This document shows positions 1 to 41,785 of a stretch of 41,785 bases of DNA, piece by piece. Position 1 is the stretch's first letter. Every line of letters begins with the position of its first letter. This stretch comes from Solidesulfovibrio sp. (GTDB lineage: Bacteria > Desulfobacterota > Desulfovibrionia > Desulfovibrionales > Desulfovibrionaceae). The DNA lies in assembly GCF_029978005.1 (NCBI RefSeq), contig NZ_JARKOZ010000140.1, positions 1 through 41,785 on the forward strand, read 5' to 3'. The notes below the pieces were generated by a model that saw only the letters and a program-made list of their open reading frames with translations, was not told the DNA's origin and ran no database searches. A program made the translations under genes and the position numbers.

Positions 1-118
<118 letters not shown>

Positions 119-907
119 ACCCCGGAGGCGCCCCACGAGCGTGGCGCGCGTCACGGCGAGCAGACCCGGATCGCGGCGGGCGTAGTCGGGGTGCAGACGG
201 TCGGCGATCAGGGCGAAGGCCTCGGGGTCGCTGTCGTAGGCCGGCACGGCCACGTCGAAGCCTGCACCGGTCAAGGCGGCGACGTGGTCGTCGCAGCGCC
301 AGGGACCGCAGGGGTCCGGGCCGGCCAGGCGCTTGGCGGAGGCCTTGGAGAAAAGGAGCCTGTGGTAGGGATAGCGCTCCAGGGGGTCGCGGCAGTCCAC
401 ACGCCAGACGACGACGCCGCCCGGGACGAGCAGTCGGCGCAGGGCGTCGGCCAGTTCGCGGGGATCGGTCGGGCTGGCCGGCTCGACCACGGCGGCGTCG
501 AAAAAGCCGTCCGGGATCTCGGCCAGACGGGCGGCCCGGGCCACGCAGGTGAACTTCACCCGGGGGTGCATGGCGGCCAGCACGGCCAGGTGCTTGGCGT
601 CGCCGCCCACGTCGAAACCGGGCCGGGGGTCGTGACAGACGGCCCGGGTCGCGCCCATGGCCGCCAGGGCGTAGCCCATGCCGTTGGTCGGGCCGCAGCC
701 GACGGCCAAAAGCCGCGCCCCGACCACGGAGCGCCCTTCGCGCTCCAGCACGGCGGCGGCCTTTTCGGCCAGGACCAGGGGGTCGGGTGTGACGGCTTCA
801 TGGAGTCGGCACTGGGGAACGAGCCCCCCCAGGCGGGCGAACCGCTCCTCGCCCAAAAGCGCCCGCAGGCGACGCACTAGGACGTATGCCAGCTTGTCGC
901 GATCCAT
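119..907 (-). CDS. SAM-dependent methyltransferase-like protein, 3' truncated
   Basis: About 263 codons are readable before the gene runs into the poly-C block, so the C-terminus is missing. The start ATG at 907 lies two bases after the stop of the asparagine synthetase-like gene, consistent with co-transcription. Around residues 65-80 there is a class I methyltransferase motif I-like segment (LLAVGCGPTNGMG), followed by an acidic VVEPASPTD stretch and a LLVPGGVVVWRVD segment typical of the later beta strands of a Rossmann methyltransferase. The substrate is not visible; in this context a sugar or lipid of the exported product is plausible. It could also be a methyltransferase-like fold with another role. 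The fold call is fairly secure, the function is not. Confidence 0.6.
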
Positions 908-909
908 GG

Positions 910-2784
910 TCAGACCCCGGCCAGGCTGGCGTGGCGCAGCACCCAGAGGTTCCAGAGGAAGAGCCGATGGTCGGCGGTCCCCTGCCGGTGTTCGCGCAGG
1001 CGGGCCTGGCAAAAGGCCGCGTCGAGGCCGGCTTCCAGGAGCGACGGCGCACCCATGGCCAGGGCCCCGTCGGCCAGCCAGCGGCCCACGGGCACGCCGA
1101 AGCCCTGCTTGCGGCGGTAGATGACGCTCTTGGGCAGAAGCGGCTCCAGGGCCTTTTTCAGGATGTACTTGGTCGTGCCGCGCCGGAACTTGAAACGGTG
1201 TGGGATGCGGCGCACGTAGTCGACCAGTTCGATGTCGAGAAAGGGCGCGCGCACTTCCAGGGAATGCATCATGCCGGCCCGGTCGGTTTTGACCAGAATG
1301 TCGTCCTGCAGGTAGAGGCGCGTGTAGAACTCCATGGTCTTGTCCACCATGTCGCGCGACGGGCAGGCGTCGAAGACTTCGACGGCCTCGCTATAGAGTT
1401 CCTCGGGGTCCACGGGTTCGCGGAAAAGCGCGGCGATGCCGTCAGGATCGAGGGGCCCCAGCCAGACCGGATTCCACAGCCGGGCCGGATGGGACAGGCC
1501 GCGCAGGAAGCGGTTGATCTTAAACGGCGTGGCCATGTAACCGTGGCCCACGGGCAACCGGGCGGCCAGGAGCGTCAGGGCCTTGTGCAGGGGCTTCGGC
1601 GCGACGCGGGAATAGGCCTCGGCGGCGCGCAGGGCCTTGAAGGGGTCGTAGCCGGCGAAAAGCTCGTCCGCGCCGTCGCCGCCCAGAGCCACGGTGACGT
1701 GGCGGCGCGTCTCGCGGCAAAGGAGCGCCGTGGGGATGAGCGACACGTCGCCCATGGGCTCGTCGAGACGGCCGACGATCTCGGGCATGAGGCGCAAGGC
1801 GTCGGCCAGGGTCAAGGTGGTCACATGATGGGCCACGCGGCAGCAGGCGGCGGCTTCGCGGGCCTTGGCCGACTCGTCGAAAGCCGGATCGTCGAAGCCG
1901 ATGGAAAAGGCGGCCACGTCCGGGGCGTGGCGGGCGGCCAGGGCGGTCACGGCCGAGGAGTCCACGCCGCCGGAGAGAAAGACGCCAAGGGGCACGTCGC
2001 TCATGAGCCGGCGCGCTACGGCCGCGTCGAGCAGCTCCAGCACGCGCCCGGCCATGGCTTCCTCCCCGCCGCCGGAAACGAGGCCCTCGTCCGGGGCCAG
2101 GCAGAAGGACCAGAAGCGGCGGCGCGAAACGGAGGCGTCGCGCACGTCCACAAGCAGGTTCTCGCCGCCGGGGAGCTTGCGCGTGCCCTCGTACAGGGCG
2201 TTCGGCGCGGGCAGGAAGCCGTAGGCGAAGTACTTGCGCAGCGCCTGCCGGGAAACCGAGGCGTCGGCCAGGGCGGGATGGGCGACGAGGGCGGAAAGCT
2301 CCGAGGCGAAGGCGAAAAATCCCGGCCGGGCGGCGTAGAAAAAGGGCTTCTTGCCGAAGCGGTCCCGGGAGCAGAAGACCACGCCCCGGGGCTTGTCGTA
2401 GAGCGCGAAGGCCCACATGCCGTTAAGGCGCGTCGGCAGGTCCTCGCCCCACTCGCGCCAGCCGTGGAGCAGCACCTCGGTGTCGCTGTGGTCGGTGACG
2501 AAGCGGTGGCCCTTGGCCTCGAGCTCGCGGCGCAGGGGCACGTGGTTGTAGACCTCGCCGTTGTAGGCGGCCACGAGGTCGCCCCCGGCCGTGGCCATGG
2601 GCTGGCCGCCGCCGGCCAGGTCGATGATGGACAGGCGTCGGTGGGCCAGGCCCACGCCGGCGGCCGGGTCCTCGTAGATTCCCTCGCCGTCCGGGCCGCG
2701 CCGGGCGAGCCTGGCGTTCATGGCCGCCAGGGCGGCCCGTGGATCGGCCGCGTCGCCCCCGACGAAGCCGCAGATGCCGCACAC
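910..2784 (-). CDS. asnB: Asparagine synthetase B-like glutamine amidotransferase
   Basis: A 624-residue glutamine-hydrolysing amidotransferase. Cys2 (MCGICG) is the N-terminal nucleophile after Met removal, which fixes the start at a GTG codon at 2784. Residues 28-34 (RRGPDGE), 74-80 (YNGEVYN) and 98-103 fit the glutaminase domain. SGGVDSS at 271-277 is the PP-loop ATP-pyrophosphatase motif of the synthetase domain, which would adenylate a carboxylate and transfer ammonia to it. Length is normal for the family. In surface-polysaccharide loci such enzymes often amidate uronic acids or other acidic sugars rather than make free asparagine, and the glycosyltransferase and methyltransferase neighbours favour that. 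Housekeeping asparagine synthesis remains possible. Confidence 0.85.
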   Translation of the reverse strand: MCGICGFVGGDAADPRAALAAMNARLARRGPDGEGIYEDPAAGVGLAHRRLSIIDLAGGGQPMATAGGDLVAAYNGEVYNHVPLRRELEAKGHRFVTDHSDTEVLLHGWREWGEDLPTRLNGMWAFALYDKPRGVVFCSRDRFGKKPFFYAARPGFFAFASELSALVAHPALADASVSRQALRKYFAYGFLPAPNALYEGTRKLPGGENLLVDVRDASVSRRRFWSFCLAPDEGLVSGGGEEAMAGRVLELLDAAVARRLMSDVPLGVFLSGGVDSSAVTALAARHAPDVAAFSIGFDDPAFDESAKAREAAACCRVAHHVTTLTLADALRLMPEIVGRLDEPMGDVSLIPTALLCRETRRHVTVALGGDGADELFAGYDPFKALRAAEAYSRVAPKPLHKALTLLAARLPVGHGYMATPFKINRFLRGLSHPARLWNPVWLGPLDPDGIAALFREPVDPEELYSEAVEVFDACPSRDMVDKTMEFYTRLYLQDDILVKTDRAGMMHSLEVRAPFLDIELVDYVRRIPHRFKFRRGTTKYILKKALEPLLPKSVIYRRKQGFGVPVGRWLADGALAMGAPSLLEAGLDAAFCQARLREHRQGTADHRLFLWNLWVLRHASLAGV

Positions 2785-2843
2785 GGCCTAGCGCCCCCGC
2801 CCCGACGCCGGGGCCGACGCGGCCAAGGGCGTCGCAGCCAAGG

Positions 2844-3800
2844 CTAGGGCTCCTTGCAGTTGCGCGTGCAGTCCACGATGTAGGTCGGCTTGTCCTGGGA
2901 CTCGTGGTAGGTGCGCATGAGGATCTCGGCAATGAGGCCCATGAAGATGGAGATGATGCCGATGAGCATGAACATGACCACGGCCAGGGGCAACGGCGTC
3001 TCGATGAAGCTCTTCCCCAGGAAAAACTTGCAATAGAGCATGAACAGGAAAAAGCCGGCCGAGGCGGCGATGCTGGCCAGGCCGAAGCCGCCGAAGAGGT
3101 ACATGGGCTTCTGGGCGTACTTGTCCAGGAACTTGACGGTCATGAGGTCGAGGATGACCTTGACCGTGCGTTCGATGCCGTACTTCGACTCGCCGTGGAT
3201 GCGCGGGTGATGCGTGACGCCGACCTCGGTGACGCGCGCGCCCTGCCAGGCGGCGTGGATGGGGATGAAGCGGTGCATCTCGCCGTAGAGTTTGACGTCC
3301 TTGATGATCTCGCGGCGGTAGGCCTTGAGCGAACAGCCGTAATCGTGCAGGCGCACGCCGGAGATGATGGAAATGAGCCCGTTGGCCACGCGGCTGGGGA
3401 AATTGCGCTTGATGGGATTGTCCTTACGGTCCTTGCGCCAGCCCGAGACCACGTCGTAGCCCTCGTCGAGCTTGGAGAGCAGACGCGGGATGTCCGCCGG
3501 ATCGTTTTGCAGGTCGCCGTCCATGGGGATGAGGATGTCGCCCCGGGCGGCGTCGATGCCGGCCATCATGGCCGCGGTCTGGCCGAAATTGCGGCGCAGG
3601 TGCACCACGCGCAGGCGCTCGTCGCGACGGGCCAGGGCGTCCACGCGCTCGCGGGTGGCGTCCGTGGAGCCGTCGTTGATGAGGATGACCTCGTAGGGAT
3701 GCCCGAGGGTCGGCAGCACGGCGTCGAGCTTGGCGTAGAGCGGCTCGACGTTGTCCTGCTCGTTGTACAGCGGGATGATGATGGAAAGCATGTCGGACAT
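2844..3800 (-). CDS. GT2 polyprenyl-phosphate glycosyltransferase (DPM1/GtrB/ArnC-like)
   Basis: 318 residues. The GT-A domain has SIIIPLYNE at 6-14, NDGS at 42-45 and the metal-binding DGDLQNDP at 94-101. Two hydrophobic segments near residues 228-250 and 265-290 anchor the C-terminus, as in GtrB/ArnC-type enzymes, which move a sugar from a nucleotide donor to undecaprenyl phosphate on the cytoplasmic face. I chose the ATG at 3800, with GGAA a few bases upstream; an in-frame TTG at 3812 would add four residues. The lipid-linked sugar could feed the GT-C proteins encoded upstream in the same operon. The 143-base gap before it has no clear promoter but holds a TTTCGAAA palindrome. Confidence 0.87.
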   Translation of the reverse strand: MSDMLSIIIPLYNEQDNVEPLYAKLDAVLPTLGHPYEVILINDGSTDATRERVDALARRDERLRVVHLRRNFGQTAAMMAGIDAARGDILIPMDGDLQNDPADIPRLLSKLDEGYDVVSGWRKDRKDNPIKRNFPSRVANGLISIISGVRLHDYGCSLKAYRREIIKDVKLYGEMHRFIPIHAAWQGARVTEVGVTHHPRIHGESKYGIERTVKVILDLMTVKFLDKYAQKPMYLFGGFGLASIAASAGFFLFMLYCKFFLGKSFIETPLPLAVVMFMLIGIISIFMGLIAEILMRTYHESQDKPTYIVDCTRNCKEP

Positions 3801-3943
3801 GGCGGATTCCAATTTCGAAACATAACGTCAGTCATGCTTCAAATACGAAGGATACAGGGCATTCGCTCTTTACTGCCTGGACGCTCGCAAGGGAACCGGA
3901 ATGCCGCTCCCGGCAATTCGAGGTTGCGGTCGCAAGGCGGCCC

Positions 3944-5614
3944 TCACGGCCCGGGCACGGCCGGTTGCGCGCCCGTAAGCGGCCGCAGGTCCACCAGGCG
4001 CACGCCGGGCTCGGGGCTGGTATAGGGGAATTTCTCCCCGTCGAGAAGGGCGAAATTGCCGGCCGTCGCGGCAAGCGCGGCGATGCGGTCGTTGAAGGGG
4101 GCAAAAAGCGGGCCCTTGGCCGCGGCTTCTTTCGTGAGGTCGGCCTCGCGCACCACCATGTGCGTCACGCCGTAGGCCCGGGCGAATTCCAGCACGACGT
4201 CCGCATCCTTGGCGTAATAGGCCTCGGCCTGATGGGCCAGGCGGGGGTAGTACATGGTCCAGTAGCCCTGGCTCCAGGGATGGGCCAATTCGTAGGAGGC
4301 CACGACGTCGCGGCGGCCGAAGGTGAGCACGTCGTCGAGGAGTTCGGGGTTGCCGGCCAGGAGGGCGTCCTTGGGCAGAGCGGCCACGGCCCGGTAGAGG
4401 GCGGCGTCGGCGCGGTAGTCGTAGAGTCCCGCGCCGCTTAAGCGCCACATGCCGACGGCCAGGGCCAAGGCGGCGAGGACGACGCGGCCGCCGACCCGGG
4501 CGAGAAGCCTGTCCAGGGCATGGCGCAGCACTACGGCCAGGGCCAGGGCGTAGAGGAGATTGATGGTGTAGGCGATGTAGCGATCGGGCACGAAGAGCTT
4601 GAGCGCCACGACCCGGGCCAGGACGTAGAAGAGAAGCGATCCGGCCAGGAGCATTGCCGCCGGCCGGCCGGCCCGGGCGGCCAACCCGCGCCAGGGAGCG
4701 CGCCTGGCTCCGACGACGACGAAGGGCAGCAGCACGGCCAAGCTCGCGATGCCGGTAAAAAGCCCGATGTCGAGAAAAAGCCCGATGCCCTCGAAGGGCC
4801 AGTAGACGAGGTCGAAGAAGGGATTGGGCAGGGGGTAGAGTTCCAGTCGGCCGGCGGCGGTGAATTCCGGGCCGATGGCCAGCGTCTCGCGACCGACCAG
4901 GGGGCCGAAACCGGCGGCGGTCAGGGAGTGGTTGAAGGACCAGACCAGGGCGGCCGCCCCGAGCAGGATCAGGCCATGCCATGGCCGGGACGGAAAGGGA
5001 CCGGCGGCGCGGTCCGTGATGCGGGCCCAGAACGCGTCGCAGCAGGCGCAAAAGGCGCACAGCACGGCGATGTAGGGGATGAAAAGCGCCTGGGCCAGAA
5101 GCGTCGCGGCCATGCCTGCGCCCGAGCGCCGCACCCAGGCCAGGAAGAACAGGGCCAGAAGCGGCGGCGCGAAGGAGCGCGACAGGCCGCCGGAGATGTT
5201 TTTGAGGAAATACGGCAGGCAGCAGGCCATGGCCGCGCAGAAATAGCCCAGCCGCCGCCCTTCCATGGCCGCGCCCAGGCCGAAGAAGGCCAGGGCCAGC
5301 GCCACGAAGAGCCCGCCCGTAAGCAGCTTGGAAAAAAGAATGGGGTCGAGGCCCGAGCCCTTGGCGGCGGCGTAGTACAGGGCCTTGAGCGCCAGGGGCA
5401 CGTAGGCGGCGGCGTAGTCGCCAAGGAGATCGGGCGGGTACAGGGCGGGGTCGAGCCAGCGCGCCATCCAGAAGATCTGCTGGCGCACGTCGTCGTTGAT
5501 CACGAAGGGCGAGGCCAGACCCAGGCGGTGGGCCGCCAGGAACACCGCCACGGAGCACAGCGCGACGACGAGCCAATCGCGCCGGGCCACCGGGCCGTCA
5601 GATGGCGCGGTCAT
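3944..5614 (-). CDS. Multi-spanning membrane protein, GT-C glycosyltransferase-like
   Basis: 556 residues with roughly ten or more hydrophobic segments in the first 430 and a more polar C-terminal part (about 430-556). After the first membrane segment, the loop carries NDD at 40-42, the position where GT-C enzymes keep catalytic acidic residues; the layout resembles GT39/GT83-type transferases using polyprenyl-phosphate sugars on the periplasmic side. No family signature is strong enough to name the substrate. Its start overlaps the end of the acyltransferase-like gene by 17 bases, indicating translational coupling. A general membrane protein of unknown function is the alternative. Confidence 0.65.
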   Translation of the reverse strand: MTAPSDGPVARRDWLVVALCSVAVFLAAHRLGLASPFVINDDVRQQIFWMARWLDPALYPPDLLGDYAAAYVPLALKALYYAAAKGSGLDPILFSKLLTGGLFVALALAFFGLGAAMEGRRLGYFCAAMACCLPYFLKNISGGLSRSFAPPLLALFFLAWVRRSGAGMAATLLAQALFIPYIAVLCAFCACCDAFWARITDRAAGPFPSRPWHGLILLGAAALVWSFNHSLTAAGFGPLVGRETLAIGPEFTAAGRLELYPLPNPFFDLVYWPFEGIGLFLDIGLFTGIASLAVLLPFVVVGARRAPWRGLAARAGRPAAMLLAGSLLFYVLARVVALKLFVPDRYIAYTINLLYALALAVVLRHALDRLLARVGGRVVLAALALAVGMWRLSGAGLYDYRADAALYRAVAALPKDALLAGNPELLDDVLTFGRRDVVASYELAHPWSQGYWTMYYPRLAHQAEAYYAKDADVVLEFARAYGVTHMVVREADLTKEAAAKGPLFAPFNDRIAALAATAGNFALLDGEKFPYTSPEPGVRLVDLRPLTGAQPAVPGP

Positions 5615-6737
5615 AGAGCCGAAAGACCTTGTAGCGCTCGCCGCCGTAATCCAGCAGAGTCTTGTTCCACTGCTCCAGGGATTCCGGGATGAGCGAACAG
5701 TCGCAGTACTCCATCTTCGGATGGTTCTCGAGAAAGTTGACGATGATGTTGAGGATGATGGCGTGGTGCAGGCGCTTCCATTGATGGGTCTTGGCCACGC
5801 CCATGATGATGGCCCGGCAGTGGGTGAGCGGCCGCACGCGGCAGTCGTAGAGGAGCTGGAGCTTCTGCCACAGACCGAACTTGCCGTTGAACTTCTTCAC
5901 CGACCGGTTCATGTCCGGCGACACCACGGAAAAGGCCACGATGTCGTCGCCGTCGAGGATCATGCTCTCGAGGTCCGGCCGCACCAGGGGCTGCAAGGTG
6001 ACAAAGATGTCCTCGAACTGCCGGTCGGTCAGGGGGATGTGCCCCCAGTTCTTGCTCCAGATGTCGTTGAAGAGTTCCTTGATCTGGGGACCGCGCTTGG
6101 CGAAGTCGTTGCGCTCGATGGGCAGGATCTTGCAGTTCTGGCGCCTCAGGATGGAATCACGCATCTTGGCCAGCTTCTTGGCGTCCATGCCCGGCTTCCA
6201 GCTGATCTTGTAGGCGTACCAGTCGTAGGTCTTGGCGAAGCCCCAGGAGGTGACGAGGTCTTCGTAATAGGGCGGATTGTGGGTCTGCATCATGCAGGGC
6301 GGGCTGTCGAAACCCTCCACCAACAGGCCCACCTCGTCGTAGATGGAAAAGGACAACGGACCGTGGAGCCGGACCTTGCCCTTGGCACGCACCCAGGCCG
6401 CGGCGGCGTCGAACAGGGCATGAGCCGTCTCGCGGTCGTTCTCGCACTCGAAGAAGCCGAAAAAGCCGGTCTCGGCGTCGTGGTGCTTCTCGTAGAGGCC
6501 GTTCACGTGGGCGCTGATGCGCCCGACGATGCGCCCGCCCCGCTTGGCCAGGAAGTATTCGGCCTGGCCGAACTCGAAGAAGGGGCCCTTTGCCCGGTCC
6601 AGGAAATCCCGCTGCATGGGAATGAGCGGCGGCACCCACAGCGGGTCGTCGCGATAGATTTCCCAGGCGTAGCGGATAAAGGCGTCCAGGTCGGCCCGAT
6701 CGGTCACGGGCGCGACGACGAGTGCGGCGTCGGTCAT
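5598..6737 (-). CDS. GNAT-fold N-acyltransferase-like protein
   Basis: 379 residues, starting at the ATG at 6737, 14 bases after the stop of the HlyD-like gene. The N-terminal half shows features I associate with a GNAT-fold group: DPLWVPPL at 31-38, a beta4-like GRISAHVN at 72-79, FFGFFE at 92-97 and HGPLSFS at 125-131, then NPPYY near 154-158. The C-terminal half looks like a second, diverged acyltransferase-like repeat. Proteins of GNAT type act as the ceramide synthase in Caulobacter sphingolipid synthesis, and an SPT-like enzyme is encoded upstream in the same run, so N-acylation of a long-chain base is an attractive but unproven role. Amino-sugar acylation is the alternative. Confidence 0.65.
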   Translation of the reverse strand: MTDAALVVAPVTDRADLDAFIRYAWEIYRDDPLWVPPLIPMQRDFLDRAKGPFFEFGQAEYFLAKRGGRIVGRISAHVNGLYEKHHDAETGFFGFFECENDRETAHALFDAAAAWVRAKGKVRLHGPLSFSIYDEVGLLVEGFDSPPCMMQTHNPPYYEDLVTSWGFAKTYDWYAYKISWKPGMDAKKLAKMRDSILRRQNCKILPIERNDFAKRGPQIKELFNDIWSKNWGHIPLTDRQFEDIFVTLQPLVRPDLESMILDGDDIVAFSVVSPDMNRSVKKFNGKFGLWQKLQLLYDCRVRPLTHCRAIIMGVAKTHQWKRLHHAIILNIIVNFLENHPKMEYCDCSLIPESLEQWNKTLLDYGGERYKVFRLYDRAI

Positions 6738-6751
6738 GGCGGTATGCCCGG

Positions 6752-7702
6752 CTACTTCTCGGGCTGGATGACGATCTGCCCCTTGAGGCCTTCCTTGAGT
6801 TCCAGGCCCGGGTTGGGGATGGTCAGCTCGATTTCGTAATAGGAAGGCTGCTGCAAGGCGGCGGGCATGGGTGCCCAGGGGATGCGCGACACCGAGGCGG
6901 CGTACTTCTTGCCGGGTATGGAGTCGAAGGTGACCACAGCCGCCATGTTCTCCCTGAGCTTTTGCGCCTCGATCTCGTGGACCTGGGCCCGGATGATCAT
7001 GGGGTCGAGGGAGCCGACCTGGAAGAGCTCGGCTTCCTTGGCCAGCTTGACGCCGTTTCGCAGCTCGGGGTTCATCCACATGACGAAGCCGTCGATGGGA
7101 GCCTTGACGATGCCGTCCTTGGGCACCTTGCCGACGCCGGCGCCCTTGCCGAAGCGGTCCTCGGCCAGTTCCACGCGGTCGTTGAGCAGTTCCTTGGCCA
7201 GGGCGAGCTGCTCGGAAATCGAGGTCTTTTCCTTGCGGAACACCTCGATCTCCTTGTTGTTCATGGCGATGGACTGCTGGGAGGCCATGCTGCGCTGGCT
7301 CATGGCCTCGAGTTCGCGGGCCTTGGCGGAAAGGCGGTCGATCTCCTTGTCGGCGGTGGCCAGCTTGTATTCGAGTTCCCTGATGTTGGCCGACGAGAGC
7401 CTGGTTTTCTCGTCCATGCGGGTTTCCAGGGGGATCTCGTAGGTGGCCAGCACTTCGTTGCGCTTGACCTTCTGGCCGATATGGCCGGAAAGCGCGGTGA
7501 TCTTGGCGTTGTAGGGCAGATAGACCGACAACTTGACCGGACTGTAGAGCTTGCCGGAAAAGCTGATCTCGGCGGGGCGGAAGGAGGCCGGCTGGGCCGG
7601 CTGGGCGGCCGCCGGCGCGGCGGCCTTGTCCTGGGCCGCGCACGGGATCGCGGCGGCCGCGACGAGGCAGCCGGCGGCCACAAGCGGGGCGAAAAACCGC
7701 AT
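6752..7702 (-). CDS. HlyD/MacA-like periplasmic adaptor of an export system
   Basis: 316 residues with a clear signal peptide (residues 1-23, ending CAAQ). A split lipoyl/barrel-sandwich domain flanks a coiled coil at about residues 105-180, and the C-terminal part (LQQPSYYEIELTIPNPGLELKEG, split across about 283-305) is the beta-barrel/membrane-proximal region of the family. It should bridge an inner membrane transporter and the outer membrane channel in the periplasm. The ATG directly abuts the stop of the TolC-like gene (no intergenic base), with GGAGAA inside that gene's end as ribosome binding site. It is a clear paralogue of the adaptor at 28915-29946. With the MacB-type genes upstream it forms a complete tripartite exporter. 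Confidence 0.88.
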   Translation of the reverse strand: MRFFAPLVAAGCLVAAAAIPCAAQDKAAAPAAAQPAQPASFRPAEISFSGKLYSPVKLSVYLPYNAKITALSGHIGQKVKRNEVLATYEIPLETRMDEKTRLSSANIRELEYKLATADKEIDRLSAKARELEAMSQRSMASQQSIAMNNKEIEVFRKEKTSISEQLALAKELLNDRVELAEDRFGKGAGVGKVPKDGIVKAPIDGFVMWMNPELRNGVKLAKEAELFQVGSLDPMIIRAQVHEIEAQKLRENMAAVVTFDSIPGKKYAASVSRIPWAPMPAALQQPSYYEIELTIPNPGLELKEGLKGQIVIQPEK

Positions 7703-9397
7703 CTAGTTGTTCTCCATGACGCTGACGTTGATGTAGCGGTCCTGGAAGTCGCCGGCGATGCCGCGCACCGCCAGCATGGCGACGTCCCGGTCGTACTGCT
7801 TGAGCAGCAAGGTCTGGCGGCTGTCGAGGTAGTCGGCCATGGCCTTGACGATGGCGTCGTATTCCGCCTGGCCGGAGTCGAAGCGGAACTGGGCCTGCTG
7901 GGTGGTGAGCTTTTGCAGCTCCACCGAGGATTCGGCGAACTTCACGTCGGAATTGGCCGAGCGCAGCTTGGCCAGGGCCTGCTGGAACTCGTTCATGAGG
8001 GTGAACTCGATGTTGCGCCCTTCCACGGACAGCTGGGCCATCTTCTTGTACTGGCGGCTGACGTCGCGGCCCTTGGTCCACCAATCGAAGGGGAAATTGA
8101 GCGTCAGGTTCGGATACATGAACGGCAGGCTCGAGGTGTCGTCCTTGTAGGCGTTGCTGCTGCTGTTGAGCGTGGAGATGGAGGTGAACCCGAAGGAGAA
8201 GGTCGGCAGGAAATGGATGTAGGACAGAGCGATGTTCTTGCGCTGCAGCGACTTCTCGTATTCGTGGATGCGCAGCGAGAACGAGTGCTTGCGCAGGGAT
8301 TCGTCGGACACGTTGGCCGGGTTGAAGTCGTCGAGCACCTGCCGGGAGGCTTCGGCGAGGTTCACGTCGACCTTCTGCACAAAGGGCACGCCCATGATGA
8401 ACTTGAGCTCGTCGAGAAGCACGGCCTTGGTGGTCCGCATCTTCTCGCCTTCGGTCTTGGCCATGTTGACCCGGGTTTCGGCGATGCGCACGTCGAGTTG
8501 GGCGCCCTGACCGAGTCCGGTCTTGGTCTTGGAGTACTCCAGGTTCTTCTGGGCCAGTTCCTCTTTCTCCTTGGCCAGCTTGATCATGGTTTCGGTCATG
8601 CCGAGCTGGAGAAAGGTGGTGGCCAGGCGTCGCAGGCCCTGGTCGATGACCTTGAGGTGCGAGAGCACGGCGATGTTGACGAGCTCTTTTTTGGCCTGGA
8701 CGTCGAAGGCGGTCAGAAGCGGGTTCCAGGCCCCGGTGTTGAAGTTCAGGTCGTAGGTCTTGCGGTTGCGGTTGTTGGAGTTGCCGGCGTAGACGGCGTT
8801 GGCCGCGGAAATGGAGTTGGACAGGTTCTGGGTCGGATCGGAGGAAGCGTTGTTGAACACGGACTGGTAGGCGCTGGAGGCCACCGTGTTCTTGTATTCG
8901 GGCAGGCGCAGGTAGAACGTGGTGCTCATGATGATGGTCGGGATGTACTGCGAGTAGGCATCCCCCACGTCCAGGCGCTTGGATTCGATCTCGATGGAGC
9001 TTTTGGTCAGCATGGGCGACTGGGCCAGGGCCACGCGCACGCATTCCTGGAAGTCGGCGGGCGAACGAATGGCGGTCGTGCCCAGGGCGAGCTGGGACGA
9101 GGCCTTGGAAAAGCTCGGCGCCGGCTCGTCGTCGACGGCCTTGGTCGCGGGCGCCGCCGCAGGAGCGGAAGCCGCCGGCGTCGACGCCGGCGCAGGCGCG
9201 GAAACGGCCGTCCCGTTCACCTTGTCCTTGGTGTAGCGGTCCGCCGGACCGGCCATGGCCTGGGCGGCCATGAGCGCCGCCGCCAGGAGAAACACCGCCG
9301 TCTTCGCCAGACGGGCCGAAACGCCCCCCGCCGCGCGGGCAACGACGTCCCCCCCGGACGCCCTTCCCCCCTGTCCGCTGGTCAAATGCCTGGCCAT
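7703..9397 (-). CDS. TolC-like outer membrane efflux protein
   Basis: 564 residues, somewhat longer than typical TolC family members because of an extended N-terminus. A hydrophobic signal segment lies at about residues 30-50 after a long basic leader, then an Ala/Pro-rich linker to about 90. The remainder has the heptad-rich helical pattern of the OEP fold in two halves, with long helices rich in Leu, Lys and Glu and short beta stretches such as SFGFTSIST. It would form the trimeric channel through outer membrane and periplasm. The start at 9397 has a strong GGGGAGGAG ribosome binding site. It sits between the ATPase gene and the adaptor gene, as expected for a tripartite system. Confidence 0.85.
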   Translation of the reverse strand: MARHLTSGQGGRASGGDVVARAAGGVSARLAKTAVFLLAAALMAAQAMAGPADRYTKDKVNGTAVSAPAPASTPAASAPAAAPATKAVDDEPAPSFSKASSQLALGTTAIRSPADFQECVRVALAQSPMLTKSSIEIESKRLDVGDAYSQYIPTIIMSTTFYLRLPEYKNTVASSAYQSVFNNASSDPTQNLSNSISAANAVYAGNSNNRNRKTYDLNFNTGAWNPLLTAFDVQAKKELVNIAVLSHLKVIDQGLRRLATTFLQLGMTETMIKLAKEKEELAQKNLEYSKTKTGLGQGAQLDVRIAETRVNMAKTEGEKMRTTKAVLLDELKFIMGVPFVQKVDVNLAEASRQVLDDFNPANVSDESLRKHSFSLRIHEYEKSLQRKNIALSYIHFLPTFSFGFTSISTLNSSSNAYKDDTSSLPFMYPNLTLNFPFDWWTKGRDVSRQYKKMAQLSVEGRNIEFTLMNEFQQALAKLRSANSDVKFAESSVELQKLTTQQAQFRFDSGQAEYDAIVKAMADYLDSRQTLLLKQYDRDVAMLAVRGIAGDFQDRYINVSVMENN

Positions 9398-9418
9398 GCG
9401 CTCCTCCCCGTCGAGCGT

Positions 9419-10123
9419 TTAACCGTTCAGGTAGCCGTCCGTCAGGACGCATTTTCTCGTGCAATGCTCGGCCGTCATCCCGTCGTGGGTGACCACGACC
9501 ATGGCCGTGCGCGCTTCTTCCGTGATCTTCGTGAAGTACTCCAATACACGCAGGCTGTTTTCCCGGTCAAGCTGCCCGGTGGGCTCATCCGCCAAAATAA
9601 ACTCCGGTTCGTTGACCAGGGCCCTGGCGATGGACACGCGCTGGCGTTCGCCGCCGGACAGGCGGTTGGAGGGCTGGTGGATGCGATGGTCGAGATTGAC
9701 CATGCTGAGCGCCTCCTTGATCCGTTCGGGCCGATCCCGCCGGCGCACGCCGGCGTAGATCAGCGGCAACTCCAGGTTCTCGTACACCGTGGAGTTTTCG
9801 AGCAGGTCACAGGTCTGGAAAACGAACCCGAGCATCTCCCGGCGAAAGATCGCCTGCTGGTCGCGGGTGAGCGAAAGCACGTCCACGCCCGCCACCTTGT
9901 AGCCGCCGGTGGAGGGCGGCTGAAAAAGCCCCAGGATGAAGAGCAAGGTGGACTTGCCCGACCCTGACGGCCCCATGACCGCCACCATCTCGCCCCGGCG
10001 CACGTGCAGGTTGACGTCCTTGAGCACGCGGATGGGTTCCAGGCCGGAGTTGTAGGTCTTGGTCAGCCCGTTGATGTCGATGACGAGTTCGTGGTCGTCG
10101 AAAGCGGGGGTCTGGTTACTCAT
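9419..10123 (-). CDS. MacB/LolD-type ABC transporter ATP-binding protein
   Basis: 234 residues from the ATG at 10123; an ATG at 10135 would add four residues. Walker A GPSGSGKST at 51-59, Q-loop FQ at 102-103, signature LSGGERQ at 155-161 and Walker B ILADEP at 176-181 are all intact, so it should be an active ATPase. The close match to the MacB/LolD group implies mechanotransmission, driving periplasmic extrusion or lipoprotein/lipid handling instead of classic translocation. Its start overlaps the end of the permease gene by eight bases (ATGAGTAA), so the two are probably translated together. Confidence 0.93.
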   Translation of the reverse strand: MSNQTPAFDDHELVIDINGLTKTYNSGLEPIRVLKDVNLHVRRGEMVAVMGPSGSGKSTLLFILGLFQPPSTGGYKVAGVDVLSLTRDQQAIFRREMLGFVFQTCDLLENSTVYENLELPLIYAGVRRRDRPERIKEALSMVNLDHRIHQPSNRLSGGERQRVSIARALVNEPEFILADEPTGQLDRENSLRVLEYFTKITEEARTAMVVVTHDGMTAEHCTRKCVLTDGYLNG

Positions 10124-11369
10124 AGCGCATCGCATCCACCACCTGCATCCGGCTGGCCCGGATGGAGGGATACAGGCCCGCGCCGATGCCGAGCACCGCC
10201 GCGAACACGATGCCCAGGAGCAGGCAGAAAAAGAACAGCCCCTCGGGCGGCCGCGAGTCGAGCATGCGGCTCATGTACTCGATGCCGACGCGCCCGAGGA
10301 TCACGCCGAAGACCGACGAGGACATGGTGACGCAAAGGGCCTCGAACAGGAATTGGTACAGGATGTCGGTGTCCAGCGCGCCCATGGCCTTTTTGAGGCC
10401 GATTTCCCGGGTGCGGCTGGTGACCGTGGCCATCATGATGTTCCAGATGCCGAACCCGCCGAGGATCATTGTCGCCACGATGGAGCAGTAGATGAACAGC
10501 TCCACCCACCAGAAGATGCGCTGCACCTGCTTGAGCGGCTCCCAGGCCACGTTGACCCGCAGGCCCCGGTCGATCTGGTTGGCCTTGACCACGCCGGGCA
10601 CGGCCTTGGCCACCAGGGCCACGTCGTCCCAGGTGGCGCAGCGCACGTAGGCGCTGTAGGGCATGGAGATGCCGACCACCCTGGCCTGGGCCGTGGTGAT
10701 GGGCAGGAACACGAACTGGGCGCGGTCGCCGGCGCGCACGCCGCCCAGGATGCCGACCACGGTGTAGAGGTTGTCGTCGATGGACAGCACCTTGCCGAGC
10801 GCCTGCTGGTCGCTGCCGAACATCTGGCGGGCGAGGTCGGTGCCGACCACGCACACCCTGGCCCCCTCCTCCACGTCGCGTTCGTCGAACAGCCGGCCGG
10901 CCGCGGCGTTGAACGAGAAGACACGCCAGTAGTTGGCCTCGCAGCCCACGAGGTTGAAGCCGAAGAGGCGGTCCTGCCAGGTGGTCAGGGCGCTGGTTTT
11001 GAGCGCCACCTTGGTGATGTCCGTCACGCCCGGAATGCGGCCCAGGGCCTCCAGGGTGCGTTCGCGGAACCACTCCTGGCGCTCCAGCGGCAGCTGCTCG
11101 AACATGACGTTGATGATCGTCGCGCCGCCGAGCAGGTCGAGGTCGTTGTTGAAGTTCTTCTTGAGGTCGTTGCCCATGGTGATGATGACGATGAAACCGG
11201 CCATGCCCAGGGCGATGGAGGCGAGCACGCCGATGTAGCGACGGCGCTTGCGCACGACCTCGCGCACGCTCACGCGCACCAAGTCGTAATAGCGCATCGG
11301 CCCGGAGCCGCGACGCCTGATGCGGTCGAGCTCCGCGACGGTGATCTGTTTTCGTTTTCCTATGGCCAT
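10116..11369 (-). CDS. MacB/FtsX-type ABC transporter permease
   Basis: 417 residues with the four-helix MacB layout: one membrane helix near 45-65, a periplasmic domain to about residue 275, then three helices near 280-300, 325-355 and 375-400. The FtsX-like C-terminal domain carries TSRTREIGLKKAMGA around 312-326, the coupling segment that contacts the ATPase, and ends with SIRASRMQVVDAMRYE, a typical MacB-type terminus. With the ATPase, adaptor and TolC-like protein it completes an exporter whose cargo would be taken from the periplasm. No good ribosome binding site is visible before the ATG at 11369, which follows a short T-run and a hairpin. Confidence 0.9.
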   Translation of the reverse strand: MAIGKRKQITVAELDRIRRRGSGPMRYYDLVRVSVREVVRKRRRYIGVLASIALGMAGFIVIITMGNDLKKNFNNDLDLLGGATIINVMFEQLPLERQEWFRERTLEALGRIPGVTDITKVALKTSALTTWQDRLFGFNLVGCEANYWRVFSFNAAAGRLFDERDVEEGARVCVVGTDLARQMFGSDQQALGKVLSIDDNLYTVVGILGGVRAGDRAQFVFLPITTAQARVVGISMPYSAYVRCATWDDVALVAKAVPGVVKANQIDRGLRVNVAWEPLKQVQRIFWWVELFIYCSIVATMILGGFGIWNIMMATVTSRTREIGLKKAMGALDTDILYQFLFEALCVTMSSSVFGVILGRVGIEYMSRMLDSRPPEGLFFFCLLLGIVFAAVLGIGAGLYPSIRASRMQVVDAMRYE

Positions 11370-11382
11370 AAAAAGATACCGG

Positions 11383-11406
11383 GGGACGTCGTCCTCCGAC
11401 GTTCCC
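11383..11406 (-). terminator. Hairpin between the oxoamine synthase and permease genes
   Basis: GGGACGTCG (11383-11391) pairs with CGACGTTCCC (11397-11406) around a short loop, with one bulge. On the minus strand it is followed after eight bases by five T residues that reach the permease start codon. It may be a weak terminator, an attenuator that lowers exporter expression relative to the upstream gene, or an operator. The T-run is not directly adjacent, so termination is uncertain. Confidence 0.35.
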
Positions 11407-11432
11407 GCGCCTATACCGGAGGCCTTGGCGCT

Positions 11433-12716
11433 TTACAAGTACGAGAGCCTGGAGCGGCCGGCGGCCTCGGGGTCGTCGGAGGCGCAGTCCAGGCCGGGGT
11501 CCTCTGGCAGGTCGCATTCGCGCACGCGGAATTCCCGGGCCAGGCGGTCGAGGACGGACAGGACGACGTCGAGCTGGCGGTCCTCGTGTGTGCTCATGTA
11601 GGCCGTGCGGATCAGCGCCTGTCCGCGCGGCACGGCCGGGTACACCGCCGGCAGGGCGAAGATGCCGGCCTCGAACAGGGCCCGGGAGAACTGGAAGGCC
11701 TTCTCGTCGGAGCCGATGATGATGGGGATGATGGGCGAGGCCGAGCCGCCGATGCGCAGCCCGATGTCCTTGTAGGCCTGGCGCATGCGCACCGTGACCT
11801 CGTGGAGGCGGTCCACCCGCTCGGGCTCGCGCTCCAGGATGTCCAGGCAGGTCAGCACGGCCACGGTGTTGGCGGCCGGCAGGGCGGCGGAAAAAATCTG
11901 CGTGCGCGACTGGTAGCGCAGGTAGCGCAGCATGTCCTCGTCGTCGGAGGCGATGAAGCCGCCGATGGAGGCCAGGGACTTGCTGAAGGTGCCCATGATG
12001 AAGTCGACCTTGTCCGTGATGCGGAAATGGTCGGCCGCGCCGCGCCCGCCCCGGCCGAACACGCCCAGGCCGTGGGCGTCGTCGAGGTAGAAGACGATGT
12101 CGGGATGGGCTTCCTTCACAGCGGCCAGCTCGTCCAGCACGGCCAGCTCGCCGGACATGCTGAAGACGCCCTCGGTGACCAGGAAGACGTCGCCGTCGGG
12201 CCGGGCGGCCTTGGCGGCCTCCACGCGCTGCATGGCCTGGGCGGCGTCGTTGTGGGCGAAGGTGACGAGCCGGGCCCGGGTGTTCTTGATGCCCTCGAAA
12301 ATGCTGGCGTGGTTCTCCCGGTCGCAGATCACGGTGTCGGCCGGGGTGACCAGGACGCCGAGCGCACCCATGTTGGTGCTGAACCCCGTGACGTGGACCA
12401 CGGCCCCGCGCTTGCCGACAAAGGCGGCCAGGCGCTCTTCGAGCTTGTGGTGCAGGACCATGTTGCCGCTCAGGAAACGGGAGCCGCCGGGGCCGGTGCC
12501 CCAGTCGTAGACGGCCCGGGCCGAGGCGTCCATGACCCGGGGGTCGTGGGACAGGCCTAGGTAGTCGTTGGAGCCGATCATGATGAGGCGGCGGCCGTCG
12601 ACCTCGACTTCGGTGCCCCAGGTCTTGGCGATGGGACGGAAGTAGGGGTTGATGCCCAGGGCCGAGATGCTCGAATGCAGGCTATTGAAGTGCTCGCAGC
12701 GTTGGCGAAGTCTCAT
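11433..12716 (-). CDS. Alpha-oxoamine synthase, serine palmitoyltransferase-like (PLP)
   Basis: 427 residues of the PLP-dependent alpha-oxoamine synthase family (SPT, KBL, BioF), which condense an amino acid with an acyl thioester and release CO2. Visible residues: stacking His136 in DRENHAS, cofactor Asp in DDAHG at 212-216 and the Schiff-base Lys246 in TFSKSLASIGG. The SKS...GG form around the lysine resembles bacterial serine palmitoyltransferases more than KBL or BioF, but I cannot separate them without alignment. No biotin or threonine-degradation genes are nearby; an acyltransferase-like gene and an exporter are. Start at the ATG at 12716 with GAGGAAA upstream. The C-terminal tail of about 25 residues is acidic and probably flexible. 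Confidence 0.82.
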   Translation of the reverse strand: MRLRQRCEHFNSLHSSISALGINPYFRPIAKTWGTEVEVDGRRLIMIGSNDYLGLSHDPRVMDASARAVYDWGTGPGGSRFLSGNMVLHHKLEERLAAFVGKRGAVVHVTGFSTNMGALGVLVTPADTVICDRENHASIFEGIKNTRARLVTFAHNDAAQAMQRVEAAKAARPDGDVFLVTEGVFSMSGELAVLDELAAVKEAHPDIVFYLDDAHGLGVFGRGGRGAADHFRITDKVDFIMGTFSKSLASIGGFIASDDEDMLRYLRYQSRTQIFSAALPAANTVAVLTCLDILEREPERVDRLHEVTVRMRQAYKDIGLRIGGSASPIIPIIIGSDEKAFQFSRALFEAGIFALPAVYPAVPRGQALIRTAYMSTHEDRQLDVVLSVLDRLAREFRVRECDLPEDPGLDCASDDPEAAGRSRLSYL

Positions 12717-12844
12717 GGCGTTCGTTATTTCCTCGCGTGGTTTGGAAACGGCGGCGGCTCGGATGGGATTGTGGCTGTACGCCGCGCCGGCGACCCTTGG
12801 CCCAGGCCGGTTGCCGGCACTTGACCGGAAAAATGGCCAATACG

Positions 12845-13372
12845 TCAAAGACCCGGCCTTTGCAAGTCTCGGGGGTCGGGGGGGAAGGCGCGGGCCTCGC
12901 GGACGCGGGAGGCGAGCTGGCCGAGAATCTTGCCGAGCGCCAGCCTGGCCCGGCCGATCTGGCCGGGGAAGGTCCGGGTGAAATAGATCTCGTCGTCCGG
13001 GGCGGCCAGTTCCAGGCTGTAGTTGCGCAGCCACTGGCCGCGCTTTTTGCTCCACTCCAGGTAGACCCAGTAGAAGCTGGTGGAGCCGTCGGCGGCCTTG
13101 CAGCGGGCCGCGCCCCAGGCGTAGGCCTCGCCGCCCCGCTCCACCTGGCGGAACTTCAGGAAATCCCAGTCCTCAAAGGTCAGGCCGTCGGAAGCGGTCA
13201 TGCCGCGCGCGGCGATGTCCATGGCCTGGCGGTAGCCGTCCTTGGGGATGCCGGCCAGGCCCATGGCCGGATAGTGCCAGGCCCCGAACCAAATGAGCGT
13301 CCCCGCGGCCAGCACGACCACGGCAAGGCCGGCCCACAGGCCGCGACGCAGAACCCTGCCCGCCCGGCTCAC
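12845..13372 (-). CDS. Membrane-anchored protein of unknown function
   Basis: 175 residues; I do not recognise a family. A basic N-terminus (RAGRVLRRG) precedes one strong hydrophobic segment at about residues 12-32, so the protein is probably anchored in the inner membrane with about 140 residues outside. The outer part is rich in aromatic residues (FEDWDFLKF, STSFYWVYLEW). It starts with GTG at 13372, overlapping the previous stop by four bases (GTGA). It sits between a GT-C transferase and the oxoamine synthase, and could be an accessory factor for either. The 128 bases after it hold no gene I can support. Confidence 0.6.
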   Translation of the reverse strand: MSRAGRVLRRGLWAGLAVVVLAAGTLIWFGAWHYPAMGLAGIPKDGYRQAMDIAARGMTASDGLTFEDWDFLKFRQVERGGEAYAWGAARCKAADGSTSFYWVYLEWSKKRGQWLRNYSLELAAPDDEIYFTRTFPGQIGRARLALGKILGQLASRVREARAFPPDPRDLQRPGL

Positions 13373-13809
13373 GGCCTGCCCTCCCCTGCCGGGGCGCAGC
13401 CCAGGCCCATGCGCCAGCCGGCGGCCTCCAGCCGCCTGGCCCGCTCGAGCTTTTCCCAGGCCCGGACCTCGTCGTCCACGGCGCGCTCGCGCGTGGCCTG
13501 GTCCTTGCGGATGGCCCGCTCAAGGGACTCCTCGGTGACGATGGAATCGGGCGCGGGCTTGTAGACGCCGGCGCGCAACTCGCCCAGGCGCACGCGCACG
13601 GCCTTGTCCGTGGCCTCCAGCACGTCGCGGTGGCGTTCCTTCATGATGGCCGTGTTCTCGCCGTCGTTGACCAGGCCGTTGTAAAAGGACTTCGGGTCGA
13701 CAAGCGTCGCCCCCTCGGGGGTCTTGAGGAAGCCCTTCCACAGGGTGCCGCCGAGAGCCACGAGCAGGAGCGCCCGGACGAGGTTGTCACGGGTGAGAAG
13801 CCGCGTCAT
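13369..13809 (-). CDS. Small membrane-anchored helical protein, unknown function
   Basis: 146 residues with one hydrophobic segment at about residues 10-28 and then a mostly charged, helix-prone region (EATDKAVRVRLGEL, ERAIRKDQATRERAVDDEV) that may form a coiled coil at 90-130. No known domain recognised. The ATG at 13809 overlaps the stop of the GT-C gene by four bases (ATGA), and its own stop overlaps the next gene's GTG, so the three genes are tightly coupled. It might be a scaffold or regulator of the GT-C transferase. Confidence 0.6.
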   Translation of the reverse strand: MTRLLTRDNLVRALLLVALGGTLWKGFLKTPEGATLVDPKSFYNGLVNDGENTAIMKERHRDVLEATDKAVRVRLGELRAGVYKPAPDSIVTEESLERAIRKDQATRERAVDDEVRAWEKLERARRLEAAGWRMGLGCAPAGEGRP

Positions 13810-15464
13810 GGCCGCGCCTCCTTGCGACGCCAGACCTCGAGCTCCTTTTGGGGCTCCTCCACGGGCACGAAATAGTGGTGGTTGGGGTCGTCGGTGCGGT
13901 TGCCGAAGGTCTCGTCGGGAAAGGGCAGCGGCACGCGCTCGTAGTCGCGGGAAAGGTCCATGGCGTCGGTGAATTCCCGGGCCCCGAAAAGGAAACGGTC
14001 GCGGTTGACCCGCACCACGCGCCGCCGCAGCACCCAGTCCGGAACCGTGCCCTCGGGCACGGGCCCTTGCAGGCCGCCCAGGACCCTGAGGCCGGGAACG
14101 GCGAACATGAGCGGCAGGTCGCCGTATTCGGCCAATACGGTCTGGCCGGGCTTGGCGTGGGTCTTGAAGAACTCGCCGATGGCGATGTTGACGTCGGGAT
14201 AGCCGCACACGAGCTCGGTGACGAAGAGCTTGATGGGGAAATTGAGCGAGGTGAGCATGCGGAAATCGTTCTGCCACGGCCGGTTGACGATTTTGAGCCG
14301 TTCCATGGGGTAGACGGCCAGCCAGTTGGTGAAGGCCAAAAGGAGAAAGAGCATGACCGAGGCCGGCCGGGAAAACCCCCACAGCCGGCGCACGCACCAG
14401 GCGAGCAGGATGGCGCACAGGGGGAGCAGATGGGCGATGTAGCGGAAAAACCGCTGAGGCACGATGCCGAGGAAAAGCAGGCTCAAAACGATCAGCACGG
14501 CGGAAAAAAGCACGAACCGCTCGCCGGGGTCGGCCGGGCGCGCCAGGCCCGTGAGAAAGGCGCGCCAGCGCCAGACCAGGGCGGCGGACACGGGCAGGGG
14601 AATGCAGAACATGCACAGGTCGGCGAAATAGAGCATCAGGTTTTCCGGCACGAGCAGCACGTCGAACATGCCGCTTTGCCGGCCGATGCGGTAGAGCAGC
14701 ACGCCCGGGATCACGGCCACGACCACGGTGACCAGGGTCAGAAGCGACAGGCGCTTGACGGCCATGCGCTCGGGAAAGACCAGGGCGGCGGCGACCAGGG
14801 CCGTGGGGGCGAAGCTCAGAAAGAGCAGATAGTTGGCATGAAAAAGCAGCACCATGCCGGCGAACATGGCCAGAAGCGGCGGCCAGCGGCGCTGCCAGTC
14901 GCAAAGAAAAGCGTCCAGGGTCCACAGGACGAACAGCGTGCCCGGGGCGTAGTAGCGGGCCTGGCGGCCGATGAGGAGATAGGGGACGCACAGGGTGAGC
15001 AGCGTGGCGGCGAGCAAGGCCCAGTTGCGGTCGCCGAAATGGCGGCGCACCAAACGGTAGGTCCAGAAGATGGAGAGCAGCGCGGCCAGGGCGAAGGGCG
15101 CGCGGCCGGCGGCGGCATCGAGGCCGCCCACGGCGAAGCCGGCGGCCTGCATGTAGATCTGGATCCAGGGCGACCAGCGCCAGAGGTAGCCGCCGGTCTT
15201 GTCGAACTCGCGCTCCTCTTCCTGTGAGACGACGTTGACCCCGTCGAAGGCGTAGGGCAGGCCGGCGGACAGCACGTTCTTGGCCAGGCAGGCCGTCTCG
15301 GCCTCGTCCTGCCAGAAGGGGCGCTGGCCCAGGTTGTAGAAGAGGAGAAAGGCCGCCAGGGCCAGGACGGCGACAAGGGCCCAGTCCAGGCGGGCGAGAA
15401 GCCCCGGCGCGGCGGCCGGCGGCGCGGCCGGCGCGGGGCCGGCGGTCGTCATGGCGTTTGGCAT
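13806..15464 (-). CDS. GT-C glycosyltransferase, GT39/GT83 (PMT/ArnT-like)
   Basis: 552 residues from the ATG at 15464 (a second ATG at 15452 would remove four). After an Ala/Pro-rich N-terminus, the first membrane helix (about 27-44) leads into RPFWQDEAET, where Asp53-Glu54 match the catalytic DE of ArnT/PMT-type GT-C enzymes. Around ten further membrane segments follow up to about residue 410, then a soluble part of about 140 residues. Such enzymes take a sugar from a polyprenyl-phosphate carrier and add it to a lipid or protein on the outer face of the inner membrane. It is the first gene of the minus-strand run; the Fur-box promoter at 15716-15744 lies about 250 bases upstream. Confidence 0.8.
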   Translation of the reverse strand: MPNAMTTAGPAPAAPPAAAPGLLARLDWALVAVLALAAFLLFYNLGQRPFWQDEAETACLAKNVLSAGLPYAFDGVNVVSQEEEREFDKTGGYLWRWSPWIQIYMQAAGFAVGGLDAAAGRAPFALAALLSIFWTYRLVRRHFGDRNWALLAATLLTLCVPYLLIGRQARYYAPGTLFVLWTLDAFLCDWQRRWPPLLAMFAGMVLLFHANYLLFLSFAPTALVAAALVFPERMAVKRLSLLTLVTVVVAVIPGVLLYRIGRQSGMFDVLLVPENLMLYFADLCMFCIPLPVSAALVWRWRAFLTGLARPADPGERFVLFSAVLIVLSLLFLGIVPQRFFRYIAHLLPLCAILLAWCVRRLWGFSRPASVMLFLLLAFTNWLAVYPMERLKIVNRPWQNDFRMLTSLNFPIKLFVTELVCGYPDVNIAIGEFFKTHAKPGQTVLAEYGDLPLMFAVPGLRVLGGLQGPVPEGTVPDWVLRRRVVRVNRDRFLFGAREFTDAMDLSRDYERVPLPFPDETFGNRTDDPNHHYFVPVEEPQKELEVWRRKEARP

Positions 15465-15505
15465 GGCCCGCCCTGGGTAATGGAGGCGGCCGCCGATGTC
15501 CAGCC

Positions 15506-15600
15506 TCAGGCCGCCGCCGGGTGGTCGGCGCGCACGGTCCTGTTCTTGCCGCCGCGCTTGGCGGCGTAGAGGGCGTGGGGGTACGGGGCGTCGCCTGCCG
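15506..15600 (-). pseudogene. C-terminal remnant of a GGDEF (diguanylate cyclase) domain
   Basis: On the minus strand this stretch reads HALYAAKRGGKNRTVRA followed by a stop codon at 15506. This matches the last helix of GGDEF domains (ALYxAKRxGRNRV). Upstream the frame quickly loses any domain character and no GGEEF-type active site is present, so only a fragment of about 30 residues remains. It is probably the relic of a deleted or decayed diguanylate cyclase gene. It lies between the Fur-box promoter and the GT-C gene, so it would now be part of a leader transcript. Confidence 0.5.
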
Positions 15601-15715
15601 GGCGGCCCGCCGCCCGGCCCGGGTATGGCCAGGGAGAAATGACGCACCGGGTTGCCCGACCCCGCTCCTTCCCCGGACCGAAAACCTTGACGAAACCCCT
15701 TGCGGTCGCCGGTTT

Positions 15716-15744
15716 ATTATGATAATGAAAATCATTATCGTAAA
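15716..15744 (-). promoter_or_regulatory. Minus-strand sigma-70-type promoter overlapping a Fur box
   Basis: On the minus strand, TTTACG (plus 15739-15744) and CATAAT (plus 15716-15721) are separated by exactly 17 bases, matching four of six and five of six consensus positions. The spacer is the Fur-box palindrome, an arrangement that would let a bound repressor block RNA polymerase. Transcription would start near 15709 and run into the GT-C operon starting at 15464. The AT-rich stretch stands out sharply in its GC-rich surroundings. Confidence 0.55.
15721..15739. promoter_or_regulatory. Fur box (iron-responsive operator)
   Basis: GATAATGAAAATCATTATC is a palindrome with eight-base arms around a three-base centre and differs from the classical 19-base Fur consensus at one position. 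It lies between the divergent GT-C operon (start 15464) and the chemotaxis receptor gene (start 15908). Fur with Fe(II) would be expected to repress transcription from here, so the left operon, the receptor, or both may respond to iron limitation. Confidence 0.8.
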
Positions 15745-15907
15745 TTTTCGGTTTGCCCGCACTCGTGACGCAGCCGACGTGTTTTTGCCGAAATCGGGGA
15801 ATTAGGTCGTTATCGAGCCAACAGGTCCCTTGGCCGCGCCGGGCGCGGTCGGGAACGCCCCGCCGGCGGGAAACGCCGGCGGCCACCAAAGCGAGGACAG
15901 GATCGCC

Positions 15908-17749
15908 ATGAAAAACTGCAGCATCAAGACAAAGCTTTTTTCCATCATAGGCATCTTCGCCGTGGCCTTTGTCGTCCTGGGCGTGTTTTCCTACCGAAGC
16001 CTGGGCGGCATCGTGGTCAACGGCGGGGTCTACGCGGACATCACGCGCAACAAAGACCTCATCGCTGACATCCTGCCGCCGCCCGAATGCATCATCGAAA
16101 GCTACGCCACGGCCATGGACATCCTGGAGAGCCGGGACCCGTCCGCCGTGGCCAGCCTGACCGACAAGCTCAAGAGATTGCGCGAGGATTATGAAGACCG
16201 GCAGGTCTTCTGGCGGCAAAGCCTCATCAGCGCCAAGGCCAAGGAGCTCCTGACCGTGGCGGCCTACGCCCCGGCCAGAAAATTCTACGACGCGGCCTTC
16301 GGCGAGTTCCTGCCCGCCGTGGCCGCCGGCGACGCCGCCAAGGCACGCGGCGTCTTCTTCGACGTCCTGCGCCCGGCCTACCTTTCCCACCGGGACGTCA
16401 TCGAACGCCTGGCCGCGCTGGCGGGCGACGAGGTGGCCGCAACCGAAACGGCCGCCAACGCGGCCATCCGCCAGGCCCTCGTCGGCGTCGGCCTCCTGTC
16501 CCTGGCCGTCTTCGCCGCGGCCATCGCTTTCTCCCTCTACGTCTCGCGCCAGATCACCCGGCCCATGCGCAAGCTCCTGCATTTCTCCATGCGCACGAGC
16601 GAAGGCGACTTCGAGGAAACCCTGGCCATCGAACAAAAGGACGAAATCGGCATCCTGGCCCGGCACGTCAGCGACATGGTGCAAAGCCTGGCCAGGCTCG
16701 TGGCGCAAAGCCGGGCCACCAGCGAGCAGGCGCGCTGCGAGGCCCAAAACGCCCTGGCCTGCAAGGCCGAGGCGGAAACCGCTAAGGACGACATGCAAAA
16801 ACGCCAGGAGAACATGCTCGCCGCCGCCGGCAGCCTGATGGCCGTGGCCGCGGCCCTGGACAACGCCATGCACGCCATCGCCAACCAGGTGGACGCCTCC
16901 AACGAGGGGGCCCGCGCCCAGTCCCGCCAACTCGAGGAGACGGCCACGGCCATGGAGCAGATGGCGGCCACGGTCCTGGAAGTGGCCCGAAACGCCGACG
17001 ACGCCTCCCAGGCGGCCAGGCGCGCCCGGGACAAGGCCGAGGAAGGGGCCAAGGCCGTGGCCGAGGTGGTCAGCGGCATCGACGGCGTCCAGGCCCTGGC
17101 CAGGGGCCTGACCCAGGACATGGACGAACTGGGCCGGCGCGTGGACGGCATCGGCGAGGTCATGCGGGTCATCTCGGACATCGCCGACCAGACGAATCTC
17201 CTGGCCTTAAACGCCGCCATCGAGGCGGCCCGGGCCGGCGAGGCCGGACGCGGTTTCGCCGTGGTGGCCGACGAGGTCAGGAAGCTCGCGGAAAAGACCA
17301 TGGTCGCCACCCGCGAGGTCGGCCAGGCCGTGACCGGCATCCAGGAGGAGACGCGAAAGACCGTCTCCAGCGTGGAGAGGGCCGTGGACGGCATCGCCCA
17401 GACCACGCTCAAGGCCCGCCACTCCGGCGACGCCCTGGGCCAGATTTTTTCCCTGGTGGACGCCGTGGCCAGCCAGGTCTCCTCGATCGCCGCCGCCAGC
17501 GAGGAGCAGTCCGCCGCCAGCGAGGAGATCAGCCGGGCCATCGACGGCATCAACCGCATCTCCACGGACACGGCCGAGGCCATGACCGAATCCGTCGGCG
17601 CCCTGGAGGAGCTGCGCGGCCAGTCGGGCGTGCTCGCCGGGCTCATCGACGACATGCGCCGCGCCGGCGGCGAGGCGCTGCCGGCCGGCCCGACCCGAAA
17701 GCCCCGCCTGGCCCTGGTGGCCGGACGCACCTCCACCGCCGGGACGTAA
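15908..17749 (+). CDS. Methyl-accepting chemotaxis protein with HAMP domain
   Basis: 613 residues. Membrane helices at about 10-30 and 197-220 enclose a periplasmic four-helix-type sensor of about 170 residues. A HAMP domain follows (about 220-275; [12 protein letters not shown]), then a long coiled coil. The signalling tip is classical: residues around 420-445 contain [19 protein letters not shown] and [15 protein letters not shown]. There is no NWETF-type CheR-tethering pentapeptide; the C-terminus is short and basic. The start at 15908 has AGGACAGG upstream. It is transcribed alone, away from the CheA-CheY-CheD genes at 33135-35763, but could signal to them. The Fur box lies about 170 bases upstream. 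Confidence 0.92.
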
Positions 17750-17802
17750 GCACTCTTCCAGCCTCGCCCTTCCCGTATCCGTTCCTTGAGCCCGACATAC
17801 GA

Positions 17803-17832
17803 AAACAGGTGGTCATCCGGCCTGTTTCTTTT
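17803..17832 (+). terminator. Rho-independent terminator after the chemotaxis receptor
   Basis: AAACAGG (17803-17809) and CCTGTTT (17821-17827) form a seven-base stem around an 11-base loop, followed by CTTTT. It lies 54 bases after the receptor's stop codon and would separate it from the glycosyltransferase gene downstream. The stem is AT-rich at its base, so strength may be moderate. The rest of the gap up to 17973 shows no gene and no convincing promoter. Confidence 0.55.
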
Positions 17833-17973
17833 GCCGCGAACGCCTTCCAAAAGATTCAGGACCGCACAAAACTGTAATTTTGCATTCCTGGACGCATCCT
17901 CTATGGAGTACCCGTCACAGTCGGCCCGCCCGTCCCCGCCGCCGCAAACCCTCATTACGGTTTAGAAACAGAC

Positions 17974-19359
17974 ATGAAAAAGAGCTATACCCACATCGAC
18001 CTGATCTATCTCGTCCTCGTCGTCGTCACTGCGCTGGCCAGCGGTTCGGCCATGGCCGTCGCCTTCGGCGAGGAGGAATCCCTGGCCTTTCTGGCCACCT
18101 ATGACGATCTGATCCCGTACGCCAGCCTGGGCGTGGGCCTTTCGCCCCTGGCCGCCTTCCTGCTCCTGTGGCGGGTCTGGATGGCCTGGCGCTACGCCTC
18201 CTGCCCGCCGGCGCCGGACGCGGCCCTGCCCGTGGCCACGGTGGTCATCCCGGCCTACAACGAGGGCCGGCAGGTGCTCGAAACCATCCGCTCGGTCATG
18301 GCCAGCGACTACCCGGCGGAGAAGCTCCATATCCTGTGCATCGACGACGGCTCGGCCGACGACACCTGGCAGTGGATGCTGCTCGGAGCCAAGGAGTTCC
18401 CCACCCGGCTGCGCCTGCTGCGCCAGCCCCGCAACATGGGCAAGCGCCATGCCCTGCTGGCCGGGTTCCGCCAGGCCCGCGGCGAGGTCTTCGTGACCAT
18501 CGACTCCGACTGCCTGGTCATGTCCGACACCCTGCGCCATCTGGTGAGCCCGTTTGCCGCCTCGCCGCGCACCGGGGCCGTGGCCGGCAACGTGCGGGTG
18601 CTCAACCGCGGCGACGGGGCCATCCCCAAGATGCTCGACGTGTCCTTCACCATGTCCTTCGACTTCCTGCGCCGGGGCCAGGGAACCTACGGCGGCGTGC
18701 TGTGCACGCCCGGGGCCCTTTCCGCCTACCGCACCAGCGCCCTGGCCCCGGCCATGGAGGCCTGGGCCGAACAGACCTTCATGGGCCGGCCGGCCAACAT
18801 CGGCGAGGACCGGGCCCTGACCAACATCATCCTCGGCCAGGGCCTCCGGGTGGACTACCAGAAGGACGCGGTGGTGCTGACCAACGTGCCGGCCGGCTAT
18901 CGGGGGCTGTACCGGATGCTGCTGCGCTGGGCGCGCAGCAACGTGCGGGAATGCCTGGTCATGCTGCGCTTCCTGCCGCGCCGCTTCCGCCATGGCGACG
19001 GCGGGAGCGGCTGGGTGCGCCTGTCCGGGATCTCAGAGCTGCTCATGCTGCCGGCCACGGAGATCGTCAAGGCGGCCAGCCTGGCCGGGCTGTGCCTGGC
19101 CCCTTTCGCCGGGGCGCAGGCCCTGGTCGTCGGCAGCCTCATCGCCGCCGCCGTGCCGGCCGTCGTCTACCAGTTCCGGGAGCGCGGCCTGTTCGGCCTG
19201 GTCTGGGGCGTCGGCTACTGCTTCTTCTGGGTGTTCGGTCTGTCGTGGATCACCCTGTGGGGGCTCTTCACGGCCATGCGCTCGGGCTGGCTCACCCGCG
19301 ACCTGGAGCCCGCCGCCGCGCCGGCGGCCCTGGCCAAGGAAAGCCCGGACGCCGCCTAG
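17974..19359 (+). CDS. Processive-type GT2 glycosyltransferase (HAS/NodC/BcsA-like)
   Basis: 461 residues. Two N-terminal hydrophobic segments (about 8-30 and 48-68) precede a GT-A domain with VVIPAYNEG at 90-98, DDGS at 124-127, DSD at 177-179, GED at 277-279 and RWARS at 318-322. The last element is the (Q/R)xxRW acceptor-channel motif of processive synthases such as hyaluronan and chitin synthases. Three or more C-terminal membrane helices follow (about 350-430). It could polymerise and extrude a homopolymer alone or extend a lipid-linked sugar. Its stop codon shares the palindrome CTAG with the stop of the convergent acyltransferase gene, so the genes overlap by four bases. Confidence 0.87.
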   Translation: MKKSYTHIDLIYLVLVVVTALASGSAMAVAFGEEESLAFLATYDDLIPYASLGVGLSPLAAFLLLWRVWMAWRYASCPPAPDAALPVATVVIPAYNEGRQVLETIRSVMASDYPAEKLHILCIDDGSADDTWQWMLLGAKEFPTRLRLLRQPRNMGKRHALLAGFRQARGEVFVTIDSDCLVMSDTLRHLVSPFAASPRTGAVAGNVRVLNRGDGAIPKMLDVSFTMSFDFLRRGQGTYGGVLCTPGALSAYRTSALAPAMEAWAEQTFMGRPANIGEDRALTNIILGQGLRVDYQKDAVVLTNVPAGYRGLYRMLLRWARSNVRECLVMLRFLPRRFRHGDGGSGWVRLSGISELLMLPATEIVKAASLAGLCLAPFAGAQALVVGSLIAAAVPAVVYQFRERGLFGLVWGVGYCFFWVFGLSWITLWGLFTAMRSGWLTRDLEPAAAPAALAKESPDAA

Positions 19360-20330
19360 GACGCCGACGATCGCTCCTCCGGGTCCTCGACGAAGAAGGG
19401 ATCGTGGCCGCCCCGGGCCATGAGCAGGCGAAAGGCCAGGAAGTAGAGGTAATGGCTGGGGTTGGCCACGACGGCCCGGGAGAGGCGCTCGGCCAGGCGG
19501 GCCGTGGCCAGCCCGGCCTCCTCGGCCGAGGGGCCGACGTCCGGCAGGGGCTCCTCGATGCGAAGCGTCAGGCGGCCGTCGTCGCCGCGCTCCATGAAGC
19601 ACGGCAGCACGGCGCAGCCGGTGCGGCCGGCAAGCTCCATGGGGCCGAGCGAAAAGGCGGCCGAGCGGCCGAGGAACGGCACCGCCGCCCGCCGCTCGCC
19701 GCCGCCGCCGTCCACGGCCACGCCCAGCACATGGCCGCTCCGCAGGCAGGCGAAGGCCTCCTTGAGGCCGCCGAAGACGTTTACGTGCCTGACCGGCAGC
19801 GTGCGCTCGTGCTCCCAGCGCAGCTCCCGCGTGCGCCGCACCAGCGCGCCCCGGGCCTCGGGCAGCTTCTCGTTGAGGACCAAGGCCGGGGCGGAAAGCT
19901 GCCACATGCGGTAGCCGGCGTGGCCTATGGCGGCCATGATCATCTGGTTGGCCCCGTAGTGGCCGAAGGCGAGCATGGCCCCGCGCCCGCCGGCCAGGGC
20001 GGCGTCCAGGCGTTCCCGGCCCCGGATGGCCGCCAGCGCCGCCGTGCGCGCCGGGGTCAGCCTGGGGAAGAGCAGCACCTCGAGGTCGGTCTGGCAGAAT
20101 TCCACCAGCGCCTTGCGGGCCAGGGCCAACCGGACGGCGGCATCGTCCGGCACGCCCGGGACGTAGCGCGCCGCCTCGGCCATGCCGGCGAGCCGGGCGT
20201 TGGGCACGCGCCCGAGCAGGCGGCCGAGCCCCCTGGCCAGGGCGTGGGCCGCGCCGTCCGGCAGGGTCCAGACCAGATGTTTGAACGGATGCCAGTAGCC
20301 CCAGACCAGCGCGTCGCGCAGCATTCGCAT
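19356..20330 (-). CDS. LpxL/HtrB-family lipid acyltransferase-like protein
   Basis: 324 residues from the ATG at 20330, preceded by GGGGAGAG. The overall pattern fits the LpxL/LpxM acyltransferase superfamily, which adds secondary acyl chains to lipid A at the inner membrane. The catalytic segment reads AFGHYGANQM, with His124 present, but the acidic partner expected in HX4(D/E) is Gln129. Later elements such as LGVAVDGGGGERRAAVPFLG and MELAGRTGCAVLPCF match the usual acceptor-site blocks. Activity may be altered or the substrate different. It is the only minus-strand gene between 17974 and 25549, convergent with the GT2 gene and divergent from the epimerase gene, so it probably has its own promoter. 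Confidence 0.8.
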   Translation of the reverse strand: MRMLRDALVWGYWHPFKHLVWTLPDGAAHALARGLGRLLGRVPNARLAGMAEAARYVPGVPDDAAVRLALARKALVEFCQTDLEVLLFPRLTPARTAALAAIRGRERLDAALAGGRGAMLAFGHYGANQMIMAAIGHAGYRMWQLSAPALVLNEKLPEARGALVRRTRELRWEHERTLPVRHVNVFGGLKEAFACLRSGHVLGVAVDGGGGERRAAVPFLGRSAAFSLGPMELAGRTGCAVLPCFMERGDDGRLTLRIEEPLPDVGPSAEEAGLATARLAERLSRAVVANPSHYLYFLAFRLLMARGGHDPFFVEDPEERSSAS

Positions 20331-20448
20331 GGCGCTCTCCCCCCCCACGGTCGCCGGGCGGTAGCATGTCTGGCGGCCCCAGGGCAAATGGTGTATGGGC
20401 CGGGGACGCGACGCCGTCGCCACCACTTCGCACAAAAGGAAAAGACGC

Positions 20449-21390
20449 ATGCGCATACTCGTTACCGGCGGTTTCGGCTACATCGGCAGCGTGCTCGTGC
20501 CCGAACTGCTCGCCCGCGGCCACGAGGTCACGGCCTTCGACATCGGCTGGTTCGGCCGCCACCTGCCCGAGCACCCGAAGCTTTCGGCCGTGACCGGCGA
20601 CACCCGCGACATCGACGCCGTGCCCATGGAGGGCATGGACGCGGTGATCAACTTGGCCAACGTGGCCAACGACCCCTGCGGCGACCTGGATTCCAAGCTG
20701 ACCTGGGAGGTCAACTGCCTGGCCGTCATGAAGATGGCCGAAAAGGCCGTGGCCTGCGGGGTGAAGCAGTTCCTGCACGCCTCCTCGGGCTCGGTCTACG
20801 GCGTCAAGGACGAGCCGGAAGTGACCGAGGACCTGCCCTGCGTGCCCATCTCGGACTACAACAAGACCAAGATGGTCAGCGAACGCGTCCTTTTAAGCTA
20901 CGCCGACAAGTTCGCCCTGCAGATCATCCGGCCGGCCACGGTCTGCGGCTACTCGCCGCGCATGCGCCTGGACGTGGCCGTCAACCTGCTGACCATGCAG
21001 GCCCTGGCCAAGAAGCACATCACCGTGCTCGGCGGCGACCAGACCCGGCCCAACATCCACATGAAGGACATCGTGCGGGTGTTCCTGCATTTCCTGGACA
21101 CCGGCGACAGGCACACCGGCATCTACAACGCCGGGTTCGAAAACATTTCCATCCTCGACCTGGCCAAAATGATCGTCGAGGTCGCCCCGGCCGAGATCGA
21201 GATCAAGCCGTCCAACGACCCGCGCTCCTACCGCCAGAACTCCGACAAGCTGCTGGCCACGGGGTTTTCGCCCAAGTTCGGCGTGGCCGACGGCATCCGC
21301 GACGTGGCCGAGGCCTTCGCCTCGGGCAAGCTGGCCGACGAGGACCGCTGGTACAACATCCGCACCATGAAGACCCTGCCCAGGCTGTAG
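20449..21390 (+). CDS. NAD-dependent epimerase/dehydratase (extended SDR)
   Basis: 313 residues. The N-terminal Rossmann motif TGGFGYIG at 6-13 binds NAD(P); Asp31 after the second strand favours NAD. The active site has SSGSVYG at 112-118 and Tyr137xxxLys141. Motifs such as NLANVANDP (about 68-76) and TRPNIHMKDIV near 205 are typical of nucleotide-sugar epimerases and dehydratases, so it likely makes an activated sugar for the glycan. The start at 20449 has AAAAGGAAAAG upstream. The gene opens a plus-strand run with the coiled-coil, ligase and hydrolase genes. A ketosphinganine reductase role (as for CerR) is conceivable but less likely from these motifs. Confidence 0.85.
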   Translation: MRILVTGGFGYIGSVLVPELLARGHEVTAFDIGWFGRHLPEHPKLSAVTGDTRDIDAVPMEGMDAVINLANVANDPCGDLDSKLTWEVNCLAVMKMAEKAVACGVKQFLHASSGSVYGVKDEPEVTEDLPCVPISDYNKTKMVSERVLLSYADKFALQIIRPATVCGYSPRMRLDVAVNLLTMQALAKKHITVLGGDQTRPNIHMKDIVRVFLHFLDTGDRHTGIYNAGFENISILDLAKMIVEVAPAEIEIKPSNDPRSYRQNSDKLLATGFSPKFGVADGIRDVAEAFASGKLADEDRWYNIRTMKTLPRL

Positions 21391-21431
21391 GACGCCTCCG
21401 CCGACCGGCGGACGCCATGGAGGACGAGGCG

Positions 21432-21881
21432 ATGGACAAACGGGAATTCCCCTGGGGACGCCTGGCCGCGGCCGGCGTCATCGCCCTCGTCCTCAACCTG
21501 ATCGGCGTGCTGTGGCTGGGCCTGTCCCAGGAGCGCCTGCGCGCCGCCATGGCCGTGCTGGACCAGGAGGTGCGCGCCCTGCCGCCCGCCGCCCCCTGCG
21601 GCGACGTGGAGGCCGTGGAAGCCGAGATCGCCGGCCTGCGCCAGGCCGTGACCGGCCTTTCCGGCAAGCTCGAAGGCCTCAAGCCCTCCAGGGAGGACGC
21701 CAAGGCCCTGGACCGGCTGGCCGGGGAGGTCAAGGCCCTGGCCGCCAGGGTCGAGGCCCTGGGCGCGGCCAAGACGGCCAAGCCCGCCAAGTCCGAAAAA
21801 ACCGCCTCTCCCCCCCGGGAGCGCCCCGCCCCGGGTGGTCCCTACTACGGCCCGGGCTATCCGGGCTGGCCCGGGTATTAG
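21432..21881 (+). CDS. Small membrane-anchored coiled-coil protein with Pro/Gly/Tyr tail
   Basis: 149 residues, no family recognised. One hydrophobic segment at about 12-33 is followed by a heptad-rich region (about 35-115, many Ala/Leu/Glu/Lys) interrupted by a PPAAPCGD kink, then a Lys/Ser/Pro linker and an unusual C-terminus, GGPYYGPGYPGWPGY, of aromatic residues spaced by Gly and Pro. The layout suggests an inner membrane anchor with a periplasmic rod and a sticky tip, perhaps a scaffold or chain-length helper for the polymerase encoded next. I chose the ATG at 21432 because GGAGGACGAGG lies just upstream; an ATG at 21417 would add five residues. Confidence 0.6.
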   Translation: MDKREFPWGRLAAAGVIALVLNLIGVLWLGLSQERLRAAMAVLDQEVRALPPAAPCGDVEAVEAEIAGLRQAVTGLSGKLEGLKPSREDAKALDRLAGEVKALAARVEALGAAKTAKPAKSEKTASPPRERPAPGGPYYGPGYPGWPGY

Positions 21882-21905
21882 CCCCGGCGCGGACGGTCGG
21901 CGGCC

Positions 21906-23513
21906 ATGGAACGCTCCCGAAACAACCTGCCCCGGGTGATCCCGGTCCTCTGCCTGGCCGGGGCGGCGGCGCTCGGCGCGGCGCTCTTCCATGACTGGCG
22001 CATGGCGGCCGGGGCCGTTGCCCTGGTCGTCGCGGTCCTGATCGCGCTTTTCCCCTTCGCCGGGCTGCTGTGCGCCACGGCCGTCCTCTTCGTCGGCACG
22101 CCCTCGCTCAAGATCGTCCACGCCCCGGGCGTGGTCACCCAGTTCTTCCCGGCCATGCTGTTCATTCCGCTTGTCTGCCTGGGCTTTCTGGTCCGGGCGG
22201 CCCTCGACGGAGGACGCCGTCGGCCTGTGCGGCGCGAGAATCTCTCCGTGCTGCTTCCTTTCGTGGCCGCCGTGGGCACGCTGCACCTGCTCGCCCTGGC
22301 CTGGGCTCCGCACACGCTCTTCGGCCTGGGGCAGCTGGCCACCCTGGCCAGCAACGTCCTTTTCTTCTGCCTGATCGTCGGGGCCGTGTCCGACGTCGGC
22401 CGGCTGCGGGCGCTTTGCCTGTCCGTCGTCGTTTCGGCCGTGATCGTGTGCGCCACCATGGTCTGCGCCGCGCAGTACGACTGGGCCGGCACGCTGCACC
22501 TGGCCAGCGGCGTGGAGCTCAACTTCGAACTGTTCTCCGAGGCCCGCTGGGGCCGCATCGGCGGGCTGTGCTCGGCCAACCAGGCCGGCGGCTTCCTGGT
22601 CTTTTCCACCTTCATCGCCATGGGACTGGCCGTGCGCTGCCGCCGGATTCCCCGCGTCCTCTTCGGCCTCCTGTCGCTGACCTTTCTCACCTTCGTGGTG
22701 GTTTCGGGCTCGCGCGGGGCCATCCTGGGATTTGGCGGCGCGGCCGGCGCGTTCATGATCCTGCACCGGCCCACCCGGGAAAAACTCCTCAGCCGCTCGA
22801 CGCTCCTCGTGCTGGCCCTGGCCGTGGCCATCCTGGTCGGCAAGCCGTCGTTCATCGACCGGATGCTGGTCGGCTTCGGCTACGACGGGCCGCTGATCTT
22901 CTCCGCCAAGAAAAAGAGCGAATCCACGTCCAACGTCAGCGGCTCGGGGGCGCGCTTCCGCATGTGGAAAAAGGCCCTCTCGGTCATGGCCGACCGGCCC
23001 GAGCTCATGCTCCTGGGCCTGGGGCCGGGGGGATTCATCTGGCACACCCGCGAGCCCGAGGTGCACAGCCTCTGGCTGGCGTTCTTCTTCGACCTGGGCC
23101 TTTTGGGCGGCCTGACCGGCCTCCTGGGGCTGGCCGTCCTGGCCGGGTCCACGGTCACGGCCCTGCGCCGGACCCCGCCCGGGCAGGCGCGCCTGCTCTT
23201 CACGGCCGTGGCCGTGGCCGCCCTGGCCGAGCTCGGGATGCACAGCGCCATCGACCACGACCTGACCTCGCCGGTGTCCCGTTTCGCCTGGCTCTACGTC
23301 GCCGTCCTGGCCGCCGCCCTGCGGGTCGCCCGGACCGCTCCCGGGGCGGACGCGCCGCGCCCCACGATGGAGGTCGCCCATGCGACATCGCCCACGCCTC
23401 CCCTGGCTGGTCGTCCCGTGCCTGCTGGCCGCCCTGGCGGCCCCCGCGCCCTGCCCGGCCCAGCCCGCGCCGGAAATGCTCCTGGACCAGGCCCGGCGGC
23501 TTGCCGCCCGTGA
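21906..23513 (+). CDS. O-antigen ligase/polymerase family membrane protein (WaaL/Wzy-like)
   Basis: 535 residues with about ten to twelve membrane segments and a large periplasmic loop (about 315-395) carrying SGSGARFRMWKKAL and LGLGPGGF, then EVHSLWL, the pattern of the O-antigen ligase family (Wzy_C). Such proteins either polymerise lipid-linked repeat units or ligate glycan to an acceptor in the periplasm; with a flippase, a Wzz-like and a Wza-like protein nearby, a Wzy polymerase role is favoured. The last 45 residues are a Pro/Gly/Ala-rich stretch overlapping the next gene by 134 bases, so the true C-terminus may lie earlier if a frameshift is present. Confidence 0.82.
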   Translation: MERSRNNLPRVIPVLCLAGAAALGAALFHDWRMAAGAVALVVAVLIALFPFAGLLCATAVLFVGTPSLKIVHAPGVVTQFFPAMLFIPLVCLGFLVRAALDGGRRRPVRRENLSVLLPFVAAVGTLHLLALAWAPHTLFGLGQLATLASNVLFFCLIVGAVSDVGRLRALCLSVVVSAVIVCATMVCAAQYDWAGTLHLASGVELNFELFSEARWGRIGGLCSANQAGGFLVFSTFIAMGLAVRCRRIPRVLFGLLSLTFLTFVVVSGSRGAILGFGGAAGAFMILHRPTREKLLSRSTLLVLALAVAILVGKPSFIDRMLVGFGYDGPLIFSAKKKSESTSNVSGSGARFRMWKKALSVMADRPELMLLGLGPGGFIWHTREPEVHSLWLAFFFDLGLLGGLTGLLGLAVLAGSTVTALRRTPPGQARLLFTAVAVAALAELGMHSAIDHDLTSPVSRFAWLYVAVLAAALRVARTAPGADAPRPTMEVAHATSPTPPLAGRPVPAGRPGGPRALPGPARAGNAPGPGPAACRP

Positions 23514-25230
23514 ACGGACCGAGCCCGCGACGGCGGCCGACGCCGCCGCCCGGCTGCGCGAACTCCAGGACCTCTTGGGGGCCATGCGCCTGACCGGCGC
23601 GTTCACGGGCCTGGAGCAGATCTGCCCGCCGGCCTCCCTGGCGGCCATGATGCGCGAGCTGGCCGCCGGCCGGCCCGAGGCCCTGCCGCCGCTGCTCTCC
23701 CCCTGCCTGCTCGCCCTGGGCACCCTCGGCCGCCTGGACGGCCCGGCAACGGCGCAGGGCGCGCCGGCCGGACCGGGACCGTTCCCGGGTGCGGCCGCCG
23801 GGCCGCCTTCCCCGGGCGCGTTTCCACCGCCGAACGCGGGCGGGCCGCCGGCCGTTCCCGGCCCCGGACAAGGCGCGCCGGTCCCTGGCCCGGCCATGCC
23901 CCGGGCGCGCCTCGCCGTCTTCCTGCCGACCACGGCCCCGCGCCTGACGGTCTCCCCGGCCGTGCCCGACACGGCCTCGGGCGCGCCGGACTTCCCGGCC
24001 ACGGTCGTCGCGGCCGCCGGCGGCCGCGTGGCGCTCACCCTCACGGAAACGCCGGTCTACATCGAGGAGAAGCCCCGAGAGACGCCGCCCACGCCCGGCG
24101 AACGCCTGGCCTCGCCCTTCGGCGCGCACCCGGCCACCTTCCGCGGCGAGACGCCGCCCTTCGCCCTGGCCCGGGACCTGGGACTCGGCTGGCACCGGGG
24201 CGTGGCCTGGTGGGTGGACATCCAGTCCGACGCGGACCTCGCCGCCGGCCGGTTCGACTTCTCGCGCCTGGACGCCCAACTCGCGGCCATGGGCACGGAC
24301 ATGCGGGCCATGCTCACCATCATGCTGCCGGCGCGCCTGCGCCAGGACGGCCACGGCGGCGCCCCCGGCCAGCCCGGCCCCCCGGCCGTCAAGGCCGACG
24401 GCTCCTGGGAGCTCGGCCCGCCGCCGGCCGCCTACGACGCCTTCGTCACTGCCCTGGTCCGTCGCTACGGCGCGAGCCCCCCGGCCGGCGCGCCCCGGGT
24501 GACCTACTGGCAGTTCGAAAACGAGCTGGACCTGTCCCGGGCGCGAAACGACGCCGCCGGCTTCGCCGCCCTGACGCTGCGCACCGAACGGCTCATCAAG
24601 AAGGCGGACCCCGGGGCCAAGGTGCTCCTGGCCGGAGTTTCGGGCGAGGACTTCCCGCGCAATTTCGAAACGTATTACGTACCGCTGCTCAAGGCGCTGC
24701 ACGGAAAGGGCTTCGACATCTTCGACCTGCACGCCTTCGGCCGGGCCGGGGACTACCGGGGGCTTACGGCCATGACCGCCGCCGCGCGCCGGACCCTGGA
24801 CGCCACGGGTTTCGCCCGCGTGCCGCTGTGGATGACCGAGACCGCCACCTACAGCGGCGCGCCGACCGCCCCGCCGGGCCTGCCGCCCCAGACCGAGGCC
24901 GAGCAGGCGGCCGAACTGGTGCGGCGCGGCGTGTTCGCCCTGTCGCTCGGCGTGCAGAAGGTCTTCTGGGCCATGGTGCGCGAGGGTTTCCGCTTTCGCG
25001 GCGACGTCTTCGACCACGTCGGGCTCACCACCGATCCCCGGGTGAGCCCTGACCGACCCGACGGCGCGGCCAAGCTGGCCTTCTTTACCTATCGTCGACT
25101 TTGCGCCAAACTGGCCGGGTGCGACCCCAGGCCCGAACGCCTGTCCCTGGCCCCCGGGGCCTATGCCTACCGCTTCCGCGCCCCGGGCGGCCGCACGGTG
25201 GTGGTGGCCTGGGCCGATCCCAGGCCCTGA
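23380..25230 (+). CDS. Secreted PslG-like glycoside hydrolase (GH39/clan A type)
   Basis: 616 residues. A signal peptide (about 1-28, ending CPAQ) precedes a helical region (30-115), a Pro/Gly/Ala-rich linker (about 121-175), a short beta region and a TIM-barrel hydrolase domain (about 240-600). The acid/base Glu382 lies in QFENELD and the nucleophile Glu487 in WMTETATY, the spacing and context of retaining clan GH-A enzymes. PslG, a related type in the Pseudomonas Psl locus, trims the polymer made by its own cluster, and this protein may likewise edit or release the glycan in the periplasm. The start at 23380 has an excellent GGAGGT site, although it lies inside the ligase gene. Confidence 0.8.
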   Translation: MRHRPRLPWLVVPCLLAALAAPAPCPAQPAPEMLLDQARRLAARERTEPATAADAAARLRELQDLLGAMRLTGAFTGLEQICPPASLAAMMRELAAGRPEALPPLLSPCLLALGTLGRLDGPATAQGAPAGPGPFPGAAAGPPSPGAFPPPNAGGPPAVPGPGQGAPVPGPAMPRARLAVFLPTTAPRLTVSPAVPDTASGAPDFPATVVAAAGGRVALTLTETPVYIEEKPRETPPTPGERLASPFGAHPATFRGETPPFALARDLGLGWHRGVAWWVDIQSDADLAAGRFDFSRLDAQLAAMGTDMRAMLTIMLPARLRQDGHGGAPGQPGPPAVKADGSWELGPPPAAYDAFVTALVRRYGASPPAGAPRVTYWQFENELDLSRARNDAAGFAALTLRTERLIKKADPGAKVLLAGVSGEDFPRNFETYYVPLLKALHGKGFDIFDLHAFGRAGDYRGLTAMTAAARRTLDATGFARVPLWMTETATYSGAPTAPPGLPPQTEAEQAAELVRRGVFALSLGVQKVFWAMVREGFRFRGDVFDHVGLTTDPRVSPDRPDGAAKLAFFTYRRLCAKLAGCDPRPERLSLAPGAYAYRFRAPGGRTVVVAWADPRP

Positions 25231-25261
25231 CCGCGACCGCCCGCACCAGAAGGAACCCGAC

Positions 25262-25549
25262 ATGCCCCAGCCCGACCCCGGCATCTTCGACTCCGCTGCC
25301 TACGCCGAAGCCCTGGCCTTTGCCCGAAGCCTGCGCGCCCCGGGCAAGCCGTTGGATTTCCCGAGCTATTCCGATTATGTGCGCCTCGTGGCCGAGCGCG
25401 TGGTCATCGACCTCGACGCCTTCGACCCGGACATGGCCGATTTCCACGAACTGCCGGAGACCTACGAACTGGCTTACCTGACGGCGCGGCTGGAGAGGCT
25501 GCGCGCGCGCATCGCGGTCGAGCGCGGCGTGGACGTGAGCGGATTGTAA
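25262..25549 (+). CDS. Small acidic protein, unknown function
   Basis: 95 residues with AAGGA upstream of the ATG at 25262. No signal peptide or membrane segment. The sequence is acidic in the middle (VVIDLDAFDPDMADFHELPET) and ends with a helix rich in Arg and Leu. I recognise no domain. It follows the hydrolase gene by 31 bases and probably shares its transcript; it ends nine bases from the convergent chain-length gene. Codon use looks like that of the neighbours, which supports it being real. Confidence 0.6.
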   Translation: MPQPDPGIFDSAAYAEALAFARSLRAPGKPLDFPSYSDYVRLVAERVVIDLDAFDPDMADFHELPETYELAYLTARLERLRARIAVERGVDVSGL

Positions 25550-25558
25550 CGAAAGAGA

Positions 25559-27757
25559 TCAGCCGGCGGCCCGGGCGGCGCGCCCCCGGCGCAGGCGCGC
25601 CCGGATGGCCCGCCACTGCTCGCGGGGCGTAAGGTCGTCGGCCGGCACGCCCGACAGCACGGCCAGGGGTTCGCGCCCCAGGGCGGACAGGCAGGCCTCG
25701 GCCGCTTCGGCCACGACCCCGACCGGCGTGCGGTAAAGCCCGGCCACGAGCAGCACCTCTCCGGCGGACCGCCCCAGGGCCAGAGCGTCGCCCGAGCGCG
25801 AAAGCGGCGCGCAAGAGACGAGCACCCGGTCGAAGCGCCCGGTCAGTTCCGCGAGGACCGCGCCCAGCCGCGGCGAATCCATGAGCCGGTCCGCCGCCGC
25901 CACGGACAGCGACCGGCCGGCCGGCAGCAGGAAAAGCTCCGGTTCCGGCCCCGGCACCAGCACCGATTCCAGGGAGATCTCCCCGGCCAATGCCTCGGCC
26001 AGGCCCGGGCCCGAAGGCAACCCGGCCATGGCCGCCAGCCCGGAAGGCTGGGGCGGGCAGAGATCGGCGTCCACGACCAGGGTGCGCGCGCCGGACCGGG
26101 CCACGGCCAGGGCCAGGTCCCAGCACAGGCGGGGCGCGTCGCCGTCCCCTTCGTCGACCCCGGCCACGACGATCGACGTCCCGGGTCCGGTTCCGGCCGG
26201 GAAAAGCACCTCGCGCAGCCGGCGCAGGGCCTGGCTTCGGGCCACGGCGCCGCGCCGGGGCACGGCCCCGAGCACCCGCGTGCCGGCCTCGGCCAGGGCC
26301 GGGCGCGACCCCGCCGCGTCGTCGGTCCAGGCCGCGATCAACGCGGCAATCACGGCCAGAAACGCCCCGGCGGCGATGCCCACGGCCAGCATCAGCGAAA
26401 TCTTGGGCCGCATGTAGTCGTCGATCTTGCCCGGCAGTTCGGCCGGCTCCACCAGATGGGCGATGGACAGGTCCATGCCCTCGCCGACCTTGGCCATGGC
26501 CTCCATCTGGTTGAGGTTGGACACGAAAGTCTGGTTGGCATCCACCCGGACGGCCACCAGGGCCGAGGCCGCGGCCCGGCCGGGGAAGGCGTCGGCCTTT
26601 TTTTCCACGTCGCCCAGCAGCGCGGCGAAGGCCTCGTCCTGACACTCGTAGCCCGCCACTTGCGCCGCGTACTCGGCGGCCCGTTCGCTTAAGTAGCTGT
26701 AGGTCGGATCCGTGGACACGGTTTCCGAGCCGAACACCTTCTGGGACTCGCCCTTGATGATGCGCTTGGCTTCCTCGATCTTGTTCTCGATTTCCCTGAC
26801 CGCCGGATGCTCGGCCGTCAGGCGCGTCTTGGCCGCGGCCAGGTCCAGGTAGAGGTCGCGCAGGGTGAGCTTGACCGAGTCGATGAGCGAGGAGCGCTGG
26901 GTGGACTCGGACGTCTTGCGGAATTCCGGCCGCTTGGCCAGTTGGGCCTTGACGTTGGCCAGCATGCCCTGGGCCCGGATGAGGCTCAGGCGGTTGGCGT
27001 CGCGGTCGGAGGAGAGCGTGTAGTAGCGCGAGACCAGCTGCTGGCCTTCGCTGGTCAGGTCCACGATCTTCTCGGTGCGCCGGACCTCCTTCTGCTCGGC
27101 CAGGGCCTGCTCGTAGGCGGCCCGGGCCTTGGGCAGCTCCCGGGCGACGGCCTCGGCCACGGTCCGGCATTCGTCCTGGCGCATGGCCGTTTCCCGGGCC
27201 ACGAAGGACTTGGCCGCGGCGTTGGCCAGGTCCATGGCCAGCCGCATGGAGGAGGCCGAGGTGGAGAATTCCAGGATGTCGGAATCCTCCATCATGGCCG
27301 CCTTGAGATAGGGCCTGGGGAAAACGACATGGACCAGGGACTTGTTAGTCAGCTCCTCGTAGGTCATGGGCCGCAGCCCCAGGCGAGGCCAGAAATGGCC
27401 GATGACCAGTCGCACGAACGGTATGAATTCCAGGGTTTGCAGCGACTTGCGCTTGCGCATGAGGTCGAGTTCGGCGATGACCGGCCGCACCACCGGCACG
27501 GTGACGGCCAGGTCCTCGTAGGTGGCCCGCTCGGTGTCGGTGAGCGAGGCCGAACTGACCATGGCCGAATCCAGGGAGGCGCGCCCGAGCAGCGTGGCCT
27601 TGGTGGAGGAATGGTACAGGTAGACCTTGGCCGAGGAAACGTACTGGGTCTCGCAAAGGAGCGTCAGCACCAGCAGTCCGCCGAAGACGGCCAGGAAGGT
27701 CCAGGCCATGAGCGCCCGGCGACGCCACAGGACGGCGAGAAGCTGGCGGAGTTCCAC
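25559..27757 (-). CDS. Wzz-like chain-length protein fused to a degenerate BY-kinase domain
   Basis: 732 residues starting with GTG at 27757, which shares one base with the previous stop (TAGTG). Membrane helices at about 16-36 and 453-477 flank a periplasmic Wzz/GNVR-type region with coiled coil at 195-345. The cytoplasmic domain (about 495-715) resembles the bacterial tyrosine kinase fold of Wzc: VVDADL at 561-566 matches Walker A'. However the Walker A position reads AGVDEGDGDAPR (532-543), lacking the GKT/S lysine, the Walker B aspartate is replaced (RVLVSCAP, 644-651), and the C-terminus has no tyrosine cluster. It is probably a polysaccharide co-polymerase with a non-catalytic kinase-like domain. 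The gene follows its Wza-like partner. Confidence 0.87.
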   Translation of the reverse strand: MELRQLLAVLWRRRALMAWTFLAVFGGLLVLTLLCETQYVSSAKVYLYHSSTKATLLGRASLDSAMVSSASLTDTERATYEDLAVTVPVVRPVIAELDLMRKRKSLQTLEFIPFVRLVIGHFWPRLGLRPMTYEELTNKSLVHVVFPRPYLKAAMMEDSDILEFSTSASSMRLAMDLANAAAKSFVARETAMRQDECRTVAEAVARELPKARAAYEQALAEQKEVRRTEKIVDLTSEGQQLVSRYYTLSSDRDANRLSLIRAQGMLANVKAQLAKRPEFRKTSESTQRSSLIDSVKLTLRDLYLDLAAAKTRLTAEHPAVREIENKIEEAKRIIKGESQKVFGSETVSTDPTYSYLSERAAEYAAQVAGYECQDEAFAALLGDVEKKADAFPGRAAASALVAVRVDANQTFVSNLNQMEAMAKVGEGMDLSIAHLVEPAELPGKIDDYMRPKISLMLAVGIAAGAFLAVIAALIAAWTDDAAGSRPALAEAGTRVLGAVPRRGAVARSQALRRLREVLFPAGTGPGTSIVVAGVDEGDGDAPRLCWDLALAVARSGARTLVVDADLCPPQPSGLAAMAGLPSGPGLAEALAGEISLESVLVPGPEPELFLLPAGRSLSVAAADRLMDSPRLGAVLAELTGRFDRVLVSCAPLSRSGDALALGRSAGEVLLVAGLYRTPVGVVAEAAEACLSALGREPLAVLSGVPADDLTPREQWRAIRARLRRGRAARAAG

Positions 27758-28599
27758 TATTGCACCGTGAAGACGCCGCCCTGGCTGTTGCTTAACACCT
27801 CGCCGGCCACGGGCTGGGACTGGTTGTTGATGATGGTGGTGGACGTCGTGACCGGCCCCTTGAACAGGTCGTTCACGGCGTCGCGCAACTGGGGCATGAA
27901 GATGACGAAGCGCTCGGCGTTGATGACGGCGTTTAAAGCCGAGGTCATATGTCCCATGAATTCCTCCACCGTGGCCCAGGTGCTTTTGGGCACGTAGAGG
28001 ATGTCGCCGCCTTCGAGGTAGCGGTTGAACCCGACCACGCCCTGGCCGACCGACGTGCCCAGGCGCATGTCGAGGATGTAGGCCCGGGGGCGGTCGCCCT
28101 CGGGACGCAACAGCACCACCATGGACTTCCCGGCGTTGTCGGTGAACCCGCCGCTTCTGGCGATGGCTTCGAAAAGGTTCATGTCGTGGTCCACGGACAC
28201 CACGCCCTGGGTTTTGACCTCGCCGAGAACGATGGCCGTCTGGCTGCGCAGGGTGGACACGGAAACCGTCACCTGCGGATCGACGACGTACTTGCCGTAC
28301 ACCCGGGCCAGTTCCGTGCGCAGCTCGGCCACGGTGCGCCCGCCGGCCTTGACTTCGCCGACCAGCGGCAGGGAGATGTCGCCGTTCTCGTCCACCCGGG
28401 CCGAGGTCTTGAGGTCGTCGTTGCGCCACACGGCCACGGTCACCTCGTCGCCGTAGCCGAGCATGGCCCGGCGGACGGCGACCCCGTCCGGCGCGCTTCT
28501 GGACGTGGTTGCGGGCGGCGGCGGCGAAGGCTTGACGCAGGCGGCGCAGGCGAGCAACGCCAGCCCGCAGGCCGCCAGGAGAATGGCCCTCAGAGACAT
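27757..28599 (-). CDS. Wza-like polysaccharide export lipoprotein (OPX)
   Basis: 280 residues from the ATG at 28599, which has GGAAAGG upstream (an ATG at 28638 has none). The lipobox LLAC puts the lipidated Cys at residue 18, so it is an outer membrane lipoprotein or is anchored there. The Poly_export domain spans about 45-120 (LGYGDEVTVAVWRNDDL, then VDPQVTVSV) and an SLBB-type domain follows (IVLGEVKTQGVVSV). The C-terminal 90 residues are less familiar and rich in Asn/Ser/Thr near the end. Members form the channel that carries the glycan across the outer membrane, with the Wzz/kinase protein encoded next as partner. Confidence 0.88.
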   Translation of the reverse strand: MSLRAILLAACGLALLACAACVKPSPPPPATTSRSAPDGVAVRRAMLGYGDEVTVAVWRNDDLKTSARVDENGDISLPLVGEVKAGGRTVAELRTELARVYGKYVVDPQVTVSVSTLRSQTAIVLGEVKTQGVVSVDHDMNLFEAIARSGGFTDNAGKSMVVLLRPEGDRPRAYILDMRLGTSVGQGVVGFNRYLEGGDILYVPKSTWATVEEFMGHMTSALNAVINAERFVIFMPQLRDAVNDLFKGPVTTSTTIINNQSQPVAGEVLSNSQGGVFTVQ

Positions 28600-28914
28600 G
28601 CCCGCGCCCTTTCCGGGATGCCGCGACAGTTTCAGCATGGCGTCGTCGAAGCGCACGGATGCGGGTTTCGTGGACGCGCACCAAGCGCAAGGCCGCGGTC
28701 GGAGCCGCGAAACGTGGGGTACAGGCAGGCTGCCGGCATGGGAATTCCTGGAGGTTTCGAAACTGCTTCCTGGTACGGGATTTCCGGGGCGACCGCAAGG
28801 CGGGGCGGCGCGTTGTGGTCCACCGGGTTATGGTGTAAGAGCCATTGCGCCAAGTTCCGGCGGTCGCCAATGGCGCGTCGCCGGCCCAAAACCCCTACAG
28901 CATTCAGGCGACTT
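28600..28914. other. Divergent intergenic region, 315 bases
   Basis: This gap separates the minus-strand Wza-like gene from the plus-strand adaptor gene and must hold both promoters, but I see no convincing -35/-10 pair or -24/-12 site. It contains two perfect palindromes, GGAATTCC (28741-28748) and GTTTCGAAAC (28754-28763), which are candidate operator sites. No gene of its own can be supported here. Confidence 0.5.
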
Positions 28915-29946
28915 ATGACATCCACCCGTTTTTCCGCCGGACCTTTCGCCGCCCTGGCCCTGTGCCTGGCCCTGTGCCTGGCCGGCCCGGCCGCAGCCGA
29001 GACCCTGACCTTCCTCGGCAAAAGCTATTGCCCCATCAAGTACGAGATCACCTGGCCCTTCATCTCCAAGCCCGACAAGGGCAAGGCCCAGGGCAGCGGC
29101 ATCACGGCCAACGTCTACGAGTTGCCCAAGGAGCAGAGCAACGAGCAGAAGTCCGCCACGGAGCTCGGCTCCACCATGGACCGGCTGCTCATCCTCTCGG
29201 CCCCGCTCAAGGTCGGCGACCCCGTGTCCGAGGACCAGATCCTCATCACCTACGAGATGCCCCTCGAGAACCTCATCGCCGAGAAGCAGACGCTTTCCCG
29301 CGCCGAACTCAACGACGCGGAACATGCCTTGGCCTATGTGGAAAACCAGCTGTCCCTGGTGCGCCAGCTGCAGGCCGACCTGGAAAACCAGGCCGCCGGA
29401 CACGCCGTGGCCCCCAACACCGTGCGCTACAACCAGCAGGAAATCGAAGCGCTCATGCTCCAGCGCGACGCTCTCCGGGAAAAGCGCGACCTGGCCGAGC
29501 AGCGCTACGACAACGCGGTCATCATCGCCAAGTCCAAGTACGGCAAGGACCAGGACATCCACAAGCTGCCTCGTGTGGGCTACATCCGCGCCCCGGCCAG
29601 CGGCTACGTGCTGTGGACCAACTCCAGCCTCATCCCGGGCATGGCCTTCAGCAAGCAGGCCTCGCTGATCTCCATCGGCCGCCTGGACCCCATCATCATC
29701 CGGGCCTCGGTCCACGAGATAGCCGCCCAGAAGCTCAAGGTCGGCGACAAGGCCACGGTGGTCTTCCACGGCCTGCCCGGACAGCCCTTCCAGACCGCCA
29801 TCTCCAAGATCGACTTCGTGGCCCAGCCGGCCATGCTGCAGCAGCCGTCCTTCTACGAGCTGGAGATGACCCTGCCCAACCCCGACCTGCGCATCAAGGA
29901 AGGCATGCGCTGCGACGTCACGGTGGACCTCGACGCGCCCAAGTAA
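28915..29946 (+). CDS. HlyD/MacA-like periplasmic adaptor (second copy)
   Basis: 343 residues with a signal peptide (about 1-28, ending AAAE). The layout is the same as in the adaptor at 6752-7702: first lipoyl half near 80-120, coiled coil at about 120-200, second half near 215-260 (GYIRAPASGYVLW) and a C-terminal barrel with LQQPSFYELEMTLPNPDL. The two are clear paralogues. No inner membrane transporter or TolC lies next to this copy; its neighbours are the Wza-like gene on one side and the flippase on the other. It may serve the MacB/TolC system as an alternative adaptor or connect to the polysaccharide channel. Confidence 0.86.
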   Translation: MTSTRFSAGPFAALALCLALCLAGPAAAETLTFLGKSYCPIKYEITWPFISKPDKGKAQGSGITANVYELPKEQSNEQKSATELGSTMDRLLILSAPLKVGDPVSEDQILITYEMPLENLIAEKQTLSRAELNDAEHALAYVENQLSLVRQLQADLENQAAGHAVAPNTVRYNQQEIEALMLQRDALREKRDLAEQRYDNAVIIAKSKYGKDQDIHKLPRVGYIRAPASGYVLWTNSSLIPGMAFSKQASLISIGRLDPIIIRASVHEIAAQKLKVGDKATVVFHGLPGQPFQTAISKIDFVAQPAMLQQPSFYELEMTLPNPDLRIKEGMRCDVTVDLDAPK

Positions 29947-29979
29947 CGCCGCCACGCCCCAACCGGAGACCCCCTCCCC

Positions 29980-31440
29980 GTGACGCCGCCCCCCCGCTCC
30001 CTGGCCGGCAACTTCCTGGCCCTGATTTCATCGCGCGTCATCCAGATCGCCAGCGGCTTCTTCGTGCTGCTGGCCGCCGCCCGGTGGCTGTCCCTCGACG
30101 CCTACGGAACCTACGCCTCGGTCACGGCCATGGCCGGAGCGGCGGCGGCCATGACCTATTGCGGCATCCAGCAGATCATGATCCGGGAGATGGCGGCGCG
30201 GCGAAACGAGGCCCCGGCCATAGTCGGCCAGGCCCTGCTCCTGCGCCTTTGCCTCGTCGCCTTGTGCGGCCTGGCCCTGGCCGTGGCCGGCTTCTTCGCC
30301 GACTACGGGCCCGAGGCCCGGCTGGGGCTCGCCCTGGCCTTCTGCCTGGAGGCCTGCCGGTCCCTGGGACAGCTCGGCTGCGCCGTGTTCCAGGCCCACG
30401 AGCGCATGGGCTACGAGCCGCCCCTGTCCATCGTGTCGGGGCTGGCTTCGGTGGCCCTGGTCGGCGGGGCGCTGTGGCACGGACTTGGCTACACGGGCGT
30501 GCTGGCCGGCCTGACCCTGGCCGCCGGCCTGCATGCGGCCCTTGCCTGGCGCGTGGTCTGGCGCGACCTGACCCGGCCGTCCCTGCGCTTTTCCCGGGCC
30601 GAGCTTTGGCGGATGCTCGGCGCGGCCTCGGTGGTGGGGCTCGGCGTTTTTTTCCACCAGAACCTGTTTCGGGCCAACACCCTGGTGCTGTCCTTCCTGG
30701 CCGACGCCGCGGCCGTGGCCGACTTCCAGGCCCCCCACGAGTTCATCCTCAAGCTCGAGATCCTGCCGCAAGCCCTCATGCTGGCCGTGTTCCCGGCGCT
30801 CTCCCGCCTGGCTCCGATCGATCCCCTGGGGGCCAGGCGGCTTTTCCGTCTGATCTTCCGCCACACCCTGCACGTCATGGCCCTGCCCTCGATCCTTTTG
30901 GCCTACTACGCCGAGCCGGCCTGCGTGCTCCTGTTCGGCCAGAAGTTCCAGGGCGCGGCCATGGTCCTGCGCCTGCTCGCCCTGGCCCTGGCCCCCCTGG
31001 CGCTGGACATGCTGGTCAATAACGTGCTCGTGGCCATCGGCCGCCAGCGCTACGCCCTGTACTACGCCTCGGCCGCCCTGGCCCTCAACGTGGCCGGCAA
31101 CATCTACGCCGTGCCGCGCTACGGAGCCGTGGGCTCGGCCGTGGTGGCGCTTTGCTCCTACGTCTGGCTGCTGATCTTTTCCACCCGTTTCGCCGCCCGC
31201 CACAGCTACCGGCCCCACGCCCTGGGGCCGCTCGTGCGCGTCCTTTGCGCCAGCGGGGCCTGTCTCGGGGCCTGCATGCTGCTGCGCCACGCGCCCATTC
31301 TCGGCGCGGCCTCGGGCACGCTGGTCTACCTGGCCGTGCTCGTGGGCCTCAAGGGCTTCGGCCCCCACGATCTGGCGGAACTGCGCTCCGTCGCCAAACC
31401 CCGGCCGCAAGGCGCGGGCGATCCCGGAGAACGTCCATGA
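29980..31440 (+). CDS. Wzx-like oligosaccharide flippase (MOP superfamily)
   Basis: 486 residues with about 12 to 14 membrane helices and the characteristic start of the family, SLAGNFLALISSRVIQI, as well as RWLSLDAYGTYA near 36-47. It would flip the undecaprenyl-pyrophosphate-linked repeat unit across the inner membrane for polymerisation by the Wzy-like protein. The start is a GTG at 29980, 11 bases after CCGGAGA. The stop overlaps the start of the next gene by four bases (ATGA). The C-terminal 25 residues are polar. Confidence 0.87.
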   Translation: MTPPPRSLAGNFLALISSRVIQIASGFFVLLAAARWLSLDAYGTYASVTAMAGAAAAMTYCGIQQIMIREMAARRNEAPAIVGQALLLRLCLVALCGLALAVAGFFADYGPEARLGLALAFCLEACRSLGQLGCAVFQAHERMGYEPPLSIVSGLASVALVGGALWHGLGYTGVLAGLTLAAGLHAALAWRVVWRDLTRPSLRFSRAELWRMLGAASVVGLGVFFHQNLFRANTLVLSFLADAAAVADFQAPHEFILKLEILPQALMLAVFPALSRLAPIDPLGARRLFRLIFRHTLHVMALPSILLAYYAEPACVLLFGQKFQGAAMVLRLLALALAPLALDMLVNNVLVAIGRQRYALYYASAALALNVAGNIYAVPRYGAVGSAVVALCSYVWLLIFSTRFAARHSYRPHALGPLVRVLCASGACLGACMLLRHAPILGAASGTLVYLAVLVGLKGFGPHDLAELRSVAKPRPQGAGDPGERP

Positions 31441-33059
31441 AAGCCGCCCGCGTGGTGGTCGTCGGCTGGGACGGCGCCACCTTCGACGTCATAAAGCCCC
31501 TGATCGCCGCCGGGCGCATGCCCCATCTGGCCGCGCTCCTCGAAAAGGGCGTCCACGGCCCCTTGTGCTCCACCGTGCCGCCGGTGACGCCCGTGGCCTG
31601 GACCAGCTTCGCCACCGGGACTTCCCCGGGCCGCCACGGCGTCTTCGACGCCCTGACCCTCGATCCGCAGACCCACGAGGTGCGCTTCGTCTCGGCGGCC
31701 ATGCGCCGGGCCGCGCCGATATGGGCGGTGCTGTCCCAACGCGGCCGTCCGGCCGGGGCGGTGAACGTGCCCGTGACCTGGCCGCCGGAGCCGATCGACG
31801 GCTTCGTCGTGCCGGGCATGTTCACTCCTTCCGACGCCGAGGACTTCGTGCACCCGAAAGAGCTTCGCGCGGAGATCGAGGCCCGTTTCGGCCCGGGCCT
31901 TTGCCGCGACTCGCCGGCCATGGACCCGGACCCGGCCCGCTACCTCGACAACCTCCTGGCCGGCGTGGACGCCCGCTGTGAGCTGACCTTGTGGCTCATG
32001 GCGCGCCGCCCCCTGGATTATTTCTGCTCGGTCTTCATGGAATCCGACCGGGTGCAGCACTTCTTCTGGGCCTACCGCGACCCGGCCCATCCCCTGCACG
32101 CCCGCCTGGGCCGGGCCATCGAGGCGGTGTACGAACGCCTGGACGCCGCCCTGGGCCGCATCGTGGCCGCCTGTCCGCCGGAGACGGCCGTGGCCCTGGT
32201 CTCGGACCACGGGGCCGGCCCCCTGCGCCGGGCCATCTTCCTCAACCGCTGGCTCATGGACCAGGGTCTGCTCGTGCTTTCCGGCGACCTGGCCTCCCTG
32301 GCCGGCCGCCGGCCCTCGCCCCTGCGCCGGGCGGCGGCCGCCCTGGCCAAGGCCGTGCTGCCGGCCTCGGTGCTGGCCGCGCGCCGCAAGGCCCGATCCA
32401 GGGCCCACGCCCGCATCAACAACCTCTTTTCCGCCATCGTGGACTGGGAGCGCTCGGCCTGCGTGTCCGAAGGCATCGCCGGCGGCATCTTCTTCAATCC
32501 CCGCCTGGTGGGGCAGGGCGATCGGGAGGCCCTGACGCGGCGGCTCAAGGAAGGCCTCACCGCCATCGTCGATCCCGAGACCGGGGAGCATCCCTTTTTG
32601 GCCGTGCACGCCCGGGAGGAGCTCTACGCCGGGGAGGCCGTGGCCCACGCGCCGGACGTGGTGACGTTGTGCGGCCCGGGCTACCAGGTGCTCGTGCCCC
32701 ACGAGATCGCGCTCTACGGCCAGGGCGCGCCGACCGGGCTCTTCGCGTCCCACAAGTGGAGCGGCCGCCACGAGCAGCACGGCGTGTTCGCCCTGGCCGG
32801 CCCGGGCGTGGCCGCCGGCGTCGCCCTGGCCGACGCGGCCATGCCCGACGTGACGCCGACGCTGCTCTACGCCCTGGGCGAGGCCGTGCCGGACAACATG
32901 GACGGCCGGGTGCTGGCCACGGCCTTCACGCCCGAAACCCTGGCCGCCCGGCCCCCGGCCGTGGCGGCGGCGACCGCCGCCACGGCCGCGGCCGCCGGCA
33001 CGGACGGCGAGGCGGCGGCGCGCATCGCCGACGAGCTGTCGGACCTCGGCTACATGTAG
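31437..33059 (+). CDS. Alkaline-phosphatase-superfamily phosphodiesterase/transferase
   Basis: 540 residues. Metal ligands and nucleophile of the nucleotide pyrophosphatase/phosphodiesterase branch are visible: Asp12 in VVVGWDGATFD, Thr51 in VTPVAWTSF (the NPP-type nucleophile), ESDRVQHFFW near 203-212, SDHGAGP near 260 and GRHEQHGVF near 443-451. There is no signal peptide, so it acts in the cytoplasm unless exported unusually. The C-terminal 50 residues are Ala-rich. The gene is coupled to the flippase by an ATGA overlap. Roles could be hydrolysis of a nucleotide sugar or lipid phosphate, or transfer of a phospho-group onto the glycan unit before flipping. Confidence 0.8.
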   Translation: MKAARVVVVGWDGATFDVIKPLIAAGRMPHLAALLEKGVHGPLCSTVPPVTPVAWTSFATGTSPGRHGVFDALTLDPQTHEVRFVSAAMRRAAPIWAVLSQRGRPAGAVNVPVTWPPEPIDGFVVPGMFTPSDAEDFVHPKELRAEIEARFGPGLCRDSPAMDPDPARYLDNLLAGVDARCELTLWLMARRPLDYFCSVFMESDRVQHFFWAYRDPAHPLHARLGRAIEAVYERLDAALGRIVAACPPETAVALVSDHGAGPLRRAIFLNRWLMDQGLLVLSGDLASLAGRRPSPLRRAAAALAKAVLPASVLAARRKARSRAHARINNLFSAIVDWERSACVSEGIAGGIFFNPRLVGQGDREALTRRLKEGLTAIVDPETGEHPFLAVHAREELYAGEAVAHAPDVVTLCGPGYQVLVPHEIALYGQGAPTGLFASHKWSGRHEQHGVFALAGPGVAAGVALADAAMPDVTPTLLYALGEAVPDNMDGRVLATAFTPETLAARPPAVAAATAATAAAAGTDGEAAARIADELSDLGYM

Positions 33060-33134
33060 GCCGCCAAGCTTCGGGCCCTTGCCTCCGGGGCGGTTGGACC
33101 GTACTCTCGCGCAACGCTCCGGACCGAGCCCGCT

Positions 33135-34790
33135 ATGGCCGAAGACGACAAAATATTCGAACTGTTCGCCGAAAGCTGCCTGGAGCAGCTGCGCGGCATC
33201 GAAGCGGCCATCCTCGACCTGGAGTCCGCCGGGCCGGGCGTGCTCGAAGCCAAGGTGGCCGCCGTGTTCCGCGCCGCCCACACCATCAAGGGCGACGCAG
33301 GGGCCGTGGGGGCCGCTCCCCTGGCCGCCCTGTGCCACGCCGTGGAATCCGTTCTCGACGCCGTGCGCCAGGGCCGTCTGCCCATCGAACGCGGCCTCGT
33401 CGGCGAGCTGCTCGCCGTCTTCGACGTCATCCGGGCCATGGTCGAGGACGCAGCCAAGGCCCGCCACGGCGACATCGCCCGGGAAACGGCCCGCATGGCC
33501 GCCCTGCTCCAGGCGACGCCGCCGACCCGGAACGCGGCCGCCCCGGTCTCCGATTCCGCCCCCGCCGCCGAACCCGCTGCGGGTGAAGCCCCCGGCGGCG
33601 ACGCGCCCGTCGACGAGCGCATCCGCAAGCTTTCCATCCCGGCCCGCGAGCTCGACATCCTGGTCGACCGCGTGGGCGAACTCGGCATCGCCCAGTCGCG
33701 CCTGGCCTCCCTGTCCCAGCGTCGGGTCGATCCGGAACTGCGCGACGTGGCCGAGGAGGTCGAGCGCCTGGCGGCGCTTTTGCGCGACCAGGTCCTGGGG
33801 CTGCGCCTTTTGCCCATCAAGGTCAGCTTTCCCAAGTACCGCCGGCTCGTGCGCGACGCCTGCGCCGCGCTCGGCAAGGACGTGGAGCTCGTCATGGAGG
33901 GCGAGAACACCGAGCTCGACAAGGCCGTCATCGAGCAGCTCAACACGCCCTGCATCCATCTGCTGCGAAACGCCGTGGACCACGGCATCGAGGCCCCGGA
34001 CGTGCGCGCGGCCCTCGGCAAGCCGCGCCGGGGGGCCATCGCCCTCTCGGCCCGCCAGGAGGGCAACGACGTGGTCATCGCCATCCGCGACGACGGCGCG
34101 GGCATCGACGGCCGCAAGCTCTGGCAGCGGGCCGTGGAGGCCGGCCGCCTCGACCCGGCCCGGCCCTACGACGCCGACGCCGCCCTGGAGCTCATCTTCC
34201 TGCCGGGAATCTCCACGGCCGACGCCGTGGGCGCGGTCTCCGGCCGGGGCGTGGGCATGGACGCCGTGCGCGAGGGCATCGCCGCCCTGCGCGGCCGCAT
34301 CGACGTGGCCTCCTCCCCGGGCGAGGGCGCGGTCTTCACCATCCGCCTGCCCGTGTCCCTGGCCATCATCGACTGCCTGGAAGTGGGCCTCGGCGAGGAA
34401 ACCTACTACCTCCACCTCGACTACGTGGAGGAATGTCTGGAACTGCCGCCGGGAACGTCCCTGCGCCAGGGACGCGGCGTCATGGACCTGCGTGGCCAGG
34501 CCATGCCGCTGGTCTGCCTGCGCCATTTCTTCGGCCTGGACGGTCAGGCCCCGTCCGGCTCCCACGTGGTCGCCGTACGCCGCGAGGAGGGCCGGGCCGG
34601 CCTCGTGGTGGACAGCGTGCTCGGCCGCAAGCAGGCCGTGCTCAAGCACCTGGGCCGGGCGCTGGGCAAGGTGCCGGGCGTGCTCGGCGGCACGGTCACC
34701 GAGGCCGGCGACATGGCCCTGGTCGTGGATGTCCCGGAACTGCTGCGCGCCGCACGCCAAGCCGCGGCGGACGCCCAACCCCAAACATGA
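33135..34790 (+). CDS. cheA: CheA-type histidine kinase lacking a P2 domain
   Basis: 551 residues, shorter than usual CheA. The Hpt domain (about 1-125) carries the phospho-acceptor His49 in AAHTIKGDAG. A Pro/Ala linker (128-160) replaces the CheY-binding P2 domain. The dimerisation helices (about 160-225) lead to the ATPase domain with N-box HLLRNAVDHGIE at 275-286, DDGAGID at 319-325 and GRGVGMD at 370-376. The CheW-like receptor-coupling domain occupies about 407-540. All catalytic motifs are intact. The gene is followed directly by the CheY-like and CheD genes, indicating a dedicated chemosensory output rather than the main flagellar system. Confidence 0.93.
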   Translation: MAEDDKIFELFAESCLEQLRGIEAAILDLESAGPGVLEAKVAAVFRAAHTIKGDAGAVGAAPLAALCHAVESVLDAVRQGRLPIERGLVGELLAVFDVIRAMVEDAAKARHGDIARETARMAALLQATPPTRNAAAPVSDSAPAAEPAAGEAPGGDAPVDERIRKLSIPARELDILVDRVGELGIAQSRLASLSQRRVDPELRDVAEEVERLAALLRDQVLGLRLLPIKVSFPKYRRLVRDACAALGKDVELVMEGENTELDKAVIEQLNTPCIHLLRNAVDHGIEAPDVRAALGKPRRGAIALSARQEGNDVVIAIRDDGAGIDGRKLWQRAVEAGRLDPARPYDADAALELIFLPGISTADAVGAVSGRGVGMDAVREGIAALRGRIDVASSPGEGAVFTIRLPVSLAIIDCLEVGLGEETYYLHLDYVEECLELPPGTSLRQGRGVMDLRGQAMPLVCLRHFFGLDGQAPSGSHVVAVRREEGRAGLVVDSVLGRKQAVLKHLGRALGKVPGVLGGTVTEAGDMALVVDVPELLRAARQAAADAQPQT

Positions 34791-34804
34791 CGGAGAGCCG
34801 AACC

Positions 34805-35257
34805 ATGCCGCGCGCCCTCATCGTCGACGACAGCCGCTACCAGCGCTTCCTCATCATCCAGGCCCTGGAAGGGCTTTTCACGCCAGAAGAAGCCGCCGAC
34901 GGCCGCGAAGCGGTGCAGCTCTTCGAGAACGCCCTGGGTCGAAACGAGCCCTTCGACCTCATCGTCATGGACATCCTCATGCCCGTGCTCTCCGGCCACG
35001 ACGCCCTGTCCGGCATCCGGCGCATCGAGGCCGCCCGGGGCCTGACCGGCGAACGGCGCACTCCGGCCGTCATGCTCTCGAGTCTCGACGATCCGGCCAA
35101 CATGATGCGGGCCCAGTTCGAATCCGGGGCCCAGGCCTACGTCACCAAGCCCTTCACGCCGCAAACGCTCATCGAGGCCCTGGTCAGCCTGGGCCTTCAC
35201 GACAACCCCCTCGGCGACGACGCCGAAGACGCAGAATTTTCATGCAAGGCCTTCTAG
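34805..35257 (+). CDS. CheY-like single-domain response regulator
   Basis: 150 residues. I chose the ATG at 34805, seven bases after GGAGAG; an ATG at 34787, overlapping the cheA stop, would add six residues. Acidic pocket Asp8-Asp9, phospho-acceptor Asp56 in VMDILMP, Ser92 and Lys115 in TKPF are all present. No output domain follows; the last 20 residues are acidic. It should be phosphorylated by the CheA encoded directly upstream and act by protein contact. The gene overlaps the CheD gene by 16 bases. Confidence 0.92.
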   Translation: MPRALIVDDSRYQRFLIIQALEGLFTPEEAADGREAVQLFENALGRNEPFDLIVMDILMPVLSGHDALSGIRRIEAARGLTGERRTPAVMLSSLDDPANMMRAQFESGAQAYVTKPFTPQTLIEALVSLGLHDNPLGDDAEDAEFSCKAF

Positions 35258-35763
35258 AACGCTTTCCAGACCATGCCCTGGCCTTCCTCAACGTGGCCCA
35301 GGGCGGCGTCTACGAACGGCCGACCATGGCCCACACCGTGCTCGGTTCGTGCGTGGCCGTCACGTTTTTCGCCCCGCGCCGGGGCCTGGCCGGCATCTTC
35401 CACGCCCTTTTGCCCAAGGCCTCCGAGTACCGGCTCCACCAGCCGGACCAGACGCCCTACAAGTTCGTGGACACGGCCATCGCCACGGTGGCGCGCCGCT
35501 TGGAGATGCGGGGGGCCAAGCTCGGCGAGATCGAATGCAAGGTCTTCGGCGGGGCCAGCGCGCTTTTCGCCGAGGACATGTCCGTGGGCCGGCGCAACGT
35601 GGAGGTCGCCTTCGCCACCCTGGCCGACCTGGGGCTGCGGGTGACCGCTTCCAACGTGGGCGGCGAGCGCGGCCGCAAGATTGTGTTCGCCTCGAGCTCC
35701 GGCGAGATCTTCGTGCGCATGCTCAACAACGCCGCCGCCAAAAACGGCGGACGCGCCCGTTAG
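35242..35763 (+). CDS. cheD: CheD chemoreceptor glutamine deamidase
   Basis: 173 residues. The catalytic Cys37 lies in LGSCVAV and His54 in FHALLP, 17 residues apart as in characterised CheD proteins; the later VFGGASALF and VGRRNVEVA segments are also typical. CheD deamidates receptor glutamines and, with CheC, takes part in adaptation. No CheC, CheB, CheR or CheW gene is visible in this window, so it may act on the receptor at 15908 or on distant receptors. The start at 35242 lies inside the response regulator gene. Confidence 0.92.
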   Translation: MQGLLERFPDHALAFLNVAQGGVYERPTMAHTVLGSCVAVTFFAPRRGLAGIFHALLPKASEYRLHQPDQTPYKFVDTAIATVARRLEMRGAKLGEIECKVFGGASALFAEDMSVGRRNVEVAFATLADLGLRVTASNVGGERGRKIVFASSSGEIFVRMLNNAAAKNGGRAR

Positions 35764-35766
35764 CCC

Positions 35767-36321
35767 ATGCCCGCGTTTTCACGCCGCCTCGCCGCGACCC
35801 TCGTCTGCCTGCTCGCGCCCGCCGCGGCCTTGGCCGCGGCCTGTCCGGGACTGCCCCCCGGGGCCGGGGCCAAGGAGATGATCGGGGCGGCCATCGGCCT
35901 GCTCGACCCGGCGACGACGGACCCGGCCAAGGCCCGGGCGGCGGCCGCCTGCCTGGCGGCGGCCCACGCCGCCGGCGACGCCGGCGCGGCCGCCGCCAGA
36001 GGCCAGCTGGCCTTGTCCGGCCGGTCGGAACGGTCGGGCCGGCCCGACCCCACCCTGGCCCTGTCCTGGTTCGCCAAGGCCGCCGCCGCCGGCTCGCCCC
36101 AGGGCGACCTGGCCATGGGCCTGGCGCTTTTGCGCGGGCAGGGCGCGCCGGCCGATCCCTACTGGGCCTGCTGGCGGCTCGGCCGGGCCCTGCGCCAGCC
36201 GGGGCTTACGCCCGAGGAAAAGGCCCTGGCCGCCCGGGCCGCCGACGAGGCCGCGGCAAAGCTCGCCCCGGCCGAGCGCGCCGCCATCGAGGCCAACCTG
36301 TCCGGGGGCGCGGGCCAATGA
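35767..36321 (+). CDS. Secreted Sel1-like repeat protein
   Basis: 184 residues with a signal peptide (about 1-23, ending ALAAA). Residues 95-150 contain Sel1/TPR-like repeats: ALSWFAKAAAAGSPQGDLAMGL followed by LLRGQGAPADPYWACWRLGRAL (both shown split by a few residues' difference from consensus). The protein is Ala-rich and probably a periplasmic helical solenoid for protein contacts. It starts three bases after the CheD stop and overlaps the next gene by four bases (ATGA), so it is co-transcribed with both signalling and glycosyltransferase genes. Confidence 0.75.
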   Translation: MPAFSRRLAATLVCLLAPAAALAAACPGLPPGAGAKEMIGAAIGLLDPATTDPAKARAAAACLAAAHAAGDAGAAAARGQLALSGRSERSGRPDPTLALSWFAKAAAAGSPQGDLAMGLALLRGQGAPADPYWACWRLGRALRQPGLTPEEKALAARAADEAAAKLAPAERAAIEANLSGGAGQ

Positions 36322-39299
36322 CCATGGGCAGGGACGCGCGCCTGCCCGCGCCGGCCGCCTGGGAATGGGCGATCGTTTGCGCGGCGACGCTTCTTGGCCT
36401 GTGGCTGCGCCTTTTCGCCCTGGACGTAGTGGGGCTGTGGTGGGACGAATTCGTGACCCTCGGCCGGGCCGCCTGGCCGCTTGCCGACATGCTGCCTTCC
36501 CTGGCCTTCCAGGGGCCAAGCGACGTGAGCCTCGACTCCTCGCCGCCGCTTTTCCACCTGCTGGTCCACGCCGCCTTGCGGGTCCTTCCGGCCACGGACG
36601 CCACCGTCAAGCTGCCGAGCCTCGCGGCCGGCACGCTGACCATACCCGTGGTCTGGCTGCTGGGGCGGCGGCTTTTCTCCCGGGAAACGGGACTGGCCGC
36701 CGCCGTTGTCTGCGCCGTGTCGCTTTTCCCCATCCACTATTCCCGCGAGGCCAGGCCCTACGCCCTGTACCTCCTGTGCGCCCTGGCGGGATTTCTTTTC
36801 CTGCTGCGGGCCATGGATTCGGGCCGCCGCCGCGACTGGGCCGGCTTCGTCCTGGCCAACGCGGCCATGTTCTACGCCTCCTACCTGGCCTCGGCCACCT
36901 TCGCGGCCGAGGGGCTCATCGTCTGCGGCCGGGCGGCCCTGCTCTGGCGCGCCGACAGGCCGGCCGCCCGGCGGCTTTGCCGCGACGCCGCCCTGGCCGC
37001 CGGCCTGGTGGTCCTGGCCTACCTGCCCTGGGTTCCCGGCCACCTCTTCCAGGTGCGCACCATCCACAGCGACGGCCCCACCGGCGACCGCTTCGCCTCG
37101 GCCGGCTTTTCCGCCGTGCTGCGAGCCTTCACCGCCATGCACGACCAGTCGGGCCTGCCCTGGCCGGCGATCCTCGGCGGCCTGGCGACGCTCGGGCTGG
37201 CGCGCCACCTGCTCCTTGGGCGCTGGCGGTCCCTGGCCGCCCTGGCGGTCTGGGCCGGCTGCGCCCTGGCCATGGCCGCCGCCCTGCCGACGCAGATCGA
37301 CGTCTCCATCCGCTACCTGGTCAACCTGTTCTTCCTCTACGCCTACCTCGCCGCCGGCGGGGCCGAGGCCCTGGCCGCGCTGCCCGGGCGGTTCCTGCCC
37401 AACCCGCCGGCGGTCCTGGCCCCGGTCCTGGCCGCCGCCTTGGCGCTCGGCTGCGGCTGGCCCATGGCCGCGGCCCTGCCCGTGTACGTCAAGCGCGACA
37501 GCCCGAGCATCAAAAGCGCGCTCGCCGACCTGGCCATCCGTCGCGACGGCGCGGACTGGCTCTTTTTCTACCGCAACCGCCACCTCAAGATCATCGCCGA
37601 GTGGTATCTGGGGGACACCTTCCGCACGGCCGCGAGCCTCTCCGACCGGGCCTACCGCCGCTTCCTCCTGCTCACGCCCCACGATCTGACCGAGCGGCGC
37701 GCCCTGCCCGGCCTCGTGCCGGTCAGGGAGACCTTCTGGGCCGACGTCGCCAGGGGCGGGGCCGTCAACCGCGCCCCGCTGCCCCTGGACGTCCCCTACG
37801 CGGCGGATTTTTCCGACCTGGCCTTTTTCGCCGACGTGTTCGCCGTCCAAAACCTGGCCCCGGACCTGGGCTACGCCACCCTGGCCCTGTACGACTGCCG
37901 CCTGCCCGGCCGGGCGGTCTTCGCCTTCGCCCTGCCGCCGGGAAGCACGGCCGGGAAAGCTCCGGTCCGGGTGACCCTGGCCCTTCGCCCGGGCAAGGCC
38001 GGCCTGCCGGAGGCCGGGGCCACGGTCCTGACCGGGACCGACCCGGGGCGGCTTTCCCCCGCGGCCCGGGCCACGGCCCGGGATTTCGGCCCGGGCCGCG
38101 ACCGGCTGGACCTCGACGTCGCCCTGCCGCCGCCCGATCCGGCCACGGGGCTGACGTTTCTGGCCGTGGAAATCGTCGCCGGCCATGTGGACGGTTTCCT
38201 GGAACTGGCCGGCCTGCGCGTGACGCCGCCGACCGAGGTGCGCCTGCCGCCCGGCGCGCCCGCGCTCTGGCAGCGCCGGGCGGCGGCCGTGGCCGCCAAC
38301 ACGCCCGTGCTGCCCGGGCTCGGCGAAGCCCGGGCGGCCCTGGGCGGCGCGACGCTTTTCGGCTTCGCCGACGCGCCCGACCCGGTCCTTCGGCTCGGCG
38401 GCCCCGAAGACCTGGCCGCCTACCTGCGCGCCTACCCGGACGACGCGCCGGTGGCGACCGTGGCCGACGCCACGGGCGCGGTCCGGGTCCGCTATTTCGA
38501 CCCGGGTCTGCGCCATCCCCTGGCCGGTCTCGCCGCCGCGCCGCGCGAGCTGCTCCCCGGCTTCGGCCGGCCGGTCACGGCCAAGGGGCTCATTGCGGCC
38601 GGAAACGTGGCCGGGCAGACGCTTCGGTTCGGCCAAGCCCAGGTCCAGCTGCCGGTGGCCGGGCCGGCCGGCTCCCGGCTGCTGCTCGGCGCGGACGGGC
38701 GCGGCCTGCTCCATTTTTCCCCGACCTTCGACCGCCCGCTTCCACGCATCCTGGACGAGACCTTCGTCGCCGACGCCGTGGCCGCCGCACCCGGCGAACC
38801 GGCGCTGACCTGCTCCGGCGACGCCCCCTGCTTTTTCACCTACGCCGTCACGCCGCCGCCGGGGGAGGCCGGGACGGCCGCGCCCATCGAGGCCTTCCGC
38901 CTGGCCTGGTACCCGCAGGTGCTCACCGACGGGACCGGGCACAACCGGGTGACCGTGGCCTATTCCACGGACGGGTCCCGGTACGAACCGTTGGGAGAGC
39001 TCAGGAGCGAAGGGGATTTCTTCTGGTACGGCGGAGAGATGCGCATGGCCCGGGAGGTGCGGCTGCCCCAGCCGGCGGACAGGCTTTATCTGCGCTTCGC
39101 CCTGTCCGGGGCCGGCGCTCGCCTGTGGAGCGCGCCGGGAACGCCCCTGTCCCTGGACGTGACCCTGGCCGGCACGGGCTTCGCCGGCCTGCCCCTGCCG
39201 CAGGGGCCGGTCGCGGCCGCAAGCCCTGACGGCGACGTGCTCGTCCGGCCGACCCTCGCCCCGCCGGCGCTCGGGCTGTCGCTACGGGAGCGCCTGTAG
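36318..39299 (+). CDS. Large GT-C glycosyltransferase with ~600-residue extramembrane C-terminus
   Basis: 993 residues, about twice the usual size. The N-terminal 390 residues hold around ten membrane helices; the first periplasmic loop has LWWDEFV with Asp43-Glu44 as GT-C catalytic residues, and HYSREARPYALY near 135-146 is a common GT39/GT83 element. Residues about 390-993 are soluble and look like several beta-rich modules, including a sandwich-like C-terminal part (AYSTDGSRYEPLGEL, LYLRFALSG) reminiscent of discoidin or carbohydrate-binding folds. The tail would sit in the periplasm. The gene starts at 36318 within an ATGA overlap with the Sel1-like gene. Substrate unknown; attachment of a sugar from a polyprenyl carrier is expected. 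Confidence 0.78.
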   Translation: MTMGRDARLPAPAAWEWAIVCAATLLGLWLRLFALDVVGLWWDEFVTLGRAAWPLADMLPSLAFQGPSDVSLDSSPPLFHLLVHAALRVLPATDATVKLPSLAAGTLTIPVVWLLGRRLFSRETGLAAAVVCAVSLFPIHYSREARPYALYLLCALAGFLFLLRAMDSGRRRDWAGFVLANAAMFYASYLASATFAAEGLIVCGRAALLWRADRPAARRLCRDAALAAGLVVLAYLPWVPGHLFQVRTIHSDGPTGDRFASAGFSAVLRAFTAMHDQSGLPWPAILGGLATLGLARHLLLGRWRSLAALAVWAGCALAMAAALPTQIDVSIRYLVNLFFLYAYLAAGGAEALAALPGRFLPNPPAVLAPVLAAALALGCGWPMAAALPVYVKRDSPSIKSALADLAIRRDGADWLFFYRNRHLKIIAEWYLGDTFRTAASLSDRAYRRFLLLTPHDLTERRALPGLVPVRETFWADVARGGAVNRAPLPLDVPYAADFSDLAFFADVFAVQNLAPDLGYATLALYDCRLPGRAVFAFALPPGSTAGKAPVRVTLALRPGKAGLPEAGATVLTGTDPGRLSPAARATARDFGPGRDRLDLDVALPPPDPATGLTFLAVEIVAGHVDGFLELAGLRVTPPTEVRLPPGAPALWQRRAAAVAANTPVLPGLGEARAALGGATLFGFADAPDPVLRLGGPEDLAAYLRAYPDDAPVATVADATGAVRVRYFDPGLRHPLAGLAAAPRELLPGFGRPVTAKGLIAAGNVAGQTLRFGQAQVQLPVAGPAGSRLLLGADGRGLLHFSPTFDRPLPRILDETFVADAVAAAPGEPALTCSGDAPCFFTYAVTPPPGEAGTAAPIEAFRLAWYPQVLTDGTGHNRVTVAYSTDGSRYEPLGELRSEGDFFWYGGEMRMAREVRLPQPADRLYLRFALSGAGARLWSAPGTPLSLDVTLAGTGFAGLPLPQGPVAAASPDGDVLVRPTLAPPALGLSLRERL

Positions 39300-39328
39300 C
39301 GGCCGGCGGGGTACGGCCAAGGCAACGG

Positions 39329-39357
39329 TTGACAGAGACCCCGATTTCGGGATTAGT
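39329..39357 (+). promoter_or_regulatory. Possible promoter upstream of the GT2 gene at 39444
   Basis: A perfect TTGACA (39329-39334) is followed after 16 bases by GATTAG (39351-39356), a poor -10 match. A short hairpin CCCGATTTCGGG lies in the spacer and TTTCGAA lies downstream at 39403. The -35 element is convincing, the pairing is not. Confidence 0.35.
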
Positions 39358-39443
39358 GCCTCGTTTGGCCGCGCGGGTACGGATGCGCGGCGCACTCCGC
39401 CGTTTCGAACGCGATCCGGCGACCCCCCTGGAGCAAACACCCC

Positions 39444-40256
39444 ATGATGCACGGAAAGAAAGTGGTGGTGGTCATGCCCGCCTACAACGCGGCCTCCACC
39501 CTCGAACGGACCTACGCCGAAGTGCCCAAGGACATCGTGGACGAGGTCATCCTCGTCGACGACTGCAGCCGGGACAATACCATCGAGCAGGCGCAAAAGC
39601 TCGGCCTGCGCTGCTTCCGCCATCACCAGAACTGGGGCTACGGCCGCAACCAGAAGACCTGCTACGCCGAGGCCCTCAAGACCGGCGCGGACGTGGTCAT
39701 CATGGTCCACCCGGACTACCAGTACACGCCGAAGATCATACCGGCCATGGCCAACCTGGTGACCTGCGGCGAGTACGACGCGGTCATCGCCTCGCGCATC
39801 CTGGGCGGCACGGCCCTTCGCGGCGGCATGCCCCTGTACAAGTACGTGTCCAACCGCTTCCTGACGCTGAGCCAGAATCTGCTGCTTTCGGCCAAGCTCT
39901 CGGAGTACCACACCGGCTACCGGGCCTTCTCCCGGGAAGTGCTGGAGACCCTGCCGCTGTGGGAAAATTCCGACGACTTCGTCTTCGACAACCAGATGCT
40001 GGCCCAGACGATCTACTTCGGCTACCGCATCGGCGAGGTGTCGTGCCCGACGAAGTACTTCGAGGAAGCCTCGTCCATCAACTTCCGCCGCAGCTGCACC
40101 TACGGCATCGGCGTGCTCCAGACCTCGGTGCAGTTCCGCCTGCAGAAGTGGGGCCGCAAGCAGTACCCCATCTTCGACAGGAACGGCCGGGGGCTGTCTA
40201 GCCCCAATCCCCCGTACTACGCCGACGAGTCCCCGAACTGCGGTCCGGCCAGCTGA
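39444..40256 (+). CDS. GT2 glycosyltransferase (dolichol-phosphate mannosyltransferase-like)
   Basis: 270 residues with GGAG upstream of the ATG at 39444. GT-A motifs: VVVMPAYNA at 8-16, VDDCSRDNT at 38-46 and, in place of the usual DGDxQ, HPDYQYTP at 89-96, where Asp91 can still bind metal. [14 protein letters not shown] near 154-167 matches the acceptor region of the family. There is no C-terminal membrane anchor, unlike the GT2 at 2844-3800. It probably links a sugar to a polyprenyl phosphate or transfers it to a soluble acceptor. The last 59 bases overlap the convergent deacetylase gene. Confidence 0.85.
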
Positions 40257-41205
40257 AGTCCGGCCCGGCCAATTCGCCGAGCGTCGCCCCCCTGACGTCG
40301 AAGGTCCGCCGCAGCCAGACGGCGAAGCGGCGGACCTTGGCCAGAAATCCGTCCACCGCCGCCTTGTCCGGAAAATGCGGGCTGGCCCCGGGCAGAAGCT
40401 CCGAGGAATGCCAGAACATGGTCACGGCCCGGCCGCCGCGCCGGACGTGGCTGCGCACGGCCAGGCGCATGGTGGGTTCCGGCATCCAGACCGGGTTGAC
40501 GCCGAGCGTCATGGTTTTCATGAAAAACCCCAGCGCGGCGTCCCTGGCCCGGCCCGGCAGCCGTCCGGCCAGGGCGTGCAGGAGCCTTGGGCTTTTCGGC
40601 GCCAGGGGAAGCTGCGTGGTCGGGGCCTCCAGCAGGCGCGGGCCGCCCGGCCCGGCCGGGCGCAGCCAATAGGGATCGGCCGGGGCCAGGAAATGGTCCG
40701 GCCCGCCGCGGACGTGTCGCAGCGGGGCCACGCTGGAATCGACCGTGAACCCGGCTTCCGGCAGCACGGCCATGGCCCGGCGGAAGAGGTTCCAGCGGCC
40801 CATGCGGAAGGAGGCGGCGCGGCGGCCGGCGAAGGCCTCCACGGCCTGCTGGAGCGATTCGAGCTTGGCCCGGAAGACCTCGACGGGCATGACGGCCGTG
40901 GACACGGGCTCGGGCCAGGGCATGTCCGGAAAGGGCGGCGTGTTCCAGGGATGCAGGTGCGCGCCGAGCTCTCCGCCGACCCGGCCGAGCAGGTCCGACA
41001 GCACGTCGCGGCTCGGGCCGTGGGTCAGCACCGGGTAGTCGCACAGATAAGTGAGCGGCAGCCCGAACTCCCGGGGCAGGAATTCCAGACGGGAAAGGTG
41101 GGCAATGTTGGTCAGGCCCGCGCCCGACCTGGGGTAGGCCCCGGAAAAAAGGCCCTCTTCCTCCACGTCGAGACTGACGACGACGGCAAGCTTGCTCGGC
41201 GGCAT
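40198..41205 (-). CDS. Polysaccharide deacetylase-like protein (NodB-fold, WalW-like)
   Basis: 335 residues from the ATG at 41205, which has GGGAGAA upstream; an ATG at 41226 has no good site. The NodB-type motifs are visible: SLDVEEE at 11-17 (catalytic and metal Asp13), the metal-binding AHLHPWN at 82-88 with His83 and His85, and FRMGRWN near 134. No signal peptide, so it is cytoplasmic or exported otherwise. Deacetylation of an amino sugar in a glycan precursor is the likely chemistry. It overlaps the convergent GT2 gene by 59 bases at the 3' ends. Its promoter would lie in the 216-base divergent gap on the right. Confidence 0.78.
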
Positions 41206-41354
41206 GAACGTTCTCCCGACGGGCATCCTAGCCAGGCGGCGGAAAAAGTACAGAGGCGACGGCGGGGAAGATTCCGAAGGCTCTGCATGAAAATTGCAAA
41301 AACTTTCGGAAACAGCGGAGGCGATCCAGCCGGGATGGATTTCCCTCGATTTTC

Positions 41355-41381
41355 TTGACAGATTCGAGTAAGGTTTATTTT
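41355..41381 (+). promoter_or_regulatory. Probable sigma-70-type promoter
   Basis: A perfect TTGACA (41355-41360) is followed by an AT-rich stretch offering TATTTT (41376-41381) at a short 15-base spacing or TTTTAA (41378-41383) at 17. It lies about 40 to 60 bases upstream of the ATG at 41422. An AAGAAGGAG purine run at 41382-41390 is too far from that ATG to be its ribosome binding site. Confidence 0.5.
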
Positions 41382-41421
41382 AAGAAGGAGTGTTTCCCGT
41401 CGTGCCCCCCAGGAACAAGAC

Positions 41422-41785
41422 ATGATGCAGCGAGTGCCCCTTGCGTTGTTGCGTGCAGGGATGATCCTGGCGGAACCCCTGCGCCGCCGGGACGGGGCTC
41501 TGGTCTTGCCCGTGGGCGCGGTCCTGACCGAGCGGCACCTGGAGCTGTTCCCGGTCTGGAGCATCGAGGCGGCCATGGTGGAAGACCACGAAGGCCCGCC
41601 CGCGAACGCCGCGCCGGGGAACGCCGATGCCACCGCCGAACCCGACGCCGGAGACATGGAAGCCGCCCGGGAGCTGCTCGCGGCGCGCTTCGTCCACGCC
41701 GACCTCGCCTACGCGCCCACGGCCGCCCTGTTCGCCCTGGCCCTGCCCCGGGCCGCCGCGCTCCTGGCCGAACGCGGCCCGGCCG
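41422..41785 (+). CDS. Unknown protein, 3' truncated by the window end
   Basis: The first 121 codons are present, with AGGAACAAG just before the ATG at 41422. The N-terminus reads VPLALLRAGMILAEPLRRRDG, LVLPVGAVLTERHLELF, a short beta-rich segment resembling the leader found ahead of HD-GYP or related phosphohydrolase domains (compare MxLAEDVxxxxGxxLLxxGxxLT). A Pro/Ala/Glu-rich linker follows at about 58-78. The rest is outside the window, so a cyclic-di-GMP phosphodiesterase or similar signalling protein is only a suggestion. The frame runs open to the last base. Confidence 0.65.
   Translation, partial: MMQRVPLALLRAGMILAEPLRRRDGALVLPVGAVLTERHLELFPVWSIEAAMVEDHEGPPANAAPGNADATAEPDAGDMEAARELLAARFVHADLAYAPTAALFALALPRAAALLAERGPA

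Follow-up and report, generated by a model that had tools for sequence, protein, structure and literature searches.

The 41,785-nucleotide stretch of Solidesulfovibrio DNA analyzed here (the window, contig NZ_JARKOZ010000140.1) contains a six-gene operon that may encode a unit for the synthesis, export and glycosylation of a sphingoid lipid, and this unit may replace lipopolysaccharide (LPS) and its Lpt bridge in this organism. Judged from the sequence, we hold this reading to be somewhat more probable than its negation. The earlier note on this DNA had suggested that the operon may make a sphingoid or other N-acylated amino-lipid and carry it to the cell surface, an interpretation that is partly supported by our analysis. 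The operon runs on the minus strand from 12716 to 5598, with all genes co-directional and tightly spaced (intergenic gaps of 63, -20, 21, 0 and 14 bp), and coordinates, frames and domain matches bear out the six same-strand, mostly overlapping or abutting genes described before. From 5′ to 3′ it encodes an Spt-like synthase, a MacB-type permease, an ABC ATPase, a TolC-like protein, a HlyD-like protein and an acyltransferase, followed by a GT-C gene (5614-3944) that overlaps the acyltransferase gene by 17 bp. The operon genes are backed by open reading frames and coding-type third-position GC; the acyltransferase frame was missed by the GC-based caller and is backed instead by its conservation in relatives.

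The first gene (11433..12716) encodes an alpha-oxoamine synthase of 427 aa. Among the NCBIfam profiles, its match to NF047600 (400.8 bits) exceeds those to the BioF and Kbl models. The Spt equivalog cut-offs are not reached (400.8 of 640 bits for NF047600, 332.5 of 500 for NF047599 and 233.8 of 670 for NF047603), and we therefore class the protein as Spt-like and not as a proven Spt. Its best PDB match is the Sphingobacterium Spt (E 5e-93), and the PLP-lysine motif GTFSKSLAS is identical in 3a2b. Residues His136, Asp212, His215, Lys246 and Arg370, which we take to be catalytic, are kept across 26 module sequences, with one gap each at positions 136 and 370.

In the main phylogenetic tree, built from 59 of 77 rows (18 long, near-duplicate, truncated or distant rows were dropped), the synthase is nested in an Spt clade of 46 rows (support 100/99), together with 3a2b and the Spts linked to bCerS and CerR. 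The pump-linked synthases form a clade within it (100/100), and E. coli Kbl, E. coli BioF and the second synthase of the window's genome fall outside. The first tree, of 77 rows, omitted 16 distant loci of 80; three rows (L118, L122 and L136) contain a stop that was read as X, and the trees were built without HemA and CqsA rows. The placement in the Spt clade was reproduced in a second tree with other relatives. These trees rule out a Kbl or BioF identity and agree with the earlier assignment of an SPT-type enzyme. Eleven lower-scoring synthase loci in relatives were also checked (L046-L056, of 94 matches). Ten of these, with identities of 28-39%, fall outside the Spt clade and have no detectable permease in their 1.5 kb flanks; the eleventh (L051, genome G027) is a module-clade synthase broken by a contig end.

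The predicted activity of the enzyme is most likely the joining of serine with a long-chain acyl thioester. Use of another amino acid, such as cysteate (giving a sulfonolipid of the capnine type) or alanine (giving a 1-deoxyceramide), would lead to a sphingolipid analogue. A cysteate fatty acyltransferase is indeed among the PDB matches (28eh, 5e-60), and according to the part of the source available, 1-deoxyceramides and sulfono-1-deoxyceramides in the Black Sea correlated with Desulfobacterota and/or Bacteroidota (PMC11334938). As Spt structures match much better (5e-93), we regard this as unlikely, although the residue comparison does not discriminate between amino acids.

The synthase is followed by genes for the MacB-type permease (10116..11369, 417 aa; PF12704 and PF02687), a separate ABC ATPase of the LolD/MacB/DevA group (9419..10135; PF00005), a TolC-like outer-membrane channel (7703..9397; PF02321 in two stretches) and a HlyD/MacA-like periplasmic adaptor (6752..7702; PF16576 and PF13437), which by their Pfam domains together have the make-up of a MacB-type tripartite exporter. 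The ATPase scores 213 bits with LolD, 207 of 966 with MacB and 165 of 296 with DevA, and the permease scores 110 of 966 bits with the MacB model; a DevC model is absent among the NCBIfam matches listed. Neither the synthase nor the ATPase nor the permease reaches an equivalog cut-off with any of the NCBIfam models listed (for the ATPase, the 25 best of 188), and the best equivalog scores, well below threshold, are a point of difference from MacAB-TolC and LolCDE.

Heterocyst glycolipids are made by a polyketide synthase and not by an Spt. In the present case, synthase and pump are encoded in one operon. The exporter of these glycolipids, DevBCA-HgdD, is according to the portions available a MacB-type pump with a separate ATPase (PMC6161253; PMC5985334), and it resembles the present set in its MacB-type permease, separate ATPase, MacA-like adaptor, TolC-like channel and, as we propose, glycolipid cargo (PMC6161253). 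The permease architecture (MacB_PCD and FtsX) and the ATPase group are also those of MacAB-TolC and LolCDE. As far as the available text describes them, MacB is one fused protein, in contrast to the separate ATPase and permease found here, and LolCDE functions without a TolC channel, unlike the present set with its TolC-like protein (PMC5985334).

The linkage of synthase and pump is conserved, in line with the synthesis-export coupling proposed in the earlier note. The permease gene is the next recognized gene 3′ of the synthase in 19 of the 20 homologues at ≥51% identity, the twentieth locus ending at a contig end, versus none of the 60 homologues below 51%. The module is present in sulfate reducers, including S. 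aerotolerans DSM 16695. MacB-type pumps are common, and the pump could be a general efflux system that came to lie next to the synthase by an accident of operon history. Some MacB-type pumps do carry drugs, as the sections available report (PMC5985334). Against this, 19 of 20 loci keep the order synthase-permease-ATPase, over a range that reaches from Desulfobacterota-type genomes to a single Kiritimatiellae MAG and takes in two genomes in which the GNAT gene lies elsewhere (G023 and G028); this makes an accidental association very improbable. Four genomes (G033, G069, G070 and G071) combine the same synthase-pump module with a different, bCerS-like protein (type B, see below) and a CerR orthologue, which ties the module to ceramide chemistry.

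The last gene of the operon (5598..6737) encodes a protein without a Pfam or NCBIfam match, whose best PDB sequence match has an E-value of 0.075. Its AlphaFold2 model (mean pLDDT 92.3) gave the tandem GNAT proteins 2wpw and 7q3a as top Foldseek matches (query TM 0.55-0.60, 12% identity). It aligns with ceramide-synthase-type proteins over approximately 290-390 residues at 28-37% identity (E 1e-39 to 1e-87). In the tree its clade, type A (support 100/99), is sister to the reference bCerS-type clade, type B (93/96), in which proteins were assigned by synteny and the Caulobacter protein is not included; seven positions are type-specific. The ceramide-synthase-like GNAT anticipated from the sequence was therefore confirmed as a homologue of bCerS-type proteins, but it falls outside the clade that holds the CerR-linked and the Roseomonas/Sphingomonas bCerS-like proteins. 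An amino-sugar acyltransferase was rejected, as the likeness to glucosamine acetyltransferase is only at the level of the fold (11-12% identity), without a sequence match. Of five pattern matches to viral proteins none was confirmed as a relative. Among 59 relatives, all 19 with a module synthase (≥397 bits) also encode the GNAT, versus one of the 40 without; in G023 and G028 it is present though unlinked to the module.

The homology to bCerS and the position of the synthase in the Spt clade recall the Spt-bCerS-CerR pathway of Caulobacter, as described in the available parts of PMC11087976 and PMC11324152; the differences are that the present acyltransferase belongs to a sister clade and that no CerR orthologue was found. 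The earlier note had called for a search for a reductase elsewhere in the genome. The search covered 20 of 59 relatives, among them 10 of the 14 members of the genus, together with 15 additional genomes. In the window's genome (G000) no CerR orthologue was detected (best profile match 96 bits), so that the complete Spt-bCerS-CerR pathway was not found there, and the same holds for all 23 genomes with type A only (≤192 bits, two without any match at E≤1e-35). All six type-B genomes have an orthologue (276-393 bits), with G033 and G016 having supplied profile rows; four genomes without the GNAT gave 86-147 bits. A tree of the CerR group agrees with the absence from type-A-only genomes, with a clade support of only 88/69. 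An SDR gene in the window (20368-21390) was considered as CerR and rejected, because it resembles nucleotide-sugar enzymes (LegB 90 and GalE 74 bits, both below cut-off) and falls outside the CerR group in the tree. As the type-A-only genomes gave no CerR orthologue, the formation of a finished, reduced ceramide is left unexplained.

An unreduced N-acyl aminoketone could for the same reason be the end product. It might be a released signal or natural product comparable to those of CqsA and LqsA, secreted by the pump, as small molecules such as pyoverdine are by MacB-type pumps in the available account (PMC5985334). We consider this improbable: the synthase is far closer to Spt than to CAI-1 synthase (PDB E 5e-93 versus 1e-25), type-B genomes carry this module alongside bCerS-like and CerR-like proteins, and neither the linkage to a GT-C gene nor the co-occurrence with absent LPS genes (see below) fits a released signal.

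The GT-C gene downstream of the operon (3944..5614, minus strand), present in 14 of 20 loci, is a conserved module member without a Pfam match. All 22 structure matches of its model (pLDDT 84.0) at E ≤ 0.001 are oligosaccharyltransferase, DPY19 or ALG12 entries, with the matched chain in three large complexes taken by us to be STT3; as these are GT-C enzymes, the protein is assigned to the same fold. Farther along the minus strand lie a GT2 glycosyltransferase (2844..3812; nearest NCBIfam model PRK10714, ArnC type, 214 bits with a cut-off of 529), a candidate polyprenyl-phosphate sugar synthase, and an asparagine-synthase-type amidotransferase (910..2784, co-directional; PF00733 and PF13537) that adjoins the module in L063-L069, L095-L097, L099 and L106. 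On the 5′ side of the synthase, on the same strand, two small proteins without a Pfam match or assigned family (12845..13372 and 13369..13809) are each kept in L063-L069 and L094-L099, and an upstream PMT_2-like GT-C (13806..15464, start codon approximate; PF13231, 31 bits) adjoins the module only in these loci among those compared. The flanking GT-C enzymes noted earlier are thus backed by fold matches downstream and the PMT_2 match upstream.

Taken as a mechanism, the Spt-like enzyme would join an amino acid, most likely serine, to an acyl thioester and form a 3-keto long-chain base, as its clade and conserved residues suggest, and the type-A GNAT, by its family, would N-acylate this base in the cytoplasm. 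To judge from the conserved linkage, a tripartite pump of MacB/DevBCA-like type, composed of permease, ATPase, adaptor and TolC-like channel, would take the lipid out of the inner membrane and carry it across the envelope. The GT-C would glycosylate it at the periplasmic side, with the neighboring GT2 possibly making the polyprenyl-phosphate sugar donor. In type-A Desulfovibrionaceae, including the genus of the window, the lipid probably substitutes for LPS and the pump for the Lpt bridge.

This last step draws on the distribution of LPS genes, for which status was judged from two genes only, LpxC (PF03331) and LptD (PF04453). Matches to both are absent from the window's genome, which on these two genes would be an LPS-lacking diderm. 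Both are likewise missing from 20 of 20 type-A genomes of the Desulfovibrionaceae, in at least five genera as labelled, while LpxC was detected in 15 and LptD in 16 of the 17 remaining genomes of this family. Eight type-A genomes do not carry the family in their titles; seven of these have LpxC and all eight LptD, and the module is therefore not itself an LPS substitute. Three further genomes add detail: G014 has LptD but neither an LpxC match nor the GNAT; in G016, which carries type B and no detected module synthase, both LPS genes are missing; and G027, with its truncated module-clade synthase and no GNAT, has both.

The LPS-negative type-A genomes all belong to one family, and the gene absence may stem from a single ancestral loss, with common ancestry behind the correlation. 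The sphingoid-type lipid could then be an accessory envelope lipid, functionally unrelated to that event. The genomes outside the family, in which module and LPS coexist, and G016 agree with such a role; the joint absence from all 20 family genomes with type A, which span at least five labelled genera, the retention in most family genomes without type A, and the presence of both LPS genes in the type-B module genomes G033 and G070 speak against it, and we consider it rather unlikely. In the fullest form of the LPS-replacement reading, LPS and the Lpt bridge would have been lost in Solidesulfovibrio and in several allied genera of the Desulfovibrionaceae, and their outer leaflet would be made of a glycosylated N-acyl sphingoid (possibly 3-keto) lipid, delivered by the dedicated MacB/HlyD/TolC pump whose genes stand with those of the lipid's biosynthesis. 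We put this forward tentatively, at less than even confidence. TolC-type channels usually release their cargo outside the cell and not into the outer leaflet, which counts against such delivery.

Sphingomonads offer a likeness, being bacteria without LPS in which, according to the available parts of the sources, sphingolipids replace it (PMC11087976; PMC11324152); they differ in phylum, and the present operon comes without a detected CerR and with a candidate dedicated exporter alongside. In the same portions, Spt and bCerS of Caulobacter are cytoplasmic, so that export is required in that organism as well (PMC11087976; PMC11324152). The transport candidates differ: LptC2/F2/G2-like proteins in the Caulobacter cluster (PMC11087976; PMC11324152), a MacB/HlyD/TolC set here, with no LptF or LptG match among the part of the window's genes that was scanned. 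The available portion of PMC11324152 states that the route of bacterial sphingolipids to the outer membrane is unknown. In the open-licence literature searched, no title or opening of an abstract among those listed reports the present operon or a loss of LPS in Solidesulfovibrio. The operon offers a candidate route different from the LptC/F/G-like proteins of Caulobacter and physically tied to the synthase, and type A represents a ceramide-synthase-like clade that occurs without the usual reductase. If the operon also takes over the role of LPS and Lpt, it would be another way for diderm bacteria to live without LPS, and it may reveal how the outer membrane is built in sulfate reducers that seemingly lack two key LPS genes.

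Six genes on the minus strand, running from 12716 to 5598, encode a serine palmitoyltransferase (Spt)-like synthase, a MacB-type permease, an ATPase, a TolC-like channel, a HlyD-like adaptor and an acyltransferase, and are likely to form a predicted sphingoid-type synthesis-export unit. Their intergenic distances are -20 to 63 bp, in line with the earlier note, which had described close-packed same-strand genes for a synthase, a pump and an acyltransferase. The window is the entire contig C82 of a 4.8 Mb genome in 224 contigs, and the nearest named synthases among the matches listed are those of Desulfovibrio sp. UBA12339 (95%) and Solidesulfovibrio magneticus UBA7700 (87%), followed by Desulfovibrio sp. 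DV (86%) and S. aerotolerans DSM 16695 (85%), which places the genome within Solidesulfovibrio (Desulfovibrionaceae) or beside it.

The synthase scored best against the Bacteroidetes-type Spt model of NCBIfam (400.8 bits, under the cut-off of 640), ahead of another Spt model (332), a BioF/Kbl-related subfamily (330), BioF (325) and two Kbl models (257 and 310). Its top PDB chain match was the Sphingobacterium Spt (5e-93), followed by a BioF/Kbl-type enzyme (2e-72), Kbl (1e-62), CFAT (5e-60) and BioF (1e-54). In a 59-row tree it lies with the Sphingobacterium Spt inside a 46-row clade (100/99) that also takes in synthases linked to genes resembling bacterial ceramide synthase (bCerS) and ceramide reductase (CerR); E. 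coli Kbl, E. coli BioF and the C117 synthase, the sole other synthase detected in the genome, fall outside, so that phylogeny sides with Spt over the KBL and BioF assignments weighed in the earlier note. The residues assigned to the active site (His, Asp, His, Lys and Arg) are conserved, and the GTFSKSLAS motif is identical to that of 3a2b. In other relatives, among them G015, G020 and G026, the lower-scoring synthases cluster with Kbl or take other positions outside the Spt clade. Synthases from two archaeal MAGs (loci L123, Thermoplasmatota, and L124, Lokiarchaeota; mis-binning possible) fall within the Spt-type clade, in contrast to a Black Sea study that is reported to have found Spt-like genes in none of its archaeal MAGs (PMC11334938).

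The proposed coupling of synthesis to export is retained among close homologues. From a scan of genome contigs, 80 of 552 confirmed relatives, those among the matches listed, were compared. Where synthase identity is at least 51% (20 of the 80), the permease is the next recognised same-strand gene downstream in 19, the exception being a contig that ends inside the synthase. Further along come homologues of TolC and HlyD (18/20), a GT-C glycosyltransferase (14/20) and a GNAT (12/20). At 45% identity or less (60 of the 80 listed), a downstream permease was found in 0/60, with one weak opposite-strand match (L136), and a GNAT homologue lies within the locus in 19/60. Across 59 relatives, a synthase of at least 397 bits occurs in 19, all of which have GNAT, as does one of the other 40 (G016); GNAT is unlinked to the synthase-pump module in G023 and G028. 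Also among those 40, G027 carries a module-clade synthase (61% identity) that is truncated at a contig edge; it lacks GNAT and appears, from identical match coordinates, to be the same genome as G068 (locus L110). GNAT is present in 13 of 15 further module genomes (absent from G066 and G068).

The acyltransferase, without a match in Pfam and NCBIfam searches, is predicted to adopt a tandem GNAT fold (model built from 27 sequences, mean pLDDT 92.3). Tree references were picked by synteny from plasmids of Rubrobacter (synthase, GNAT and SDR consecutive), Roseomonas (ACP, synthase, LptF/LptG, GNAT and nucleotidyltransferase, resembling the Caulobacter cluster published in PMC11324152), Aureispira and Sphingomonas; the Caulobacter protein itself was absent from the comparison. 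The 47-row tree places the window protein in a clade of 19 rows (type A; 100/99), told apart from the remaining 28 rows by seven positions. Its sister is a 26-row clade (type B; 93/96) containing the plasmid references, and two Chitinophagaceae rows lie outside both. The suggested kinship with bacterial ceramide synthases thus holds as a sister relation, not as membership of their clade. The window, G004, G006 and G007 represented the genus, whose remaining members, at 83-90% identity, were assigned to type A on that basis. The type-B GNAT of G033 has nearly full-length, ~30% identical matches from Escherichia coli and a Pseudomonas plasmid (H23 and H27, annotated YghO; H22 and H25, in unannotated places).

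A CerR profile (A4) built from 17 CerR-like proteins, with rows from G016 and G033, scored 276-393 bits in 6/6 type-B genomes, including four without rows in it (G061, G069, G070 and G071), and did not exceed 192 bits in 23 type-A-only genomes (96 in the window's genome, G000); G072 and G073 had no match at E <= 1e-35. Genomes without GNAT gave 86-147 (four genomes), 225 (G066) and 157 (G068). In the CerR tree, one group, with modest support (88/69), holds the CerR references apart from L122 and all type-B matches, and the top type-A matches fall outside it. The reductase that the earlier note would have sought elsewhere in the genome was therefore not found there as a CerR orthologue, and from scores and tree position type A seems either to dispense with CerR or to use an unrelated reductase. 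The module co-occurs with type B and CerR in G033, G069, G070 and G071, which ties it to ceramide-type chemistry; G061 carries both GNAT types. In G033 (L057, 2-7707), G070 (L229), G071 (L230) and G069 (L232), a bCerS-/CerR-like gene has an Sfp-type phosphopantetheinyl transferase nearby, joined in all but G069 by a type I polyketide synthase (PKS); similar PKS pieces lie 8-9 kb from Spt-bCerS in L116, L117 and L119. This proximity hints at an acyl chain of polyketide origin in type-B genomes.

Downstream, a gene overlapping that of the acyltransferase by 17 bp (5614-3944, minus strand) encodes a product without a Pfam match. Its structure model (pLDDT 84.0) had 22 matches at E <= 0.001, every one of them a GT-C enzyme (oligosaccharyltransferase, DPY19 or ALG12; TM about 0.4-0.5), with ArnT next at 3.5e-3. 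The flanking GT-C enzyme of the earlier note is thus upheld as a predicted fold, and its transfer of sugar to the lipid would be a putative role. For a nearby GT2 the closest model was ArnC, below its cut-off, and we presume a donor-lipid scheme like ArnC/ArnT for the two enzymes. In the proposed mechanism, the Spt-like synthase would act first, N-acylation would follow, the MacB/DevBCA-like pump would extract and transport the lipid, and glycosylation would occur on the periplasmic side. The pump is likened to DevBCA-HgdD, a MacB-type pump with a separate ATPase whose export of glycolipids offers a precedent (PMC6161253; PMC5985334). Caulobacter has its Spt and bCerS in the cytoplasm and its CerR in the periplasm, making lipid export a required step there (PMC11087976), and according to PMC11324152 the lipid's path to the outer membrane has yet to be worked out.

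Profiles for the LPS genes LpxC (PF03331) and LptD (PF04453) had no match in 20 type-A Desulfovibrionaceae genomes, namely 14 genus members including the window's, G018, G022, G023, G028, and G072 and G073 (both titled Desulfovibrionaceae). Completeness values, listed for 18 genomes, reach 99-100% in 14; the others are G000 (96.3%), G002 (69%), G007 (89%) and G018 (98%). In the 17 other family genomes among the relatives, LpxC occurs in all but G014 and G016 (15/17) and LptD in all but G016 (16/17). Both genes are also present in G069, G071 and G070, the last being a module genome of type B with the title Pseudodesulfovibrio. Among eight type-A genomes not titled to the family (G059-G065, G067), LpxC is found in seven (not G063) and LptD in all; G066 (Kiritimatiellae, no GNAT) has an LpxC match and lacks LptD, and LpxC is absent from the same-order relatives outside the family G049, G050, G053 and G057. 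In G016, a Desulfovibrionaceae MAG (89% complete), a type-B GNAT adjoins a CerR-like gene, and module synthase, LpxC and LptD were not found.

The window's genome, without detectable LpxC and LptD, carries surface-polysaccharide genes at 17974-40256, among them a Wzy/O-antigen-ligase-type protein (21906-23513), a Wzx/MurJ-type flippase (29980-31440), a NodC-like GT2 and further GT2; a methyl-accepting chemotaxis protein (15830-17749, plus strand) lies between them and the operon. An LpxL/HtrB-type acyltransferase (19356-20456, minus strand; PF03279, 62 bits), in this genome without an LpxC match, may act on another lipid.

By these counts, every type-A genome within Desulfovibrionaceae lacks the two LPS genes, a correlation that the shared ancestry of these genomes may explain, whereas module and LPS genes coexist in other lineages. 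On the boldest reading, the unit would replace LPS in Desulfovibrionaceae.
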